From: an uncultured Sphingomonadales bacterium
GTDB lineage: Bacteria; Pseudomonadota; Alphaproteobacteria; Sphingomonadales; Sphingomonadaceae
Assembly: GCA_903821605.1 (NCBI GenBank)
Contig: CAIJLZ010000004.1
Span: 186,001 to 250,000, forward strand
Direction of reading: 5' to 3'
Length of the DNA stretch: 64,000 nucleotides
Below are positions 1 to 64,000 of this stretch, piece by piece; position 1 is the stretch's first letter; each line of letters begins with the position of its first letter. The position numbers and the translations under genes were made by a program. The notes below the pieces were generated by a model. It did no database searches. It had not been told where the DNA came from and was given only the letters and a program-made list of their open reading frames with translations.

Positions 1-96
1 GTCCGCGACAAGCGACCACCCCACAAATACAGCGCCGAGGAATTCGGCCTGTCGAAAGACCAGATTGCCCGCGACTTTGCCTTTATGGCGGGCTGA
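1..96 (+). CDS. C-terminal tail of a gene cut by the window start; possibly a sulfotransferase-family protein
   Basis: The first 31 codons run in frame 1 to a TGA at 94-96. The peptide contains HKYSAEEFGLSKDQI and ends DFAFMAG. A tail of the form HKY-(S/T)-x-E-x-FGL followed by an amphipathic helix recalls the C-terminus of bacterial sulfotransferase-like proteins, but this rests on memory of the family and on 31 residues only. It lies 37 bases before the next start and could be the upstream gene of the same operon. Without the rest of the protein the function stays open. Confidence 0.45.
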   Translation, partial: VRDKRPPHKYSAEEFGLSKDQIARDFAFMAG

Positions 97-133
97 GTAG
101 CATTTTTCGAAACAAATTTCGGGAGAGAGAAAC

Positions 134-904
134 ATGATCCTCAAGGACAAAGTCGTCATCATCACCGGCGCTGGGCCGGGCATGGGCCAAGCCACCTGCC
201 GGGGTGCCGCCGCAGAAGGCGCCAAGGTCGTCATCTCGGCGCGCTCGGTCGACGCCATCAACGCGTTGCGGGATGAGATCGTTGCTGCGGGCGGCGAGGC
301 AATCGCCGTGCCGTGCGATGTGGCGCAGACCGATCAGTGCAATGCGCTGGCGAAGGCCGCGCTCGACCAATGGGGTCGCATCGATGGGCTGGTGAACTCG
401 GCCTATTACCACCCCGATTGGGGACCACTTGATGCCCATGCAATCGATCAGGTGCTGCAGGCGATGAACGTCAATGCGGTGGGCGCATTGCGCATGGCGC
501 AGGCTGTGATCCCCACGATGAAGGCGCAGAAATCGGGTGCCATCGTCAATGTTTCCACGCTTGCCACGCGCAAGCCGATGCCGGGCGAGGGCGGCTATGC
601 CATGGCCAAGGCCGCGCTGAACCAGATGACGCGCCAGTTGGCGGTGGAACTGACCGGCACCGGCATCCGCGTCAACACGGCGCTGATGGGCTGGATGATG
701 GGCGCGCCTTTGCGCGGCTTTATCGACGGGCTTGGCGAAGGCGGCCCCGCCTTTGAAACGCAGCGTGCGTCTGAAGTGCCGGTCGGCCATATCCCGGTGG
801 ACAAGGATTGCGCCAAGGCGGTCTATTTCCTGCTGTCTGATTATGCCAGCGAAGTGACCGGTGCCGCGCTTGACGTCAACGGCGGCGATTGGGTCGCCCC
901 GTAA
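134..904 (+). CDS. Short-chain dehydrogenase/reductase (classical SDR)
   Basis: This 256-residue protein has the classical SDR layout: a Rossmann nucleotide-binding motif TGAGPGMG near residues 11-18, an NSA in place of the usual NNAG, a serine in NVSTLATR, and the catalytic YAMAK. The C-terminus ends in the usual xDVNGG segment. The ATG at 134 follows a GGGAGAGAGA ribosome-binding site. The hydrolase gene follows after about 47 bases on the same strand, so the two may be cotranscribed. The substrate cannot be read from the sequence; in this setting an alcohol/ketone oxidoreduction on a steroid or related ring compound is likely, by inference. Confidence 0.9.
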   Translation: MILKDKVVIITGAGPGMGQATCRGAAAEGAKVVISARSVDAINALRDEIVAAGGEAIAVPCDVAQTDQCNALAKAALDQWGRIDGLVNSAYYHPDWGPLDAHAIDQVLQAMNVNAVGALRMAQAVIPTMKAQKSGAIVNVSTLATRKPMPGEGGYAMAKAALNQMTRQLAVELTGTGIRVNTALMGWMMGAPLRGFIDGLGEGGPAFETQRASEVPVGHIPVDKDCAKAVYFLLSDYASEVTGAALDVNGGDWVAP

Positions 905-951
905 CGCCGGCGCGGCGCGGCGCTATCCGCGTTGCACATAGGGAGCTAGCC

Positions 952-1986
952 ATGAAGAGCGTCATGATCCCGACCCCTGCGGGGCGGCTCCATGCACTCG
1001 AAGCAGGCGACGGCCCGCTCGTGCTGATGATCCACGGGTTTCCGGGCCTTGGCTGGTCGTGGCGGCACCAGTTGCCTGCGCTCGCCGCCGCCGGATACCG
1101 CGCCGTGGCGGTCGATAGTCTCGGTTATGGGGGCAGCGACCGCCCGGCTGCGGCCGAGGCCTATACCGCAGCGCGGATGCAGGACGCATTCCTCGGCGTG
1201 CTCGATTATTATGGCGCGGAAAGCGCCTTTATCGTCGGTCAGGATTTCGGCGCGCAATATGCGTGGAACATGGCGGTACGCAGCCCGGATCGGGTGCGCG
1301 GCCTGCTCGCCACCATCCCTTATGACTATGACCTGTGCGGGCGAGCCATGTTGGGGAGCGCACCGCGCTTGCCCGCGGGCGCGCTGGCACAGCCGACTTG
1401 CGCCTCGCCCGATCACCTGCCGAGCGAACGCTTTGCCGCGATGGGGCGTGATCACTTCGTTCATTTTCATTATTTCCAGCAAGTCGGCCCCGCGGAACAC
1501 GAATTGGCGGATCGCGTGGCCGAATATCTCCAGCGCAGTTTCCACGCTTTGTCCGCCAGTGGTGATCTCTGGGCGTGGAAGGCCCTTCCGTCGGAGGGGA
1601 CGGGGTATCTCGATGCCTTGCCCGATGCGCCGCCGCTCCCATGGTCGTGGCTGTCGCAGGCGGCGTTTGACCGCTTCGTCGAGGGCTATCACCACCCCGA
1701 TCCGATGCTGCGCTTCATCGGCGGGCTCAACTCCTATCGCACGGCAGACACCAACTGGGTGGAGGGTTTGGCTTGGGCCGATGCCGATGTCACCGTGCCA
1801 ACGCTGTTCCTGTATGGCGCAGACGATCCATCATTCGCGTTCTTTCCAGATTGGGAGCCGCGCCTGCGCCAGCGCGTACCGGGCCTGTGCGGCATCACCG
1901 TGATCGATGGCGCTGGCCATCTGGTGCAACAGGAACAGCCCAAGGCTTTCAATGCTGCGCTGATCGCGTTTCTCAACCGCCTTTGA
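952..1986 (+). CDS. Alpha/beta hydrolase, epoxide-hydrolase-like
   Basis: The 344-residue protein has the HGFPG oxyanion motif about 25 residues in, and a nucleophile elbow GQDFGAQ in which the usual serine is aspartate. This is the pattern of soluble epoxide hydrolases and haloalkane dehalogenases. An acid in GADDPS and a histidine in GAGHLVQ complete a plausible triad. The frame is open from 889, but ATG 952 is preferred: it follows AGGGAGC and begins just before the conserved N-terminal strand. The stop overlaps the end of the convergent LysR gene by 14 bases. Epoxide hydrolysis is a family-based call; the substrate is unknown. Confidence 0.85.
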   Translation: MKSVMIPTPAGRLHALEAGDGPLVLMIHGFPGLGWSWRHQLPALAAAGYRAVAVDSLGYGGSDRPAAAEAYTAARMQDAFLGVLDYYGAESAFIVGQDFGAQYAWNMAVRSPDRVRGLLATIPYDYDLCGRAMLGSAPRLPAGALAQPTCASPDHLPSERFAAMGRDHFVHFHYFQQVGPAEHELADRVAEYLQRSFHALSASGDLWAWKALPSEGTGYLDALPDAPPLPWSWLSQAAFDRFVEGYHHPDPMLRFIGGLNSYRTADTNWVEGLAWADADVTVPTLFLYGADDPSFAFFPDWEPRLRQRVPGLCGITVIDGAGHLVQQEQPKAFNAALIAFLNRL

Positions 1987-2827
1987 GTCGCGCCGACAGC
2001 CGTTCCTGCAAGAATGCGATCAGGGTCTGCATGGCCGGGCCGGGTGGGGCCTTGGCGCGGTGGAGCAGCCACAACGGGCAATCATGGCGCGGATCGGGGG
2101 GGGCCAGTTGGCGCAGACATGGCTCGGCATTGGCGGCAAAGCACCACAGCACCGCACTGCCAAATCCCGCCAGCACGGCCTGTTTTAGCTGGGGCCAGCT
2201 GTTGAAGGTGGTAAGCCCGGCTTTTGCCGCCGCTTCTCCTGCCGGATTGGCCGCCCATGGCCCACCGGGCAGGGCTGCGTCGAATTCATGGCCCCAGCCG
2301 AGTGGCGGCGTGTCGCCCTTCAGATCGCGCCGCGCATAGGGGGCTTGCGACAATAGCGCCAACTGTACGCCGGACAGGCGCAGCGGCGGCACGCGCACCA
2401 GTGCAATGGCCAGATCCGCGCGGCGGTGAGTCACCGCATCAAGCGGGTCCAGTTCGCCCAGCAGCTCGATCGGAATAGCCGGATGGGCGCGCCCGAATTC
2501 CAGCAGTTCCGGGAGAAATTCGGCCACCATGCCGGCGCTTGCCGCAATCCGGATCGGATCGCCCAGGCCGTCAGGTGCAGCGAGATCGGCCAGCATGCTC
2601 GCCACTTCATGCTCGATCGCCGTGGCGGCAGCCAACAGGCGCTGGCCGGCAGGTGTCGGTCCGGGACCACTTGGCGTTTCGTTGAACAGGGCGATGCCCA
2701 GCGATGCCTCAAGCGCGTCGATGCGCCGGCCCACTGTGGTCCGGTTGATATTCAACTGGCGCCCTGCGGCGGTATAGGATCCTGCCCGCACGGCGGCGAG
2801 GAAGACTTGAAGATCGCTCCATTCCAT
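1973..2827 (-). CDS. LysR-family transcriptional regulator
   Basis: The protein of about 284 residues begins MEWSDLQVFLAAVRAGSYTA, the typical LysR winged-helix start, with the recognition helix around NINRTTVGRRIDALE and an effector-binding domain after it. The open frame extends 24 codons upstream, but the ATG at 2827 fits the family start and lies just downstream of paired dyads at 2832-2857. The gene diverges from the SDR at 3067 and converges with the epoxide-hydrolase-like gene, so it probably controls one or both and itself. The inducer is unknown. Confidence 0.92.
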   Translation of the reverse strand: MEWSDLQVFLAAVRAGSYTAAGRQLNINRTTVGRRIDALEASLGIALFNETPSGPGPTPAGQRLLAAATAIEHEVASMLADLAAPDGLGDPIRIAASAGMVAEFLPELLEFGRAHPAIPIELLGELDPLDAVTHRRADLAIALVRVPPLRLSGVQLALLSQAPYARRDLKGDTPPLGWGHEFDAALPGGPWAANPAGEAAAKAGLTTFNSWPQLKQAVLAGFGSAVLWCFAANAEPCLRQLAPPDPRHDCPLWLLHRAKAPPGPAMQTLIAFLQERLSARLKGG

Positions 2828-2831
2828 CGTC

Positions 2832-2857
2832 GTGCATAATTGCACAAGTACTGTGCA
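2832..2857. promoter_or_regulatory. Candidate LysR operator with two overlapping dyads
   Basis: Two inverted repeats overlap here: GTGCA-TAAT-TGCAC at 2832-2845 and TGCACA-AGTAC-TGTGCA at 2841-2857. They lie 5 to 30 bases upstream of the LysR start codon and within the control region shared with the divergent SDR. LysR proteins commonly bind such T-N11-A type dyads beside their own gene. The repeats are visible directly; that they bind this LysR protein is an inference. Confidence 0.55.
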
Positions 2858-3066
2858 GTGCAAGACACTTCGCAAAACATCATCAGAATGCGTAAACAAA
2901 ATCTAATTGCGCTGCGTTCTGCGAGAAAGGTAGCGCGTCATCAGAGGGGGGGAAAGGCCGTGGCATCCGTGAGGCCCGCACCTCTTCTTGGCGCGCCACC
3001 TATGGTTCCCACGGGAAACATGCCAACCGTGCAGGCGCTGCAAGAACAAATATAGGGAGAATTCTG

Positions 3067-3834
3067 ATGGCAACTTTTCCGGCAGGCTGCACCCTGCTGT
3101 TCGGCGGTAGCGGCGGCATCGGCCAGGGCGTAGCCCGGACCTTCGCCGAACAGGGCAGCGATATTGCAGTCGTCTATCGCAGCAAGCGCAGCGTGGCTGA
3201 CGCCGTGGCCGATCATGCGCGGGCGCAAGGGCGCAAGGCCAGCGTTCACGCTGCCGATGTGACCGATGCTGCGCAAGTGCAGGCGGTGGTCGATGCCGCG
3301 ATTGCCGAACATGGCCGTGTCCATTCGATGGTTTGGGCCGCCGGGCCACTGGTCAATCAGCGCTATCTGGCCGACACGCCGATGGAGGAATGGCGTCATG
3401 CCTTCGACGTCGAAGTGCACGGCTTTTTTGCGGCGACTCAGGCACTGATCCCGCACATGCGCCAGCAGGGCGGCGGCAGCTTCGTCACGCTGGGATCGGC
3501 CGGGCATGATTGGTGGCCCGCACGCGATGGTTTATCAGTGGCGGTCAAAGCCGCCAACGAGCAGCTTGTAAAGGGCATCGCCAAGGAAGAAGGCAAGGCC
3601 AATATTCGCGCCAATTCGGTGCTGGTGGGCGTGATCGACGCCGGGCAGTTGCATGAACTCACCCGGCAGGGCCAGCTCGATGAAGCCTGGGTGACCGAAA
3701 CCCACAAACTATTGTGCCTGAAGCGCTGGGGCAGCGACGCCGAAATTGGCCATGCCTGCGTCTATTTTGCCAGCAACGAGGGTGGCTATACCACTGGGCA
3801 GTCGATTTCGGTTTCGGGGGGATTTGGGGTTTGA
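3067..3834 (+). CDS. SDR-fold protein lacking the catalytic tyrosine
   Basis: The 255-residue protein carries a Rossmann motif GGSGGIG and an SDR C-terminus (TGQSISVSGG). At the active site the sequence reads GSAGHDWWPARDGLSVAVK: the serine 13 residues upstream and the lysine are kept, but the position of the catalytic tyrosine (YxxxK) is serine. It may be an atypical reductase or a non-catalytic SDR. RBS AGGGAGA precedes ATG 3067. The last codons overlap the TTG start of the next SDR, which suggests the two are made together and could form a heteromer. Divergent from the LysR gene. Confidence 0.85.
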   Translation: MATFPAGCTLLFGGSGGIGQGVARTFAEQGSDIAVVYRSKRSVADAVADHARAQGRKASVHAADVTDAAQVQAVVDAAIAEHGRVHSMVWAAGPLVNQRYLADTPMEEWRHAFDVEVHGFFAATQALIPHMRQQGGGSFVTLGSAGHDWWPARDGLSVAVKAANEQLVKGIAKEEGKANIRANSVLVGVIDAGQLHELTRQGQLDEAWVTETHKLLCLKRWGSDAEIGHACVYFASNEGGYTTGQSISVSGGFGV

Positions 3835-4694
3835 GCAGCACCACACGCAAAGTTGCCGTGGTCACCGGCGCCAGCCGGGGTGCCGGGCGCGGTATTGCAC
3901 GCGCACTGGGGGAACAGGGATTTCGCGTCTATGTGACGGGCCGCACGCTCACCGAAGGCGATGCGGATTTGCCGGGCACGATCGGCTCCGCTGCCCAAGC
4001 GGTGACTGACGCCGGTGGCGAAGGAATCGCGGTGCGGGTCGATCATGGCAATGCGGATGAAATCGCCGCGCTATTTGCGCAAGTGGAGCGCGAGAGCGGG
4101 CGGCTCGACATCCTCGTCAACAATGCCACCGCCTTGCACGATGATCTGGTAAAGCCCGGCCCGTTCTGGGAAAAATCGTCTGATCTGGTGGGCATTCTCG
4201 ATGTCGGCTTGCGCTCGAATTACCTCGCTTCGTGGCATGCTGCACCGATCATGGTGAAGCAGAAATCGGGCCTGATCGTGTTCACCTCCTCATTCGGATC
4301 GGTCTGCTACATGCATGGCGCAGCCTATGGCGCGCAAAAGGCGGGCGTGGATAAATTCGCCGCCGACATGGGCGTCGATTTTCGCGGCACCGGCGTGGCG
4401 GCCGTCTCGCTGTGGATGGGGCCGCTGCTGACCGAACGCAGCGCGCGCACGCGCGAGGAGCATCCCGAGCAATATGAGCAGGTCATGGCCAATGCTGAAA
4501 CGCCTGAATTCAATGGCCGGGTGATTTATGCCTTGTCGCAGGATCCGGACCTTGCCGAACTGAACGGCAAGACGGTGATCACGGCTGAAATGGCTGAAAA
4601 ATATGGCATAACCGAAGACGAGGGGCGACGGCCTCCATCCTGGCGCGCCATGCTGGGTGACCCGCGCGAGGCGCATCCGGCGATCATCGCCTGA
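3831..4694 (+). CDS. SDR of the DHRS1-like group
   Basis: The protein of about 287 residues resembles DHRS1-type SDRs: VAVVTGASRGAGRGIARAL at the start, NNAT, SS in FTSSFGS and YGAQK. A long open frame runs from 3714, but its first 39 codons overlap the previous gene and have no SDR character. The likely start is TTG 3831, which overlaps the previous stop as TTGA, with a G-rich stretch upstream as ribosome-binding site. This implies translational coupling to the tyrosine-less SDR. The substrate is unknown. A strong hairpin follows at 4715-4769. Confidence 0.85.
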   Translation: MSSTTRKVAVVTGASRGAGRGIARALGEQGFRVYVTGRTLTEGDADLPGTIGSAAQAVTDAGGEGIAVRVDHGNADEIAALFAQVERESGRLDILVNNATALHDDLVKPGPFWEKSSDLVGILDVGLRSNYLASWHAAPIMVKQKSGLIVFTSSFGSVCYMHGAAYGAQKAGVDKFAADMGVDFRGTGVAAVSLWMGPLLTERSARTREEHPEQYEQVMANAETPEFNGRVIYALSQDPDLAELNGKTVITAEMAEKYGITEDEGRRPPSWRAMLGDPREAHPAIIA

Positions 4695-4714
4695 TATTTG
4701 ACGGTTGCAGAAAT

Positions 4715-4769
4715 ATTGCGGTTGGTTGGCGTTTTCGCTGAGATCAAGATCACGCCAACCAGCCGCAAT
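4715..4769 (+). terminator. Long hairpin after the DHRS1-like gene, probable terminator
   Basis: An 18-base arm at 4715-4732 pairs with 4752-4769 with one G-T wobble and a 19-base spacer. The right arm runs into a T-rich stretch (TTTATTT). The position 20 bases after a stop codon fits transcription termination. The long loop is less typical of an intrinsic terminator. Confidence 0.5.
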
Positions 4770-4771
4770 TT

Positions 4772-4885
4772 ATTTCACAGCGGCTGGGCCGCGTTCAGAT
4801 GGAAACGGCGGGCCGATCAACTCCCATTCCACATCCGACAAACGCCCACGGCCCGCCGCGCATCGGGGTTGCGATGCTGTGAAAT
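4772..4885. repeat. Intergenic element with nested inverted repeats
   Basis: Within the 379-base gap 4695-5073 there is a second structured block. Outer 10-base arms ATTTCACAGC (4772-4781) and GCTGTGAAAT (4876-4885) enclose inner perfect 10-base arms CGGCGGGCCG (4806-4815) and CGGCCCGCCG (4849-4858), and a small hairpin GCATCG/CGATGC lies at 4860-4877. No convincing open frame covers it. It may be a mobile palindromic element, an RNA leader or an operator array; the sequence alone does not decide. From 4886 to 5073 only the upstream region and a GAGAGGA ribosome-binding site of the next gene are seen. Confidence 0.5.
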
Positions 4886-5073
4886 CTTGACCATCTTGCT
4901 ACGCAGATAGGTCCAGCAGCAACGGGTAGTGCGCGGGATTCGTATTTCGATTTGCTCATGGCTGCGAAAAGAATTTGGGCGAGGCCTGTTTCCACGCTTT
5001 CGGCGCATGGCCGAATGCTGCTAGGCTGCGGCCACGCGAACATGACGGATAGAGATGAGAGGACAAGAATTCG

Positions 5074-5856
5074 ATGGGTAATAGACTTGCAGGTAAGGTC
5101 GCGATCATCACCGGCGGCGCACGCGGCATGGGCGCGGCAACCAGCCGCCTGTTCGTCGCGGAAGGCGCCAAGGTCGCCATTGCCGACATGCTGGACGCCG
5201 AAGGCGCGGCGCTTGCCGCCGAACTGGGCGAAAACGCACGCTTCTGGAAGCATGATGTGACCAGCGAGGCCGCTTGGGCAACGCTGGTGGGCGACGTGGA
5301 AGTGGCATTTGGCGGCGTGGATGTGCTGGTCAACAACGCCGGGATCATCATTTTCAAGAGCCTGTTGGACACCAGTGCCGAGGACTATAAGCGCGTCCTC
5401 GACGTCAACCTTGTCGGTGAATTCCTCGGCATCAAGGCGGTCGCGCCGGGTATGATCGCACGTGGCAAGGGGTCGATCATCAACATTTCGTCGGTCGATG
5501 GCATGAAGGGCGCAAACTGTCTGGCCGCCTATGCCTCGTCCAAATGGGGCGTGCGCGGGCTGACCAAGGTGGCCGCGATGGAACTGGGCCACAAGGGCGT
5601 GCGGGTGAACTCGGTGCATCCGGGCGGGGTGGACACGATCATGAGCAACCATAGCGGCGTGCCGCGCGAACAGTTGAACGGCAATTATGCCAATGTGCCG
5701 TTGCAACGCATCGGCGGGCCAGAAGAAGTGGCCGCCGCCAGCCTGTTCCTCGCCAGCGATGACGCATCCTATATCCACGGCACCGAAGTGGTGGTCGATG
5801 GCGGCATGACTACAGGCGTCTATTACAGCGGCTTCCCCGGCTCACCGGGGTTCTGA
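5074..5856 (+). CDS. SDR resembling 3-alpha/20-beta-hydroxysteroid dehydrogenases
   Basis: The 260-residue enzyme begins with LAGKVAIITGGARGMGAA and has NNAG, an active-site serine in NISSVDG and YASSK, with all catalytic residues present. The order and wording of motifs are close to the 3(20)-hydroxysteroid dehydrogenase/FabG3 group known from actinomycetes and sphingomonads. A role in oxidising a steroid hydroxyl is therefore plausible but not proven. It appears to stand alone: hairpins lie upstream and a GC-rich convergent hairpin follows at 5929-5970. Confidence 0.9.
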   Translation: MGNRLAGKVAIITGGARGMGAATSRLFVAEGAKVAIADMLDAEGAALAAELGENARFWKHDVTSEAAWATLVGDVEVAFGGVDVLVNNAGIIIFKSLLDTSAEDYKRVLDVNLVGEFLGIKAVAPGMIARGKGSIINISSVDGMKGANCLAAYASSKWGVRGLTKVAAMELGHKGVRVNSVHPGGVDTIMSNHSGVPREQLNGNYANVPLQRIGGPEEVAAASLFLASDDASYIHGTEVVVDGGMTTGVYYSGFPGSPGF

Positions 5857-5928
5857 GCCGAGCGGGCGCGCGTGGCGCGATCCGCCTCACCATGACCGCA
5901 GGGCAGGGCCATGATCCAGCCATGCCAT

Positions 5929-5970
5929 CCCGATCCGGGCCGGAGGACTGATCCTCCCGGCCGGATCGGG
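5929..5970. terminator. GC-rich hairpin between convergent genes
   Basis: Arms at 5929-5947 and 5952-5970 pair at 17 of 19 positions around a 4-base loop. It sits between the convergent SDR genes ending at 5856 and 5989. There is no clear T tract, so it may act as a bidirectional terminator or an RNA-stabilising stem. Confidence 0.5.
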
Positions 5971-5988
5971 CTAGGGTTGGGGTCAGGG

Positions 5989-6738
5989 TCAGAAGGTGCG
6001 GACCTGACCCCCGTCGACCATCAGCGTCTGCCCGGTCACATAGGCTGCAAGGCTGCTCGCAAGAAATACGGCCGAGGCACCGATGTCGGTTTCAGGATCG
6101 CCGATGCGGCGCAGCGGAACCTTGCTGATTTGGCCATCATAGGCTTCGGGAAAATGCTTGCGCCAATTCTCGACACCCGGCGACAGCGCAAAGGGGCAGA
6201 TCATGTTCACGCGCACCCCATGTTCGCCCCATTCGACGGCAGCGGTCTTGGATAGCGAGCGGATCGCCTCTTTCGCAGCGCCATAGGATGCTTGCGTCGG
6301 CATCCCCTGAATGCCCGCACCGCTGCCGAAGTTGATGACGCAACCGCGTGTTTCCACCAGATGCGGGAAGGCCGCCTTCATCAACAGGAAGGTCGGCCAG
6401 AAACCGGTATCGAAGGCGATGTTCATCGCCTCGATCGAGGTGTCGACGAGCGGCAATTGGACCGAGGCCTGCGCCGCGTTGACCAATATGTCCAGTCGTC
6501 CGAACAATTGTACCGCATGATCGACGATACCGGGCAGGGCATCGCGATTGGCAAGATCGACGGGCATGAAATGCACCGGGCCGAAGGCGGCGAGTTCTGC
6601 GGCGGTGGCTTCACCTAGTTCGACTTCGCGATCGACGATCAGCACGCTGGCGCCTGCCTTGACGAAGGCGGTGGCGACGCCCTTGGCTACACCACGCGCG
6701 GCACCGGTCACGATGGCGGTTTTGTCTTTGAGCAACAT
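5989..6738 (-). CDS. Short-chain dehydrogenase/reductase
   Basis: The 249-residue SDR begins MLLKDKTAIVTGAARGVAKG. It has NAAQ instead of NNAG, serine in NFGSGAG, and YGAAK, followed by a normal C-terminal TGQTLMVDGG. The open frame extends about 200 codons upstream, but that part is antisense to the divergent SDR at 6887 and lacks conserved features, so ATG at 6738 is chosen. The gene shares a 148-base control region with two dyads with the SDR at 6887. Specificity is unknown. Confidence 0.9.
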   Translation of the reverse strand: MLLKDKTAIVTGAARGVAKGVATAFVKAGASVLIVDREVELGEATAAELAAFGPVHFMPVDLANRDALPGIVDHAVQLFGRLDILVNAAQASVQLPLVDTSIEAMNIAFDTGFWPTFLLMKAAFPHLVETRGCVINFGSGAGIQGMPTQASYGAAKEAIRSLSKTAAVEWGEHGVRVNMICPFALSPGVENWRKHFPEAYDGQISKVPLRRIGDPETDIGASAVFLASSLAAYVTGQTLMVDGGQVRTF

Positions 6739-6794
6739 ATCCCGAAATCCTCGTATTTTTGACATTTGCGTTATCAAATTTCCTATCGACCTTC

Positions 6795-6855
6795 CTATTT
6801 CATCGTAATATGGATTTGAAATAGAAAATATGCGGAATCTATCAGATCCCTGATA
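6795..6855. promoter_or_regulatory. Two dyads in the control region between divergent SDR genes
   Basis: A perfect 8-base inverted repeat CTATTTCA (6795-6802) / TGAAATAG (6817-6824) with a 14-base spacer is followed by TATCAG-ATCC-CTGATA (6840-6855). Both lie between the starts at 6738 (minus) and 6887 (plus). They look like operators for a dimeric regulator. Which regulator binds is not visible; no regulator gene is adjacent. Confidence 0.5.
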
Positions 6856-6886
6856 ACGCTTCATCCGCCATGCGAGGGAAACCCTG

Positions 6887-7663
6887 ATGACTGAACTTAC
6901 CCCCCAACTCGGCGCGCCCGGCACGGCTGTTGTGATTACCGGCGGCGCATCGGGCATTGGCCTGTCTACGGCACAAGCGCTGGCGGCGGTGGGGCGGCCC
7001 GTGGCCTTGTGGGATATCAATGCCGATGGCGCAAAGGCTGCCGCCGCCGCGATTGCCGCGCAATATGGCGTGGCCGCGATCGGGCAAGGCTTGGACTTGC
7101 GTGATCCGCAGGCGGTGGCGCCCGCCGCGTTGGCAACGCGCGCGGCGCTGGGGCCGGTGGGCGGCATCGTCCATGCGGCGGGCACGGCGGTACAGACCGG
7201 GATCGAGGGCGTGACGCCCGAGAATTTCGACGCGGGCATGGGGCTGCATGTGCGTGCGCTGATCTTGTTGACCCAGGCGTTCTTGGAAGATTTGAAGGCC
7301 AATCCGGGTAGCGCGATCGTGGCCGTCGCGTCGATCAACGCGTGGTTCGGCTCGGCCATGATCCCGATCTACACGGCGGCCAAGGGGGCGGTGATATCGC
7401 TGGTGCGGTCGATGGCGGACGAGCTTTCGCTGTCTGGCGTGCGCATCAATGCCGTCAGCCCGGGGATGATCGACACGCCGATCCTCGGCGAAATGCGTGA
7501 TAGCATGAAGCAGCTTTACGGGCCGCGCATCTTCTTGGGCCGGTTCGGCGAGCCGGACGAACTCGCGCGCACCATCCGCTTCCTGCTGTCGAATGAGGCC
7601 AGCTATATCACCGCGACCGAGATCGTGGTTGATGGCGGGATCCGGCATTCGCAGCGTCCTTGA
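6887..7663 (+). CDS. Short-chain dehydrogenase/reductase
   Basis: The 258-residue SDR has TGGASGIG near residues 18-25, HAAG in the NNAG position, an active-site serine in VASINAW and YTAAK, and ends with a VDGG segment. The start at ATG 6887 follows GAGGGAAACC. It is followed after 64 bases by another SDR on the same strand, which suggests an operon of two. The glycine-rich motif and downstream region are consistent with NAD-dependent dehydrogenases, but cofactor and substrate are not certain. Confidence 0.9.
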   Translation: MTELTPQLGAPGTAVVITGGASGIGLSTAQALAAVGRPVALWDINADGAKAAAAAIAAQYGVAAIGQGLDLRDPQAVAPAALATRAALGPVGGIVHAAGTAVQTGIEGVTPENFDAGMGLHVRALILLTQAFLEDLKANPGSAIVAVASINAWFGSAMIPIYTAAKGAVISLVRSMADELSLSGVRINAVSPGMIDTPILGEMRDSMKQLYGPRIFLGRFGEPDELARTIRFLLSNEASYITATEIVVDGGIRHSQRP

Positions 7664-7727
7664 ACGGAATAAAGTGAACTGAGCGGCGGGGTAAATCCCG
7701 TACCGAGACGGATTGAGGGAGACAGAC

Positions 7728-8405
7728 ATGCGTTCGATCATCGTGACCGGCGGCTTCGGCATTTTGGGCCGCGCCGTGGCAGAGGCCTTTCGCGCGCAGG
7801 GTGACCGCGTGGCGCGCATCGACTTTGCGCCTGCGGCAGCCGATGCCAATCCCGGCGGGTTGGACATCGGTGGCGTGGACCTGACCGATGCCGCCGCAAC
7901 GGCACAAGCGGTGGAGCAGGTGATCGCCGCGCAGGGCGGGATCGACGTGCTGGTCAATGTGGCGGGCGGCTTTGTGTGGCAGACGCTGGACGATGGCGGG
8001 CCGGAAACATGGGCGCGGATGTTTGCGATGAACGCAACAACCTGCGTGACCATGACCAAGGCCGCGTTGCCCACGCTGAGCGCCACATCGGGGGCCGCGA
8101 TCATCAACATTGGGGCAGGCGGTGCGATTCTTGCAGCCGCAGGGATGGGCGGTTATGCCGCGTCCAAGGCAGCGGTCCACAAGCTGACTGAAAGCCTGGC
8201 CGCCGAACTGGCGGGCACCGATTGCACGGTGAACGCGGTGCTCCCCAGCATTCTTGATACGCCGACCAATCGCGCCGATATGCCCGATGCGGATCCGTCG
8301 CAATGGGTAAAGCCTGCGTCGCTGGCGCAAGTGATCCTGTTCCTTGCCTCCCCCGCCGCGCGCGCGATTTCGGGCGCGCTGATCCCGGTTTCGCGCGGGG
8401 GCTGA
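7728..8405 (+). CDS. SDR-fold protein with altered active-site serine
   Basis: The 225-residue protein begins MRSIIVTGGFGILGRAVAEA and has NVAG and YAASK. Counting 13 residues back from the tyrosine gives alanine (in NIGAGGAIL), where most classical SDRs have serine, so catalysis may be weak or altered. The open frame can be started at a TTG at 7713, but ATG 7728 sits correctly behind AGGGAGAC. It is the second gene of a likely pair with the SDR at 6887 and ends just before the convergent EthD-SnoaL fusion. Confidence 0.85.
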   Translation: MRSIIVTGGFGILGRAVAEAFRAQGDRVARIDFAPAAADANPGGLDIGGVDLTDAAATAQAVEQVIAAQGGIDVLVNVAGGFVWQTLDDGGPETWARMFAMNATTCVTMTKAALPTLSATSGAAIINIGAGGAILAAAGMGGYAASKAAVHKLTESLAAELAGTDCTVNAVLPSILDTPTNRADMPDADPSQWVKPASLAQVILFLASPAARAISGALIPVSRGG

Positions 8406-8411
8406 CGCGCT

Positions 8412-9212
8412 TCAGGCGGGCGGATAGATCACGCCCGCCTCGCCGCTTTGGGTTTGCCACAGCGCATCGCGCCGCACGATTCGCCAGCCTGTGGGACGGC
8501 GTTCCCAGCGGTCGATATATTCGCCGTTGCTGTCGAACACCGGGCCAAGCGGGTCGCTGGCGCGCTGGTGGCGGGCCTGCACATAAGCTCGGCTTGTAGC
8601 GGTGATCGCGCCGGGATCGACGGTGATCATCATGCTGCCGATCAGGTGCTGGCTCGGACCGCAGACGTCGAGAAAGCGGCGCATGTTGGCGGTGAGTGCG
8701 GCCATGCCCACCTGTTCGCCAAGGCCGTAATCGAAGGTGAGGTCGTCGGCGAAGACGTCGCCCAGCGCGTCCCACTGCTTGCCATCAAGGATGCGGGCAA
8801 AGCGGGCCAGCCCATCGCGGATCGCGCGTTCGGCAGCGAGGTCCGCCAATGCGGGCGCGGTAAGGCCGGTGGCCGGCGTTTCATCGACCACGAACATGCG
8901 CGTGGCGGCGCGGTCGAACACATTTTCCTCATCATCGGCGATGGCTTGTGCCACGTCGGGCTGACCGGCGCAGGCGAGGAAGCGGTCATAAGCGGCGCGA
9001 TTGGCAAAGCGCATTTCAGTGACGCTGTCGAAATCCACGGCCGCCACGGCGCTTTCAAACGCACCAGCGCGATCGACGTAGTTACGGCGATAGTCCGCAA
9101 TTTCGGGCAGGAGCGACAGGATCAGCGGGGCGTGGCGGGTTTCATAATATGCGATGAATGCAGCGCGCGAGAGGCCGGGCTTGGCCTTGAGCAATGCGAT
9201 GACCTTGATCAT
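8412..9212 (-). CDS. EthD-domain / SnoaL-like domain fusion protein
   Basis: The 266-residue protein joins two small folds. Residues 1 to about 105 look like an EthD/dabb-type domain (KVIALLKAKPGLSRAAF, then ETRHAPL with the typical histidine). Residues about 120-266 look like a SnoaL/NTF2-like domain (ERAIRDGLARFARILDGKQW, then a WERRPTGWRI strand). EthD partners occur beside P450 systems and SnoaL folds include ketosteroid-isomerase relatives, so a lyase or isomerase role is conceivable. Its start overlaps the stop of the alcohol dehydrogenase by four bases, so it is the last gene of a coupled three-gene operon. Confidence 0.75.
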   Translation of the reverse strand: MIKVIALLKAKPGLSRAAFIAYYETRHAPLILSLLPEIADYRRNYVDRAGAFESAVAAVDFDSVTEMRFANRAAYDRFLACAGQPDVAQAIADDEENVFDRAATRMFVVDETPATGLTAPALADLAAERAIRDGLARFARILDGKQWDALGDVFADDLTFDYGLGEQVGMAALTANMRRFLDVCGPSQHLIGSMMITVDPGAITATSRAYVQARHQRASDPLGPVFDSNGEYIDRWERRPTGWRIVRRDALWQTQSGEAGVIYPPA

Positions 9213-10354
9213 GCCGTCTCTCCTTTGAACATGTCTTCTGCAAAGCTGACCACGGTGCGCACGGCTTCGCCGCTTTTCATCAGGGCAAAACCTTCGTTCA
9301 CGCTGGCCATCGATAGGCGGTGGGTGACCAGATCATCCAAGTTGAGGCGGCCTTCGGCATAATGGTCGAGCAGGCCCGGCAACTGGCTGCGCCCTTGCAT
9401 ATTGCCCATAAACGACCCTTTCACCGTGCGCCCCAACTGCAGCATGAACGGCACGATCGGCATTGTCTCGCCATCTGCCGGCACGCCGAGGATGACCGTG
9501 CAGCCCCAGCCGATCCGTGTTGAATCAAACGCCTGCTGCATCAGCCGAACATTGCCGACACATTCGAAGGCGAAGTCCACGCCGCCGCCGGTGAGCGCCT
9601 GAATGGCTTCTACCGCATTGACCTGCGCGCCGTTGATGAAGTCGGTCATGCCAAAGCGGCGACCTTGGGCGTCGCGCATGGGGTTGATATCGATGCCGAT
9701 AATGCGGCTGGCCCCGGCTAGGCGCGCGCCTTGCACCACGTTCAGCCCGATGCCGCCAAGCCCGAACACTGCAACCGTCGCACCCGCTGCGACATGGGCA
9801 GTGTGCAACACCGCGCCTACACCCGTCGCCACCGAACAGCCGATGGTGCAGGCCAGGTGAAAGGGCACGTCCTTGCGGATGGGGGCGACATTGCGTTCGT
9901 TCATCACCACATATTGGGCCAGCGATCCAACGCCGGAGTAGGCCGAAACGCGCTCGCCATTGAGCGAGAACGGTGTTGGTTGCGTGGCAATTTCGCTCAG
10001 GAACACTTCGCACAAATTGGTCTTGCCCGAACGGCAATTGCCGCACTGGCCGCATTCGCCGATGGCGACCGGGATCACGTGGTCGCCCACTTTCACCGAT
10101 GTCACCTTGGCCCCGACTTCGCGCACAATGCCCGCCCCTTCGTGGCCGACGACGACGGGGAAGGGATAGGGCGCGGCCTTGCCTTCCAATTGGCTGAGAT
10201 CGGTGTGGCACAGGCCGCTGGCGATGATTTCGATCAGCACTTCGTCATCGCGCGGGGCGGCAAGGTCCAATTCTTCGCGCACCAGCGGCGTGTTGGGCGC
10301 GTGGGCGACCATCGCCCATGTCTTGCGGATCGGGGCGGGAAACGTCGTTGTCAT
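9209..10354 (-). CDS. Zinc-dependent alcohol dehydrogenase (MDR, class III-like)
   Basis: The 381-residue enzyme has the catalytic zinc ligands Cys49 (GLCHTD) and His71 (GHEGAG), the structural zinc cluster Cys101/104/107/115 and a GLGGIGLNVVQGA nucleotide-binding motif. These features place it with class III-type or aryl-alcohol-type dehydrogenases. It should oxidise an alcohol to an aldehyde or ketone with NAD. Start and stop overlap the neighbouring GMC oxidoreductase and EthD-SnoaL genes by four bases each, which indicates that the three proteins act on one pathway. Confidence 0.92.
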   Translation of the reverse strand: MTTTFPAPIRKTWAMVAHAPNTPLVREELDLAAPRDDEVLIEIIASGLCHTDLSQLEGKAAPYPFPVVVGHEGAGIVREVGAKVTSVKVGDHVIPVAIGECGQCGNCRSGKTNLCEVFLSEIATQPTPFSLNGERVSAYSGVGSLAQYVVMNERNVAPIRKDVPFHLACTIGCSVATGVGAVLHTAHVAAGATVAVFGLGGIGLNVVQGARLAGASRIIGIDINPMRDAQGRRFGMTDFINGAQVNAVEAIQALTGGGVDFAFECVGNVRLMQQAFDSTRIGWGCTVILGVPADGETMPIVPFMLQLGRTVKGSFMGNMQGRSQLPGLLDHYAEGRLNLDDLVTHRLSMASVNEGFALMKSGEAVRTVVSFAEDMFKGETA

Positions 10355-11982
10355 CTGGTGTCTCCGGGAAGTTCTATGGGCGCGGGCGGGGCCTTGCCCA
10401 AGATCATGTCGGCGGCTTTTTCCGCGATCATCGCGACGGGGATGGCGGTGTTGCCGCCGGGGAGATGCGGCATGATTGAAGCATCGACCACGCGCAGGCC
10501 TGACAGGCCGTGAACGCGCAAGCTCGCATCGACCACGGCCAGCGGATCGTTGCCCATGCGCGCGGTGCCGACTGAATGGTAATCGGCCTCGGCGGTGGCG
10601 CGGATATAGGCGTCGAACTCCCCGTCGGCTTGCACCGCAGGGCCGGGAGCGATTTCCTCGCCGCGCATGTCGTCAAACGCGGGCTGGTTGAAAATGCGGC
10701 GAGCGATCTTCACGCCTTCGCGCATCACGCGGCGGTCGTTCGCGGTGGCGTTGTAATGCTGGTCGATCACCGGGGGTGCCGAGGGATCTGCGCTGGCGAG
10801 CGTAATCGTACCACGCGCTTCGGGCCGGGCGACGTTGATATGGGCATAGAAGCCGTGCATCGGCACCATCGTCCGACCGTTGTTGCCGAATAGCGCCGAG
10901 ACGAGCAGCATCTTGATATCGGGTTCATCGAGTGCTGGGTCCGACTTGACGAAGCACGCGACCGACATGCCCGGATCGGCCAAGGGGCCAGTGCGGGTGA
11001 GCAGATATTGCCCCATCGCGAATGCGCCGCGCAACGGGTTGAGGTAGCGCAGCATCGAATATGGCTTGGTCGAGCGATATTTGACATGCGCGGCAAGGTG
11101 ATCCTGTAAGCCTTGCCCCACGCCGGGCAGGTTTGCGACCACGGGCAGGCCATGTTCGGCCAGATGCGCAGCGGGGCCGACGCCTGACAGCATCAAAAGG
11201 TGCGGCGTGTTGATCGCACCCGCGCACAGGATCACTTCGCGGCGTGCGCTCGCCTGCTTTTCCGCACCATCATGCAGAAAGGCGACCCCAGTGGCGCGCG
11301 TGCCATCGAACAGCACCCGGTGCGATGGTGCATGGGTGAATATCGTGAGATTGGCGCGTTTCGTTACCGGGCGCAGATAGGCGGATGAGGCGCTGGAGCG
11401 GCGCCCCTTGCCCACGGTCAGATCGACGGCGCCGAAGCCTTCGCGCGACGCGCCGTTGAGATCGGCGCAGAGCGGAAAACCCGCCTGCTGCCCGGCGGTC
11501 AGGAACGCGCGGGCGAAGGGATGGTCCTGCCCGGCGCGCGTGACCTGGATCGGCCCATCCGTGCCGTGCCACAGGTCTTGCGAGGGGGCGTAGCTTTCGA
11601 GCCGTTTGAAATAGGGCAGTACATCGGCGAAGGACCAGCCACGGTTGCCCGCTTGCGCCCAGCGGTCATAGTCGGAATGAAAGCCCCGGTCATAGGTCAT
11701 GCCGTTGATTGAGGAGCCGCCGCCCAGCACTTTGCCGCGCGGCAGGTAGAGCATCCGGCCATCGAGATGGACTTGAGGCGCGGACATGAACTTCCACGCG
11801 TGGCTACCCGACATCATGATGGGCAGCAGACCACCCGGCGCGGCGATCAGCGGGCTGTTGTCCTTGCCGCCCGCTTCAAGCAGCGCCACGCGAACGGATG
11901 GATCGGCGGAGAGCCGGTTGGCGAGGATGCAGCCGCCGACGCCGCCGCCGACGATGACATAATCGAATTCAAGTTCGCGCAT
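10351..11982 (-). CDS. GMC-family FAD-dependent alcohol oxidoreductase
   Basis: The 543-residue flavoprotein starts with an ADP-binding motif (VIVGGGVGGCILANRLS), followed by the GMC signature region with GGGSSINGM near residues 87-95 and a C-terminal segment with YHSVGTARMG, whose histidine fits the active site, and NTAIPVAMIAEKAADMI. The length is usual for choline-dehydrogenase-like members. Family knowledge suggests oxidation of a primary or secondary alcohol with FAD. It is the first gene of the coupled operon with the zinc dehydrogenase and the EthD-SnoaL fusion. The substrate is unknown; steroid oxidases belong to the same superfamily, but this is not evidence of one. Confidence 0.93.
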   Translation of the reverse strand: MRELEFDYVIVGGGVGGCILANRLSADPSVRVALLEAGGKDNSPLIAAPGGLLPIMMSGSHAWKFMSAPQVHLDGRMLYLPRGKVLGGGSSINGMTYDRGFHSDYDRWAQAGNRGWSFADVLPYFKRLESYAPSQDLWHGTDGPIQVTRAGQDHPFARAFLTAGQQAGFPLCADLNGASREGFGAVDLTVGKGRRSSASSAYLRPVTKRANLTIFTHAPSHRVLFDGTRATGVAFLHDGAEKQASARREVILCAGAINTPHLLMLSGVGPAAHLAEHGLPVVANLPGVGQGLQDHLAAHVKYRSTKPYSMLRYLNPLRGAFAMGQYLLTRTGPLADPGMSVACFVKSDPALDEPDIKMLLVSALFGNNGRTMVPMHGFYAHINVARPEARGTITLASADPSAPPVIDQHYNATANDRRVMREGVKIARRIFNQPAFDDMRGEEIAPGPAVQADGEFDAYIRATAEADYHSVGTARMGNDPLAVVDASLRVHGLSGLRVVDASIMPHLPGGNTAIPVAMIAEKAADMILGKAPPAPIELPGDTR

Positions 11983-12140
11983 GGCTTTTTGCCATTCCTT
12001 TCAGATCCTCTGTGGTGGCCACCTTGGCCACGCAACGCGCACGGTGCAACGCGCGGGCCTCGCGGCGCAGCGCATTCGTGGCGCAGAATGTTCTATCTGG
12101 CATCATAAGCGCCATCACGCAGCTTGGGCTTGGCGGCCAT

Positions 12141-12159
12141 TGTGGGTTAGCTGCCCACA
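12141..12159. promoter_or_regulatory. Inverted repeat upstream of the ferredoxin-P450 pair
   Basis: TGTGGG (12141-12146) and CCCACA (12154-12159) form an inverted repeat with a 7-base spacer, 30 bases before the ferredoxin start, in the 207-base divergent gap 11983-12189. It could be an operator or a leader hairpin. No other clear signal was seen in the gap apart from a GTGGCCAC palindrome nearer the GMC gene. Confidence 0.35.
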
Positions 12160-12189
12160 TAGGGCGAAACGTGCCGCCAAGGAGAGCCG

Positions 12190-12432
12190 ATGTCGATAGA
12201 TGGCCAACCGCAAGGACCGCTGATGGTCGTCGCGAACCTGGAACTTTGCCAGGGCCACGCGCGCTGTGAAGACTTGTGTCCGCAAGTGTTTTCAACCGAT
12301 GCCGTGGAAGGCAAGGTGGTGATCGTCCATCCGGTATTCCCGCCGGAGCTGGAAGATAAGGTCCGCCTTGCCGTGCGCAATTGCCCGGAGGGTGCGTTGC
12401 GTATTGCGCGCCAGAAAGCAGCGGGCGCATGA
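12190..12432 (+). CDS. Small ferredoxin of the P450-partner type ([3Fe-4S]-like)
   Basis: The 80-residue protein has Cys20, Cys26, Cys30 and Cys65 (followed by proline), arranged as C-QGHAR-C-EDL-C-P ... NCPEGAL. In the second ligand position of a [4Fe-4S] motif stands His23, the pattern of single-cluster ferredoxins that feed electrons to bacterial P450s. RBS AAGGAGAG precedes ATG 12190. Its stop overlaps the P450 start by four bases, so the two are almost certainly redox partners. No ferredoxin reductase gene lies in the window, so the reductase must be encoded elsewhere. Confidence 0.9.
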   Translation: MSIDGQPQGPLMVVANLELCQGHARCEDLCPQVFSTDAVEGKVVIVHPVFPPELEDKVRLAVRNCPEGALRIARQKAAGA

Positions 12433-13646
12433 CGCTGCATTTCCAACCGTCGCCGCCCGACCACGTGCCGGCAGACCGGATCGTCGATTTCGACTTCTTC
12501 CATATTCCCGAAGGCGTGACCGACCCGGCAGAGATCTGGCATGATCTGGTGCGTCGTGGCGTGCCCAAGATCTTTTACACCCCCCGCAACGGTGGGCACT
12601 GGGTGTTCCTGAACTACGCCGATATCGTCGAGGGATATCGCGACTATTCGATCTTTTCCACCTATCAGACACCGATCCCGCCGATTGAGCCGTTTCCGGT
12701 GGTGCAGCCACAGGGCGTCGATCCGCCCGAGCACAAGGTGTTCCGCAGCCTGCTGGCACCGATGTTCACGCCGATTGCCGTGCGCGGCATGACCGACGAA
12801 ATCCAGCGCCGCGCCATTGCGCTGATCGAGAGCTTTGCCGACAAGGGTGAATGCGATTTCATCGGCCAATATGCCGAACGTTTCCCCACGGCATTGTTCC
12901 TCTATCTTTTCGGACTGCCCGAATCGCGGCTCGACGAGTTCCTTGACTTGGCCAACATGTTCTTCCGGTCGACCGATCCGGAAGCGCGCGCGAAGAATAT
13001 TGTCGAGATCTATGCGGTGCTCGACAAGCTGTTCCGGGAAAAGCAGGACAATCCCGGGACCGACATCGCCAGCGTGATCGTGACATCGCGCGATCCGCAA
13101 GGGGCGCCGCACGACTGGACCGATATCCTGAACTGCGGGTTTCTTCTGTTCGTGGCCGGGTTGGACACGGTGACCAATACCATGGCCTATATTTGGCGCT
13201 ATCTGGCGACAACGCCCGCCGCGCAGCAGCATTTCCGCGACCGGCTGGACGATCCCGATGCGTTCCTGCTGGCGGTCGAGGAGCTGATGCGGATCAACGC
13301 GGTGTCGAATATCTATCGACGGGTGACGCATGATTGCGAATATAAGGGCGTGCAATTTCGCCAGAATGATCGCGTGATTTTGCCCAATACGGTGGCCAAC
13401 CGGGATCCCAAGGTGTTTGAAAATCCCGATATGATTGACCTTGATCGTGCGGTGAATGTTCACGTCACTTTCGGCGTGGGGCCTCATCGCTGCGTGGGTT
13501 CCCATCTTGCGAAGCGGCAGGTGATGGTGTCGATGCAGGAATGGCTGAAGCGCATTCCCGCATTCGAACTGTCGCCCGATCAGTCCGGACAGACCGTGTT
13601 CGGTGGTTCCGTCATGGGCTTTTCCGGCATGAAGTTGCGCTGGTAG
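12429..13646 (+). CDS. Cytochrome P450, class I bacterial type
   Basis: The protein of 405 residues shows the P450 hallmarks: I-helix AGLDT (oxygen activation), ExxR in EELMR, and the heme-ligand loop FGVGPHRCVG with the cysteine near residue 355. No membrane anchor is present. The start at 12429 overlaps the ferredoxin stop as ATGA; the longer frame from 12381 lies inside the ferredoxin gene. The enzyme probably hydroxylates a hydrophobic ring compound using the coupled ferredoxin. It has the look of CYP101/CYP108-like terpenoid or steroid P450s, but the family number cannot be assigned by eye. Confidence 0.93.
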   Translation: MTLHFQPSPPDHVPADRIVDFDFFHIPEGVTDPAEIWHDLVRRGVPKIFYTPRNGGHWVFLNYADIVEGYRDYSIFSTYQTPIPPIEPFPVVQPQGVDPPEHKVFRSLLAPMFTPIAVRGMTDEIQRRAIALIESFADKGECDFIGQYAERFPTALFLYLFGLPESRLDEFLDLANMFFRSTDPEARAKNIVEIYAVLDKLFREKQDNPGTDIASVIVTSRDPQGAPHDWTDILNCGFLLFVAGLDTVTNTMAYIWRYLATTPAAQQHFRDRLDDPDAFLLAVEELMRINAVSNIYRRVTHDCEYKGVQFRQNDRVILPNTVANRDPKVFENPDMIDLDRAVNVHVTFGVGPHRCVGSHLAKRQVMVSMQEWLKRIPAFELSPDQSGQTVFGGSVMGFSGMKLRW

Positions 13647-13653
13647 CACAGCT

Positions 13654-14487
13654 TCAGCGCGGCGCGCCGTCAAGCGCCAGCGTCAGCGCCTCTGCGGTGC
13701 AGTCGCTGGCGGGTGGTGATGGCAGGCTGGTCGCCAGTTCTGCGCGGGCAGCGGCGAGATCGGCGATGAAGGCCGGGGCGGATTGCAGGCGCGCAAAGGT
13801 GGCAGCGGCCACCGTGCGGCCCTCTTCCACATCAGACAGCCAATGCACATTGCAGATGCGGCGGCTTTCGCCAAAGGCGCGCCCACGCGCGACCAGCACT
13901 GACGTGCGATCAGGTAGCAACTGCGCCAGCACGAGCGCCCAGCCATATCCGATGGCGCTGTGGCCTGATGGGTAAGAGCCATCCTTGCGCAGCATCGCTT
14001 CGGCCTGTGGCGTGCAGGTGGGTGCGCCATTGGCCATGAACGGGCGCGCCCGCTGGTACTTATTCTTGGCGCCATAAGTGGAAAAACCGAAGTCGATCAT
14101 GGTGTGGCGCAACAGCCGGTCGAGTGCGGGGGTTTGCTGCGGGCCGATGGCGATGCCTGCCGCGCAGGAAAAGGTGGCGGTGGCATTTGCGCCGAATAGG
14201 TCGGCATCGCGCGCGGCCAGTGTCCAGCGTGGGCCATCGTGCAGGGCAAGGCCGCGGCGCGAGGCTTCGAGATCGCGCGCCTCCGCCCCCGATCCCGGCG
14301 CGGGCGGCGCGGGGAGCAAGACCAAGCTGTCCACCTTTTCCGCCGGGGTGAGATAGCCCGAAGGGATGGCGCCCCCCGGCATGGGCGGGAGCGCGGGCGG
14401 GACATCCGCCGCGACCGCAGCGCCCATCAGCGCGGCAATGCAAATTGGGGTGAACCAAATTGAGGCGAACAGGGCTTTGTGGGTCAT
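13654..14487 (-). CDS. Periplasmic class A acid phosphatase (PAP2 superfamily)
   Basis: The protein of about 277 residues carries the three phosphatase signature blocks: KYQRARPF, SYPSGHSA and GESRRICNVHWLSD, with the catalytic histidines of class A non-specific acid phosphatases. The first 25 residues from MTHKALFASI form a signal peptide ending in AVAA. The frame is open to 14592, but ATG 14487 gives the proper signal peptide. It converges with the P450 gene and lies 25 bases after the KstD-like flavoprotein on the minus strand. It may release phosphate from organic phosphoesters; a direct link to steroid use is not evident. Confidence 0.88.
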   Translation of the reverse strand: MTHKALFASIWFTPICIAALMGAAVAADVPPALPPMPGGAIPSGYLTPAEKVDSLVLLPAPPAPGSGAEARDLEASRRGLALHDGPRWTLAARDADLFGANATATFSCAAGIAIGPQQTPALDRLLRHTMIDFGFSTYGAKNKYQRARPFMANGAPTCTPQAEAMLRKDGSYPSGHSAIGYGWALVLAQLLPDRTSVLVARGRAFGESRRICNVHWLSDVEEGRTVAAATFARLQSAPAFIADLAAARAELATSLPSPPASDCTAEALTLALDGAPR

Positions 14488-14512
14488 GAAATATCGATCC
14501 GTAGCTGTTGGA

Positions 14513-16312
14513 TTACGCGGGCTGCTGGCCGATGGCCTTTGCCGCGCGGCGGCCGGAAAAGATGCAATCGGCATAAGATAGGCCGCTGACATAGAGGTTG
14601 GAACAGATGCCGACCGCGTTACGCCCGGCGGCGTACAGGCCGGGAAGTGGGGTGCCGTCCAAGCCCTTCACCGCGCCGGTTGTTTCGTCCACCAGCAATC
14701 CGCCCACAGTCATGCAGGCGATGGGGAACATGCGCGCGTCGACCGAGGCGTCGATGGCGTAAAACGGGCCTTGGGTCAGTTCGGCCATGTCTGCGCGCGA
14801 TTTGTGGAAACGGTCCGGCGCTTCGCCGCGCGCCGACTTGTTATAGCGGGCAAGTTCCTGCGCGAAGTGCTTGGGAGAGAGACCAAGCTTGCGGGCTAAG
14901 GCCTCTGGCGTGGGGGCTTTGACGGCGGCGAACAGCGCGTTGACCAGCGTGATATCGCGCTGGAAGCCGAGCACCCCCTTGGCGAAGGCATCGCGGAACG
15001 ATTGGCGGAACAATCGGCGATCGAGGATGATGGTGCCACGCCCGTTGTTGCGTTCGATCATCTCGTCGCCGATGCGCGCGCCATACCATGTTTCGTTGAC
15101 GAAGCGTTCGCCCGTGCCATTGACCAGCATGCCCTGACCCCAAGCGCGCGGGGGTGACAGAAAGCGCCAGGCCGAGACGCGCTCCATCAGGCCGGTTTGC
15201 GCGCCTGCGGAAACGCCCAGCATGATGCCGCTGCCATTATCACCCAGCGTGCCATTGGGCAGGCCGGGGGCATATTCCGGTGCGAAATGTGCAACCATTG
15301 CCGGGTTGCAGATGAAGCCGCCCGCGCTGAGTACGATGCCGCGTCGGGCGCGCAACCATATGCTGCTGCGGGCCGAGGCTTCGAGCGCACGGGCACGCGC
15401 AAGATAGCGATAGCCGATGGCGAAAGTGATCCGCGCACCGGGGAAGGTAGGCGAAAGCATCGCCATCCATCGGTTGGCCTGTGCCGTCAGACGCGAATGG
15501 CGGGCGCGGATTGCCGGATCGGCCAACCATTCCACGCGCACGCCAATGACGCGGCCCGTGCTGTCGAGTGCGAGTTGACGTGCTTCGGCTTGGGTGCGGA
15601 AATCGAGGCCAAGGGCAAGCGCAGCAGCGCGCAACGGGTTATAAATGCCCGCCCCCAGTCCCCACGGCTTCTTGCCATTGCGGTGCACGGTGCGGTGGCC
15701 CCGGGCGGCGGGCGGCGTGGCATCGCAGAACGGCGCGGCAAGGCTGCTGTCCGGGTGGTAGAGGAACTGATCGAGCGGGGGGTATGAGGTCTTGTCCGGG
15801 TAATAGGTAGCGCTGAACGGCGCCCCATGGGCGCGCAGCCATTCGAAATTTGCGGCGCTGTTTTCGCAGAACTGGCGTAGCGTTGTGGGCGCGACGACAT
15901 CGCCTACTTCGCTGCGCAAATAGGCTTCCATCGCGCTGGGATCGTCCGCTATGCCGGCTTCGCGCTGGATCGAGGTGCCGCCGCCCGCATAATAGACCCC
16001 GCCGTTGGCCGCTGAGGAGCCGCCGCCGTCATATTGATCAAGCGCGATCACCGAGAGACCCTGTTCGAGCGCGTCGAGCGCGGCGGCGACACCACCGCCG
16101 CCAAGGCCGACGACGATCATATCCGCCTCAGCCTGCCAATCATGCGCATCGGGATCAGCAAGGCGCAACGGGGCATCGATGGCCAGACCCCAGTCGGTGA
16201 TGGGGGCTTCTGGCGCAGGGATCGGTGCGCGTGGCCGCTTGCTCCACGCCCGCGCCCAAGGGCTGGGTGGCGCAAGCCGATCAGGCACTTCAAGGGATTT
16301 CTGGCTGGCCAT
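14513..16312 (-). CDS. FAD-dependent dehydrogenase of the 3-ketosteroid dehydrogenase / fumarate reductase family
   Basis: The 599-residue flavoprotein has about 60 extra N-terminal residues before the FAD motif VVGLGGGGVAAALDALEQG, then GSSAANGGVYYAGGG and a C-terminal FAD-contact segment GLYAAGRNAVG with SGLSYADC. These are the marks of the flavoprotein family that includes delta-1 and delta-4(5-alpha) 3-ketosteroid dehydrogenases. It is a candidate for introducing a double bond into a steroid A ring or a related ring. The gene diverges from the TonB receptor at 16491, which suggests joint control. The exact regiochemistry is not assignable. Confidence 0.82.
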   Translation of the reverse strand: MASQKSLEVPDRLAPPSPWARAWSKRPRAPIPAPEAPITDWGLAIDAPLRLADPDAHDWQAEADMIVVGLGGGGVAAALDALEQGLSVIALDQYDGGGSSAANGGVYYAGGGTSIQREAGIADDPSAMEAYLRSEVGDVVAPTTLRQFCENSAANFEWLRAHGAPFSATYYPDKTSYPPLDQFLYHPDSSLAAPFCDATPPAARGHRTVHRNGKKPWGLGAGIYNPLRAAALALGLDFRTQAEARQLALDSTGRVIGVRVEWLADPAIRARHSRLTAQANRWMAMLSPTFPGARITFAIGYRYLARARALEASARSSIWLRARRGIVLSAGGFICNPAMVAHFAPEYAPGLPNGTLGDNGSGIMLGVSAGAQTGLMERVSAWRFLSPPRAWGQGMLVNGTGERFVNETWYGARIGDEMIERNNGRGTIILDRRLFRQSFRDAFAKGVLGFQRDITLVNALFAAVKAPTPEALARKLGLSPKHFAQELARYNKSARGEAPDRFHKSRADMAELTQGPFYAIDASVDARMFPIACMTVGGLLVDETTGAVKGLDGTPLPGLYAAGRNAVGICSNLYVSGLSYADCIFSGRRAAKAIGQQPA

Positions 16313-16353
16313 CGGCGCGTCTCCCGTCGCATTCCCGGGTGTGGCTTATTGGT

Positions 16354-16388
16354 TACGCATTTGCGTATAATTTACACCCTAGTTGTAA
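16354..16388. promoter_or_regulatory. Dyads in the control region between the KstD-like and TonB receptor genes
   Basis: TACGCA-TT-TGCGTA (16354-16367) is a compact inverted repeat; TTACA (16372-16376) and TGTAA (16384-16388) form a second one. They lie in the 178-base gap between divergent starts at 16312 and 16491 in an AT-rich stretch that probably holds both promoters. The binding protein is unknown. Confidence 0.45.
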
Positions 16389-16490
16389 CGCATAAGCATA
16401 TTTCTTGCGATTTATGTCAACAGAACATATGGTATTCGCATTCATCTGGTACGCGATCTTTTATCATTGTGACCTGCAGGAGAGGATAAC

Positions 16491-18857
16491 ATGAAAAAAC
16501 TTCTGGCCGCTACGGCCCTGACGAGCTTGTCGTTCATCGCGATTCCCGCATTTGCGCAAGACAGCAGCGCGCAAGGTGCCACCACAGATTCGGGCATCGG
16601 CGAAATCGTTGTCACCGCGCAGAAGCGCTCGGAAAACATTCAGAGCGTGCCGATCGCGATCTCGGCCGTGGGCAGCAAGTTCCTCGAATCGCGCGGCATC
16701 ACCTCGATCGACGGCCTGGGTGCGATCGCGCCGAACGTGAAATTTGAACGCGCGCCTTCGAACAAGACGATCTCGCAGATTTCGATCCGCGGTTCGGTGA
16801 CGATCAACCCGGCGGTGACATGGGAGCCGGCAGCCGGCCTCTATCTGAACGGGGTGTACATCGCCAAGGCGCAAGGCTCGATCTTCGACGTGGCCGATCT
16901 GGAGCGCGTGGAAATCCTGCGTGGGCCGCAAGGCACGCTCTATGGCCGCAATGCACTGGCAGGGGCCGTGAACCTGGTCCCCAAGATGCCGAGCGGTGAA
17001 CTGGGCCTCAAGGGCGAAGTGAGCTATGGCAATTACGATGCGTGGAAGGGCCGGGCCGTACTCGATCTGCCGTCCTTCGGTCCCTTCTCGCTGAAGCTTT
17101 CGGGCCAGATTCAGAAGCGCGACGGCTTTATCAAGGTGGTGTCCAACCCCTATCCGGAAGTGCTCGCTGCGGGGCCGAACTCGGTCGACCGCACCAATGA
17201 CGTGGACGGCAAGAGCGGCATGGTGCAGCTCCGCTTCCACCCGGAAGGCAGCGACTTCACCGCCGACTATATGTTCGATTACAGCAAGTTCGACCAGCGA
17301 CCCGACTATGCCCAATTGTTGGGCGTCAACCGCAATGGCGACGCACGCGACATCTTCGATCCGAACTCGGTAAGCTATCCATATGCTGGGGCTTATTTCC
17401 CGCTCAACTTGTATGATCGTTCGGATCGCCAATCGACCGCTTCGCTCGACGCCAACCCGCTGTATGAAAAGTCGCGCACCTATGGTCATGGTCTGACCAT
17501 GGCGCTCGATCTTGGCGATGCGACGATCAAGTCGACCACCGCCTATCGCAATCTCAAATGGGCTGACTCGCTTGACCTCGACGGTTCGCCGCTGCCGGTG
17601 GCGCTGACCCAGCGTGACACCAAATTCCATAGCTGGAGCGAAGAACTTCAGGTGACCGGCAAGGCGCTGGACAACAAGCTGAACTATGTTGCCGGCCTGT
17701 TCTACTATAAGGAAAAGGCCGAGACGCTGGGGCCGCAAAGCTTCTTCGGTGGCGGCGCATCCTATCAATCTGACTATGGTTCTCATACTGAAGCGCTCGC
17801 GGCTTATGCCCAGCTCGACTACAGCTTCACGGATGCCCTGAAGCTGACACTCGGCGCACGCTACACGCACGAGAAGAAGGACATCTCCCGCTATTTCCGC
17901 ATCAATTATGACGCGGCCAATAGCATCACCTCGCCGCTGGTGGTGGCAGACCTGCCTTATGGTTCGGTGCCTGACGCCAAGTATAACAACTTCAGCCCGG
18001 CGGTGACGCTGTCCTATCAGGCGAGCAAGGACATCAATGTCTATGCCCGCTTTGCGCAGGGCTTCAAGTCGGGCGGGTTTAACGGCGAAACCAACAGCTT
18101 TGGCGCACCGACGGCCGATTGCCCGACGGGCGCGATCGAACTGTGCAACCCGTATCGCCCTGAAAAGGTCAACAGCTATGAAGTCGGCCTGAAGACGCGA
18201 CTTGCCGACGGCAAGGTGATCTTCAACGTTGCCGCCTTCTGGGACGAGCACAAGGACATCCAACTTTCGGTGTTCAAGGCGGGTGCAGGCGCTTCCTCGA
18301 TCGTGAACAACGCCGCCAAGGCGCGTATCCGCGGGCTGGAAATCGAAACCGTGCTGCGCCCGGTCGATGCGTTGACGATCAACGCCTCGCTCGCGTTCAT
18401 CGATCCCAAGTATAAGAGCTATATCGAGGCGGTGAATGGCGTCGACACCGACGTTTCCGATAACCGTGCGTTCCCGCACACGCCCAAGACCACCGCATCG
18501 GCGGGCGTGGATGTGCGTGTGGCGCAGGGTGACTGGGGTCGCCTGAACATCTCGGGCGATATCAGCTATGTCTCCAGCTACTATACCTTCCCTTATGCGC
18601 TGACGACGGCAACGGCTTCGGACCAGAACGCCAACAACACCAAGTCCAAGGGGCGCACGATCGTGAATATGCGCGCCGGGGTCGCGGAGTTGCCGCTGGG
18701 TAGCGCGAAGATGGAAATCTCGTTGTGGGTCAAGAACCTGATCAAGGAGAACAACCCGTCGAACTTCATCGACTTCGGTCCCGGCTTCGGTGGGCTGACG
18801 GTGGGGTATTTCCCCGATCCGCGCACTTATGGCCTGACCGTAGGCGCGAAGTTCTGA
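16491..18857 (+). CDS. TonB-dependent outer-membrane receptor
   Basis: The 788-residue protein starts with a signal peptide (MKKLLAATALTSLSF ... AFA) and a TonB-box-like EIVVTAQKR, followed by a plug domain (LERVEILRGPQGTLYGRNA) and a 22-strand-type barrel ending in the aromatic terminus TVGAKF. This is the sphingomonad type that imports hydrophobic or large organic substrates as well as siderophores. The ribosome-binding site is AGGAGAGGATAAC before ATG. It is alone in its transcript: a strong terminator follows at 18866. It diverges from a KstD-like flavoprotein, which hints at a steroid-like ligand. Confidence 0.95.
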   Translation: MKKLLAATALTSLSFIAIPAFAQDSSAQGATTDSGIGEIVVTAQKRSENIQSVPIAISAVGSKFLESRGITSIDGLGAIAPNVKFERAPSNKTISQISIRGSVTINPAVTWEPAAGLYLNGVYIAKAQGSIFDVADLERVEILRGPQGTLYGRNALAGAVNLVPKMPSGELGLKGEVSYGNYDAWKGRAVLDLPSFGPFSLKLSGQIQKRDGFIKVVSNPYPEVLAAGPNSVDRTNDVDGKSGMVQLRFHPEGSDFTADYMFDYSKFDQRPDYAQLLGVNRNGDARDIFDPNSVSYPYAGAYFPLNLYDRSDRQSTASLDANPLYEKSRTYGHGLTMALDLGDATIKSTTAYRNLKWADSLDLDGSPLPVALTQRDTKFHSWSEELQVTGKALDNKLNYVAGLFYYKEKAETLGPQSFFGGGASYQSDYGSHTEALAAYAQLDYSFTDALKLTLGARYTHEKKDISRYFRINYDAANSITSPLVVADLPYGSVPDAKYNNFSPAVTLSYQASKDINVYARFAQGFKSGGFNGETNSFGAPTADCPTGAIELCNPYRPEKVNSYEVGLKTRLADGKVIFNVAAFWDEHKDIQLSVFKAGAGASSIVNNAAKARIRGLEIETVLRPVDALTINASLAFIDPKYKSYIEAVNGVDTDVSDNRAFPHTPKTTASAGVDVRVAQGDWGRLNISGDISYVSSYYTFPYALTTATASDQNANNTKSKGRTIVNMRAGVAELPLGSAKMEISLWVKNLIKENNPSNFIDFGPGFGGLTVGYFPDPRTYGLTVGAKF

Positions 18858-18865
18858 TCCTGATG

Positions 18866-18906
18866 TCCGGCCCCTTTGCCAGCGGTGAAGGGGCCGGAAT
18901 TTTTAA
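18866..18906 (+). terminator. Intrinsic terminator after the TonB receptor
   Basis: A perfect 11-base stem (18866-18876 with 18888-18898) around an 11-base loop is followed by ATTTTTAA. It lies 9 bases after the receptor stop. This is the clearest plus-strand rho-independent terminator in the window. Confidence 0.85.
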
Positions 18907-18943
18907 TATTGCCAACCCATAATAATAAGACCGGGAGAGTCAG

Positions 18944-19684
18944 ATGTTGTTCGAAGGCAAGAATGTCCTGATCACCGGGGCCGCGTCGGGCATCGGCCGT
19001 GCGACCGCGATCCGCTTTGCAGCAGAAGGCGCGCGCGTCACCATTGGCGATAAAAACGAAGCCGGGCTGGCGGAAACCGCCGCGATGATGGCGTCTGTCC
19101 CCGTAATCCAGCCATTTGATGCGGTGGATGCCGAATCCTGCCGTCAACTGGTCGCCGTGGCCGCGCGCGATGGGCTGGACGTCCTGTGCAACATTTCGGG
19201 CGTGCTCAAATGGGGCCGGACCGAAGACTTTCCCCTCGACGATTTCGACCTGGTGATGGCGGTGAACGTCCGCAGCGTGTTTACACTGTGTCAGGCGGCA
19301 CTGCCGCACCTGCTGGCGAGCAAGGGCAATATCGTGAACACCGCATCTGCGGCGGCGTTGCAGGGCATTGCCTATACGGTGGCCTATGCCGCGTCGAAGC
19401 ATGCCGTCGCGGGCATCACCAAAAGCCTGGCCGTGGAATATGCTGCGCAAGGTTTGCGCGTGAACGCGATCTGCCCGGGGCAGGTGAACACGCCGATGAC
19501 GATGCAGACCGCGTTTCCGGAAGGCATTGATTACAACCTACTGATGCGTAACGCGCCCAAGCTGCTGGACGGATCGTGCGAACCGGAAGATATTGCCGAG
19601 CTGTTTGCCTTTCTTGCCAGTGACAAGGCGCGCAAGATCAGCGGTGCGCTGTTCACAATTGATGGCGCTCAATTGGCGGGGTGA
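18944..19684 (+). CDS. Short-chain dehydrogenase/reductase
   Basis: The 246-residue SDR has TGAASGIG near residues 11-18, an active-site serine in NTASAAA and YAASK, so its catalytic residues are complete. NISG stands in the NNAG position. RBS GGGAGAG precedes ATG 18944. It lies just after the TonB receptor terminator and has its own upstream space of only 38 bases, so its promoter may lie within or beside the terminator region. Its last 32 bases overlap the convergent SnoaL-like gene. The substrate is unknown. Confidence 0.9.
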   Translation: MLFEGKNVLITGAASGIGRATAIRFAAEGARVTIGDKNEAGLAETAAMMASVPVIQPFDAVDAESCRQLVAVAARDGLDVLCNISGVLKWGRTEDFPLDDFDLVMAVNVRSVFTLCQAALPHLLASKGNIVNTASAAALQGIAYTVAYAASKHAVAGITKSLAVEYAAQGLRVNAICPGQVNTPMTMQTAFPEGIDYNLLMRNAPKLLDGSCEPEDIAELFAFLASDKARKISGALFTIDGAQLAG

Positions 19685-20147
19685 GCAGGATGCGCGCAGC
19701 CGCCTCCCCATTCAGCAGGGCGTTGGCGCGGTGGACCACGCGCCAGCCCCCATATGCACCACCCGCCGTGCGCGCCAGCGCCCAGCGGTTGGCGGAGACG
19801 CGACGGGCTTCGAACCCGTTGGCCCCATTGCAGAACACGACTGAATGGCCCCGCGCCAGTGCATGATCGCCCTCCAGCGTGACCGCGACGGGCCCCAAGA
19901 CATGGGCACAACCATCGGCCATAAGCGCCTGATGGATAGGCCCTTCGATCAGCGCGGCAATCGCCGCATGTCCGCGCGCCGGCGCAAATCCGACGATTTC
20001 ATAGACCCCGTCGTCGGTCCACAATGCGGCGATCGCCGGCGCATCGCCAATATCGGCGAGCGGGCCGTAGCTGGCGATCAGATCGCGGATCGCCTCGCGA
20101 TCCTCCAGCACGCGTAGCCGCTGATTGAACGCTTCAAGACTGTTCAT
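19653..20147 (-). CDS. SnoaL-like / NTF2-fold protein
   Basis: The 164-residue protein starts with a helix typical of SnoaL_4-type proteins (LEDREAIRDLIASYGPLAD) and continues with LWTDDGVYEI and a late WRVVHR strand. The family contains cyclases, isomerases and dehydratases acting on polycyclic or terpenoid compounds, and many members of unknown activity. It overlaps the end of the convergent SDR gene and is divergent from the DUF1214 gene after 43 bases. No catalytic residues can be assigned by eye. Confidence 0.8.
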   Translation of the reverse strand: MNSLEAFNQRLRVLEDREAIRDLIASYGPLADIGDAPAIAALWTDDGVYEIVGFAPARGHAAIAALIEGPIHQALMADGCAHVLGPVAVTLEGDHALARGHSVVFCNGANGFEARRVSANRWALARTAGGAYGGWRVVHRANALLNGEAAARILLTPPIERHQL

Positions 20148-20190
20148 GGCTATTCCGCCGATCTATCAAGTTATGAGAGGATAAGCGATT

Positions 20191-21267
20191 ATGAACGAAC
20201 AAACCGAACACCTCAATCATGTCTGGCGCAAGTTCTGCGCTGCGCTGGCCGAATGTGGTGATGTGCTGGCCCGCCCGGCCACACCGACCGGCGCGCTCGA
20301 TCAGGCAGAAGGCCTGCGCTACCTCAGTCGTCTGACCCGTACCGCGCTTAACATGCTGGTCGACAGCGCCGATCCGCAATTCCCCCGCCTGTTTCTGCTG
20401 GCCGATGACAAGATCAAGATCGGTGCAGACAATCCGGACAATCTTTATCAGCAATGCGTGGTCAGCCCAGCCTGCGAATATCGCATCACCGGCAAGCGCA
20501 ACACGGTTCCCTATTTTTCCATCGGCAGCAAGGCCAACCGCTATGCCATCGACGGCACCATGGCATCTACCGGCGAGATCGAGTTCGCACAGATGGAGTT
20601 CGGTCCTGACGGCAGCTTCGAAATCATTGTCAGCCGCGATCCCAAGCCGGGCAACTGGTTGCCCATGGCCGATGACACATCGCTGCTGATCGTGCGTCAG
20701 ACCTTTGATGACAAGCATCAGCAAGTGGCGGCGGATGTGAAGGTGGAGCGCATCAGCGCAGGGCCTTCGGCCCCTGCACTTCTCACGCCCGAGATGATCG
20801 AGCGGCAATTGCTGGGCGCGGCGCAATGGGTGCGTGGTACTTCCAGCACGTTTGCGGATTGGTCTGAATGGTTCAAGGCAACGCCGAACCGCATCTATGA
20901 GGCCGACCAATCGATCTGGTACCGCGCGGGCGGTGATCCGAATATCTGGTATGGTCATCTTTATTTTGACCTGCAACCGGGCGAGGCGCTGGTGATCGAA
21001 ACCCCCGTCCCGCCGTGCCGCATGTGGAACTTTCAGGTCGACAACTGGTGGATGGAATCGCTCGACCACGTGCATCAGAAGGTGTGGGTCAACAATAGCC
21101 AGGCGACATATGAGCCGGATGGGAGCGTGGTGCTGGTCTGCGCCGATGCTGATCCGGGGTTTGGCAATTGGATCGATCTCGCTGGGCATCGCTCCGGCAC
21201 CGCCCTGTGGCGCTGGATTGGCGCGGAAAGCACGCCAACGCCGCAGTGCCGGGTAGTGAAGCTTTAA
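20191..21267 (+). CDS. DUF1214-domain protein
   Basis: The 358-residue protein has a C-terminal half with the DUF1214 wording (IWYGHLYFDLQPGEALVI, CRMWNFQVDNWW, NSQATYEPDGS). No signal peptide or membrane segment is evident. The biochemical role of this family is not established, although its members often lie near oxidoreductases in catabolic loci. RBS AGAGGATAAGCG precedes ATG 20191. The thiamine-diphosphate enzyme follows after 86 bases on the same strand, so the two may be cotranscribed. Confidence 0.85.
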   Translation: MNEQTEHLNHVWRKFCAALAECGDVLARPATPTGALDQAEGLRYLSRLTRTALNMLVDSADPQFPRLFLLADDKIKIGADNPDNLYQQCVVSPACEYRITGKRNTVPYFSIGSKANRYAIDGTMASTGEIEFAQMEFGPDGSFEIIVSRDPKPGNWLPMADDTSLLIVRQTFDDKHQQVAADVKVERISAGPSAPALLTPEMIERQLLGAAQWVRGTSSTFADWSEWFKATPNRIYEADQSIWYRAGGDPNIWYGHLYFDLQPGEALVIETPVPPCRMWNFQVDNWWMESLDHVHQKVWVNNSQATYEPDGSVVLVCADADPGFGNWIDLAGHRSGTALWRWIGAESTPTPQCRVVKL

Positions 21268-21353
21268 CAAACTGCCGCATCAGCCTCGGCTCAGGTGCAT
21301 AGGGGCTGGAACCGCTGTGCAACCCGGAGCCGTTAAGGGGGCGAGAGAAAATC

Positions 21354-22985
21354 ATGAACGACAAGGCTCATACGACAGATGTGTACAACGGTGGGGATGC
21401 GGTGTGCGCTGCGCTTGATGCATTGGGCGTGCGCACGATCTTCGGCATTCCCAGCCAGCAGAATCTGGCATTATACGATGCGCTGCGGCGGTCTGGCCGG
21501 ATCCGCATGGTTGGCGCCCGCCACGAAGCGGGCGCGGTTCATGCCGCCGATGGCTATGCGCGGGCGACCGGCGAGCTTGGCGTGGCCATCGTCAGCACCG
21601 GGCCGGGGACAGCCAATGCTGTCAATGGCCTGTACGAAGCCGGCTTCGCGTCCTCCCCGGTCCTGCTGATCACGACGCAGGTTGATCGCGTTCATCTTGG
21701 GCGTGGTCGCGGTTTTATCCACGACGCCGATGGCCAGTCGCAAATGCTGCGCAGCGTGACCCGCAGGACGGAATGCGTGATGCACGGCCATCGGATCGCA
21801 GATACAATCATGTCGGTCGCGGCGGACATTTTGAGCGGCCGTCCCCAACCCGGCGCGGTAGAGATTCCGACCGACCTGCTGTCTGCGCCGACGACATCGG
21901 GCGTGATCCGCATCGAGAAGCCGCTGCCGATCGCGCCTGACGAGGCGCTTATTGAGCGTGCCGTTGCACTGCTTGATGATGCGAAACGGCCCCTGCTTTG
22001 GGTCGGGGGCGGTAGCGGGAGCGTCGAGGCGGCTGAAGCGGTGCGCGCGCTTGCGGAGCGCCTCGGCCTGCCGGTGGTCAGCTCGCTGAACGGCAGGGGA
22101 GTCATGCCGAGCGACCATCCGCTGTTCATTGGCAGTCAGACCCATTATCCAGCCTTTCGCACCTTGCTGGAACAGGCGGACGCAGTGCTGGCCATCGGCA
22201 CCCGCTTTCAGGCGGTGGCGACTTGGTTCTGGTCGCTACCGATGCCGCCAAAGCTGATCCAAGTCGATGTCGATCCGACCGCAATCGGCCGGAACTATCC
22301 GGCGGAAATCGGCATCATCGGCGATGCGCGGCTTACCGCAGACGCACTGAACCGCAAAACGCGCGGCGGCGCTATTGATCCGGACTTTCTGCAATTGGCG
22401 GCTTCGGTCCGCGCCGCGCTTGCCGCTGATACCGTGCAGCGCATCGGCGTGGACCATGCCGGGATCTGCGATGCGATAGCCCGCCATGCCCCCGAGGAAC
22501 GGGTCGTGGTGTGCGATGCCACCATGACAGGCACCACTTGGGGAACCCATCGCCTGCCGGCGAACCATCCACGCCAGTTCATGTACAGTACGAGCCTTGC
22601 GATCGGGCCGGCGCTGCCGCTTGGTCTTGGTGCGGCGATCGGGAGCGGGAAGCGCGCCATCGTCGTGCATGGCGACGGCGGCATCATGCTGAGCTTGGGC
22701 GAGCTTGCCACCGCTGTCGAAACGGCGGCCCCGGTGACGGTACTGGTGTTCAACAACAAGGGGTACGGGGGGCTGAAATATCTCCAGACCGCTTATGGCG
22801 TGCCGCATGTCAGCGTGGATCTGCATACGCCGGATTTCGTGGGCCTTGGCACGGCGATGGGGATGCCCTCTTGGCGCGTCGACAATGTGGCAGAGTTTGA
22901 GACCGTGTTTGCAAACGCCATGGCGGGCGACGGACCCAATCTGATCGAAGTGGACATCACCGCAATGGCGCCGCTGGCGATGTGA
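21354..22985 (+). CDS. Thiamine-diphosphate-dependent enzyme (acetolactate-synthase-like)
   Basis: The 543-residue protein has the three-domain architecture of ThDP decarboxylase/lyase enzymes: a PYR domain with the activating glutamate near residue 58 (ARHEAGAVHAADGYAR), a central nucleotide-binding-like domain, and a PP domain with the ThDP motif GDGGIMLSLGE followed by NN. Homologues include acetolactate synthase-like, benzoylformate decarboxylase-like and 2-hydroxyacyl-CoA lyase-like enzymes. It probably cleaves or decarboxylates a 2-keto or 2-hydroxy substrate. Pairing with DUF1214 rather than ilvN argues against a role in branched amino acid synthesis. Confidence 0.88.
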   Translation: MNDKAHTTDVYNGGDAVCAALDALGVRTIFGIPSQQNLALYDALRRSGRIRMVGARHEAGAVHAADGYARATGELGVAIVSTGPGTANAVNGLYEAGFASSPVLLITTQVDRVHLGRGRGFIHDADGQSQMLRSVTRRTECVMHGHRIADTIMSVAADILSGRPQPGAVEIPTDLLSAPTTSGVIRIEKPLPIAPDEALIERAVALLDDAKRPLLWVGGGSGSVEAAEAVRALAERLGLPVVSSLNGRGVMPSDHPLFIGSQTHYPAFRTLLEQADAVLAIGTRFQAVATWFWSLPMPPKLIQVDVDPTAIGRNYPAEIGIIGDARLTADALNRKTRGGAIDPDFLQLAASVRAALAADTVQRIGVDHAGICDAIARHAPEERVVVCDATMTGTTWGTHRLPANHPRQFMYSTSLAIGPALPLGLGAAIGSGKRAIVVHGDGGIMLSLGELATAVETAAPVTVLVFNNKGYGGLKYLQTAYGVPHVSVDLHTPDFVGLGTAMGMPSWRVDNVAEFETVFANAMAGDGPNLIEVDITAMAPLAM

Positions 22986-23104
22986 GGACGATGACCGATG
23001 TGTTTGTGGTGGGGCGTTGACGCGGCAATCAAATGTTCAGGGAGTGAATGGGGATGAGGCCCGCGAGCCCCAAATTCCTCCCTCTGCTTAAGGAACGCAA
23101 CATC

Positions 23105-25420
23105 ATGACGTCACGCATTGTCACTTGGGGCCTAGGCCTTCTCCTCATGTGCGTCGGCCTCGCGCTCATGGTCGGTGGCGCGTGGCTCATTTTGCTCGGC
23201 GGGTCGCCTTATTATCTCGTTGCGGGTTCGGGCTGCCTTGTCTCGGGCGCCCTGATCTGCCGCAAGCGGCGTCTCGGGGTGTCTGTCTATGGCGGCACCG
23301 TCGTGGGCACCATCGCTTGGGCCTTGTGGGAGGTCGGGCCAAATTTCTGGCTGCTGCTCCCCCGCATTGGTGGCCCGCTTGTGCTGATGCTGTTCATGTT
23401 CACCCCTTGGGTTCAAAGGGCACTTGCGCCGGCTAGCGTGCGGGCTGTCGACAAGCGGCTCGCTGCCCTTGCCGCAGGGCTGCTGCTCATCGTGGGTGGT
23501 GCGGCGCTGACGTGGCACAATCGGGAAGCCAGCGTTCCCAACAGCCCGATCGGGCGCGCCGCGCCGGTGACGGATTGGGCTGATTATGCAGGGAACAAGG
23601 GCGGCACGCGCTTCTCAGCGGCAAGCCAGATCACGCCCTCGAACGTGTCGCGCCTGAAGGTCGCTTGGACTTACCACACCGGCGATCTTCCGCGCGGCGG
23701 CCTGTCCCCGCAGATGTTCGAGGGGACGCCGCTACAGATCGGGGACAGGCTTTATCTCTGCACCCCCCATAATATCGTCATCGCGCTTGATGCCGACAAG
23801 GGCACGGAACTGTGGCGTTTCGATCCCAAGGTGAATCCGGAAGGAAGCTATACCAGAGCCTGCCGAGGGCTGGCGTTCCACCAGTCGTCGTCGCCCGCTG
23901 CGGCCGATTGTCCGCGCCGCCTGTTGGTCGCCACGATTGATGGCCGGATGATCGCGGTCAGCGCGGCAACCGGGCGACCGTGCCGCAACTTCGGCCAAGG
24001 CGGCGAAATATCGCTTCGCACTGGCATGGGTGAAGTAAAGCCCGGATGGCAGTTCAACACCTCGCCGCCCGCCATCGTCGGGGATGCCGCGATCATCGGC
24101 GGCTTCGTACTCGACAACATGGGGACCGACGAACCATCCGGTGTGGTCCGCGCATTCAATGCGCTCGACGGCGCGCTGATGTGGAATTGGGACGCCGGGC
24201 GCAAGCGTGTGAACGCGGCTCTTAAGCCAGGCGAGAGCTATACCCGCAGTTCTCCCAACGCCTGGAGTCTGTTCAGTGCCGACGAGAAGCTGGGTCTGGT
24301 CTATGTGCCGACGGGCAATCCTTCACCGGATCACTTCGGCGGTCGACGCAATGCTGAGATGGAACGCTACGGTAGTGCGGTCGTCGCGCTCGATGTCACC
24401 ACGGGTGCGGTGCGCTGGGCATTTCAGACGGTCCATCATGACTTATGGGATTATGACGTCGCGTCTCAACCGGTGCTGGCAAATGTTCCGGTGGGCGGCC
24501 GCCTCGTTCCGGGCCTGATTCAGGCCACGAAGCAAGGCGAAATATTCTTGCTCGACCGTCGCAATGGCAGGCCTCTGGCACCAACCGAAGAAATCGCGGT
24601 GCCGCGCGGCAATGTGCCGGGGGAGCGTTATGCACCAACGCAACCGGTCTCCCACTGGTTGCCGAGCCTAACCCCACCACCGCTACAGGAAGCGGACATG
24701 TGGGGTGCAACGCCGCTTGACCAATTGTGGTGTCGCATCGCCTTTCGTCAACTTCGCTACTTGGGGCGCTTTACCCCGCCTTCGCTGGAAAAGAGCCTGA
24801 TCTTTCCGGGCAACAACGGGATCACAAACTGGGGCAGCGTTGCCGTTGACCCTGATCGCCAAGTCCTTGTGGTGCCGACTTCCTATATGCCGCTCACCTT
24901 GAAGCTCATTCCACGCAAGGACGCACCCGCGACAGACCACATCGTGCTTGATGGGCGAGCAGCCATTTCGCCGATGAGCGGGACGCCCTATGCGGTGCGC
25001 ACGGAGCGGCCATTCGTCTCGCCGCTGGGCATGCCCTGCAATGCGCCGCCATGGGGTCGGCTTACCGCCTTTGACCTGAAGACCCGTCAGATCCTCTGGC
25101 AGCGCCCGCTTGGCACCACGGCCGACCACGCCCCGCTGGGGATCCCGGTACCGGGCGTCTTTAACCAAGGCGGGGCGATCACCACCCGCAGCGGGCTCAT
25201 TTTTATTGGCGCGACGATGGACAATTATCTGCGCGCCTTTGACCTGGAAAGCGGCAAGGAACTGTGGAAAGGCCGCCTGTCCGCTGGCGGGCAGGCGTTG
25301 CCGATGACGTTTGTTTCGCCACGGACCGGCAAGCAATATGTCGTCATCGCCGCAGGGGGACATGCCTTCATGCACACCAAGATGGGCGATGAAGTCGTCG
25401 CCTATAGTCTCGGCGATTGA
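23105..25420 (+). CDS. Membrane-bound PQQ-dependent dehydrogenase (glucose/quinate dehydrogenase family)
   Basis: The protein of about 771 residues has a hydrophobic N-terminus with several membrane segments in roughly the first 125 residues, then an eight-bladed propeller domain with GGTRFSAASQI, HHDLWDYDVASQPVL and late LRAFDLESGKELW. This matches membrane glucose/quinate/polyol quinoproteins, which oxidise alcohols or sugars on the periplasmic side and reduce ubiquinone. The frame is open from 23048; ATG 23105 begins just before the first membrane segment. No PQQ-synthesis genes lie in the window. The real substrate may be any cyclic polyol or alcohol. Confidence 0.9.
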   Translation: MTSRIVTWGLGLLLMCVGLALMVGGAWLILLGGSPYYLVAGSGCLVSGALICRKRRLGVSVYGGTVVGTIAWALWEVGPNFWLLLPRIGGPLVLMLFMFTPWVQRALAPASVRAVDKRLAALAAGLLLIVGGAALTWHNREASVPNSPIGRAAPVTDWADYAGNKGGTRFSAASQITPSNVSRLKVAWTYHTGDLPRGGLSPQMFEGTPLQIGDRLYLCTPHNIVIALDADKGTELWRFDPKVNPEGSYTRACRGLAFHQSSSPAAADCPRRLLVATIDGRMIAVSAATGRPCRNFGQGGEISLRTGMGEVKPGWQFNTSPPAIVGDAAIIGGFVLDNMGTDEPSGVVRAFNALDGALMWNWDAGRKRVNAALKPGESYTRSSPNAWSLFSADEKLGLVYVPTGNPSPDHFGGRRNAEMERYGSAVVALDVTTGAVRWAFQTVHHDLWDYDVASQPVLANVPVGGRLVPGLIQATKQGEIFLLDRRNGRPLAPTEEIAVPRGNVPGERYAPTQPVSHWLPSLTPPPLQEADMWGATPLDQLWCRIAFRQLRYLGRFTPPSLEKSLIFPGNNGITNWGSVAVDPDRQVLVVPTSYMPLTLKLIPRKDAPATDHIVLDGRAAISPMSGTPYAVRTERPFVSPLGMPCNAPPWGRLTAFDLKTRQILWQRPLGTTADHAPLGIPVPGVFNQGGAITTRSGLIFIGATMDNYLRAFDLESGKELWKGRLSAGGQALPMTFVSPRTGKQYVVIAAGGHAFMHTKMGDEVVAYSLGD

Positions 25421-25545
25421 GTATGCGCATGCTGGTTTGATTGACGCTTCCCAAGCTCCTTGCGGAGCGCGCGCCTGTCTCTCAGGGCCGGTGCAGCAGG
25501 GGGTAACACGCTGCCCAACGCAGCATGTGCCCCCTGCCGTGCGCC

Positions 25546-26364
25546 TTAGCGATATTCCGGCCAGACCAGCGAGGCCTCGCGGCTGTCGAGCGCGACCGCA
25601 CCGCGAATGTCGAGCGCCTCGCGCGCTTCAGACACGCTCATGTGAAACACGTCCTCGTACTTCGCCATGAAGAAGGGGCCGGACTGTTCACCCACATCCA
25701 TGCCGTGCCGTATCGCCGTGAGCGCAGTGGGGAAGGATTGCTGATAGTGTAGGCCCGTGCGTGCCAGCACCCGGAGCGAGCCGAGCAGTTGCCCGGCATT
25801 GATATAGCCAACCAGTTCCGGATCGAGGAAGCGCGGGACGTTGCTCAGGCGCGCGTAATAGGGGACCAACTCGCCGAGGATGTCGAACCCGCCGCCGCAA
25901 AGGATGTGTTCGAGATCGTGCGTCTGTCCGCTACGCAGCGAATAATATTCGAACTGGCTCTTCGGTTCAAAACGCGGAACAATGTCGATCTCGAAATTAT
26001 TGTCGGCAAGATAGGTGCCGAACACATGGCCAAGTGAGCCGGGCGGATAGCCAAGCAGGTCCTTGATTGTGAAGGTGGAGGAAAAGCCCTTGCTGAACCA
26101 GCGATCCAGTTCGGGCCAACGCTTGCGTTCCTGCGTGAACAGCTCTTCAATCCGATCGAGTGGCAGAATGTCGAACAGGATCGGATAGAGCCGATGCGTG
26201 TCAAATGAAGTGGGTAAGTCTTTGCCGCTGCGCCGCAGAAAGGCTGTTGCCACCCATTCGCGCAGGCGCGGTTCGTTGAGATAGGCCGACGAGCTGATCA
26301 GGGTACTGCTTTCGGTCGTCCTCTTCTGGACGCCACGCGCCAGATAGGGAACATCTTCTACCAT
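25546..26364 (-). CDS. COQ4-like protein
   Basis: The 272-residue protein contains HDLEH and a glutamate 12 residues later (His149, Asp150, His153, Glu165), the HDxxHx11E metal-binding motif of COQ4. COQ4 takes part in ubiquinone synthesis and is linked to oxidative decarboxylation of the ring precursor. Here the gene stands 17 bases after the AtuA-like gene, not with ubiquinone genes, which points to a role in catabolism, for example on a ring carboxylic acid. That function is an inference. Confidence 0.8.
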   Translation of the reverse strand: MVEDVPYLARGVQKRTTESSTLISSSAYLNEPRLREWVATAFLRRSGKDLPTSFDTHRLYPILFDILPLDRIEELFTQERKRWPELDRWFSKGFSSTFTIKDLLGYPPGSLGHVFGTYLADNNFEIDIVPRFEPKSQFEYYSLRSGQTHDLEHILCGGGFDILGELVPYYARLSNVPRFLDPELVGYINAGQLLGSLRVLARTGLHYQQSFPTALTAIRHGMDVGEQSGPFFMAKYEDVFHMSVSEAREALDIRGAVALDSREASLVWPEYR

Positions 26365-26381
26365 TGTCTTCTACTCCCGTT

Positions 26382-28196
26382 TCAGGCCAGCTCGCGCGCC
26401 ATCGCGGCGGTGATCCGGACAGGCATTTCAAGCAGATGCTGGCCCATGCTCTTGGCCGCTGCATCGAAGCGGGGTGAAATATTGATGCCGCCGCCCTGTG
26501 CATCATGGACCACGAAATTGATGGCGTGCGGGCCGGGCGCTTCATAGGCATCGACCCGCCCCGTGGACGGATCGTCAAACAGGTGGCGGTACCAGCCAGC
26601 GACGGCCTGCGGCGTCAAACTGGCGCGGATATAGGGCAGATATTCGGGCTTGCGCGCGATGGCGGCGACGTTGAAGAGCCGCCCCTTGTCGCCGCTGCGG
26701 GCATAGGCTAGCCGGATGAGTGGCACTTCCACGGTGCCATCGACCGGCACCGGCCCCGCTTCTGCCCGCACGATGACTGCCGGGTCGAAGCCACCCTGCT
26801 TCGGCGCGGTGAAGGGAACATCCTTGCCATCAAGGCGCACATGCGCCGTCACCCGGTCGCGGTCGATTAGGCCGAGGAACATGTCGGTCAGCGGAAAGGC
26901 CCGCGGGGCAGCGATGATCGGTGCAATGGAGGTGCCGACCGCCATATTGAGGATCGCGTTGGTCTGCTCGCGGCCGAACATCAAGGCGGAAGTCATGTCC
27001 TCGTGATCAACGACGATCTTGAGCAGCACTTCACGCGGCGACAGGGGCTGTGCGCGCGGGCCATAAGCCGTTTCGGTGCCGATCACCTCGACATGCTTGG
27101 TCTTCCAGTCAGGCTGATTGCGTTCCACCAGCAGGCGACTGGTGCGTTCCAGCAGGGCATCGGCGGTGCGCTGCGCCTTGCGGGCGGCATCAATGCCGGA
27201 AATCGGGATCAGGGCGACCGAACGCCACCCTATACTGAACGTGGCGCAGATCTTGAGGCTCTCAGTCGGCGCATAACCCTTGGCACCTGTCACCTTCACC
27301 CGGTTCGGCCCGACCTGCTCCAGCTTAAGACCGCTAAAGTCGCATACGACATCCGGCACGATATAGGCTTGCGGGTCGCTGACTTCGTAGAGCAATTGTT
27401 CGGTCACGGTACCGACCGAAACCAGCCCGCCGGTATTGTCCGCCTTGGTAATGACGAATGTCCCATCGGCATGGCATTCACCCACCGGGAAGCCGATGTT
27501 CGCCCAATCGGGCACGCTTTCCCAATCGGTGAACAGGCCACCGCTCACTTGTGCGCCGCATTCCAGCAGGTGGCCCGCCGTGGTGCCCGCCGCAAGCAGG
27601 TCATAATCCTGCGGTCCCCAACCGAATTCGTGGATCAACGGCCCAAGCATCAGCGCGCTATCGACGACCCGCCCGGTAATGACCATATCCGCCCCGGCTG
27701 CCAGCGCGGCAGCGATCGGGAAAGCGCCAAGATAGGCGTTGACCGCGCCGAGGCCTTCATCCGGCAATGCCATGCCGTTGAACATATCGCGCAGGCCTTC
27801 GGCTCGCAGTTGTGGTGCCATGGCTTCGATATCGTCGCCCGTGACCGTGGCCACGCGGATTTCCAGTCCCATGTCGCGCCCACGCTGGCGGATCATCTCG
27901 GCTAGACCTTCGGGGTTCATGCCGCCGGCATTGGTGACGACTTTAATGTTCCGGGTCTTGAGTTCGGCGAGATAAGGGCCAACATGCAGGTTGACGAAAT
28001 CGGGCAGAAAACCTGAATTGGGGTCGGCCACCTTCATCTGGCGGAAAAGGCCCATCGCCCCTTCGCCAAGGTAATCGAAGGCAAGATAGTTGAGATCCGG
28101 CACCCGCAGCAATTGCGGCACTGCGATCACGCTGTCATTAAGCGCGCCACTGGCCCCACCGATCCGTACGATCTTTTCCTGACCTGAACCCGCCAT
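26382..28196 (-). CDS. AtuA-like (DUF1446) protein, acyclic terpene utilisation family
   Basis: The 604-residue protein starts with VRIGGASGALNDSVIAVPQL and contains NAGGMNPEGLAEMIRQRG and a C-terminal small domain with LIRLAYARSGDKG. This is the AtuA layout known from the acyclic terpene utilisation cluster of Pseudomonas, where its exact step is not fully defined. The open frame starts at 28277, but ATG 28196 follows GAGAGGAATG and starts at the conserved region. It forms a pair with the COQ4-like gene and is divergent from an XRE/MmyB-type regulator, which may control it. Confidence 0.88.
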   Translation of the reverse strand: MAGSGQEKIVRIGGASGALNDSVIAVPQLLRVPDLNYLAFDYLGEGAMGLFRQMKVADPNSGFLPDFVNLHVGPYLAELKTRNIKVVTNAGGMNPEGLAEMIRQRGRDMGLEIRVATVTGDDIEAMAPQLRAEGLRDMFNGMALPDEGLGAVNAYLGAFPIAAALAAGADMVITGRVVDSALMLGPLIHEFGWGPQDYDLLAAGTTAGHLLECGAQVSGGLFTDWESVPDWANIGFPVGECHADGTFVITKADNTGGLVSVGTVTEQLLYEVSDPQAYIVPDVVCDFSGLKLEQVGPNRVKVTGAKGYAPTESLKICATFSIGWRSVALIPISGIDAARKAQRTADALLERTSRLLVERNQPDWKTKHVEVIGTETAYGPRAQPLSPREVLLKIVVDHEDMTSALMFGREQTNAILNMAVGTSIAPIIAAPRAFPLTDMFLGLIDRDRVTAHVRLDGKDVPFTAPKQGGFDPAVIVRAEAGPVPVDGTVEVPLIRLAYARSGDKGRLFNVAAIARKPEYLPYIRASLTPQAVAGWYRHLFDDPSTGRVDAYEAPGPHAINFVVHDAQGGGINISPRFDAAAKSMGQHLLEMPVRITAAMARELA

Positions 28197-28326
28197 CTTG
28201 CATTCCTCTCTCGTCCAAGGCCGACCGCGGCCTGATGCCTGTTGATCTTGTTTTTGGCCGCCCGGCAAGCTGCTCATGGTCTTTTAGGGAGCAGTAAGGC
28301 ATAGGGGTACTAGGTAAGTTTATCCT

Positions 28327-29214
28327 ATGACTGAGAGTGATAGTATGAAGCGAAGCAATCCCGTCGATCCGCGCCACTGGCGGTCACAGGAGTTGGCGAC
28401 CTTCCTGCGTTCACGGCGGGAAAGGCTGACGCCAGACGCTGTTGGCCTCCCTTCGGGCGAGCGCCGACGCGCCAAGGGCCTGCGCCGCGAGGAGGTGGCA
28501 AGTTTGCTCGGCGTTTCGCCTTCATGGTACACGAAGCTGGAACAGGGCATTGCTGGTTCACCCTCGCCGCGCTTGCTTGGCCGGATTGCAGATGTGCTGC
28601 GCCTGTCCCGTGTCGAACAGATCCAGTTGCTGCGCCTTGGCCTTGGCGATGCGGAAGCGACCAATCCCATCGCGGTCGAGGAAATTCTGCCTCCCGTCCA
28701 AGCCATTATCGATGCGATGCACAATCTGCCCGCCATGGTCGTGCGCGCCTCTCATGCGGACTATGTGGCCTCTAACGCAGCCGCCAGCGCCCTGTTCGGC
28801 GATTTCAGGAAATTCGCGGGCAATGGCAATCAGCTCATTTCGCTATTCACCCACGAACGCGCCCGCGATTCCCTGCCGGACTGGGAAGAATCCGCGCGCC
28901 GCCAGCTCGCGATGTTCCGCGCCGCCTTCGCCCGCAACGTCCACGACCCGGATATGCGGCGCTTCGTTGCCGAACTCTCGGCGAAAAGTCGCGAATTTCG
29001 GGCGCTTTGGCAATGTTATGACCTGCCCTCCCATGGCGCGCACAAGCTGGAGTATCGCCATGCCGACGGCCAGACTTACCAATTCCAGATGGTGACCTTT
29101 TTTGCGGATTCCGATTGCCAATACCGGTTGGAAGTCTTTTATCCCGAAGACGAACGGACCCGTCAGTGGCTGGCAGCCCTGATGGCGCAAGAAGGCGAAG
29201 CGTCCACGCATTGA
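28327..29214 (+). CDS. XRE-family regulator with MmyB-type ligand-binding domain
   Basis: The 295-residue protein has an N-terminal helix-turn-helix (LRREEVASLLGVSPSWYTKL, residues about 53-72) and a C-terminal PAS-like MmyB domain (residues about 120-290). Such regulators often act next to a divergent dehydrogenase or catabolic operon and respond to a small hydrophobic ligand such as a fatty acid. Here the divergent partner is the AtuA/COQ4-like pair. The start at 28327 has an imperfect dyad (TAGG ... CCTA, 28311-28327) immediately upstream; the ATG at 28345 is an alternative. Confidence 0.9.
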   Translation: MTESDSMKRSNPVDPRHWRSQELATFLRSRRERLTPDAVGLPSGERRRAKGLRREEVASLLGVSPSWYTKLEQGIAGSPSPRLLGRIADVLRLSRVEQIQLLRLGLGDAEATNPIAVEEILPPVQAIIDAMHNLPAMVVRASHADYVASNAAASALFGDFRKFAGNGNQLISLFTHERARDSLPDWEESARRQLAMFRAAFARNVHDPDMRRFVAELSAKSREFRALWQCYDLPSHGAHKLEYRHADGQTYQFQMVTFFADSDCQYRLEVFYPEDERTRQWLAALMAQEGEASTH

Positions 29215-29324
29215 GCCATAGGGGGAAGGGCACTATACCGCGAGTTGCCCCGCCGCACAGTTAGGCCCTTTGCCCCGCGATGCGGCTGAATGAGCCGCTG
29301 GCTGGAGCAGGGTGCCGCTTCATG

Positions 29325-29843
29325 CTATCCCGCTAGGGTGCCGGCATTGCGTCGTCGCCAAGCAATCCGGACCAGATCCGCGCCGACTTCGGCCTCAAGA
29401 TATAAGAGATCGCCCGCAAAGCCATAACGACGCGGCTGGTCGATGGTAGCAAAATTAGGATACCATGCCCCGGTCACATGATGGGTCACCACCCCCGCCG
29501 CCGCGTCCACACTAAACGTACCGAAATATCCGCTATAGGCGCGCAGCGACCGACCGAAGTCCGCATCCGGCACATCAAACATGGTCGGCGCATCCAGCAA
29601 GGGGCGGTTCGCCATGGATAGGTGACAGCTCATGTGGCCATCGGCGCTGTACATGATGAGGCCGATGGCATCGCGCCCGAACGGATGGCTTTCGGAGCCG
29701 TCGGGGTGATAGCTTGTCCAACACTCCAATTCCCACCCACCAATCAGGGCGGCAATTGCTTGCGCTTGCGTCATGTTCGGTGGAGAAAGCGGTGTCGGCA
29801 GCCCGGTGCGCCCACTGGTGGCCGCTGTGGTCGATGCGCTCAT
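29325..29843 (-). CDS. Lipocalin-like domain protein
   Basis: The 172-residue protein has the wording of the bacterial lipocalin-like family: IGGWELECWTSYHPDGS, then GLIMYSADGHMSCHLS and a strand near GAWYPNF. Such proteins bind small hydrophobic molecules or act as putative isomerases. No signal peptide is seen, so it probably acts in the cytoplasm. Its ATG at 29843 lies one base from the stop of the MFS transporter gene, so it is translationally coupled to the transporter and may accept or modify the imported compound. Confidence 0.78.
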   Translation of the reverse strand: MSASTTAATSGRTGLPTPLSPPNMTQAQAIAALIGGWELECWTSYHPDGSESHPFGRDAIGLIMYSADGHMSCHLSMANRPLLDAPTMFDVPDADFGRSLRAYSGYFGTFSVDAAAGVVTHHVTGAWYPNFATIDQPRRYGFAGDLLYLEAEVGADLVRIAWRRRNAGTLAG

Positions 29844-29844
29844 G

Positions 29845-31116
29845 TCATGCCCCTGTTGTCTGGCGCGTGGATATGCTCTGCCCCACCCCTTGCACCGGCA
29901 AGATCAGCAACCCGGCAAGGATCACGGCGGGTAGAAACGTCTGGAACGCGGACTGGTAACTGCCGGACGCATCATAGAGCGCGCCCACCAGTTGCAGTGC
30001 GCCCAGATTGAATGGCAGCATCGCGGTTGACATCAGCCCCATCGCCCGGCCCATTTGGGCGAGACCGAAGCGCCTGCCGACGATCACCGTCCACAATGGT
30101 ATCGCACCACCGACTGCCGAACCCGCCAGCAACGCGACGGCGAAGAGCACCGGATAGGATGGCTGCGCCAGCAATGTGCCCAGCAGCACCACGTTCAGCG
30201 CGACGACGACAAGGTACAGCCAGCGCGGGTCGGCGCGATCGGACAAAGCGCCGAGCACCAGCTTACCCACCACTGCGCCGCCCGACACTGCCGAAACGAG
30301 TGTCGCCCCTTGGCCCAAGGTGAAGCCCTGGTCCGTCGCATAGGCAACAAGGCACGATAACAGCGCCCCATTTGTTCCCATCACCAGGCCCACTGCCCCC
30401 GCGATCAGCCAGAAATCGCGCTGCCGCCACGCGCCCGGTTCCACCATTGGGGCCGCTTCGCGTTCGTCCGCGCGGTGCGCGGGCGTTTGTGTGGCACCGT
30501 CCGCAGGCAGAACCCTCAGCGCCAGCAAAAGGATCAGCACCCCGCCACCAAGTCCATAAATCGCCACGGCGCTGCGCCAATCACTGTTGTCGATCAGCAG
30601 GGCGAGGATGGGCACGACCACCACGCCGCCGCTCGACATGGCAACCGAGGATATTCCCAATGCAAGCCCCCGGCGTTCATGGAACCAGCGGGACACGAGC
30701 GTGGAGGCCACCACCGGCCCCAATGCGGATGCACCGGGAGCGAGCAGGAAAAATGTGGCGAGTAGTGCTTCAGTGACAGTGGTGGCAGCGGCGATTGCCG
30801 CCCAGCCGGCCGCGAACAGCACGGCCCCTGCCATGATCACCAGTCGCCCTGAAACCCGGTCGAGCGCCCGGCCCACCAATGGTGCGAAAATGGACATGCC
30901 GACCAGCGCGATCATCAGCCCACGGTTCACTTGGACGCGCTGCAGGCCGAAATCGGCGGCCAGCGGTTTTAGCAGAACCGAAAAGCCATAGGATATGCTG
31001 CCGATCGCCACCATCTGCGCGAAAAAGAGCAGTGCAAGGGCCTGCCACCGTCGCAAGTTTGCTCCGGCTCCGTGAAATGGATCGTCTGCCGCCAGGGCGC
31101 GCGTAACTGCGGTCAT
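29845..31116 (-). CDS. MFS transporter (monocarboxylate/oxalate-formate-like)
   Basis: The 423-residue membrane protein shows about 12 hydrophobic helices in the usual 6+6 layout, with the loop motif GRALDRVSGR after helix 2 and a long loop near the middle. The start at 31116 follows GGAGAG. It lies 23 bases after the TauD-type dioxygenase and is coupled to the lipocalin-like gene. In this gene run it is the best candidate for moving the desulfated (or still sulfated) organic acid across the inner membrane. The substrate is inferred only. Confidence 0.9.
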   Translation of the reverse strand: MTAVTRALAADDPFHGAGANLRRWQALALLFFAQMVAIGSISYGFSVLLKPLAADFGLQRVQVNRGLMIALVGMSIFAPLVGRALDRVSGRLVIMAGAVLFAAGWAAIAAATTVTEALLATFFLLAPGASALGPVVASTLVSRWFHERRGLALGISSVAMSSGGVVVVPILALLIDNSDWRSAVAIYGLGGGVLILLLALRVLPADGATQTPAHRADEREAAPMVEPGAWRQRDFWLIAGAVGLVMGTNGALLSCLVAYATDQGFTLGQGATLVSAVSGGAVVGKLVLGALSDRADPRWLYLVVVALNVVLLGTLLAQPSYPVLFAVALLAGSAVGGAIPLWTVIVGRRFGLAQMGRAMGLMSTAMLPFNLGALQLVGALYDASGSYQSAFQTFLPAVILAGLLILPVQGVGQSISTRQTTGA

Positions 31117-31139
31117 GCTCGGCTCTCCATTCTTGCCTG

Positions 31140-32006
31140 TCAGGGACAGGCTTTTTTCGGGCGATCACCCTCGACCGTTACCCGTTCAAGATGCCGCCAA
31201 CCGGTATAATCGGCAACACCGTAATGCTGGGTGGCACGATTATCCCAAATTGCAATCGAGCCCACTTCCCAGCGGAACCGCACCTGATATTCCGGGCGTT
31301 TCACTTCGTCGAGCAACACGCGCAACAAAGCGGCGCTTTCCTCGTCCGAAACGCCTAGAATATGGCTGGTGAATCCACTGTTGACGTATAGCACCCGCTC
31401 GCCCGTTTCCGGGTGGAGGCTCACCACGGGGTGCGTCTGCACCGGGTGTTGGGTCAGGAATCCGGCCTGCTTTTCCGGGGTGTCGAGATGGCGAATGAAG
31501 GTAAGCAGCCCATTATGTGCTGCATCGAGCGTTTCGATCCGCTGCTTCAACTGATCGTCGAGCCCGTTATAGGCCGCGACCATGTTCGACCATAATGTGT
31601 CCCCGCCTAGTGGCGGCAATTCGTGCGCCATCAAGACCGAGATGGCGGAAGGCTTGGCGCGGAAGGTGGTGTCACTGTGCCAGTGATCGGCGGCAGGCGC
31701 CGTAGCCCCTTCCTTCATACCGCCCAAGGAACGCAGGACCAGCATCTCCGGGAATTCAGGATGGCCAGCAAGCGGATGGACTTCCAGCGTCCCAAAGCGG
31801 CGCCCGAATGCCACATGCTGCGCACGGGTCGGCGTTTGGTTGTGCAGGAATACCACCTTGAACCGCAGCAATGCCTGATGGATCAGTGCGAATTCCTGAT
31901 CCGTGACATCGGCAATGTCCAACCCCGCGATCTCGGCGCCAATCAGCGGCTGGATCGGGTTGATCGTGACATGGGGTAAGTCTGCCAGCAGTTTATCAAG
32001 GGTCAT
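31140..32006 (-). CDS. TauD/TfdA-family 2-oxoglutarate-dependent dioxygenase
   Basis: The 288-residue enzyme has the iron facial triad of the family: His110 and Asp112 in HWHSDTTF, His261 in RATQHYG, and an arginine (about Arg275) for 2-oxoglutarate. The family includes taurine dioxygenase and the alkylsulfatase AtsK, which frees sulfate from alkyl sulfates by hydroxylation. Its place between a sulfatase and a transporter gene makes an oxidative sulfoester- or side-chain-cleaving role plausible. Strong RBS AGGAGAGGAAC precedes ATG 32006. Confidence 0.9.
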   Translation of the reverse strand: MTLDKLLADLPHVTINPIQPLIGAEIAGLDIADVTDQEFALIHQALLRFKVVFLHNQTPTRAQHVAFGRRFGTLEVHPLAGHPEFPEMLVLRSLGGMKEGATAPAADHWHSDTTFRAKPSAISVLMAHELPPLGGDTLWSNMVAAYNGLDDQLKQRIETLDAAHNGLLTFIRHLDTPEKQAGFLTQHPVQTHPVVSLHPETGERVLYVNSGFTSHILGVSDEESAALLRVLLDEVKRPEYQVRFRWEVGSIAIWDNRATQHYGVADYTGWRHLERVTVEGDRPKKACP

Positions 32007-32076
32007 GGTCGTTCCTCTCCTATCATCCTATCGTGTTACTGGTCCGTTGCTCTTCTTGTTCGGTGCGGCAAAGCGG

Positions 32077-34374
32077 TTAGTGCCGGGTAATCGTGACGCG
32101 ATTCACTTGTCCATCGGTGAAAGGGAAGCCGTGGCTTGTTCCTGCTGGATAGTCGCCCACCGGCGAGCCGGTATCGACCCCCACGCTGAAACCATCATCC
32201 AGCGCAAACGCCCCAATCGGACTTGCGGGCAGATCTTGCGAACCCGCAGGCTGGTCGTCCACGAATAAATGGATCGTGGCGGGCTTCCCGTATCCGCCAT
32301 AGTTGTCGAAATCGAAACGCAGCCGGTGCTGGCCGGGCGATAGCGGGGCGGTACCTGCAAGTTGTGCGGTCGCAAGATTGAACAGGCGATAGGTCAGCGC
32401 CGGAATGCCGTCGGGGCGAAGATAGACCGACCAGCCACCGGCTCCCCCGCCCACGGCAGCCACCACGCCCTGCGCGCCTTGTGCCAATGTCAGATCAGCG
32501 GTCATGGACCAAGACTGGCCCGCCGTGCGCGGCAGCGCGGATTCGGGAATGGAGCGCACGCCTTGCTCAAAGGTCATACTGGCGCGCCCTTGCGCCAGCG
32601 ACGGCAGCCCTTTTTGCGGCATCACATTGGCCAGCGGGAGCACCAGATTGCGTGCGGCCTCCGTGTCGAACAACGCTTTCAGTTCCGCCAGCTTTGCCGG
32701 ATGGCGAGCCGCCAGATCGCGGCTTTGCGAGAAATCCTTCGTCAGGTTGTACAGTTCCCAGACATCGTCTTCGAACTTATTCTGGCTCATGTTGGTCGGA
32801 GTCCACGGCTGCCGCCCGTGAAAGGCCGAAGCCATCCAGCCATGGTGATAGATCGCCCGGTTGCCGAATACTTCGAAATATTGAGTGGTGTGGCGCTCGG
32901 CCGCCTTATCGTCGGGTATCGTGTAGAGGAGGCTGGTGCCGTCCATCGACTTTTGCGCGATGCCGTCGATCTGCGCCGGTGCCGCGATGCCGACCGCGTC
33001 AAGGATGGTCGGCGCCACGTCGTTTACATGGCTGAACTGGCTTCGCAGATGGCCTGCCTCGGTGCCGACCCGCTGGGGCCAACTCATCACCATGCCATTG
33101 CGCGTCGCGCCGAGGTGGGAGGCGACCGTCTTTGCCCAGCGAAATGGCGTGTTCATGGCCCAAGCCCAAGCCGAAGGATAATGGCTGTTCGTGTCCGTGC
33201 CGCCCATCGTCTCGATTTGGGCAAGGCGCTGCGCATCGGTTTCCAAGCCCAACTGATAAGCGCCGATATAGTTGTTCGACCCGGAAATGCCGCCTTCCGG
33301 GCTCGCTCCGTTATCGCCCACCAAGTAAAACACCAAGGTGTTGTCATATTCGCCACTGGCGCGCAATTCATCCAGCAGGCGTCCGACTTGCGCATCGCTA
33401 TGGGCAAGGAAACCGGCATAGACTTCCATCAGCCGCGCCGCGACGCGCTTTTGATCGGGGGCGAGCGATGACCAGGCAGGCAACTGCGGCAAGCGCGGCG
33501 TCAATTTGGTGTTGGCCGGGATGATCCCCAGACGCTTCTGGCGCGCGAAACTCTCCTCGCGCATCGCGTCCCAGCCAGCATCGAACCGGCCCTTGAAGCG
33601 ATCGATCCATTCCTGCGGCGCCTGTAACGGCGCATGGGTCGCACCCGGCGCAAAATAGAGGAAGGCCGGGCGGTTCGGCTCCAGCGCGTTCTGCGTCTTC
33701 AGCCAGGAAATGGCCTTGTCAGCGATGTCCTGGGTAAAGTGATAGCCCGCCCCCGTCGGCGCATCGACGCTACGGGTGCCGTCATACACAGTGGGGGCGA
33801 ACTGGTCGGCCTCGCCGCCTTGAAAGCCATAGAATTTCTCAAAGCCTTGACCGGTTGGCCAGCGATCGAACGGGCCATTGGGGGTGACTTCGGAATCGGG
33901 CGTCTGGTGCCACTTGCCGAACGCGGCGGTGTTATAGCCAGCGCGGCGCAGGATTTCCGCAATGCTGATGGCGTCCTTGGTCTGGAAGCCACTGTAGCCA
34001 GGGCGAGAATCGGCGGAATTCATCACCGCGCCCATGTGGACGGCGTGGGGATTGCGCCCGGTCAGCAGCGAAGCGCGCGTGGGCGAACAGATCGCGGTGG
34101 TGTGGAAGCGATTGAAGCGCAGCCCTTCGCCAGCCAGCTTATCGAGCGCAGGCGTGGGAATGGGGCCGCCGAAAGCAGAGGTCGCGCCAAAGCCCACATC
34201 GTCGAGCATGATGACAATGATGTTGGGCGCGCCTTTGGGCGCTTGCTGGCGTACCGGAGAGGCGGTGTCGAAGGTGGAGGGCGCCGTCATGGCGGCAGGA
34301 TTTGCCGACTGGGCCGCAAGGGGCGCGGCGGCAAGTGCACAAAAGGCGGTCCCGATCGGGTGCTTCCAGTGCAT
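32077..34374 (-). CDS. Periplasmic arylsulfatase (type I, formylglycine-dependent) no. 1
   Basis: The 765-residue protein has a short signal peptide (HPIGTAFCALAAAPLAAQS) and the type I sulfatase motif CSPTRASLLTGRN with Cys96, which the formylglycine-generating enzyme converts into the catalytic aldehyde. LDDVGFG (Asp58/Asp59) provides calcium ligands. A C-terminal stretch of about 130 residues (from SWSMTADLTLAQG) looks like an added beta-sandwich. It is closely similar to sulfatase no. 2 at 37615, so the two look like duplicates on opposite sides of the TonB receptor gene. Expected to release sulfate from an organic sulfate ester in the periplasm. Confidence 0.93.
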   Translation of the reverse strand: MHWKHPIGTAFCALAAAPLAAQSANPAAMTAPSTFDTASPVRQQAPKGAPNIIVIMLDDVGFGATSAFGGPIPTPALDKLAGEGLRFNRFHTTAICSPTRASLLTGRNPHAVHMGAVMNSADSRPGYSGFQTKDAISIAEILRRAGYNTAAFGKWHQTPDSEVTPNGPFDRWPTGQGFEKFYGFQGGEADQFAPTVYDGTRSVDAPTGAGYHFTQDIADKAISWLKTQNALEPNRPAFLYFAPGATHAPLQAPQEWIDRFKGRFDAGWDAMREESFARQKRLGIIPANTKLTPRLPQLPAWSSLAPDQKRVAARLMEVYAGFLAHSDAQVGRLLDELRASGEYDNTLVFYLVGDNGASPEGGISGSNNYIGAYQLGLETDAQRLAQIETMGGTDTNSHYPSAWAWAMNTPFRWAKTVASHLGATRNGMVMSWPQRVGTEAGHLRSQFSHVNDVAPTILDAVGIAAPAQIDGIAQKSMDGTSLLYTIPDDKAAERHTTQYFEVFGNRAIYHHGWMASAFHGRQPWTPTNMSQNKFEDDVWELYNLTKDFSQSRDLAARHPAKLAELKALFDTEAARNLVLPLANVMPQKGLPSLAQGRASMTFEQGVRSIPESALPRTAGQSWSMTADLTLAQGAQGVVAAVGGGAGGWSVYLRPDGIPALTYRLFNLATAQLAGTAPLSPGQHRLRFDFDNYGGYGKPATIHLFVDDQPAGSQDLPASPIGAFALDDGFSVGVDTGSPVGDYPAGTSHGFPFTDGQVNRVTITRH

Positions 34375-34442
34375 CTTTCCCCCAACTCGAAAAATGCAGG
34401 ACGGGCGTTATGCTCTCATGGCCCTGCTTGTCTGTTGTGCAG

Positions 34443-34485
34443 AAAAAAGTTTCCCCCCGCCTGCCGGAGCAGAACGGAGGGAAAC
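34443..34485 (-). terminator. Intrinsic terminator between TonB receptor and sulfatase no. 1
   Basis: On the minus strand a stem (10 of 11 pairs, 34449-34459 with 34475-34485) is followed by six T residues. It lies 16 bases after the TonB receptor stop and 68 bases before the sulfatase start. It would reduce transcription into the sulfatase operon, or separate the two transcripts. Confidence 0.8.
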
Positions 34486-34501
34486 AATACTCAGCTTGGT
34501 A

Positions 34502-37066
34502 TTAGCTACCGAAGTTGTAGCGAATACGCATGCCGTACATCCGCGGTTCGCCAAAGATCTGCGACTGCGTGCCGACCTGATTGTAAACACCCGAGTTCGA
34601 GATGCTGTACGTTTTGTTGGTCAGGTTGGTGCCGAACACGCTGACGTCCAGATTCTGGCCCAGTGCGTTCTTCCAGTCGAGCGAGGCGTTAAGCAGGCCA
34701 TAGGCCGCCAAGGAGCTGCCCGGTTCCCAGGTCGAGCCGTCCGGGAACTTTTCGAGAGACGGACCCGACTGGTGACGGGCATCAGTCCACGCGTAGTTCA
34801 CGAACAGGCTGACCTGGCCGAAGCTGTCCGCGGTCGGGATCGCGAGGCGACCATAAACCGAGAAGATATTCGGCGACAGATACTGCATCGGAATGCAGGT
34901 CAGGTCAGGCGTAGACGTCTTCTCTCCCTGCGAACCGTTTGCGGAATTGCAGTCCGAGATCGGCTGCGGCGCGTTATATTTGAACGACTTGTACTTGGCA
35001 TCGTTATGGCTGTAGGTGCCGCCGATTTCGAGCATGTCGACCGGCTTGAACATGGCTTCGACTTCCACGCCGCGGATCCGAGCCGAGGCGACGCTGAGCG
35101 TCGCCGCCCCGCTTTTGTTGGTCGTCGGATTATAGTCAGCCAGACCACGCTGAATGTTGCTATAGTCCATGTTGAAGGCATTGACGTTCAACCGCACCGG
35201 CCGGCCGGCCACCTTGAAGTCAGACTTGAAGCCAGCTTCATAGTCGGTGACATATTCGGGCGTGAATGTCGCGAATACCTGGTTCACCGCATAGCCGTTG
35301 AAGCCACCTGCCTTATAGCCGCGCGATACCTTGCCATATACCAGCAGGTTATTGATCGGGCGATAATCAAGGCCAATGGTCCAGTTGGGCGCAGAGCTCT
35401 TCAGGTGACCTTCATAACGGCACCCCGGATCGGTGGCCGCATTGTAAAGGTTGCCGGCATTCGCACGGGTAACGGTGGCGCCGTTGAATGAGCAGCTGAC
35501 GGTGTCGGCACCGGTACCCTTATAGAAGGCCGGCGCATAGTTCACTGCAAAGCCATCGATCTTGTCCCACGTGTAGCGATAACCACCGGTGAGGCGGACG
35601 CGGTCGAGGGCCGGGGTCAGAGCGCCAAGGTCCAGGGTCGCCTGTGCAAACAGGGCCTTGGATTCGTTGGTCATCGCGAGTGTGCGATAACCAGCGGCGG
35701 CCGTGTTGGCGACTTCACCCTGAAGGGCACTAACGGTCGTCGAATAGTCCTCCATTTTGCCGCCCGGGCTCTGCTTCGAATAGAAGCCACCCGTTGTGAC
35801 CGTCAGCTTGTCATCAAGAAACGAGCCCTGAAGCTGCAATTCTTCGGTGAAGAGCTTGTAATAGTCCTTCGGTGCCGTGCGGCTCCAGATGGTGTTGCCG
35901 GTGTTGTTGAGGTTGCTCAACGTGCCGTCCTGGTCCGATGCGTAGAACGACTTGACCTTGGCGTAGCTGATGATGTTACGCAGCTTCAGCCCGTCGGTCA
36001 GCTTGACGTCGGTCGAATTGTTGATGCCCCAAGTGGTGGTCTTGGAGAAGTCATCAATACCATGGGCAACGGTACGAACGCCACGATTCTGCTGATCGGT
36101 ATAATAGCTTTGCAGCGTCGAACAATCGGTAGGTCCCGTGCCGGCGCCACAGAAGTTGAAGCCTGGGCTAAGCGCGCCGAGCGGGAGGGTAGCTCCCCCA
36201 CCAATCGGAATCGGCCGCTGAGCAAGGCCGACGAGATACGGGGTGTTGAGCGCGATGGGCACAATGCCCGTGCCGTTGTTGCTGGAATAGCCATAATAGC
36301 CCATGGTGTAGCTGCTGATGGCATCCGTCGGATCCCACTGCACGCCGATACGGCCCATGCGGGTGTGGATATTATCGCGATCTTTGTTCCAGTTGATGTC
36401 CTTCGTAAAGCCGTCACGATCGCGCGAAGCGCCAACCAGACGAACCTTGAGGGTGTCAGACAGCGGAATGTTTACGACCGCTTCCAGCTCAGCCAGATTG
36501 TAGTTGCCGAAGCTGCCGGAAATATGCCCTTCCAGCTTGTCGGTCGGCTTGGCAGCCGTCAGCAAGATCGCGCCGCCAGTCGTGTTGCGACCGAACAGCG
36601 TGCCCTGCACGCCGGACAGTGCCTGCACGCTCTGCAGGTCGACGAAGTTGCCCGGGCCGCCCTGGGTGGACAGCGTGAAGCCGATCGGCAGCGGGATTTC
36701 GTTCATGTACATCACGACGCCCGGTGCGCCCTGGAACGAAGCGCCCTGGCCGCGGATCGACGGCGTCATCACTTCGCGCGAAGCCTGACCGTTCGACTGC
36801 ACGAGGAGCGAAGGCACCTGGCTCATCAGACCCATCACGCTGGTGACGCCACGTTCACGCAGCGCATCAGGGCTGAGTGCGGTGATGACGATCGGAACGT
36901 CCTGCGCCTTTTCTTCGCGCCGCTGAGCGGTCACGACAATTTCATCAAAGCTCGGACCGCTTGTTGCGGCGTCCTGCGCCATCGCCATGCCTGTCGTCCC
37001 AAAGACGGCCAGCGCGCTGGTGGCAAGCAGCGCCTTCCTCATAAAATATTCAGTATTGGTAGTCAT
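34502..37066 (-). CDS. TonB-dependent outer-membrane receptor of the sulfatase locus
   Basis: The 854-residue protein has a signal peptide (MRKALLATSALAVFGTTGMA near residues 9-28), a TonB box EIVVTAQRREEK, a plug domain (VQALSGVQGTLFGRN) and a large barrel ending in an aromatic-containing strand. The start at 37066 follows a perfect AGGAGG at good spacing. It is flanked by sulfatase genes on both sides, the typical setting of a receptor for a sulfated compound. It diverges from sulfatase no. 2 across a 548-base control region. Confidence 0.95.
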   Translation of the reverse strand: MTTNTEYFMRKALLATSALAVFGTTGMAMAQDAATSGPSFDEIVVTAQRREEKAQDVPIVITALSPDALRERGVTSVMGLMSQVPSLLVQSNGQASREVMTPSIRGQGASFQGAPGVVMYMNEIPLPIGFTLSTQGGPGNFVDLQSVQALSGVQGTLFGRNTTGGAILLTAAKPTDKLEGHISGSFGNYNLAELEAVVNIPLSDTLKVRLVGASRDRDGFTKDINWNKDRDNIHTRMGRIGVQWDPTDAISSYTMGYYGYSSNNGTGIVPIALNTPYLVGLAQRPIPIGGGATLPLGALSPGFNFCGAGTGPTDCSTLQSYYTDQQNRGVRTVAHGIDDFSKTTTWGINNSTDVKLTDGLKLRNIISYAKVKSFYASDQDGTLSNLNNTGNTIWSRTAPKDYYKLFTEELQLQGSFLDDKLTVTTGGFYSKQSPGGKMEDYSTTVSALQGEVANTAAAGYRTLAMTNESKALFAQATLDLGALTPALDRVRLTGGYRYTWDKIDGFAVNYAPAFYKGTGADTVSCSFNGATVTRANAGNLYNAATDPGCRYEGHLKSSAPNWTIGLDYRPINNLLVYGKVSRGYKAGGFNGYAVNQVFATFTPEYVTDYEAGFKSDFKVAGRPVRLNVNAFNMDYSNIQRGLADYNPTTNKSGAATLSVASARIRGVEVEAMFKPVDMLEIGGTYSHNDAKYKSFKYNAPQPISDCNSANGSQGEKTSTPDLTCIPMQYLSPNIFSVYGRLAIPTADSFGQVSLFVNYAWTDARHQSGPSLEKFPDGSTWEPGSSLAAYGLLNASLDWKNALGQNLDVSVFGTNLTNKTYSISNSGVYNQVGTQSQIFGEPRMYGMRIRYNFGS

Positions 37067-37614
37067 AACCCCTCCTATTTGGATGCGTGAAAGTTAGTAA
37101 ATCGCGCGCCATGCGCCGGGTGCGACCTTCATTTCAAAGGTTCGCCGGACCGAATTGCGCGCAGCAAAAAGAGATGCCGGATTTACGGATCGAATCATCT
37201 GCATCCTCACTCTCCCTAAGCTCCGGTCTCTCTTCCAAGTTTGGGCAAAGCCCTTGATTCCAAGGAAAAATAGCCGGAAGTTTGCGTGCCCTTTTGCGTC
37301 GAATTCACTGGCGCAATTAAGGCAGTTGCCATGCTAACTCACTTGCAAGCGCTTTGCAACGCATTCTGCGGGTGGATATTGCACGTTTTCGTAAAAGCGT
37401 GCAGAGAACTGGAAGGAAAAATGGCAATGTCCCATGGGACGTCACATAAATGCGGAATTTTTGCCGGATGAATTTTCGGCGGCCTGCTGCCGTGGGCGGG
37501 GGCAATCATTCGGTGATCTGTTAGTATAGTGTTCGCAAGGCAGGGCCGGTCAATATCATGAGCGCGCGCCACGCCGGGTAATGGGATGCCAGCAAAAAAG
37601 AAGAGGATGCGCAC
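37067..37614. promoter_or_regulatory. Divergent control region with several dyads (548 bases without a gene)
   Basis: This gap between the TonB receptor and sulfatase no. 2 holds no convincing gene. Dyads seen are TTGCAA-GCGCT-TTGCAA at 37343-37359 (a layout typical of LacI/GalR-type sites), a hairpin GCACG...CGTGC at 37381-37402, and the perfect 12-base palindrome GTCCCATGGGAC at 37429-37440. Promoters for both genes must lie here, and the dyads are candidate operators. Small open frames in the gap have no ribosome-binding site of note and no family features. Confidence 0.55.
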
Positions 37615-39927
37615 TTGAATTTCAAAGGCTTGTTGCAGGGCGGCGTCGCAGCTTTTACCCTCGTCGGCTTGGTTGCGGGTCCCGCTATGGCGCAGGCTGG
37701 GCCCGACACGGTTTCGCCGGTTCCCGTTTCCAATACCGTGGATTCACCGCTGCGGATCAAGGCGCCCAAAGGCGCGCCGAACGTGGTTGTGGTGCTGCTC
37801 GACGATGTGGGCTTTGGTGCGACGGCGAGTTTTGGCGGCCTGATCGCCACGCCCGCGCTGGACAAGCTGGCCAGCGAAGGGCTGCGCTATAACCGCTTCC
37901 ACACCACGTCGATCTGCTCGCCCACCCGCGCGTCGCTGCTGACCGGGCGCAATCCCCACGCAGTTCACATGGGCGCAGTGATGAACACGGCGGACGACCG
38001 GCCCGGCTATTCCGGCTTCCAGACCAAAGACGCGGTCGGCATCGCCGAACTGCTGCGCCGCGCCGGTTACAACACCGCCGCATTCGGCAAGTGGCACCAG
38101 ACGCCCGATTCCGAAACTTCACCCAATGGTCCATTCAACCGGTGGCCGACCGGGCAGGGCTTTGAGCGTTTTTACGGCTTTATCGGCGGTGAAACCGACC
38201 AGTTCGAGCCGAGCCTTTACGAGGGCACCCGCCAAATTCTGCTGCCCCAGCGTCCCGGTTATCACCTCACCGAAGACCTGGCCGACCAAGCAATCGGCTG
38301 GCTGAACAGCCAACATGCGGTAGAGCCTGACCGGCCTGCGTTCCTCTATTTCGCCCCCGGCGCGACCCATGCGCCGCTCCAGCCGCCGCGTGAATGGGTA
38401 GAGCGATATAAGGGCCAGTTCGACCAAGGCTGGGACAAGCTGCGCGAACAGATTTTCGCGCGCCAGAAGAAGCTCGGCGTTATCCCGCGCGACGCGGTGC
38501 TAACCCCGCGCGATCCGCGTCTCCCGGCATGGTCTTCGCTCAATGCCGATCAGCGCAAGTTGGCCTCGCGGCTGATGGAAATCTACGCTGCATTTCTGGC
38601 CCATACCGATGCGCAAGTTGGCCGCTTGGCCGAGGCGCTGAAGGCCAATGGCGAATTCGACAACACCCTGTTCATCTATGTCGTCGGCGATAATGGCGGC
38701 AGTCCGGAAGGGACAGTCGCGGGCAGTGTCAACTATGTGGCCAACTATCAGGGCATGCCGGAAACCGATGCATTGATACAGGCCCAGTTCGACAAGCTGG
38801 GCGGGCCCGGTACCAACACCCATTATCCGGCAGGCTGGGCATGGGCGATGAACACCCCGTTCCAGTGGACCAAGACGGTGGCGTCGCATCTGGGCGGCAC
38901 GCGCAATGGCATGATCGTGACGTGGCCTAAGCGGATCGGCGCGGCTGCGGGCGGATTGCGCAGCCAATTTGGGCACGTCAACGATGTTACGCCAACCATC
39001 CTCGAAGCCGTCGGCATGGCCGCGCCCGAGGAAGTGGACGGCGTCAAGCAAGCGCCGATGGACGGCACCAGCCTGATCTATAGCTTTGCCGATCCGAAGG
39101 CGGCGGAGCGCCACACCACCCAATATTTCGAAATCTTCGGCAATCGTGCCATTTATCACGATGGCTGGATGGCTTCCGCTTTCCACGGCCGGGTGCCGTG
39201 GATCATGGGCATACCGCCGGTGCAAAAGTTCGAGGACGACAAATGGGAGTTGTACGACCTCAGCAAGGACTTCTCGCAAAGCCGGGATTTGGCCGCGCGC
39301 TACCCGGCGAAGCTGGCCGAACTCAAGGCCGTGTTCGACAAGGAAGCGGCCCGCAACAATGTGCTGCCCTTGTCGGAGATTCGCTTCAATAGCGGGCTAC
39401 CGTCACTTTCGGCGGGGAAGACGAGCGCCAGCTACAAGATGGGCGCAACCGGGATCCCCGAAACAGCCTTGCCGCGCTTTGCTGGCAAGTCATGGGCCGT
39501 GGAAGCCAGCGTGACGTCAGGCGCGGCCACGCAAGGTGTCGTGGCGGCGGTGGGCGGCAGCGCCGGCGGCTGGTCGCTGTTCATCCGCCCCGACGGTAAG
39601 CCGGCCGCCACCTACCGGCTGTTCAACATCCAAAGCTTCGAATTCGCAGGGGCGGCACCGCTCACCCCGGGTGCGCACAAGCTGACCCTTGATTTCACCA
39701 GCGATGGGGGCTTCGGGAAGGGGGGCATGTTGCGCTTCATGGTCGATGGCCAGCAAGCGGACATCGGCCATTTGGTGGCCTCTCCTATCGCCTCATTCTC
39801 GCTCGATGACGGCTTTGGGGTGGGGGTCGATGCCGGCTCGATGGTCGGCCCTTATCCGGCTGAGCCTCAGATGGGCTTCGCCTTTCGCAGCGGCCGGATC
39901 GATGAAGTCGCCATTCGGACGCGCTGA
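37615..39927 (+). CDS. Periplasmic arylsulfatase (type I) no. 2
   Basis: The 770-residue protein has a signal peptide (FTLVGLVAGPAMAQ), calcium-ligand LDDVGFG and the sulfatase motif CSPTRASLLTGRN with Cys101. The start codon is TTG at 37615, supported by the signal peptide and an AGAGGA about nine bases upstream. The segment between residues 90 and 270 is nearly word for word that of sulfatase no. 1, with the same C-terminal beta-rich tail. It is followed by sulfatase no. 3 and the activating enzyme. Expected to desulfate an organic sulfate ester in the periplasm. Confidence 0.92.
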   Translation: MNFKGLLQGGVAAFTLVGLVAGPAMAQAGPDTVSPVPVSNTVDSPLRIKAPKGAPNVVVVLLDDVGFGATASFGGLIATPALDKLASEGLRYNRFHTTSICSPTRASLLTGRNPHAVHMGAVMNTADDRPGYSGFQTKDAVGIAELLRRAGYNTAAFGKWHQTPDSETSPNGPFNRWPTGQGFERFYGFIGGETDQFEPSLYEGTRQILLPQRPGYHLTEDLADQAIGWLNSQHAVEPDRPAFLYFAPGATHAPLQPPREWVERYKGQFDQGWDKLREQIFARQKKLGVIPRDAVLTPRDPRLPAWSSLNADQRKLASRLMEIYAAFLAHTDAQVGRLAEALKANGEFDNTLFIYVVGDNGGSPEGTVAGSVNYVANYQGMPETDALIQAQFDKLGGPGTNTHYPAGWAWAMNTPFQWTKTVASHLGGTRNGMIVTWPKRIGAAAGGLRSQFGHVNDVTPTILEAVGMAAPEEVDGVKQAPMDGTSLIYSFADPKAAERHTTQYFEIFGNRAIYHDGWMASAFHGRVPWIMGIPPVQKFEDDKWELYDLSKDFSQSRDLAARYPAKLAELKAVFDKEAARNNVLPLSEIRFNSGLPSLSAGKTSASYKMGATGIPETALPRFAGKSWAVEASVTSGAATQGVVAAVGGSAGGWSLFIRPDGKPAATYRLFNIQSFEFAGAAPLTPGAHKLTLDFTSDGGFGKGGMLRFMVDGQQADIGHLVASPIASFSLDDGFGVGVDAGSMVGPYPAEPQMGFAFRSGRIDEVAIRTR

Positions 39928-39996
39928 ACCACTTTGCGGCCCTCCACGATGCGCGGTTGTGGAGGGCCGATGCCAACATAGACACAGGATAGCCTT

Positions 39997-42375
39997 ATGA
40001 ACCTCTTCCACACGACGGCGGCAAGCACGTTGGCTCTTTTGTTGGCGCAAGGTGCGGTGCAGGCGCAATCGACGCTCCCCCTCCCGACAGAACCGTTCGC
40101 GGGCAGCATTGGCAAGACCTATGCCGATTCCACGCCGGCTTTCCCCAAGCCGGTTCAGGCCCCCGAGGGCGCGCCTAATGTGTTCCTGATCCTGGGCGAT
40201 GACATCGGTTTTGGCGCGGCCTCCACCTTTGGCGGGCCGGTGCCCACCCCGAACCTTGACCGATTGGCCGCCCGCGGGCTGGTCTACAACCGGTTCCACA
40301 CCACGGCGATGTGTTCGCCCACCCGCGCCGCGATGCTGACAGGCCGTAACCACCATGCGGTTGGCAATGGCATCGTCGCCAATCTTTCGACGGGTTATCC
40401 CGGCTACAACAATCTGATGCCGCGCAGCGCCGCGACGGTGGCCGAAGTGCTGAAACAGAACGGCTATAATACCGCGATGTTCGGCAAGCACCACAACGCA
40501 CCCGAAGCGCAAGTGTCTGCCGCAGGGCCGTTCGACCTGTGGCCGACTGGGCTTGGCTTTGAACATTTCTTCGGCTTCATGGGCGCCGAAACCAACCAGT
40601 TCAGCCCGGCGCTCTATCGCGGTACCGCCGCGATCCCCACGCTGAAGGACGGGGTGCTGGATAAGGCGCTGGCCGACGAAACGATCAACTGGATCCATAA
40701 CCAGCAGGCGGCCGCGCCGAACAAGCCGTTCTTCGCCTATTTGGCCACCGGCTCGGCTCATGCGCCCTTGCAGGCCCCGGCAGACTGGATCGCGCGGTTC
40801 AAGGGCAAGTTCGATGCGGGCTATGATGTGATCGAGGCCGAAACCGTGCGGCGGCAAAAGCAGATGGGCCTGATTCCTGCAAATGCGCGACCCGCGCCGC
40901 GCCCCAAGGGGATCGATGCCTGGAAGGATTTGTCGCCAGCCCGCAAGCAGATCAATGCCCGTTACATGGAAGTCTATGCGGCGATGCTGTCCTATCAGGA
41001 CAACCAGATCGGCCGTATCCTCGATGAACTGGATCGGATGGGCGAAGCCGACAACACGCTGGTCATGTGGATCACTGGCGATAATGGTGCGGCCGCCGAA
41101 GCCGGTGCGGACGGCGCGAACAACCCCATGGCGCATTTCGCCAATGGTCTTGAAGAAGACGAGGCCACATTGCTGGCCAATCTCGACAAGGTGGGCGGGC
41201 CAGACGCAGTGGCCAATTATGGCTTCGGCTGGGTCTGGGCGGCGAACGCACCGTTTCCCTATGCCAAGCAGATCGCCTCGCATCTTGGCGGTACGCGCAA
41301 CGGCATGGTCGTGTCTTGGCCCGCCCGGATCAAGGAGCGCGGCATACGGAGCCAATTCGGCCATGTGACCGATATCATGCCGACCATTCTTGAGTCGGCA
41401 GGCATCGCGGCACCCAATATGGTCAGTGGCGCCCCGCAACAGCCGATTGATGGGGTCAGCCTTGGCTATAGCTTCAATGCCCCCACTGCACCGGAACGGC
41501 ACACCACCCAATATTTCGAAATGATGGGCAATCGCGCGATTTACGACAATGGCTGGCTGGCAAGCTCCACGCCGATCAACGCGCCTTGGAACCCACTGAA
41601 GGGCGTGGCAACGCCAGCGGACTATAAGTGGGAATTGTACGATCTGACCCGCGATTTTGCGCAGACGCGTGACCTTGCGGCCAAGCGGCCGGACAAGCTG
41701 GCGCAAATGCAGATCCTGTTCGATACCGAAGCCAAGCGCAACAATGTCTATCCGCTGGACGACCGGCTGAAGATGGAGCGCTTCCTTGCTGCGGCGGCCA
41801 TGGCTCCGAAGCGTTCCCATTATACCTATTGGGGTGCCGGGATCAGTACCCCGGTGCTGCTGGCCGCGCCGCTGGTGACGCGCAGCTTCCGCATCACCGC
41901 TGATATCGACACCGCCCAACCCGCGCAGACCGCTCCCATTCTCGCCGCAGGTAGTAAGTTCGGCGGTTGGTCATTCTACCTCGATCAGGGGCGACCAGTC
42001 GCGTTTGTGGCGGCATCGCAATTTGCCAAGGATCAGTTTCAGGTCGCCGCGACAGCGCCTGTCAAGCCGGGGGCAACGAGGCTGGTGTTCGATTTCCATT
42101 ATGATGGCGGGGTTAACGCCGGCGGCGAAATGATTGTCAGCGCCAACGGCACCGAAATCGCCCGTGGCCGCCTGCCTGCGACCTTTACCAAATATCCGGA
42201 ATTGACCGACACGTTGGACATCGGCCTTGATGCCGACACCCCGGTGACATCCGCCTATCCGTTGGGCAGCGAATTTGCCGGAACGATTGCGCGGATTGAT
42301 GTCGAGGTCGGCCCGGCGGGCAAACCGGGCGCTGCCCCTGCCTCTGCCCCTGTTAGCGCGCATGCCGGGCAATGA
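39997..42375 (+). CDS. Periplasmic arylsulfatase (type I) no. 3
   Basis: The 792-residue protein has a signal peptide (TLALLLAQGAVQAQ), GDDIGFG and the motif CSPTRAAMLTGRN with Cys106. It is related to but clearly diverged from nos. 1 and 2 (for example MLTGRNHHAVGNG in place of LLTGRNPHAVHMG), so it may take a different sulfate position or ring. It lies 69 bases after sulfatase no. 2, and its stop overlaps the start of the activating enzyme by four bases. Confidence 0.93.
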   Translation: MNLFHTTAASTLALLLAQGAVQAQSTLPLPTEPFAGSIGKTYADSTPAFPKPVQAPEGAPNVFLILGDDIGFGAASTFGGPVPTPNLDRLAARGLVYNRFHTTAMCSPTRAAMLTGRNHHAVGNGIVANLSTGYPGYNNLMPRSAATVAEVLKQNGYNTAMFGKHHNAPEAQVSAAGPFDLWPTGLGFEHFFGFMGAETNQFSPALYRGTAAIPTLKDGVLDKALADETINWIHNQQAAAPNKPFFAYLATGSAHAPLQAPADWIARFKGKFDAGYDVIEAETVRRQKQMGLIPANARPAPRPKGIDAWKDLSPARKQINARYMEVYAAMLSYQDNQIGRILDELDRMGEADNTLVMWITGDNGAAAEAGADGANNPMAHFANGLEEDEATLLANLDKVGGPDAVANYGFGWVWAANAPFPYAKQIASHLGGTRNGMVVSWPARIKERGIRSQFGHVTDIMPTILESAGIAAPNMVSGAPQQPIDGVSLGYSFNAPTAPERHTTQYFEMMGNRAIYDNGWLASSTPINAPWNPLKGVATPADYKWELYDLTRDFAQTRDLAAKRPDKLAQMQILFDTEAKRNNVYPLDDRLKMERFLAAAAMAPKRSHYTYWGAGISTPVLLAAPLVTRSFRITADIDTAQPAQTAPILAAGSKFGGWSFYLDQGRPVAFVAASQFAKDQFQVAATAPVKPGATRLVFDFHYDGGVNAGGEMIVSANGTEIARGRLPATFTKYPELTDTLDIGLDADTPVTSAYPLGSEFAGTIARIDVEVGPAGKPGAAPASAPVSAHAGQ

Positions 42376-43313
42376 CCGACATGATTGCTCCTTTGCGTGA
42401 CGGGATGATCGCGGTTGATGGCGGGCGATTTCTGATGGGATCGGACCGTCACTATCCTGAAGAAGGCCCGGCGCACGAAGTGCATGTCGACGCCTTTTGG
42501 ATCGATGCAACGCCTGTCACCAATCGCGACTTCGCCGCTTTCGTTGCGGCGACCGGCTATGTCACGGTTGCTGAAACGCCACCCGATCCGGCAGATTATC
42601 CGGGGCTTTTGCCGGAAATGATGCAGGCCGGTTCGCTGGTATTTTCGCCGCCGTCTCATGCTGTCCCGCTCAACAATCCGAGCGCATGGTGGAGCTTTGA
42701 GTTCGGGGCCGACTGGCGGCACCCGCTGGGGCCGAATAGTTCGCTGGATGGACTGGACGATCACCCGGTGGTCCACATCGCCTACGCCGATGCGGCAGCC
42801 TATGCCGCATGGGCGGGCAAGGCCTTGCCAACCGAGGCGGAGTTCGAATGTGCTGCGCGCGGCGGGCTTGTGGATCAGGACTATGCCTGGGGCGATACGC
42901 TTGATCTGCCGGATGGCACGATCATGGCCAACTACTGGCAAGGCCCGTTCCCACATGGGAACAGCCTGGCCGATGGTTGGTTGCGCACCTCGCCGGTGCG
43001 CTCATTTCCGGCCAACGGCTTCGGCCTGTTCGACATGATCGGCAATGTCTGGGAATGGACCGACGACTGGTTTGCGGACCAGCACGAAAAGGGCGATTGC
43101 TGCGTCCCTCGCAACCCGCGCGGGGCCAAAGTGGACGGCAGCTATGATCCTTGCATCCCCGAAATTCCGATAGGCCGTAAAGTGCTGAAAGGCGGGTCGC
43201 ATTTGTGTGCGCCCAGCTACTGCCAACGCTATCGCCCGGCAGCACGCTGGCCCCAGCCGGTGGACACCTCTACCAGCCATGTCGGGTTCCGCTGCGTGGT
43301 GCGCGGCGCATAA
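42372..43313 (+). CDS. Formylglycine-generating enzyme (sulfatase-activating, SUMF1 family)
   Basis: The 313-residue protein has the FGE layout: an N-terminal GGRFLMGSDRHYPEEGPAH block, a central PTEAEFECAARGG and NVWEWTDDW, and the C-terminal CAPSYCQRYRPAARW with Cys279 and Cys284 (the two cysteines that bind copper in known FGEs) ahead of HVGFRCV. It oxidises the sulfatase motif cysteine to formylglycine in the cytoplasm. The ATGA overlap with sulfatase no. 3 provides coupled synthesis with its client. It can also serve the other two sulfatases in this window. Confidence 0.95.
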   Translation: MTDMIAPLRDGMIAVDGGRFLMGSDRHYPEEGPAHEVHVDAFWIDATPVTNRDFAAFVAATGYVTVAETPPDPADYPGLLPEMMQAGSLVFSPPSHAVPLNNPSAWWSFEFGADWRHPLGPNSSLDGLDDHPVVHIAYADAAAYAAWAGKALPTEAEFECAARGGLVDQDYAWGDTLDLPDGTIMANYWQGPFPHGNSLADGWLRTSPVRSFPANGFGLFDMIGNVWEWTDDWFADQHEKGDCCVPRNPRGAKVDGSYDPCIPEIPIGRKVLKGGSHLCAPSYCQRYRPAARWPQPVDTSTSHVGFRCVVRGA

Positions 43314-43347
43314 AGCGGCTTCCGTAGTCCGGACTTGCCGTCGCCTG

Positions 43348-44013
43348 TTACAGCTCCACCACTGAAAGGATGTGGCTGTCCGATCCGGGGAATACATAGT
43401 CGAGTTCGAAATACATATTCTCGCCCAGTTGTCCGGCGCGGATAAGATCGGTCTCGACGAACACCTGCACGCCGTTGCTGCCATAGGCATAGCGGCTGCA
43501 GCTCCCGAACACGGGCGAGGCATCGAGCCGGGCATCGACGGCAGCATTGCCCCGGCGCGCGCGGTTCATGCCGATGTTGAGGCGGCCCTTGAGCAGGGGA
43601 TCGGTGGCGTTGAGGTCACGCAGGCGCAAGACGATGCCTTCGAGTTCCTCAAGTGAATCGACGAGGAAACCAAAGTGGAAGCTGGCCTCAAAATCCGACG
43701 CCATCATGGCGCGGTAGCCGGTGACGGCATCGTCTTCGTGATCGGTGCCAACGCGCAGCGCGGCGTGGATCGCGGCGATCAGCTTTGCCTGTGGTTCGGG
43801 CAGAGCGGAGAGATAAACAATGCCATCGCCGCGCGAAAAATGGCCGGCATTGACCACGAAACGGTAGAAATTCCCGTTGGGCAGGGGCAGGACCTGTGTT
43901 TCTTTCAGCCCCAGTTCCTGTAACAGCCGGGACGCGGCGGGGCCTTCCTCAGCCGTGCCATAATGAAGGGCAAGATGCCCCATGCTGAGTTCGGCAGCAG
44001 TTACATTGGCCAT
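43348..44013 (-). CDS. VOC-like protein of unknown function
   Basis: The 221-residue protein has two halves that look like VOC-type beta-alpha-beta modules: GHLALHYGTAEEGPAASRLL near the start and FHFGFLVDSLEELEGIVLRL in the middle, with a C-terminal VQVFVETD strand. Histidines and acids are present, but no metal triad can be fixed by eye. It is convergent with the activating enzyme and divergent from the TIM-barrel gene. The family was not recognised with certainty; ring-cleavage-like or binding functions are both possible. Confidence 0.6.
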   Translation of the reverse strand: MANVTAAELSMGHLALHYGTAEEGPAASRLLQELGLKETQVLPLPNGNFYRFVVNAGHFSRGDGIVYLSALPEPQAKLIAAIHAALRVGTDHEDDAVTGYRAMMASDFEASFHFGFLVDSLEELEGIVLRLRDLNATDPLLKGRLNIGMNRARRGNAAVDARLDASPVFGSCSRYAYGSNGVQVFVETDLIRAGQLGENMYFELDYVFPGSDSHILSVVEL

Positions 44014-44210
44014 CGTGCTCGTTTCCCCATCCTGTATGAAGGTCTTGCCCTTTTACGGCGCAATCACCGGCCTGTCTGGGACCAGAGGCTATCAGCGCAA
44101 GCGGTGGGCTGCAATAGAGTGAGTAAACACTTATATGAAATTCGCGGCGTGGCTTTGCGCCTGATTTCGCCTTTGCGCAGCCCTGCCTGATGCGCTAGGG
44201 ATCGGGGATC

Positions 44211-45020
44211 ATGCACCGCCTTGCCCTTGATCATCTCACTGCCGTCGACAGCGATCCTGTGACACTGGCGCAAGCCGCCCGCGATGCGGGGTGCGATGGC
44301 ATGTGCCTGTTCATGGAGCCGATGGACGTGCTGCCGCTGATGCCGAAGTTTGATATTTATGGCGACCTTGCCGCGCGGCGCGATCTGCGCCGGCAGATGG
44401 ACGATCTGGGCGTTGCGCTGGATGTCGCCTATCCGTTTACGCTGGCCGGGCGCACGGATGTGCAGGATTTTCGCGTCGCGATGGAATGCGCGGCAGACCT
44501 TGGTGCGCTTCTGCTCAACGCGTTGATCTATGATCGCGATCCGGCGCGGCGGTTGGATAATTTTGGCGCATTCTGTGATCTGGCGGCCAGCTTTGGCCAC
44601 AAGGTGGGCGTCGAATTTTATCCACCCTCGCAGGTTGGCTCGCTGGCGGCCGCGCTTGATCTGGTGCAGGCAATTGGCCGGCCCGGTAGGGTGGGTGTCA
44701 ATGTCGATGTGTTGCACCTGATGCGCGCGGGCGAGAGCTTGGCGGAGCTGGCGGCGGCACCTGCGGATTATATCCTATACGGCCAGTTGGCTGATGGCCC
44801 GTCGCGGGCACCCGACCAGCTCGATTTCGAAGCGTCGTCCAATCGCTTGCTGGCGGGCGCAGGCATATTCGACCTTGGCGGGTTTGTTCGCGTCTTGCCA
44901 AAGGGCTGCCCGATCAGCGTTGAAATTCCGCGCAATCACGCGGTGACGGCGGGCGTCTCGCGTGATGAACGCGTGGCGCTGGCGGTGGACAGCGTGCGGC
45001 GCGCGATTGCTGGCACATAA
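44211..45020 (+). CDS. TIM-barrel sugar-phosphate isomerase/epimerase-like protein
   Basis: The 269-residue protein resembles the xylose-isomerase-like TIM barrel family (AP endonuclease 2 fold): HLTAVDSDPVTLAQAARDAG at the start, then KVGVEFYPPSQVGS and VGVNVDVLHLMRAG with typical acidic and histidine metal ligands. Members isomerise or epimerise sugars or act on dehydroshikimate and inositol-like rings. The substrate here is unknown. The start follows AGGGATCGGGG, and the gene stands alone between a VOC-like gene and a convergent aldo/keto reductase. Confidence 0.82.
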   Translation: MHRLALDHLTAVDSDPVTLAQAARDAGCDGMCLFMEPMDVLPLMPKFDIYGDLAARRDLRRQMDDLGVALDVAYPFTLAGRTDVQDFRVAMECAADLGALLLNALIYDRDPARRLDNFGAFCDLAASFGHKVGVEFYPPSQVGSLAAALDLVQAIGRPGRVGVNVDVLHLMRAGESLAELAAAPADYILYGQLADGPSRAPDQLDFEASSNRLLAGAGIFDLGGFVRVLPKGCPISVEIPRNHAVTAGVSRDERVALAVDSVRRAIAGT

Positions 45021-45088
45021 GTCCGGTCAAAAATGCGGCGGGGAAGCGTTTAGCCCCCCCCGCCACGAATGCCTGTCTGAAGGGAATA

Positions 45089-46051
45089 TCAGCCCGCGCG
45101 GAGCTGGGTCAGTTCCTCGGCCGTGAGCGAAAGCGCAGCGGCTTTCACACTGTTTTCCACTTGTTCCCCGCTGGAGCCGCCGAAGATCGGAATGGTCTGG
45201 TTGGGCTGGCACAGCAGATAGGCAAGCACGACCTCGTTGATCGAAACGCCGTGCTTTTCCGCCAATGCCTTGGCTGCGGCAAAGCGCTGTTCGTTCACCG
45301 GATTAGCATAGCGTGCTGCAAGCTGTTCGGGCACGTCGCCGTTGGAACGCTTGGTGAAATAGCCACCGCTTTGCGCGGCATAGGCGATGATCGGCAGGCC
45401 CGATGCGTGCAGTGCCTCATACTCGCCTTCGTAATAATGCTGGTAACCCTGTCCGGCAGCCGCGGCGACATCGGGTACGGCAAGGCCCCAGAAGGTTTCT
45501 GACGCGACGAAGCCCGGCTTGCCGATGGACGCAGCATAGGCATTGGCTGCGATGATGCGGTCTGCGGCCCAGTTCGATGCGGCGAAATGGCGGATGCGAC
45601 CGGCTTCTTGATGGCTGACCAACGCGTCGATCAGGGCTTCGACCGCTACTTCGGGATTGTCCATATGGAGGAAATAAAGGTCGATGGTGTCGATGCCGAG
45701 GTGATCGAGGCTTTGCGACAGGTCGGTGGCGATGTCATCGGGTGTGCAGCGATTGCGGTAATCACCCACGCGCATGTCGAAGAAGCCGCCCTTGGTGGCC
45801 ACGACCATATCAGCGCGGTTGCGCGTCTTCAGCCATGCGCCAATGGCGCGTTCGCTGGCACCGGCGGGCGCGTCGGGCATCCAGTCACCATAGGAGCGCG
45901 CGGTGTCGATGAAATTGCCGCCGAGTTCGACGAAGCGATCGAGGATCGCGTTCGACTTGCCCTGATCAAGCATCCAGCCGAGCATGTTGGTGCCATAGCA
46001 CAATTGGCTGACCGAAAGGTCGGTGCCGTTGAGGGTGGTCTTGCCAAGCAT
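45089..46051 (-). CDS. Aldo/keto reductase
   Basis: The 320-residue protein has the AKR tetrad Asp49, Tyr54, Lys87 and His129 (in FIDTARSYGDW, ATKGGF and LYFLHMDN). It should reduce or oxidise an aldehyde or ketone with NADPH. It is 41 bases after the last SnoaL-like gene of the hsa operon and may be its last gene, although the AKR could also have its own promoter. A hydroxysteroid role is possible (AKRs include 3-alpha-HSDs) but is not indicated by the sequence itself. Confidence 0.92.
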   Translation of the reverse strand: MLGKTTLNGTDLSVSQLCYGTNMLGWMLDQGKSNAILDRFVELGGNFIDTARSYGDWMPDAPAGASERAIGAWLKTRNRADMVVATKGGFFDMRVGDYRNRCTPDDIATDLSQSLDHLGIDTIDLYFLHMDNPEVAVEALIDALVSHQEAGRIRHFAASNWAADRIIAANAYAASIGKPGFVASETFWGLAVPDVAAAAGQGYQHYYEGEYEALHASGLPIIAYAAQSGGYFTKRSNGDVPEQLAARYANPVNEQRFAAAKALAEKHGVSINEVVLAYLLCQPNQTIPIFGGSSGEQVENSVKAAALSLTAEELTQLRAG

Positions 46052-46092
46052 GGGTGCAGCAACTCCTAGGTGAAGGGGGATGTCGGGGTAGC

Positions 46093-46626
46093 TCAGTCGT
46101 CCCAGACGATCATCTGACTCATGTCGGTGCGTTCTTCCGGCTTGCGCCCGGTTGTCGCGAGGCGCTGGACGCTGACATGGCCATTTGTCTTGCTGAATTT
46201 CGTGAGCACTTCGATCACCCGATCATAATGGGTCGTCGCAATCTTCCAACTCCCCCCTTCGCGGCGATATGTGTCGGTGTAGATCGCCGTGCCGAAGGTG
46301 TGATCGTCCTTTTCCAGATCGATGAACACGTCCTGCAGATACCAGATGCCGGTGGCTGAATTGTCACCGGTGATGGCGATTTCGGGCATCAGGCCGATAT
46401 GCATCGCCACCGCGCCCGAGTGGAACGAATTGGCGAGAAATTCGAGCATCGTCGCTTTGCCGGAAAGTGAGACCTTATAAGTGCCGCCATTGTAAACGAC
46501 ATGCACATCATCGGTGAACAGGGTTTCCAGCAGTGCCGTATTGGCGGTGTCGATCCCGCGGAAATAACGGTGCTTGAGGATCTTGATCTCTTCGATGTCG
46601 GACAGTTGCTGTAGGGTGTAGGCCAT
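46093..46626 (-). CDS. SnoaL-like / NTF2-fold protein
   Basis: The 177-residue protein from ATG 46626 has the SnoaL_4-type start (LSDIEEIKILKHRYFRGIDT), then LFTDDVHVVYNGG and a late SWKIATTHYDRVIE strand. The longer frame upstream lies in the previous gene and is not counted. It follows the SRPBCC gene by two bases, so the two are cotranscribed and probably coupled. SnoaL-like folds occur as isomerases and cyclases; in the middle of a ring-degradation operon an isomerase or hydratase role is possible. Confidence 0.8.
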   Translation of the reverse strand: MAYTLQQLSDIEEIKILKHRYFRGIDTANTALLETLFTDDVHVVYNGGTYKVSLSGKATMLEFLANSFHSGAVAMHIGLMPEIAITGDNSATGIWYLQDVFIDLEKDDHTFGTAIYTDTYRREGGSWKIATTHYDRVIEVLTKFSKTNGHVSVQRLATTGRKPEERTDMSQMIVWDD

Positions 46627-46628
46627 GA

Positions 46629-47159
46629 TCAGTCTTTCAGTTCTGTGGCAAAAAGTGCTTCGGCGCGGGCCTTCAGCGCGCGGCCGGAATCGTCGAAGGC
46701 GCGTTTCACCCACGGCCCGGCAAAGCGGAACACATGGATGCCGTTGACGCCAAGGAACGCATCGGTCGAAACATAGCGGCATGAAGCGGGGCCGGTTGCC
46801 TCGATCACCTGATCACGTCGGGCAGGATAGGGCCAGGCATCGCTGTACACCATTTCCCACGAGATTAAGCGTTCGGGATCGAACGCGCAGATATATTCGC
46901 AATTGGGCACCAGCGTGCCCGGCGCCGCATAGTTGACCAGCATCATGTTCACCGCCGCACCCATTGCCAATGTGGATTCGGCCCGCACGCAAAACGGGTT
47001 CCATTCGTTATAGCGCGGCATGTCGGTCAGCACCTGCCACACGATGCGGGCAGGGGCGGCGATCTCGACGGTTTCGCTGACGGTCACGGCATCGGGATCG
47101 AACCCGCTGACCGGATCGTCAGCGAGCGTGGGAGCAGTCTGCATCCAGTCTAGCAACAT
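46629..47159 (-). CDS. SRPBCC (START/polyketide-cyclase-like) protein
   Basis: The 176-residue protein from ATG 47159 contains VSETVEIAAPARIVWQVLTD and YNEWNPFC, the entry to the SRPBCC hydrophobic-ligand fold, and ends in a long helix. The family binds steroids, lipids and polyketides; no catalytic residue is evident. In this operon it would be expected to bind a steroid intermediate. The frame upstream of the ATG was rejected as the extension has no family character. It lies 35 bases after the KstD-like gene. Confidence 0.85.
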   Translation of the reverse strand: MLLDWMQTAPTLADDPVSGFDPDAVTVSETVEIAAPARIVWQVLTDMPRYNEWNPFCVRAESTLAMGAAVNMMLVNYAAPGTLVPNCEYICAFDPERLISWEMVYSDAWPYPARRDQVIEATGPASCRYVSTDAFLGVNGIHVFRFAGPWVKRAFDDSGRALKARAEALFATELKD

Positions 47160-47194
47160 GGCCTTATCCCCTATTTCTGCGAAATGTCCCGACG

Positions 47195-48646
47195 TCAGGC
47201 CGCGGCCTTGCGCCCTGCCTGCCGCCCGAAGAACGTGCAATCGGCCAAGCTCATGCCCGAAGAATAGCCGTGGCCCCATGCGGGCAGGCCCGAAGTGCAG
47301 CGGCCAGCCGCATAAAGCCCGGCAATCGGCTGCCCCGCGCGGTCCAGCACTTCACCATCGGTGGTCGTCTTCAGGCCGCCCAAGGTGAAGAAGCTGAAAT
47401 AGCTCGTCTCGAAATTGAGTTCGAGTGCCACGAACGGCGCCTGATCGAGCGGCGTAAGGATCGGGGCCTGTTTGTCGAACAGCGGATCGCGGCCTTCGCG
47501 CGCATGTTCGTTGTAGAGGGCCATCGTGGCCGACAAGCTGCCCTTGGGCATGGCCAGTTCGGCCTCGACCTCTTCCCATGTATCGCCTGTGCCGGCGATC
47601 GTGATGCCGGCAAGATTCATCGGCTGCTCGAAATGCGCCATGTCGAGCAGCTGGTATACTTTGCCACCCGGCTGATCGACGGCACAACGGCTGACGCGGC
47701 CGTGATAGCAATCCTCGTTGATGAAGCGCTGGCCCTGCACATTCACGAACACGCCATAGGCGTGGCTTTCCGGCATGGTCCACGGGCAGGTGGTGAAAAA
47801 CTGGTCCATGTGGATGGCATCGCCCCCCACCGAAACGCCCAGTTCGATGCCGACGCCGTCGTCCTTGTCGCCAATCGGGCTGTTCACGCGGAAGCTGTCC
47901 GGGCAATATTTGCGGCGCATCGCCTCGTTGAACACGAAGCCGCCGGTCGCCAGCACCACGCCCTTCGCCGCTTTGACGAAGCGATTGGTGTTGTCGATGC
48001 GCATGACGACACCGACCACATGATCGCCATCGACGATCAGCGCCACGGCGCGGGCGTCGATGTGAATTTCGGTGCCGAGATCACGCGCGCGCGCCTCAAG
48101 GATGTCGACCAGCGGACGCCCACCGCCCCAGCCCATGTGCTGGATCACATGTCCGCGCGGTGCGGGCTTTGCCGTGTAGCGGAACGGTGCCGCCTGTTCG
48201 CTGCCCGAATAAATCAGCGTGGAATCGTCGGTCGGTTCGATGTGCTTGCCGGGCAGGTAATTGCCGCGATAGGGTACGCCCTGATCCTTCAGCCACTGAT
48301 AGTGGTTGAGCGCTTCGCGCCCGTAAAGTTCGCACTTCGCGTCATCGGCGCACGGGCCGCCCGCCATTTTGAGATAGGCGGTGAAGTCTTCGACCGTATC
48401 ATCGAACCCGGCCGCCTTTTGCGCATCGGTGCCGCCGCCGATGTAAATCTCTCCGCCCGACAGCGCAGAAGCGCCGCCGCTGCCCGAGTTGCGTTCGAAA
48501 AGCATGACGCGGGCACCTGAGGTGCGCGCCTCAATCGCGGCGCAAGCCCCGGTCGCGCCGAAGCCGATCACGGCCACGTCAGTCTCGAAATCCCAGCCCG
48601 GCACGTCGGCCACGGCCAGCGGCTTATATTGCGAAAACATACTCAT
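47195..48646 (-). CDS. FAD-dependent 3-ketosteroid-dehydrogenase-like flavoprotein
   Basis: The 483-residue flavoprotein has an FAD motif DVAVIGFGATGACAAIEAR, GGASALSGGEIYIGGG, and a C-terminal GLYAAGRCTSGLP with GYSSGMSLADCTFFGR. This is the fold of KstD-type delta-1 and delta-4(5-alpha) steroid dehydrogenases and of fumarate reductase flavoproteins. It sits inside the hsa operon, making a steroid ring-A or ring-fusion dehydrogenation likely. The start follows AGAGGAGCGGG at 48646. Confidence 0.88.
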   Translation of the reverse strand: MSMFSQYKPLAVADVPGWDFETDVAVIGFGATGACAAIEARTSGARVMLFERNSGSGGASALSGGEIYIGGGTDAQKAAGFDDTVEDFTAYLKMAGGPCADDAKCELYGREALNHYQWLKDQGVPYRGNYLPGKHIEPTDDSTLIYSGSEQAAPFRYTAKPAPRGHVIQHMGWGGGRPLVDILEARARDLGTEIHIDARAVALIVDGDHVVGVVMRIDNTNRFVKAAKGVVLATGGFVFNEAMRRKYCPDSFRVNSPIGDKDDGVGIELGVSVGGDAIHMDQFFTTCPWTMPESHAYGVFVNVQGQRFINEDCYHGRVSRCAVDQPGGKVYQLLDMAHFEQPMNLAGITIAGTGDTWEEVEAELAMPKGSLSATMALYNEHAREGRDPLFDKQAPILTPLDQAPFVALELNFETSYFSFFTLGGLKTTTDGEVLDRAGQPIAGLYAAGRCTSGLPAWGHGYSSGMSLADCTFFGRQAGRKAAA

Positions 48647-48690
48647 CCCGCTCCTCTTATGTCTTCGGGGGTTGCTTCCCCGCGATTATG

Positions 48691-49101
48691 TCAGTGTTTG
48701 AGGCCCCCGCACAACACCTCGGTGATCATCTCGGTGTCGCAATATTCTTTCCACTCGATCAGCTTAGCATCGCGCAGTCTGGCCAGAAAATGATATTGAT
48801 TGCGGTATTCACGGCCCGATGCGTGCATCCCGCGCGACGATGCTTCGACCGCCACGCGATCATCCTGTGCGGTGATCGCATGGATGGTGAAGACGATCCC
48901 ATGCGGAAAGGCTTCAAAGATCCGGCCCGCCGCCATGGTCACGGTCGGTTTGTCGAACGTGCCCGATATCAGCGTTTGCCCCATGGTGGTGCAGGTGCCG
49001 TCTTCGGCATAAGCATCGACGATACCCGCCACATCGCCTGCGTTCATCGCGTCAAAGAACGCGTGAACAGCGGCGATGTTGCGGGCAACTTCGTCGGTCA
49101 T
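48691..49101 (-). CDS. SnoaL-like / ketosteroid-isomerase-related protein
   Basis: The 136-residue protein has the compact NTF2-like fold: [27 protein letters not shown] and the tail [13 protein letters not shown]. This group includes relatives of ketosteroid isomerase and limonene-epoxide hydrolase. Its start overlaps the stop of hsaF by four bases. A delta-5/delta-4 isomerase or dehydratase function would fit the pathway, but the characteristic catalytic aspartates could not be assigned with confidence. Confidence 0.82.
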
Positions 49102-50141
49102 TGTGCTTCGCGCGCCCTTACCATGTCGAGCGCGACATCGATGATCATGTCTTCCTGCCCACCGACCATCTTGCGGCGGCCGAGTTCGACAAGGATCGTA
49201 CGGGTATCAAGGCCATAGGTTTCCGCTGCCTTTTCCGCATGGCGCAGGAAGCTGGAGTAGACCCCCGCATAGCCGAGCGCGAGCGTTTCACGGTCCACAC
49301 GTACCGGGCGATCTTGCAACGGGCGCACAAGATCTTCTGCGGCATCCATCAGCATCATGACGTCACAGCCGTGGTTCCAGCCCTTGCGGTCAATGGCGGC
49401 GATGAACACTTCGAGTGGGGCGTTGCCCGCGCCCGCGCCCATGCCGGTCAGGCTGGCGTCGATGCGCACTGCACCGCATTGCGCCGCGACGATGGAGTTG
49501 GCGACGCCCAGCCCAAGATTGTGGTGCGCGTGCATGCCGCGCTGCGTTTCAGGCTTAAGCACGCGGTCATAGGCTTCGAACCGCGCCCGGACGCCATCCA
49601 TGTCGAGCGCGCCGCCGCTGTCGGTGACATAGACACATTGCGCGCCATAGCTTTCCATCAACAAGGCCTGTTGGGCGAGCAGGTCCGGCTCGATCATGTG
49701 GCTCATCATCAGAAAGCCTGAAACGTCCATGCCGAGATCGCGCGCAATGCCGATGTGCTGCTTTGAAACGTCTGCCTCGGTGCAATGGGTGGCCACGCGG
49801 ACCGAGCGCACGCCGATATCATAGGCGCGGCGCAGTTCCTCCACCGTGCCAACGCCGGGCAGGATCAGCGTGGTCAGCACGCACTTGTCCAGCACTTCGG
49901 CCACGGCTTCAAGCCATTCCCAATCGGTGTGCGCACCAAAGCCATAGTTGAAGCTGGCGCCCGAAAGACCATCGCCATGGGCAACTTCGATCGCGTCCAC
50001 GCCCGACTTTTCGATCGCGGCGGCAATCGCCTTCACATGCTCGATGCCGTACATGTGACGAATGGCGTGCATGCCATCGCGCAGGGTCACGTCTTGAATA
50101 TAGAGCTTGTCGCCCGCTTCGACGTTGAAGGTCGCTTTCAT
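49098..50141 (-). CDS. hsaF: 4-hydroxy-2-oxovalerate/2-oxohexanoate aldolase
   Basis: The 347-residue aldolase has the family start [17 protein letters not shown] with Arg21, Asp22 and His25 as active-site residues, and [13 protein letters not shown] as metal-binding histidines. It splits the hydroxyl-keto acid from ring-A degradation into pyruvate and an aldehyde, which is passed through a channel to the acylating aldehyde dehydrogenase partner. The gene follows hsaG by 14 bases and overlaps the SnoaL-like gene by four. Naming it hsaF rather than bphI-like follows the steroid context. Confidence 0.93.
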
Positions 50142-50155
50142 CTTGTGGCCCTCCT

Positions 50156-51094
50156 TCAGGCGGCGGTCGCGGCCATGCGGCGCGCGGCAAGCAATTCACC
50201 GGTCGCCTTGGCGGCGGCGGTCATGATGTCGAGATTGCCCGAATAGCTGGGCAGATAATCGCCTGCGCCTTCCACTTCGAGCAGGATCATCGTCTTGATC
50301 CCGGTGAATTCGCCCTGACCGGGGATATGCAGACGGTTGTTGTCGCCAAAGCGTTCAAACTGCACTTCCTGTTTCAGGCGATAGCCGGGGACGTACTGCT
50401 GCACTTGCGCCACCATGTCCTTGACCGATTGGCGAATGCTGTCCTCGTCCGCGCCTTCGGATAGGGTGAACACCGTATCGCGCATGATCATCGGCGGTTC
50501 GGCCGGGTTGAGGATAATGATGGCCTTGCCCTTGGTCGCGCCGCCGACCTGCTCGATGGCACGGGCGGTGGTGCGGGTGAATTCGTCGATGTTGGCGCGG
50601 GTGCCGGGGCCGGCCGAACGCGACGAAACCGAGGCGACGATTTCCGCGTAATGCACCTTGGCGACGCGGCTCACCGCAGCGACCATCGGGATGGTTGCCT
50701 GCCCGCCGCAGGTGACCATGTTGACGTTAGGCGCGTCAAGGTGCGCACTGCCGTTGACAGTGGGCACGGTGAACGGCCCCAGCGCGGCCGGTGTCAGGTC
50801 CACCACCTGGATGCCGTCGGCGCGCAGCGCTTCGTCATGCACCTTGTGCGCATAAGCACTGGTCGCATCGAAGGCGATGCCGATGTCCTTGTAGAGCGGG
50901 TGCTTCATCAGCCCTTCCAGCCCTTCATGCGTCGTCGCGATGCCATGCGCCCGCGCCATGGCGAGGCCTTCCGACTTTTCGTCGATGCCCACCACGATGG
51001 CGAGATCCATATTCTGCGGGTATTTGATCATCTTCATCATCAGGTCGGTGCCGATATTGCCCGAGCCGATGATCGCAGCTTTTACGCGTGCCAT
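50156..51094 (-). CDS. hsaG: Acylating acetaldehyde/propionaldehyde dehydrogenase
   Basis: The 312-residue enzyme has a Rossmann start [14 protein letters not shown] and the catalytic cysteine in [12 protein letters not shown] (about Cys129). It converts the aldehyde released by the aldolase to acyl-CoA with NAD and CoA. For steroid ring A the aldehyde is propionaldehyde. It is located between hsaE and hsaF with short spacers, as in the usual hydratase-dehydrogenase-aldolase trio, and forms a complex with HsaF in known systems. Confidence 0.94.
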
Positions 51095-51107
51095 TGGATT
51101 GGTCCTT

Positions 51108-51896
51108 TTATACGAAGTTGGCGACGCAAGTGCCCAAGGGGCCGTTGGTATCGCTCAAGGTCATTTCAAAACGATCGCCCTTTACTGCCGGGGCGAGTGG
51201 GACGAGGCTGCCCGATAAAATCACGTCGCCGGCATCCAGCGTGACGCCATAGGCGCCGAGCGTATTGGCCAACCACGCCACCGCCTGTGCGGGATCGCCC
51301 TGCACCGCATGGCCATAGCCTTCAGACAGCGGCGCGCCGTTCTTGGTCACCGCGACATGCAGGCTCGGCAGATCCAGTCCTGCCGGATCGAGCCGTTCCT
51401 TGCCCACCACATAGACGCCGCAACTGGCGTTGTCGGACACGGTATCGACGATCGCGATTTTCCAGTCGTCGATGCGACTGTCGACGATTTCAAAGCAGGG
51501 CGCGATGCTCTCGGTCGCGGCGAGTACATCGGCGGCGGTCACGCCCGGGCCATTGAGGCTGGTTTTCAGAATGAAGGCGATTTCGGCCTCGGCACGCGGG
51601 GCAATCAGCGCCTTGCCGTCCACATCGATATCGCCATCGACATACATCCAGTCGGTCAGGAAGCCGAAGTCGGGCTGGTGCACGCCCAACATGTCCTGCA
51701 CTGCCTTGCTCGTGACGCCGATCTTCTTGCCGACCACCTTTTCGCCATCCTTCAGGCGGCGCGACAGGAAATGCAGGCTGATGGCATAGGCATCGTCGAT
51801 AGTCAGCGACGGGTCCTGCTGGATCAGTGGTACCAGCGTACGCCGTTCGCGCAGCGCGGTGTAGAGTTCATTCCCATAATGTTCGGCTTTGCTCAC
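51108..51896 (-). CDS. hsaE: 2-hydroxyhexa-2,4-dienoate hydratase
   Basis: The 262-residue protein belongs to the MhpD/fumarylacetoacetase-like hydratases, with metal ligands Glu103, Glu105 (RAEAEIAF) and Glu136 (FEIVDSRI). It hydrates the dienoate released by HsaD to the 4-hydroxy-2-oxo acid. Its start overlaps the hsaB stop by four bases and it is followed by hsaG after 13 bases. The same family also serves meta-cleavage of monoaromatics; the steroid designation comes from the neighbours hsaA, hsaB and hsaD. Confidence 0.93.
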
Positions 51897-52387
51897 AAAT
51901 AAGCCCCGTCCTGATAGATGAGCGGCGCGACGGTCTCGCTGACCTGCGCCTCAAGCACGCGCGCGATAACAATGCTGTGCGTGCCATAGGCCAGCATCGT
52001 GTCGATGACGCAGAGCAGATTGGCCTGCGCGCCATCGAGCATCGGCAAGCCATTGTGGCCTTCGCGCCAATGGCCCAGCTTGAAGCGATCCTCATGCGGC
52101 ACGCCGCCGCCGAATGCGGCAGAAATGTCTTGTTGGTGGCGCGACAACAAGTTGATCGAAAGCGGTGCGGTCGGCTCCAGCAAGGCGTGCAGGCTGGTGC
52201 TGCGATTGACGCAGACCAGCACCGCTGGCGGATCGACCGTGAGCGAGGTAATCGACGTGGCGGCCATGCCGACCGGACCGTTGTCCCCCTTGGCCACGAC
52301 GATGGAAACCGAGGCCGCAAGCCGACGCATCGCCGCGCGGAAGACGGCAGGCAATGCCTCGGGCAGGGCAGGATAGCCTTCAGCCAT
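51893..52387 (-). CDS. hsaB: Flavin reductase component of 3-HSA hydroxylase
   Basis: The 164-residue protein has the flavin-reductase-like fold of HsaB/HpaC reductases: VSIVVAKGDNGPVGMAATSI, then VDPPAVLVCVNRS and GVPHEDRF. It supplies reduced FMN/FAD to the HsaA oxygenase. The ATG at 52387 overlaps the end of hsaD by eight bases; the longer frame upstream lies inside hsaD and is rejected. The order hsaA-hsaD-hsaB is compact and typical of a coordinated unit. Confidence 0.9.
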   Translation of the reverse strand: MAEGYPALPEALPAVFRAAMRRLAASVSIVVAKGDNGPVGMAATSITSLTVDPPAVLVCVNRSTSLHALLEPTAPLSINLLSRHQQDISAAFGGGVPHEDRFKLGHWREGHNGLPMLDGAQANLLCVIDTMLAYGTHSIVIARVLEAQVSETVAPLIYQDGAYL

Positions 52388-53204
52388 GGAGGAAATCGAC
52401 GGCATAGGCGTTGAACTCGGCGGCGCGTTCCACCTGTACCCAATGGCCGGTGCGTCCGAAGGTGATGGCGCGCACATCGCGGCAGTGATCAAGGAACAGG
52501 CGCGCATGGGCCTCGGGGCAGAATTCGTCGTTCAGGCCCCACAACACGAAGATCGGCTTGTCGATTTCGCCCAGACGCGGCGAGAGATCGGGCGTGCGCA
52601 TGCGCATGAGCACGTCTTTCGGCTGGGTGCGGGCAACGGCAAAGCGTTCCTCAATCAAGACATCCGAAATGTTCGGCGCGAAATCCGGGTGGACCAGATT
52701 GGAAACCAGCCGCTTTTGTTCGGCCAGATTGAAATCCGGGCCGCCGAAATTGGACACCATTTTGGCGATGCCGGGCATCACGAAATAGCTTTCGCGCTCC
52801 GCCACGCAGCCCGGGGCCATCAGCACCAGCTTGCCGGTAAATTCGGGGTGATCGAGCGTCATCTGCAAGGCGATGCCACCACCCAGCGAATTGCCCACCA
52901 GATGCGCCTTCTCCACGCCATGCTGACGCAGCGCGTCATAAAGCGTGTCGGTAAATAGCTGCAGCGTATAGTCCACACCTTCTGGTTTGGACGATGCGCC
53001 ATAGCCGATCAGGTCGGGCAGGATCACCCGATAACCAGCATCGGCAAAGGCGGCGATATTGCCACGGAAGTTCGATGCGCCCGAGGCGCCGGGGCCGCTG
53101 CCGTGAATAAACACCACAGCCGGACCATCGGGCAGGCCCGCTTCCTTGACATGGATATCATAGCCACCGGCCACGCGATAAGTGGCTTGTTTCAATTCGG
53201 TCAT
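52380..53204 (-). CDS. hsaD: Meta-cleavage product hydrolase (4,9-DSHA hydrolase)
   Basis: The 274-residue alpha/beta hydrolase has HGSGPGASG, the nucleophile Ser106 in GNSLGG, Asp226 in GLNDEF and His254 in GHWVQVE. This is the C-C bond hydrolase group that includes HsaD and BphD. In the steroid pathway it splits the meta-cleavage product of HsaC into the C5/C6 dienoate and the ring C/D acid (HIP). ATG 53204 is used because the upstream extension has no family features. It follows hsaA by 13 bases. Confidence 0.93.
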   Translation of the reverse strand: MTELKQATYRVAGGYDIHVKEAGLPDGPAVVFIHGSGPGASGASNFRGNIAAFADAGYRVILPDLIGYGASSKPEGVDYTLQLFTDTLYDALRQHGVEKAHLVGNSLGGGIALQMTLDHPEFTGKLVLMAPGCVAERESYFVMPGIAKMVSNFGGPDFNLAEQKRLVSNLVHPDFAPNISDVLIEERFAVARTQPKDVLMRMRTPDLSPRLGEIDKPIFVLWGLNDEFCPEAHARLFLDHCRDVRAITFGRTGHWVQVERAAEFNAYAVDFLHG

Positions 53205-53217
53205 GCCGCTGCTCCGC

Positions 53218-54432
53218 TCAAAGAAAAGTGAACGTCGGTTCTTGCCCAAGGATGCCGCCAACCAGATCCAGCGTCCGGTTGTTGGGATCGTTGGCCACAT
53301 GGGCGCGGCCGGCGTTCAGGTCCAGCCAGGGCTGGATAATCGGACTGGAGGTGTAGATCGCGCGACCGCCGAGCAGTTGCACCATCCCATCGACCAGTTC
53401 GGCCATGCGGCGCACCACCGACGAGGAGTTATAGGCATAAAGCGTGCGCTTCTCCATCGGGATCGCCTCGCCTCGCGTCGCATAAGCCATCAAATCCTCG
53501 AAGGTCAGGCGCAGGGTCTGCTCCATCTCGGTGACTTGAGCGTGCGCTTTGGCAATGGCGGCCAGCAGGAAGGGATCGCTTTTCGACGCCTTGCCCGTGT
53601 TGGTCGAAACGCGGCTTTGCGCGATCTCGATCGCCGCGTTGATCGCCGCGCGCGCGCCGCCAAAGGCCGCCGTGGACACGGACCGCATGAACACTTGCGC
53701 CCATGGCAGGGTATAAAGTGGGCCGGGGTTGGTTTCCTGGCCGGGGTTGGTGCACAGGAAGCCATCGACCGAACGGTGGGTGCGGTGCGCCGGAACAAAC
53801 ACATCGTCCACGATCACATCATGGCTACCGGTGCCCTGCAGGCCGAAGACGTGCCAGCTATCGAAGTCGATGCTATAGTCGCTACGCGGCAGCAGGAAGG
53901 CGCGCATGTCGGGCGCACCGCCCGGCTCGCTTGGCGGCACCAACGCGCCGAGCACCACCCACTGGCAGTGCACCGATCCGGTGGAAAAGCCCCAGCGGCC
54001 CGATAGGCGGAAACCGCCATCGACCACCGTCACCTTACCCACGGGCTGATAGCTTGAAGAGACCAGCGTCGAGGTGTCTTCGCCCCAGACTTCGGCTTGC
54101 GCCTCTTCATGGAACAAAGCGATTTCATAAGGGTGGCAACCGACCACGCCATACATCCACCCGGTGGACATGCAGCCCTCGGCCAGCGCCTTTTGCACAT
54201 CATAAAAGGCATTGGGGTGCATTTCATAGCCACCCCAGCGGCGCGGCTGGAGGATCTTGAAGAAACCCGCCGCCTGCATTTCGGCAATGGATTCGGCTGG
54301 CACATCGCGCTGGGAAACGCAGCGACGCGCGCGTTCCTTCAGGACAGGAATCATCGCGCGGGCACGGTCAAGTAGATCTTCCGCTGTTGGAATACTGGCC
54401 GATGCAACGGGCAAAGAGGCTATGCTGGCCAT
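53218..54432 (-). CDS. hsaA: Flavin-dependent 3-HSA 4-hydroxylase, oxygenase component
   Basis: The 404-residue protein is of the acyl-CoA-dehydrogenase-fold monooxygenase group (HsaA, HpaB-like): it has EGCMSTGWMYGVVGCHPY, a middle domain with SGRWGFSTGSVHC, and a C-terminal helical bundle with QLLGGRAIYTSSP. It hydroxylates 3-HSA to the catechol using reduced flavin from HsaB. The ATG at 54432 follows AAGGGAGAGAT. It is the first gene of the minus-strand operon and faces the hsaC operon. Confidence 0.93.
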   Translation of the reverse strand: MASIASLPVASASIPTAEDLLDRARAMIPVLKERARRCVSQRDVPAESIAEMQAAGFFKILQPRRWGGYEMHPNAFYDVQKALAEGCMSTGWMYGVVGCHPYEIALFHEEAQAEVWGEDTSTLVSSSYQPVGKVTVVDGGFRLSGRWGFSTGSVHCQWVVLGALVPPSEPGGAPDMRAFLLPRSDYSIDFDSWHVFGLQGTGSHDVIVDDVFVPAHRTHRSVDGFLCTNPGQETNPGPLYTLPWAQVFMRSVSTAAFGGARAAINAAIEIAQSRVSTNTGKASKSDPFLLAAIAKAHAQVTEMEQTLRLTFEDLMAYATRGEAIPMEKRTLYAYNSSSVVRRMAELVDGMVQLLGGRAIYTSSPIIQPWLDLNAGRAHVANDPNNRTLDLVGGILGQEPTFTFL

Positions 54433-54490
54433 CTTCGATATCTCTCCCTTAGTCGAATCATTTTACGGCGCTACTTAGGCAGCACGCGTA

Positions 54491-54530
54491 ATTTCAAATG
54501 ACATGTGGTACGCAAATCGTCAATTGAAAA
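54491..54530. promoter_or_regulatory. Inverted repeat in the divergent hsaA/hsaC control region
   Basis: Arms ATTTCAAATGAC (54491-54502) and GTCAATTGAAAA (54519-54530) match at 10 of 12 positions with a 16-base spacer. The repeat lies in the 198-base region between the two divergent steroid operons, 59 bases upstream of hsaA. It is the best candidate operator for joint control. No regulator gene is adjacent; a TetR (KstR-like) or other steroid-sensing protein encoded elsewhere is one possibility. Confidence 0.55.
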
Positions 54531-54630
54531 GCGGTTCGGCTTTCGATATGTGCAAAAAGCGAATCCGCTGCAGGAGAGAATTCCAACGCGGCGACAGAGG
54601 GAGAGAAAGCCCGTGCAGGGCAACAGCACT

Positions 54631-55392
54631 ATGGAACTGGCGATTGATCTCACTGGACGCGTTGCCATCGTCACGGGCGGAACCCGTGGCCTCGGCCTGC
54701 TCATGGCCAAGGCGCTGGTCCAAGCGGGCGCGCGCGTCGTCGTATGTGGCCGCAATGCGCCCGATCACCTGCCCGAGGGCTTGACCTTCCGTGCCGCCGA
54801 TATCCGCGACCCCGATCAGGCCAAGGGACTGGTTGAAGCGGTGGTGGCCGAACATGGCCAGCTCGACATTCTGGTCAACAATGCCGGCGGATCGCCGCAA
54901 GCGGCGGCGGCGGAAGCCAGCCCGCGCTTCTTCGACGCGATCCTCAAGCTCAACCTCCATTCGGCGATGTATATGTCGCAAGCAGCGCATGGGCATATGC
55001 AGCGTGCAGGCGCGGGCAGCATCGTCAACATTGCCAGCGTATCGGGCATTCGCCCGTCGCCGATGACCGCCGCTTATGGGGCCGCCAAGGCGGGCCTGCT
55101 CAACCTGACCCAAAGCCTTGCGCAGGAATGGGGGCCGGACGGCATTCGTGTGAATGCGATCATCGTTGGCCTGATGCAGACTGAAACGGCCGATGAGACC
55201 TATGGCAATGCCGAGGCGCAAGCTGCGGTGGCTCGCTCGATGCCCTTGCAGCGCATGGGTACGGGCGAAGATGTAGCTGGCGCGGTGCTCTGGCTGTGTT
55301 CCAGCCTTGCCGCATGGGTCAGCGGCGCGCGCATCAACGTCGATGGCGGAGGGGAACGCCCCTACTTCCTCGATCTCGTGAAAGGAAACTAA
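54631..55392 (+). CDS. SDR at the head of the hsaC/ipd operon (IpdF or 17-beta-HSD candidate)
   Basis: The 253-residue SDR has TGGTRGLG near residues 15-22, NNAG, a serine in NIASVSG and YGAAK, with a normal C-terminal VDGG. ATG 54631 is chosen because the SDR region starts there; the upstream frame is mainly leader sequence. It is followed by hsaC after five bases. In actinobacteria an SDR (IpdF) reduces a hydroxylated HIP-CoA intermediate; alternatively the enzyme could act on the 17-hydroxyl. The choice cannot be made from sequence. Confidence 0.88.
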   Translation: MELAIDLTGRVAIVTGGTRGLGLLMAKALVQAGARVVVCGRNAPDHLPEGLTFRAADIRDPDQAKGLVEAVVAEHGQLDILVNNAGGSPQAAAAEASPRFFDAILKLNLHSAMYMSQAAHGHMQRAGAGSIVNIASVSGIRPSPMTAAYGAAKAGLLNLTQSLAQEWGPDGIRVNAIIVGLMQTETADETYGNAEAQAAVARSMPLQRMGTGEDVAGAVLWLCSSLAAWVSGARINVDGGGERPYFLDLVKGN

Positions 55393-55397
55393 AGGCC

Positions 55398-56321
55398 ATG
55401 GCCATCAAGGCACTCGGCTATGTTGTTGTTGAAACCGCGAAACCTACGGAATGGGATCACTTCCTGACCGAATTCGTCGGGGCGATGCGCTCGGGCGATG
55501 CACCGGACGGGGCCGCGCTTTATCGTGTGGACGACCGCGTGTTCCGCCTGCGTATCGAAAGCGGCGCGCGCGAATGGTTCGTGGCGGCAGGTTATGAAGT
55601 GGCGGACCGTGCCGCGCTTGATGCCTTGGCGATAAGGGTTGCCGCCGCAGGCCGCCCGGTCGAATGGGCTGATGCTGCCGAAGCCGCAGGGCGCGGGGCC
55701 GAAGCCATGTTCCGCACCACCGATCCGGCGGGCAACGGCTTGGAACTGTATTGCGGCGATGCCCGCACCGCTGAACCCTTCGTCTCGCCGATCGGCGTGT
55801 CCGGCTTCGTCACCGGCGACATGGGCATGGGTCACGCGGTGTTTTCTGCGCCCAATTTCGACGAAACCATCGCCTTTCATTGCGATGTCCTCGGCTTCCG
55901 CCAAACGGACATGCCGCGCTTCCAGTTGTTCGGCCCGGAAGGCCCGTCGATGGGTTTTGCCTTTCTGCACGCCGACAATGGGCGTCACCATTCCATTGCG
56001 TTTGGAGAGGGTGGCATTCCGCCTTCTGGCGCGGTGCACATCATGCTAGAACTGCCCACGCTGATTGAGGTGGGCAAGGCGCACGACCGTATGAAGCGCT
56101 TTGGCTATCCCGAAAGCGCGACACTGGGCCGCCATGTGAACGACGAAACGACCGGCTTCTATGTGCAGACGCCCAGCGGTTTCGATCTTGAAATCGGCTG
56201 CGATAGCCTGGTGATTGACCCGGCCAGCTGGGAAACCACACGGCATGAAGCGATCAGTGTTTGGGGTCATGAATGGGCCTGGCAAAAGGCAATGAAGGAA
56301 CAAAAGGGAGAGCAGGCGTGA
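55398..56321 (+). CDS. hsaC: Extradiol ring-cleavage dioxygenase (3,4-DHSA dioxygenase)
   Basis: The 307-residue two-domain VOC dioxygenase has Fe(II) ligands His146 (GMGHAVFS), His214 (AVHIMLEL) and Glu265 (DLEIGCD), and the acid-base pair GRHHSIAF and FYVQT. It opens the steroid-derived catechol ring between the hydroxylated and neighbouring carbons to give the product used by HsaD. ATG 55398 is used; the earlier frame from 55296 overlaps the SDR. Its last bases overlap the GTG start of ipdA. Confidence 0.94.
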   Translation: MAIKALGYVVVETAKPTEWDHFLTEFVGAMRSGDAPDGAALYRVDDRVFRLRIESGAREWFVAAGYEVADRAALDALAIRVAAAGRPVEWADAAEAAGRGAEAMFRTTDPAGNGLELYCGDARTAEPFVSPIGVSGFVTGDMGMGHAVFSAPNFDETIAFHCDVLGFRQTDMPRFQLFGPEGPSMGFAFLHADNGRHHSIAFGEGGIPPSGAVHIMLELPTLIEVGKAHDRMKRFGYPESATLGRHVNDETTGFYVQTPSGFDLEIGCDSLVIDPASWETTRHEAISVWGHEWAWQKAMKEQKGEQA

Positions 56322-57214
56322 GCGCCCAAGTCGTTAAACCTGACAAACGGATGAGCGCAGCCGACATGGTCGCGCAGCTTTCCGACGGAATGACCATCGG
56401 CATCGGTGGCTGGGGTCCCCGGCGCAAGCCGATGGCACTGGTACGCGAGCTTCTGCGGTCGGACCTGAAGGACCTGACCATTGTGGCCTATGGCGGCGCT
56501 GATGTTGGCATGTTGTGTGCGGCGGGCAAGGTCAAGAAACTGGTCTTCGCCTTTGTCTCGCTCGATGCGATCCCGCTGGAACCCTGGTTCCGCAAGGCGC
56601 GTGAAAGCGGCCAACTGGACGTGCTGGAAGTAGACGAAGGCATGTTCCAATGGGGGCTGAAGGCCGCTGCGTTCCAGCTGCCCTTCCTGCCGACCCGCGT
56701 CGGACTTGGCACCGATCTTGCCGAACTCGGTGGGTTGAAGACCGTGCAATCGCCCTATGACGATGGCGAAACGCTGATCGCCATGCCCGCGCTGAAGCTC
56801 GACGCCGCGCTGATCCATGTGAACCGCTCCGACTGGCGCGGCAATGTGCAGGTATTCGGGCCGGACACTTATTATGACGAGTGGTTCGCCAAGGCGGCGG
56901 CCAAAACCTACGTCTCGTGCGAGGAACTGGTCGACCGCATGGAAGACCATTATCCCGAAGACGCACCGTATAATCTGTTCGAGCGCTGCTTCGTCAATGG
57001 CGTGGTCGAAATGCCCTGCGGCGCGCATCCCAGCTCGATGCCCCCGCATTATGGCTGGGACATGAAGGCGTTCAAGGCATATGCCGACGCCGCAAAGGAT
57101 CCGGGCGACTGGGATGCGGTCAAGGACCGTTTCGTGGGCGCATCCGAAGCCGATTATCTTGCAAATTTTGGCGGAAAGGAGGCGGTCGCGGTTCTCCCGC
57201 TGCCGATTTTCTGA
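56318..57214 (+). CDS. ipdA: CoA-transferase-like subunit A, ring-C opening enzyme
   Basis: The 298-residue protein belongs to the CoA transferase family (GIGGWGPRRKPMALVREL, then AYGGADVGMLCA). With IpdB it forms the heteromer that opens ring C of COCHEA-CoA in the HIP pathway by a retro-Claisen-like hydrolysis. The start is GTG at 56318, overlapping the hsaC stop as GTGA, as the ATG at 56273 would overlap hsaC far too much. The stop overlaps ipdB. Confidence 0.92.
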   Translation: MSAQVVKPDKRMSAADMVAQLSDGMTIGIGGWGPRRKPMALVRELLRSDLKDLTIVAYGGADVGMLCAAGKVKKLVFAFVSLDAIPLEPWFRKARESGQLDVLEVDEGMFQWGLKAAAFQLPFLPTRVGLGTDLAELGGLKTVQSPYDDGETLIAMPALKLDAALIHVNRSDWRGNVQVFGPDTYYDEWFAKAAAKTYVSCEELVDRMEDHYPEDAPYNLFERCFVNGVVEMPCGAHPSSMPPHYGWDMKAFKAYADAAKDPGDWDAVKDRFVGASEADYLANFGGKEAVAVLPLPIF

Positions 57215-58017
57215 TGACCGACGTAACCTTGGCAGAACTCTGCATTTTCGCCTGCTCTGAAGCATTTCGCAACAATGGCGAGATCGTCGCCACGGGTGTT
57301 GGCCCGGTGCCCCGCTTGGCGGCGGGGCTGGCCAAGCTGACCCACAGCCCCGAGCTGATGATGACCGATGGCGAATGCTATCTGGTCGAACAGCCGGTGC
57401 CGATTGGCCCGCGCCAGTATGACGATCGCAAGAAGGCCGGCTGGCTGCCGTTCTCGCGCTTTTTCGATAGCGCCGTGTGGACCGGCCGCCGTCACGCGAT
57501 GGTCACGCCCACGCAGTTGGACCGCTTCGGCCAGATCAACCTGTCTTATATGGGCGGCACCTATCGCCAGCCCAAAACGCAGATGCTGGGCGTGCGAGGC
57601 TTTCCGGGCAATACGATCTATCACCCCAATTCGTTCTTCTTCCCCGCGCACGGGCCGCGCGTGTTCGTTCCGGAAGTCGATATGATTTCGGGCGCAGGAT
57701 ATAATCCGGCCAAGCGCGTGGCCGGAGGCAATTATGCCGGTATCGACCTGCGGACCATCGTCACCAACTTGTGCGTGATGGACTTTCAGGGGCCGGGCGT
57801 GGACGGGCTGGGGGCGATCCGCGTCGTCTCACTCCATCCCGGCGTGACGTTCGAGGATGTGCAGGCGGCCACCGGGTTCGAACTGCACCGGGCGGAAACA
57901 CTGCCCGAAACGGCGTTGCCGGGACCGGACGAACTGGCCGTGATCGCCAGCCTCGATCCGCACAATATCCGCGCCAGCGTGATCAAGGACAACCCGCTGG
58001 CCCGCAAGGCCGGCTAA
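57214..58017 (+). CDS. ipdB: CoA-transferase-like subunit B, ring-C opening enzyme
   Basis: The 267-residue partner subunit has the family start LAELCIFACSEAF, the block SYMGGTYRQPK and TNLCVMDF. The start shares one base with the ipdA stop (TGATG), so both subunits are made in equal amounts. It should act with IpdA as a heterodimer. The following crotonase gene starts 12 bases after its stop. Confidence 0.92.
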   Translation: MTDVTLAELCIFACSEAFRNNGEIVATGVGPVPRLAAGLAKLTHSPELMMTDGECYLVEQPVPIGPRQYDDRKKAGWLPFSRFFDSAVWTGRRHAMVTPTQLDRFGQINLSYMGGTYRQPKTQMLGVRGFPGNTIYHPNSFFFPAHGPRVFVPEVDMISGAGYNPAKRVAGGNYAGIDLRTIVTNLCVMDFQGPGVDGLGAIRVVSLHPGVTFEDVQAATGFELHRAETLPETALPGPDELAVIASLDPHNIRASVIKDNPLARKAG

Positions 58018-58029
58018 GGGAGTGTCACG

Positions 58030-58929
58030 ATGAAAGACCTCGTCGAGCCGAAAGCAGTCGATATCACCTATGAAACGGATCAACCGGTCCGTTATGAGGT
58101 GATCGACAATGTGGCCTGGATCACCATGAACCGGCCGCAGTTCAACAATGCCCAGAACGGGCAGATGACCTATGCGCTCGACGATGCTTTCAACCGCGCC
58201 GTGCAGGACGATGGCGTGCGCTGCATCGTGCTGGCGGGTGAAGGCAAGCACTTCTCCGCCGGGCACGACATCGGCACGCCGGGGCGCGATCTGCATCACG
58301 AATTCGACAAACGGCTGATGCTGCCGCCGCACACCAACAAGCCGGCGGCCGAACTGCTCTATATCCGCGAGCAGGAACAATATCTTGGCATGTGTCGCCG
58401 CTGGCGCGACATTTCCAAGCCGACCATCGCGATGGTGCAGGGCGCCTGTGTGGCGGGCGGATTGATGCTGGCATGGGTGTGCGACTTGATCGTGGCGAGC
58501 GAGGACGCGTTCTTTCAGGATCCGGTGAACCCGCTGATGGGCATTCCCGGCGTGGAGTATTTCGCCCACGCATTTGAACTGCCGCCGCGCGTGGCCAAGG
58601 AATTCCTGTTGCTGGGTGAACGGATGCCGGCGCAGCGCGCCTATGATTTTGGCATGGTCAATAAGATCGTCCCGCGCGCCGAGTTGCGCGAGGCGGCGGC
58701 GACATGGGCTAACAAGCTGGCCGGGCAGAACCGGCTGGGCAACTGGCTGACCAAGCAATCGATCAACCATGTTGAAGAGCTGCGCGGCAAGCGCACGGCG
58801 ATGGACGCGGTGTTCCACATGCACCACTTCGCCCATGCTCAAAACGACCTTGTCACCGGCAATTCCATCGCCGGGGTGAGCGGCGCGTCGGCGGCGGCCG
58901 CGAATAAGAAAGATGCAGGCGATAGCTGA
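58030..58929 (+). CDS. Enoyl-CoA hydratase/isomerase (crotonase), extra member in the ipd operon
   Basis: The 299-residue protein has the crotonase core (VAWITMNRPQFNNAQ, then HFSAGHDIGTP for the oxyanion hole, and GACVAGGLMLAWVCDLIVA). It is longer than EchA20 and carries an extra C-terminal tail rich in alanine. It differs from the second crotonase downstream. It may be the ScdN-like hydratase that acts on a nucleus-derived enoyl-CoA, which is an inference from the operon. The stop overlaps the ipdC start. Confidence 0.87.
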   Translation: MKDLVEPKAVDITYETDQPVRYEVIDNVAWITMNRPQFNNAQNGQMTYALDDAFNRAVQDDGVRCIVLAGEGKHFSAGHDIGTPGRDLHHEFDKRLMLPPHTNKPAAELLYIREQEQYLGMCRRWRDISKPTIAMVQGACVAGGLMLAWVCDLIVASEDAFFQDPVNPLMGIPGVEYFAHAFELPPRVAKEFLLLGERMPAQRAYDFGMVNKIVPRAELREAAATWANKLAGQNRLGNWLTKQSINHVEELRGKRTAMDAVFHMHHFAHAQNDLVTGNSIAGVSGASAAAANKKDAGDS

Positions 58930-59993
58930 TGACAAGTGCGCTCAACACAATTCTGACCGAGCGGCTGGGCTGCGCCGCGCCGATCATCCAGACCGCGATG
59001 GGCTGGGTGGCGGAACCAAGTCTGGTCATCGGGAGCTGCAACGCTGGCGCCTTTGGCTTTCTAGGCGCGGCGGTGATGACGCCCGACGAGTGCCGGACCA
59101 AGATTCTGGCTGTGCGCAAGGGTACGGACAAGCCGTTCGGGGTGAACTTCCATTCGTTCCAGCCCGGTGCGGACCAGATCGTCGAACTGATCCTGGCCAA
59201 TCGGGATCAGGTGCGTGCGGTCAGCTTTGGACGCGGGCCAAATGCCAAGATGATCGGCCGGTTCAAGGATGCGGGCATCCTGTGCATCCCCACCGTCGGT
59301 GCTGTGAAACACGCGCAAAAGATGGTCGAACTGGGCGTGGACATGATCAGCGTGCAGGGTGGCGAAGGCGGCGGCCATACGGGTTCTGTCCCCACCACGA
59401 TCCTTCTGCCGCAAGTGCTTGATGCGGTGCAGGTGCCCGTGATCGCCAGCGGCGGCTTTGCCGACGGGCGCGGTCTGGTGGCGGCGCTGGCTTATGGCGC
59501 AGTTGGCATTGCGATGGGCACGCGGTTTTTGCTCACCAAGGAAAGCCCGGTGCCCGATAGTGCCAAGGCGGAATATCTGAAAGCCACGACCGACCGGATC
59601 GTCGTCACCACCAAGCTCGACGGCATTCCCCAACGGATGATCCGCACCAAGCTGATGGACCAGATCGAAAAGTCCGGCTCGCTGGGGATGTGGTTGCGCG
59701 CGTTCGAGGCGGGTGCGGCGATGAAGCGCCAGACCGGTGCTTCGTGGCTGCACTTCATCAAGGCGGCGCGCGGCATGACCGGCCACGGAGATGTGCCGTT
59801 GAAGCAGGCGATGATGGCCGCAACCATGCCGATGCTGATCCAGAAAGCGGTGGTCGATGGCGATATCGAACATGGCGTGATGGCCACCGGTGTTGTCGGC
59901 GGGCGCATTTCCGAAGTGCCAAGCTGCCAAGACCTTGTCGACCGCATCATGGCCGAAGCACGCGACCGCCTTGCCGCGCTTTGCGCCGCTTGA
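58929..59993 (+). CDS. ipdC: Nitronate-monooxygenase-like flavoenzyme
   Basis: The 354-residue TIM-barrel flavoprotein has PIIQTAMGWVAEPSLV, GGEGGGHTG (FMN and active-site histidine) and VIASGGFADGRGLVAAL. IpdC-type enzymes of this family act on HIP-derived acyl-CoAs in ring-C degradation, using NADH and FMN. The start overlaps the crotonase stop as TGATG, and echA20 follows after 25 bases. The symbol comes from the family and operon position. Confidence 0.9.
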   Translation: MTSALNTILTERLGCAAPIIQTAMGWVAEPSLVIGSCNAGAFGFLGAAVMTPDECRTKILAVRKGTDKPFGVNFHSFQPGADQIVELILANRDQVRAVSFGRGPNAKMIGRFKDAGILCIPTVGAVKHAQKMVELGVDMISVQGGEGGGHTGSVPTTILLPQVLDAVQVPVIASGGFADGRGLVAALAYGAVGIAMGTRFLLTKESPVPDSAKAEYLKATTDRIVVTTKLDGIPQRMIRTKLMDQIEKSGSLGMWLRAFEAGAAMKRQTGASWLHFIKAARGMTGHGDVPLKQAMMAATMPMLIQKAVVDGDIEHGVMATGVVGGRISEVPSCQDLVDRIMAEARDRLAALCAA

Positions 59994-60018
59994 ACCCTTA
60001 AAGACGAGAGACACGCCC

Positions 60019-60774
60019 ATGCCTATCACGCTCACCGTCAAGGACCGCATCGCCGAGATCGTGTTCGACACGCCGCCCGTGAATGCGTTCGACAGCGCAA
60101 CATGGATGTCGCTGCCGGGCATCATCAAGGAAGCCGCTGCGAACCCGGAAGCCAATGTCATACTGATCCGCGCGGCGGAAACCGCACGCGGGTTCTGCGG
60201 CGGCGTCGACATCAAGGAAATGCAGGCCCATCCCGAACGCATCACGGTGCTCAACCGGGGCAACTACCTCACCTTCAAGGCAATCCGCGATGCGGAAATT
60301 CCGGTGGTGGTGGCGGCGCATAAGTTCGTGATCGGCGGCGGCATCGGCATTTGCGGGGCCAGCGATACGATCATCGCGGCTGACGATGCGTTTTTCTCGC
60401 TGCCCGAAGTCGATCGCGGTGCGATGGGCGGGGCCAGCCATCTTTCGCGCATGTTGCCACTGCATAAGGTGCGCGCCGCCTTCTTCACCGGCGGCAATAT
60501 CCCGGCACAAGAGGCCTATCGCCTTGGCGCGGTGGAAAAAGTTGTGCCGCGCGCCGATCTGGTGGCCGAAGCACATGCGTTTTGTGCGGTGATTGCATCC
60601 AAAAGCCGCAAGGCGCTGGTCATCGCCAAGGAAGCATTGAACGGCCTTGAACCGCGCGACGTGGATCATGGCTATCGTTGGGAACAGGGTTTCACGCTGG
60701 AAATGTATATGCACGAAGACAGCCAGAAGGCGCGCGACGCCTTTGTTGAAACCGGCAAGGCTGCAAAGTTCTGA
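60019..60774 (+). CDS. echA20: Ring-D opening crotonase (EchA20-like)
   Basis: The 251-residue crotonase matches the EchA20 wording: PPVNAFDS, FCGGVDIKEMQAHP, GGGIGICGASDTIIAA, LPEVDRGAMGGASHLSR and YRWEQGFTLEM. EchA20 hydrolyses the ring-D carbon-carbon bond of a HIP-CoA-derived product. ATG 60019 is used because the upstream frame overlaps ipdC. It is followed by ipdE1 after two bases. Confidence 0.92.
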   Translation: MPITLTVKDRIAEIVFDTPPVNAFDSATWMSLPGIIKEAAANPEANVILIRAAETARGFCGGVDIKEMQAHPERITVLNRGNYLTFKAIRDAEIPVVVAAHKFVIGGGIGICGASDTIIAADDAFFSLPEVDRGAMGGASHLSRMLPLHKVRAAFFTGGNIPAQEAYRLGAVEKVVPRADLVAEAHAFCAVIASKSRKALVIAKEALNGLEPRDVDHGYRWEQGFTLEMYMHEDSQKARDAFVETGKAAKF

Positions 60775-60776
60775 CC

Positions 60777-61922
60777 ATGGACCTCAGCTATACCCCCGAA
60801 CAGCAGACTTTTCGCGCCGAAGTGCGCCACTGGCTGGAGGCGCACGTGCCCGCGCATCCGCTGGAACATTTCGACGCCACGCGCGCCGGGTTCGAGGCGC
60901 ATCGCCAATGGGAAGCCACGCTGAAAAGCGGCGACTGGGGCATGGTGACATGGCCCAAGGAATATGGCGGGCGCGGGCTGGACCTGATCCAGTGGCTGAT
61001 CTTCGAGGAAGAATATTACCGCGCAGGGGCGCCGGGCCGGGTCAACCAGAACGGCGTGTTCCTGCTTGGCCCCACGCTGATGGAATTCGGCACGCACGAA
61101 CAGAAGCAGCGCTTCCTGCCGCCGATGGCAAGCGGCGAAGAAATCTGGGCGCAGGCCTGGTCCGAACCGCAGGCGGGCAGCGATCTGGCCGGGGTGCGCG
61201 CGACGGCCATGCGGGATGGCGATGATTATGTGCTCAACGGCCATAAGATATGGTCGAGCCGCGCGGTGTTTGCCGATTGGGCCTTTGGCCTGTTCCGTGA
61301 ACCCGGCAGCGAGCGGCACAAGGGCATGAGCCTGATCTTTTTCAAGCTCGACCAACCCGGCGTTACCCGCAATCCGATCCGCAAGATCAACGGCCATGTC
61401 GGCTTTGCCGAAATCTTCCTTGAGGATGTTCGCGTGCCTGCCTTCAACCGCTTGGGCGATGAAGGACAGGGCTGGCACATCTGCATGGCCACCGCAGGCT
61501 TTGAACGCGGGCTGATGCTGCGGTCCCCTGCACGTTATCAGGTCGCCGCCGCCGCGCTGGCCGACCTGTGGCAGGCACGCAAAGATACCGCCGATCCGGT
61601 GCTGGAGGCCGACGTGGTGCGCGCTTTCATGAACGCCGAAGCCTATGCGCTGAACATTTATCAGACCGCGTCGCGGCTGATCGCCGGCGCGAAGATCGGG
61701 CCGGAAGCCAGCACCAACAAGATCTTCTGGTCGGAAATGGACATCCATCTCCACCAGACCGCGCTTGCGATCCTTGGGACCGAGGCTGAATTGCTGCCGC
61801 CTGCCGGTCAGCATGATTGGCTCGACGATTATATCTTTGCGCTCGCCGGACCGATTTACGCCGGGTCGAACGAAATCCAGCGCAACATCATTGCCGAGCG
61901 GATGCTCGGCCTGCCGCGCTGA
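60777..61922 (+). CDS. ipdE1: Acyl-CoA dehydrogenase subunit
   Basis: The 381-residue protein has the acyl-CoA dehydrogenase fold: WPKEYGGRGLDLIQW, then AQAWSEPQAGSDLAGVRATA for FAD binding, and the C-terminal IYAGSNEIQRNIIAERMLGL. With the following gene it forms the heteromeric steroid-type dehydrogenase (IpdE1/IpdE2) that makes the double bond in a HIP-derived acyl-CoA. Paired dehydrogenase genes of unequal length are typical of bacterial steroid metabolism. Confidence 0.92.
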   Translation: MDLSYTPEQQTFRAEVRHWLEAHVPAHPLEHFDATRAGFEAHRQWEATLKSGDWGMVTWPKEYGGRGLDLIQWLIFEEEYYRAGAPGRVNQNGVFLLGPTLMEFGTHEQKQRFLPPMASGEEIWAQAWSEPQAGSDLAGVRATAMRDGDDYVLNGHKIWSSRAVFADWAFGLFREPGSERHKGMSLIFFKLDQPGVTRNPIRKINGHVGFAEIFLEDVRVPAFNRLGDEGQGWHICMATAGFERGLMLRSPARYQVAAAALADLWQARKDTADPVLEADVVRAFMNAEAYALNIYQTASRLIAGAKIGPEASTNKIFWSEMDIHLHQTALAILGTEAELLPPAGQHDWLDDYIFALAGPIYAGSNEIQRNIIAERMLGLPR

Positions 61923-61939
61923 CAGGGGAGGGACGGAAC

Positions 61940-62962
61940 ATGGACTTCACCCTGAACGACGAACAGCAGATGTTTGCAGAAACCGCTACCACGCTGTTTG
62001 GCGACACCTGCACGCCCGATCACTGGCGCAAGATGATGGAAGCGGGCACCGCCTTCGATCCGGATCGCTGGGCGCAGATCGTGGAAAACGGCTTTACCCT
62101 GTTGATGCTGCCCGAAAGCGCCGGCGGCTTGGGGCTGACGGAACTGGACTTCGCCCTGATCGCGCAGGCCGCCGGCTATGTCGCCTTGCCCGAACCACTG
62201 GTAGAAAGCGCCGGCATCGCCGTGCCGATGCTGGCGGCGCTGGCCCCTGATCACGCGTTGCTGGCCGATCCGTCGGCGATCATCGCCATTGCGCCTTCCG
62301 CAAATCCGGTGGTGGCCAGTGCCGATGTGGCCAGCGCGATTTTGCTGGAAAAGGACGGTCACGCCTTTCTCGCCACGCCTGACAAGGTCACGCTGACCCC
62401 TGTCGCAACCATTGACCCATTGCGCCGGGTGTTTCGCGTGGACTGGAACCCAGCGAACGCCCAAGACCTTGGCCCTGCCGACTGGACATTGGCAACCGAT
62501 CGCGCCGCCGTGTTCGCTGCGGCGCAAGGCTTGGGCTTGGCTCAACGCTCGGTCGATCTCGCGGTGACCTATGCCAAGGATCGCCAGCAGTTCGGCAAGC
62601 CGATTGGCAGTTATCAGGCGGTCAAGCACCACCTTGCCAGCGCGCAAGTCGCCATTGAATTTGCGCGGCCGGTGGTGCTGGCCGCTGCCGCCAGCGTGGG
62701 GCAGCAGGACGTCTATTCCCGCGCCCGCGCCAGCCATGCCCGCACCGCGGCGTTGGAGGCGGCAGACAAGGCCGCCCGCGCCTCGATCCAAGTGCATGGC
62801 GCGATGGGCTATTCGTGGGAGGTGGATGTCCACCTGTTCCTCAAGCGCGCATTAGCCTTGACCGGAAGCTGGGGTACGCCAGCCTTCCACCGCGCCCGTG
62901 TCGCCACCCGCCTGTTCAACCGACCCGCTGGGCCGGACCAGACTTTTGCCAGAGAGGCCTGA
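61940..62962 (+). CDS. ipdE2: Acyl-CoA dehydrogenase partner subunit
   Basis: The 340-residue partner starts MDFTLNDEQQMFAETATTLF and is shorter and more degenerate than IpdE1: the middle domain is reduced, and the C-terminal domain has YAKDRQQFGKPIGSYQAVKH and GAMGYSWEVDVHLF. This matches the beta-type subunits of steroid acyl-CoA dehydrogenases. ATG 61940 follows AGGGGAGGGAC; the longer frame upstream overlaps ipdE1. One base separates its stop from the thiolase start. Confidence 0.9.
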   Translation: MDFTLNDEQQMFAETATTLFGDTCTPDHWRKMMEAGTAFDPDRWAQIVENGFTLLMLPESAGGLGLTELDFALIAQAAGYVALPEPLVESAGIAVPMLAALAPDHALLADPSAIIAIAPSANPVVASADVASAILLEKDGHAFLATPDKVTLTPVATIDPLRRVFRVDWNPANAQDLGPADWTLATDRAAVFAAAQGLGLAQRSVDLAVTYAKDRQQFGKPIGSYQAVKHHLASAQVAIEFARPVVLAAAASVGQQDVYSRARASHARTAALEAADKAARASIQVHGAMGYSWEVDVHLFLKRALALTGSWGTPAFHRARVATRLFNRPAGPDQTFAREA

Positions 62963-62963
62963 G

Positions 62964-64000
62964 ATGCCCGAAGCCTATATCGTTGATGCAATCCGTTCAC
63001 CTGTCGGCCGCAAAAAGGGCAGCCTTGCCCATTTGCACCCGGCAGACTTGGCCGCCCACCCGATCAAGGTGCTGATGGAGCGCAACACGTTCGATCCCTC
63101 GCTGGTCGAGGATGTGGTGTGGGGTTGCACCGAAACCATTGGCGCGCAGGCGGGCGACATTGGTCGTACCGCATGGCTGGTGGCGGGCTTGCCCGAAGAC
63201 GTGCCCGGCGTGACCATCGATCGCCAGTGCGGTAGCGCACAGCAGGCGATCCACTTCGCCGCGCAGGGCGTGATGAGCGGGACGCAGGACATTGTCGTGG
63301 CCGGTGGCAGCCAAGCGATGAACCGTATTCCGATCATGGCGGCGATGACCGCGGGGCAGGCCTATGGCTTCGACAGCCCGTTCATCGGTGCGACCGGGTG
63401 GGACGCGCGCTATGCTGGCGAGGAAGTGAACCAGATCCGCTCTGCCGAGATGATCGCAGAAAAGTGGGGGATCAGCCGCGAGGAACTCGACGCCTTTTCC
63501 TATGCCAGCCACATGCGTGCGCAGGCGGCAACCGAAGCGGGCTGGTTTAAGAACGAGATCGCGCCGCTCGCGGGGCTGGATCACGATGAAACCATCCGCC
63601 CCGGTACAACGATTGAAGGGCTCGCCGCGCTCAACCCTGTACGCGAAGGCGGCCGGGTGACGGCGGGCAATGCCAGCCAGAATTCCGATTGCGCGGCGGC
63701 CTTGCTCATCGCCAGCGAACGCGCGGTGAAGGAACATGGCTTTAAGCCGCGTGCGCGCATCCATCACATGTCCGTGCGCGCAGACAATCCGGTGTGGATG
63801 CTCACCGGCCCGATCACCGCCACGCAATATGCCCTGAAAAAATCAGGCATGAAGCTGGAAGATATCGATCTGTTTGAATGCAACGAAGCATTTGCCTCGG
63901 TCACGATGGCGTGGATGAAAGAGCTGTCCATTCCGCATGAAAAGGTGAATGTGCAGGGCGGTGCGATTGCGCTGGGTCACCCGATCGGATCGACCGGTGC
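62964..64000 (+). CDS. fadA6: Acetyl-CoA acyltransferase (thiolase), cut by the window end
   Basis: The frame from ATG 62964 is open to the end of the window (345 codons). It has the thiolase start PEAYIVDAIRSPVGRKKGSL, the catalytic cysteine in DRQCGSAQQA (about Cys89), NEAFAS with the catalytic histidine region, and GGAIALGHPIGSTGA, so the final cysteine loop is just beyond the end. The thiolytic step closes the HIP acyl-CoA route, as with FadA6. The gene directly follows ipdE2 with one base between them. Confidence 0.93.
   Translation, partial: MPEAYIVDAIRSPVGRKKGSLAHLHPADLAAHPIKVLMERNTFDPSLVEDVVWGCTETIGAQAGDIGRTAWLVAGLPEDVPGVTIDRQCGSAQQAIHFAAQGVMSGTQDIVVAGGSQAMNRIPIMAAMTAGQAYGFDSPFIGATGWDARYAGEEVNQIRSAEMIAEKWGISREELDAFSYASHMRAQAATEAGWFKNEIAPLAGLDHDETIRPGTTIEGLAALNPVREGGRVTAGNASQNSDCAAALLIASERAVKEHGFKPRARIHHMSVRADNPVWMLTGPITATQYALKKSGMKLEDIDLFECNEAFASVTMAWMKELSIPHEKVNVQGGAIALGHPIGSTG

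Follow-up and report, generated by a model that had tools for sequence, protein, structure and literature searches.

What five minus-strand genes encoding a TonB receptor, a sulfatase, a TauD-family dioxygenase, an MFS carrier and a lipocalin-like protein might do together is the question raised by positions 29325–37066 of the window, the 64,000-nucleotide stretch of an uncultured Sphingomonadales genome analysed here. An earlier note had described them as one directional run, and the ORF listing and a Pfam profile search agree, with all five ORFs present and each matching its stated family. The first gene of the run encodes TBDR1, a TonB-dependent outer-membrane receptor (34502–37066; PF00593 and PF07715). 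It is followed on the same strand by SULF1, an FGly sulfatase (32077–34374; PF00884, 221 bits vs. a cut-off of 25), the TauD-family Fe(II)/2-oxoglutarate dioxygenase (31140–32006; PF02668, 217 bits vs. a cut-off of 27), the MFS carrier (29845–31116; PF07690, 162 bits), and LIPO5, a Lipocalin_5 protein (29325–29843; PF13924, 94 bits). The MFS carrier distantly resembles the lactate/oxalate-formate group, its NCBIfam matches all falling under their cut-offs, and by eye LIPO5 has no visible signal peptide. Codon-position GC is compatible with coding in all five genes and is weakest for the lipocalin-like gene (GC3 0.66, GC2 0.55). The gaps of 70, 23 and 1 base reported earlier match the ORF coordinates, to which a gap of 127 bases between TBDR1 and the sulfatase can be added. 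Cotranscription of the run is plausible. A consensus scan found no minus-strand terminator-like sites in the gaps, which says little given 11 sites found vs. 13.9 in shuffles.

Beyond the coordinates considered in the earlier note lies a second, divergent arm, where Pfam matches place two more sulfatases and a formylglycine-generating enzyme (FGE) at 37615–43313. On the plus strand, the FGly sulfatases SULF2 (37615–39927; PF00884) and SULF3 (39997–42375; PF00884) both carry CSPTR and are 65% and 46% identical to SULF1, respectively, while the FGE gene (42372–43313; PF03781, 257.6 bits) overlaps the end of SULF3. FGE can be aligned with human SUMF1 over a stretch that contains the cysteine pair GGSHLCAPSYCQRYR, which we take to be the active-site pair. 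All three cassette sulfatases have the S1-type catalytic set (CSPTR, of the form [CS]xPxR, plus DD, GK(W/H)H, HAPLQ, DNG and K motifs), and all three have signal-peptide-like starts by eye, whereas the TauD-type enzyme does not. The best solved relative of SULF1 is the PAS/AtsA arylsulfatase (S1_4) of Pseudomonas aeruginosa (chain 1hdh), with which it has CxPxR and the surrounding catalytic motifs in common. The alignment reaches residue 566 of 765, leaving some 200 residues past the PAS-like part; SULF1 differs from PAS/AtsA in being about 230 residues longer and in its signal-peptide-like start. Three of the genome's four PF00884 genes are in the window, and the fourth, on contig C12, also has CSPTR, so that the window is ruled out as the site of all the genome's sulfatases. 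The 548-base intergenic region between TBDR1 and SULF2 (37067–37614) could possibly act as a shared control region; scans of it were uninformative, the promoter scan scoring below the shuffled mean and the repeats being only short. A candidate regulator of the cassette is an XRE gene with an MmyB-like ligand domain (28327–29214, plus strand; PF13560/PF17765) that is convergent with the run. Relatives of XRE, TBDR1, AtuA and Coq4 also occur together in genome G084.

The cassette lies within a steroid catabolic region. Genes for steroid ring degradation at 47195–62962 comprise HsaF, HsaG, a hydratase, and HsaD-, HsaA- and HsaC-like genes, followed by what we presume to be IpdA-, IpdB-, EchA- and IpdC-like genes along with acyl-CoA dehydrogenases. 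HsaF and HsaG exceed their NCBIfam cut-offs, and HsaA (368 of 450), HsaC (219 of 450), HsaD (163 of 400) and the hydratase (351 of 409) score below theirs, while delta-1-dehydrogenase models fall far under their cut-offs. On the same contig, KshA_C matches of 192.6 and 197 bits, both over the cut-off, lie ahead of the window at distances of 2.2 kb and 28 kb. As far as such scores can tell, the 9,10-seco steroid gene set looks complete, though several members miss equivalog cut-offs. The IpdB-like gene is 82% identical to a Caenibius tardaugens gene at 2.915 Mb. Like the window, the edc and SD steroid clusters of C. tardaugens, in the portions of PMC7793797 and PMC6895838 used here, combine steroid ring degradation with an uptake receptor (EdcT), but the words sulfatase, TauD and taurine are absent from the main texts on those clusters. 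A TPP enzyme matching acetolactate-synthase-like chains and a PQQ dehydrogenase matching the glucose/quinate dehydrogenase family are also in the window, and both occur near TauD in genomes G133 and G107. No convincing reaction scheme was found for these two enzymes.

The steroid link of the cassette is well supported. With IpdB as the steroid marker, TBDR1, LIPO5, SULF1/2, SULF3 and TauD were followed through 297 other genomes of the family (298 with its own), 39 of which carry IpdB. Under preset limits, TBDR1 relatives (E<=1e-150, 44–71% identity) were found in eight of the 297 and LIPO5 relatives (E<=1e-20) in seven, and every one of these genomes has IpdB (8/8 and 7/7). Under cut-offs set after the lists were known, the carriers were again uniformly IpdB-positive for SULF1/2 relatives (7/7), for SULF3 relatives of at least 60% identity among the matches listed (7/7 other genomes), and for close TauD relatives (5/5). 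The genomes counted include several of one genus, and searches with long queries scored the best three candidates per genome. At a looser TauD limit (E<=1e-60), 10 of 56 genomes have IpdB, the own genome included, so the TauD link holds for the close clade only. Among the 59 carriers of any sulfatase of this kind, 21 have IpdB, above the background of 39 in 297. A sister TauD clade is also enriched (IpdB in 4/7), which means that catabolically rich genomes account for part of the pattern. A Fisher test of 13 vs. 7 genomes lacks independence, since G011, G107 and G139 count among both the 13 and the seven controls.

Gene neighbourhoods elsewhere show which parts of the cassette travel together. 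In all seven members of the TauD clade (window included), TauD is followed immediately by an MFS gene of the same orientation, and in C. tardaugens TauD, a sulfatase and a TBDR1 relative lie within 9 kb; together these arrangements place the run beyond chance. Of the five genomes besides the window's own in which the TauD clade is represented, only that of C. tardaugens has all three together, and homologues of the cassette genes are mostly far apart in the rest. TBDR1 relatives lie no more than 4 kb from a sulfatase at three of ten places examined, two of them in C. tardaugens and one in genome G071. LIPO5 relatives elsewhere have a short-chain dehydrogenase within 2 kb at four of five places examined; such dehydrogenase matches below 35% are left out of one listing and all of them out of another. 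Against plasmid records, the SULF1 protein gave 73 matches, all below 60% and the best in Sphingobium Tom strains, the TauD-type protein gave nine, all below 46%, and the DNA at 30000–42000 gave three weak ones. One plasmid match to SULF1 adjoins a gene annotated as a bile-acid 7-alpha-dehydratase, and another is without obvious steroid neighbours.

The TauD-type enzyme itself belongs to a seven-member clade of its own (support 100/97), apart from taurine dioxygenases and AtsK, in a 66-row tree that, like the residue counts, omits the second TauD of C. tardaugens, a long row. Represented in the clade are three known estrogen degraders, namely Croceicoccus estronivorus, Sphingobium estronivorans and C. 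tardaugens. The HxD...H iron triad and the 2-oxoglutarate arginine are present (H110, D112, H261 and R271) and invariant across a 38-row alignment. In TauD, Y73, D94 and N95 are the taurine-amine residues, according to the portion of PMC3675115 used here, and in all seven clade members the first two positions hold A or S and the third holds A. The full Y, D, N set occurs in only three of the 66 rows, so its loss (63/66) is not special to the window clade, nor are the sulfo-binding His and Arg, which all 66 rows have. An AlphaFold model of the enzyme (pLDDT 94.5) has E. coli TauD as its best structural match (Z 39.4), and the structure comparison gave no separation of TauD from AtsK or PlaO1. 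With the TauD proteins of E. coli and P. putida KT2440, then, the enzyme has the fold and the iron and 2-oxoglutarate residues in common, but it is without the taurine-amine residues, scores 254.4 bits against the NCBIfam taurine dioxygenase equivalog cut-off of 313, and belongs to a separate clade. With the AtsK/Rv3406 alkylsulfodioxygenases (SulfAtlas S2) it has in common the fold, the iron and 2-oxoglutarate residues, the sulfo His/Arg and the missing taurine-amine residues, but it differs from AtsK in its clade, its steroid setting, and a Thr instead of Val after the iron-binding Asp. The label "taurine dioxygenase" is probably wrong for this enzyme. In all seven sphingomonad genomes examined, the sister clade is found in tandem with an AtsK-grouping protein; a sulfatase comes next in five of them, and sometimes there is also an FGE (SYK-6 and other sphingomonads).

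Expression work with C. tardaugens bears on several of these genes. In the portion of PMC12882949 used here, RNA-seq on cholate vs. testosterone, in a minimal medium containing ammonium and magnesium sulfate, found 56 induced genes of 3982, among them EGO55_04770 ("taurine dioxygenase"), EGO55_09215 (arylsulfatase) and EGO55_09220 (TBDR). EGO55_04770 is probably the counterpart (57%) of the window enzyme. The tag was placed by stepping along approximate gene calls, with a reductase assumed to be EGO55_04915 and a ferredoxin assumed to be EGO55_04875 as starting points; another TauD gene nearby fits the tag worse. By our own mapping, EGO55_09215 and EGO55_09220 are probably a SULF3 relative (55%) and the TBDR that follows it. 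Unlike their window relatives, EGO55_04770 and the EGO55_09215/09220 pair are far apart. From expression only, the authors propose taurine use and the desulfation of sulfated bile acids. Because cholate lacks a sulfo group, the induction of TauD by it is no proof of desulfation.

On balance, we lean slightly toward a reading in which the five genes form one side of a divergent cassette that takes up sulfated steroids and removes their sulfate, by hydrolysis outside the inner membrane and by oxidation within it. TBDR1 would bring a sulfated steroid across the outer membrane, and the exported sulfatases, activated by FGE, would hydrolyze aryl sulfate esters together with accessible alkyl ones. 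Inward transport of a product or a still-sulfated anion might fall to the MFS carrier. Inside the cell, a cytosolic TauD-type dioxygenase, using Fe(II), O2 and 2-oxoglutarate, could oxidize the carbon bearing the sulfo group; a secondary alkyl sulfate would then yield a ketone and sulfate. The lipocalin-like protein could conceivably hold a hydrophobic intermediate, and the freed steroid would feed into the neighbouring 9,10-seco pathway. That uptake, periplasmic desulfation and inner-membrane transport make up a single unit, as first suggested from the run itself, is consistent with the anatomy and the comparative data. The suggestion of two desulfation routes in one cassette fares less evenly: it is made plausible by the sister clade's pairing with an AtsK-type protein, but the window enzyme falls outside the AtsK group. 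Given the signal-peptide-like starts of the sulfatases and their absence from TauD, the two routes would sit in different compartments. The earlier note had named steroid sulfates as an assay substrate only, the steroid region and the second half of the unit being outside its view. A bolder proposal, which we offer tentatively and regard as rather doubtful, is that the clade is a steroid-dedicated dioxygenase that oxidatively desulfates secondary alkyl steroid sulfates (DHEA, cholesterol and bile-acid 3-sulfates) to the 3-ketosteroid. Weighing against the desulfation reading, the AtsK relative Rv3406 shows only low activity on sulfated steroids in the portion of PMC3675115 used here.

Other assignments of the TauD-type enzyme have to be weighed against this. 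That it is a true taurine dioxygenase, taking taurine from taurine-conjugated bile acids as PMC12882949 proposes for EGO55_04770, would suit the cholate induction, the closeness of the E. coli TauD structure and the retained sulfo-binding residues; with Y73, D94 and N95 replaced throughout the clade, a score below the equivalog cut-off, and a position apart from the E. coli and P. putida enzymes, we consider it quite improbable. It is also conceivable, if unlikely, that the substrate is a steroid carboxylate without sulfur, held at its carboxylate by the conserved His and Arg; the enzyme might, for instance, hydroxylate the side chain of a bile acid or an acid formed by ring cleavage. Anion-binding residues are general to the family, RdpA and AAD-1 are relatives by sequence and structure with carboxylate substrates, and it was unconjugated cholate that induced the counterpart in PMC12882949, but the sulfatase and FGE neighbours and the pairing of the sister clade with an AtsK-type protein point the other way.

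Broader doubts concern the cassette as a whole. It might serve general sulfur scavenging, releasing sulfate from many organosulfates under sulfate limitation, with its position in a steroid region incidental. The sister clade's company of AtsK-type protein, frequent sulfatase and occasional FGE in SYK-6 and other sphingomonads fits such a role, as do the scavenging of sulfate by Rv3406 (PMC3675115, in part) and the raised IpdB frequency among carriers of any such sulfatase; yet relatives of each of five cassette genes, examined one by one, are restricted to genomes with IpdB, and the probable TauD counterpart was cholate-induced in a sulfate-containing medium (PMC12882949, in part), leaving scavenging an improbable account. 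Finally, the divergent arms and the lipocalin-like gene could be chance neighbours with no joint function, as the dispersal of most homologues in other genomes and the company LIPO5 keeps with short-chain dehydrogenases might suggest. This appears very doubtful against the recurrence of the TBDR1–sulfatase and TauD–MFS pairings in other genomes and the gaps of one base and 23 bases.

Some of the estrogen that reaches wastewater is in sulfate form (table in PMC12507874, the part of that source used here), and few genes for opening sulfate conjugates were found proposed in the literature on steroid-degrading bacteria. The analysis adds candidate genes for steroid-sulfate opening, a co-occurrence test over 298 genomes, and a probably mis-annotated enzyme. 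Should the tentative proposal for the TauD-type clade be true, a single step would stand in for both a sulfatase and a 3-hydroxysteroid dehydrogenase, and "taurine dioxygenase" annotations in steroid degraders would be wrong. If the desulfation reading is right, the cassette genes could be markers for the removal of conjugated hormones in wastewater.

The earlier note described five minus-strand genes, encoding a TonB receptor (TBDR1, 34502–37066), a sulfatase (SULF1, 32077–34374), a TauD-type dioxygenase (31140–32006), an MFS carrier (29845–31116) and a lipocalin-like Lipocalin_5 protein (29325–29843), and ORF, codon-position and Pfam checks confirmed both their positions and their identities. 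The genes are separated by gaps of 127, 70, 23 and 1 bases. In fact, a Pfam search showed that the unit exceeds these five genes and includes a divergent plus-strand arm outside the span of that note. This arm, 548 bases from TBDR1, encodes two more sulfatases, SULF2 (37615–39927) and SULF3 (39997–42375), and a formylglycine-generating enzyme (FGE, 42372–43313) whose gene has a four-base overlap with the end of SULF3. CSPTR and PAS-type catalytic motifs are present in all three sulfatases, and the FGE retains its cysteine pair. By eye, the sulfatases start with a signal-peptide-like stretch, and the TauD-type and lipocalin-like proteins lack such a start. The genome (2.67 Mb, 19 contigs) contains four PF00884 genes, three of them in the cassette and the fourth, also with CSPTR, on a different contig. 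A sulfatase relative (57%) also occurs on plasmid pTomMM15b of Sphingobium sp. TomMM15 (11386–18316 of locus L167), next to a TBDR, a beta-glucosidase and a gene with the annotation bile-acid 7-alpha-dehydratase; the plasmid is typed as conjugative.

The cassette is linked to steroids by its position, by co-occurrence and by the induction of probable counterparts. With respect to position, HsaF and HsaG in the window exceed curated cut-offs, a hydratase and genes resembling HsaA, HsaC and HsaD match yet fall under theirs, and FAD proteins match delta-1-dehydrogenase models weakly. We take a further run to be IpdA, IpdB, EchA and IpdC with acyl-CoA dehydrogenases; its IpdB-like gene shares 82% identity with one at 2.915 Mb in Caenibius tardaugens. 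The genome has five KshA_C matches, and this contig carries four of them. The two strong matches precede the window by 2.2 and 28 kb, and the two weaker ones follow it at 35 and 43 kb. Also upstream of the window on this contig, at about 154.5–156.7 kb (L051), is another pair of HsaC-like (41%) and HsaA-like (48%) genes. A single ORF at 8412–9212 combines EthD and SnoaL_4 domains, and this and the further SnoaL_4 proteins at 19653–20147 and 46093–46782 are, we presume, possibly steroid dehydratase-like. Proteins at 43348–44013 and 57214–58017 matched no Pfam family at E ≤ 0.001; the latter has relatives in 40 of 298 family genomes, including its own.

Immediately beyond the lipocalin-like gene, Coq4-like, AtuA and XRE/MmyB-type regulator genes occupy 25546–29214. 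Relatives of the regulator (55%), TBDR1 (41%), AtuA (71%) and Coq4 (70%) sit together in another family genome (G084, L178), which suggests that the two sets may share this regulator. Genes for a TPP enzyme and for a PQQ dehydrogenase of the membrane type (21354–25420) are also close to the cassette, and in two genomes (G133 and G107) no more than about 10 kb separates such a pair from TauD-MFS.

In a 66-row tree, the TauD-type protein falls in a clade of seven (support 100/97), together with proteins of Croceicoccus estronivorus, Sphingobium estronivorans, C. tardaugens and three further genomes. Estrogen degradation is described for C. tardaugens and, under the genus name Altererythrobacter, for C. 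estronivorus, and a gene cluster for it is described in S. estronivorans (PMC7793797). An MFS gene directly follows TauD in all seven members; it is homologous to the window's in six (the window counted), and C. tardaugens has a different MFS. The sister clade has eight members (100/99). In 7/7 sphingomonad genomes examined, its gene forms a tandem pair with that of another TauD protein, one belonging to the AtsK group (the SYK-6 copy scores 392 bits against AtsK), and neighbors include a sulfatase in five and an FGE in two of the seven. This recurring TauD-like and AtsK-type set (L036–L042, L085), usually accompanied by a TBDR and a sulfatase and in some cases by FGE, resembles an operon for organosulfate scavenging.

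Co-occurrence was scored in 298 family genomes, the window's own and others that include Sphingobium, Sphingomonas and Croceicoccus species. The steroid-catabolism marker IpdB, searched at a preset limit, was found in 40/298, or 39 of the 297 others. At preset limits, relatives of TBDR1 (44–71% identity) were found in eight other genomes and those of the lipocalin-like protein in seven, all IpdB-positive. With identity cut-offs set in a gap after the results had been inspected, the same was seen for relatives of SULF1 (at least 56%) and SULF3 (at least 60%), each 7/7 among the matches listed, and of TauD (at least 57%; 5/5). Together, these relatives occupy 13 genomes, all IpdB-positive. The controls gave 21/59 for genomes with any related sulfatase, 9/55 for looser TauD matches and 4/7 for the sister clade; for 13/13 versus 4/7, P is 0.03, with three of those seven genomes also within the 13 and several counted genomes belonging to one genus. 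By these controls, the enrichment is partly due to catabolically rich genomes. No counted relative occurs in 26 of the 39 IpdB genomes, and the cassette is therefore an extra and not part of the core pathway.

Another link comes from C. tardaugens, where 56 of 3982 genes were induced on cholate versus testosterone. That report names as up on cholate EGO55_04770 ("taurine dioxygenase"), EGO55_09215 (arylsulfatase) and EGO55_09220 (TBDR), explaining the first by taurine use and the second by desulfation of sulfated bile acids (PMC12882949). Sulfur starvation is a poor explanation, since the minimal medium, M63, holds ammonium sulfate and 1 mM magnesium sulfate (PMC12882949). The first of these tags was placed by counting calls of a crude gene finder back from a reductase fitting EGO55_04915 and a ferredoxin fitting EGO55_04875. 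On this count, EGO55_04770 is probably the TauD-clade member at 1.040 Mb, which precedes the reductase by 29 calls, the number of tags expected; among the six PF02668 genes of C. tardaugens, the sole other one nearby lies 50 calls before it. At 1.993 Mb, a SULF3 relative (55%) precedes a TBDR, the order expected of EGO55_09215 and EGO55_09220. At 0.844 Mb (5852–8289 of L163), next to SULF3 relatives, a second TBDR1 relative extends across two frames, so either the gene is disrupted or the sequence contains an error.

What the TauD-type enzyme oxidizes has to be weighed from its residues and its neighbors. The iron triad, both arginines and the sulfo-binding histidine are conserved in 7/7 clade members and, indeed, in all 66 rows, so they carry little information on substrate. 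The structure, predicted with high confidence (pLDDT 94.5), has a TauD fold, and with Z scores of 39.4 to TauD and 35.1 to AtsK the fold does not settle the matter. E. coli TauD is reported to bind the taurine amine by Y73, D94 and N95 (PMC3675115). In the clade of seven these positions are A/S, A/S and A; the complete set occurs in just 3/66 rows (two characterized TauDs and one Phenylobacterium protein), and its loss therefore disfavors taurine, yet is no clade marker. A threonine after the iron-binding aspartate is shared by the clade and its sister (15/15 rows) but is seen in 0/51 others, most of which have valine. Taurine is the least likely substrate, and the clade is probably mis-named as taurine dioxygenase. 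The sister clade and the neighbors favor oxidative desulfation as the candidate reaction; oxidation of a steroid carboxylate is another candidate and would be consistent with the induction by cholate, which is unsulfated.

Desulfation of both the AtsK type and the FGly type is already known, as are steroid clusters with TBDR uptake, and a 2026 paper had suspected an arylsulfatase role in bile-salt use. Searches of openly licensed papers found no description of the cassette. What is new is that these elements are joined in one cassette within a steroid region, that every cassette gene tested is confined to steroid genomes of the panel, and that, on the evidence above, the name of the TauD clade is probably wrong. 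The cassette is best read as a module for sulfated steroids, in which the sulfatases would hydrolyze their substrates outside the inner membrane and the dioxygenase would act inside, in the cytosol.
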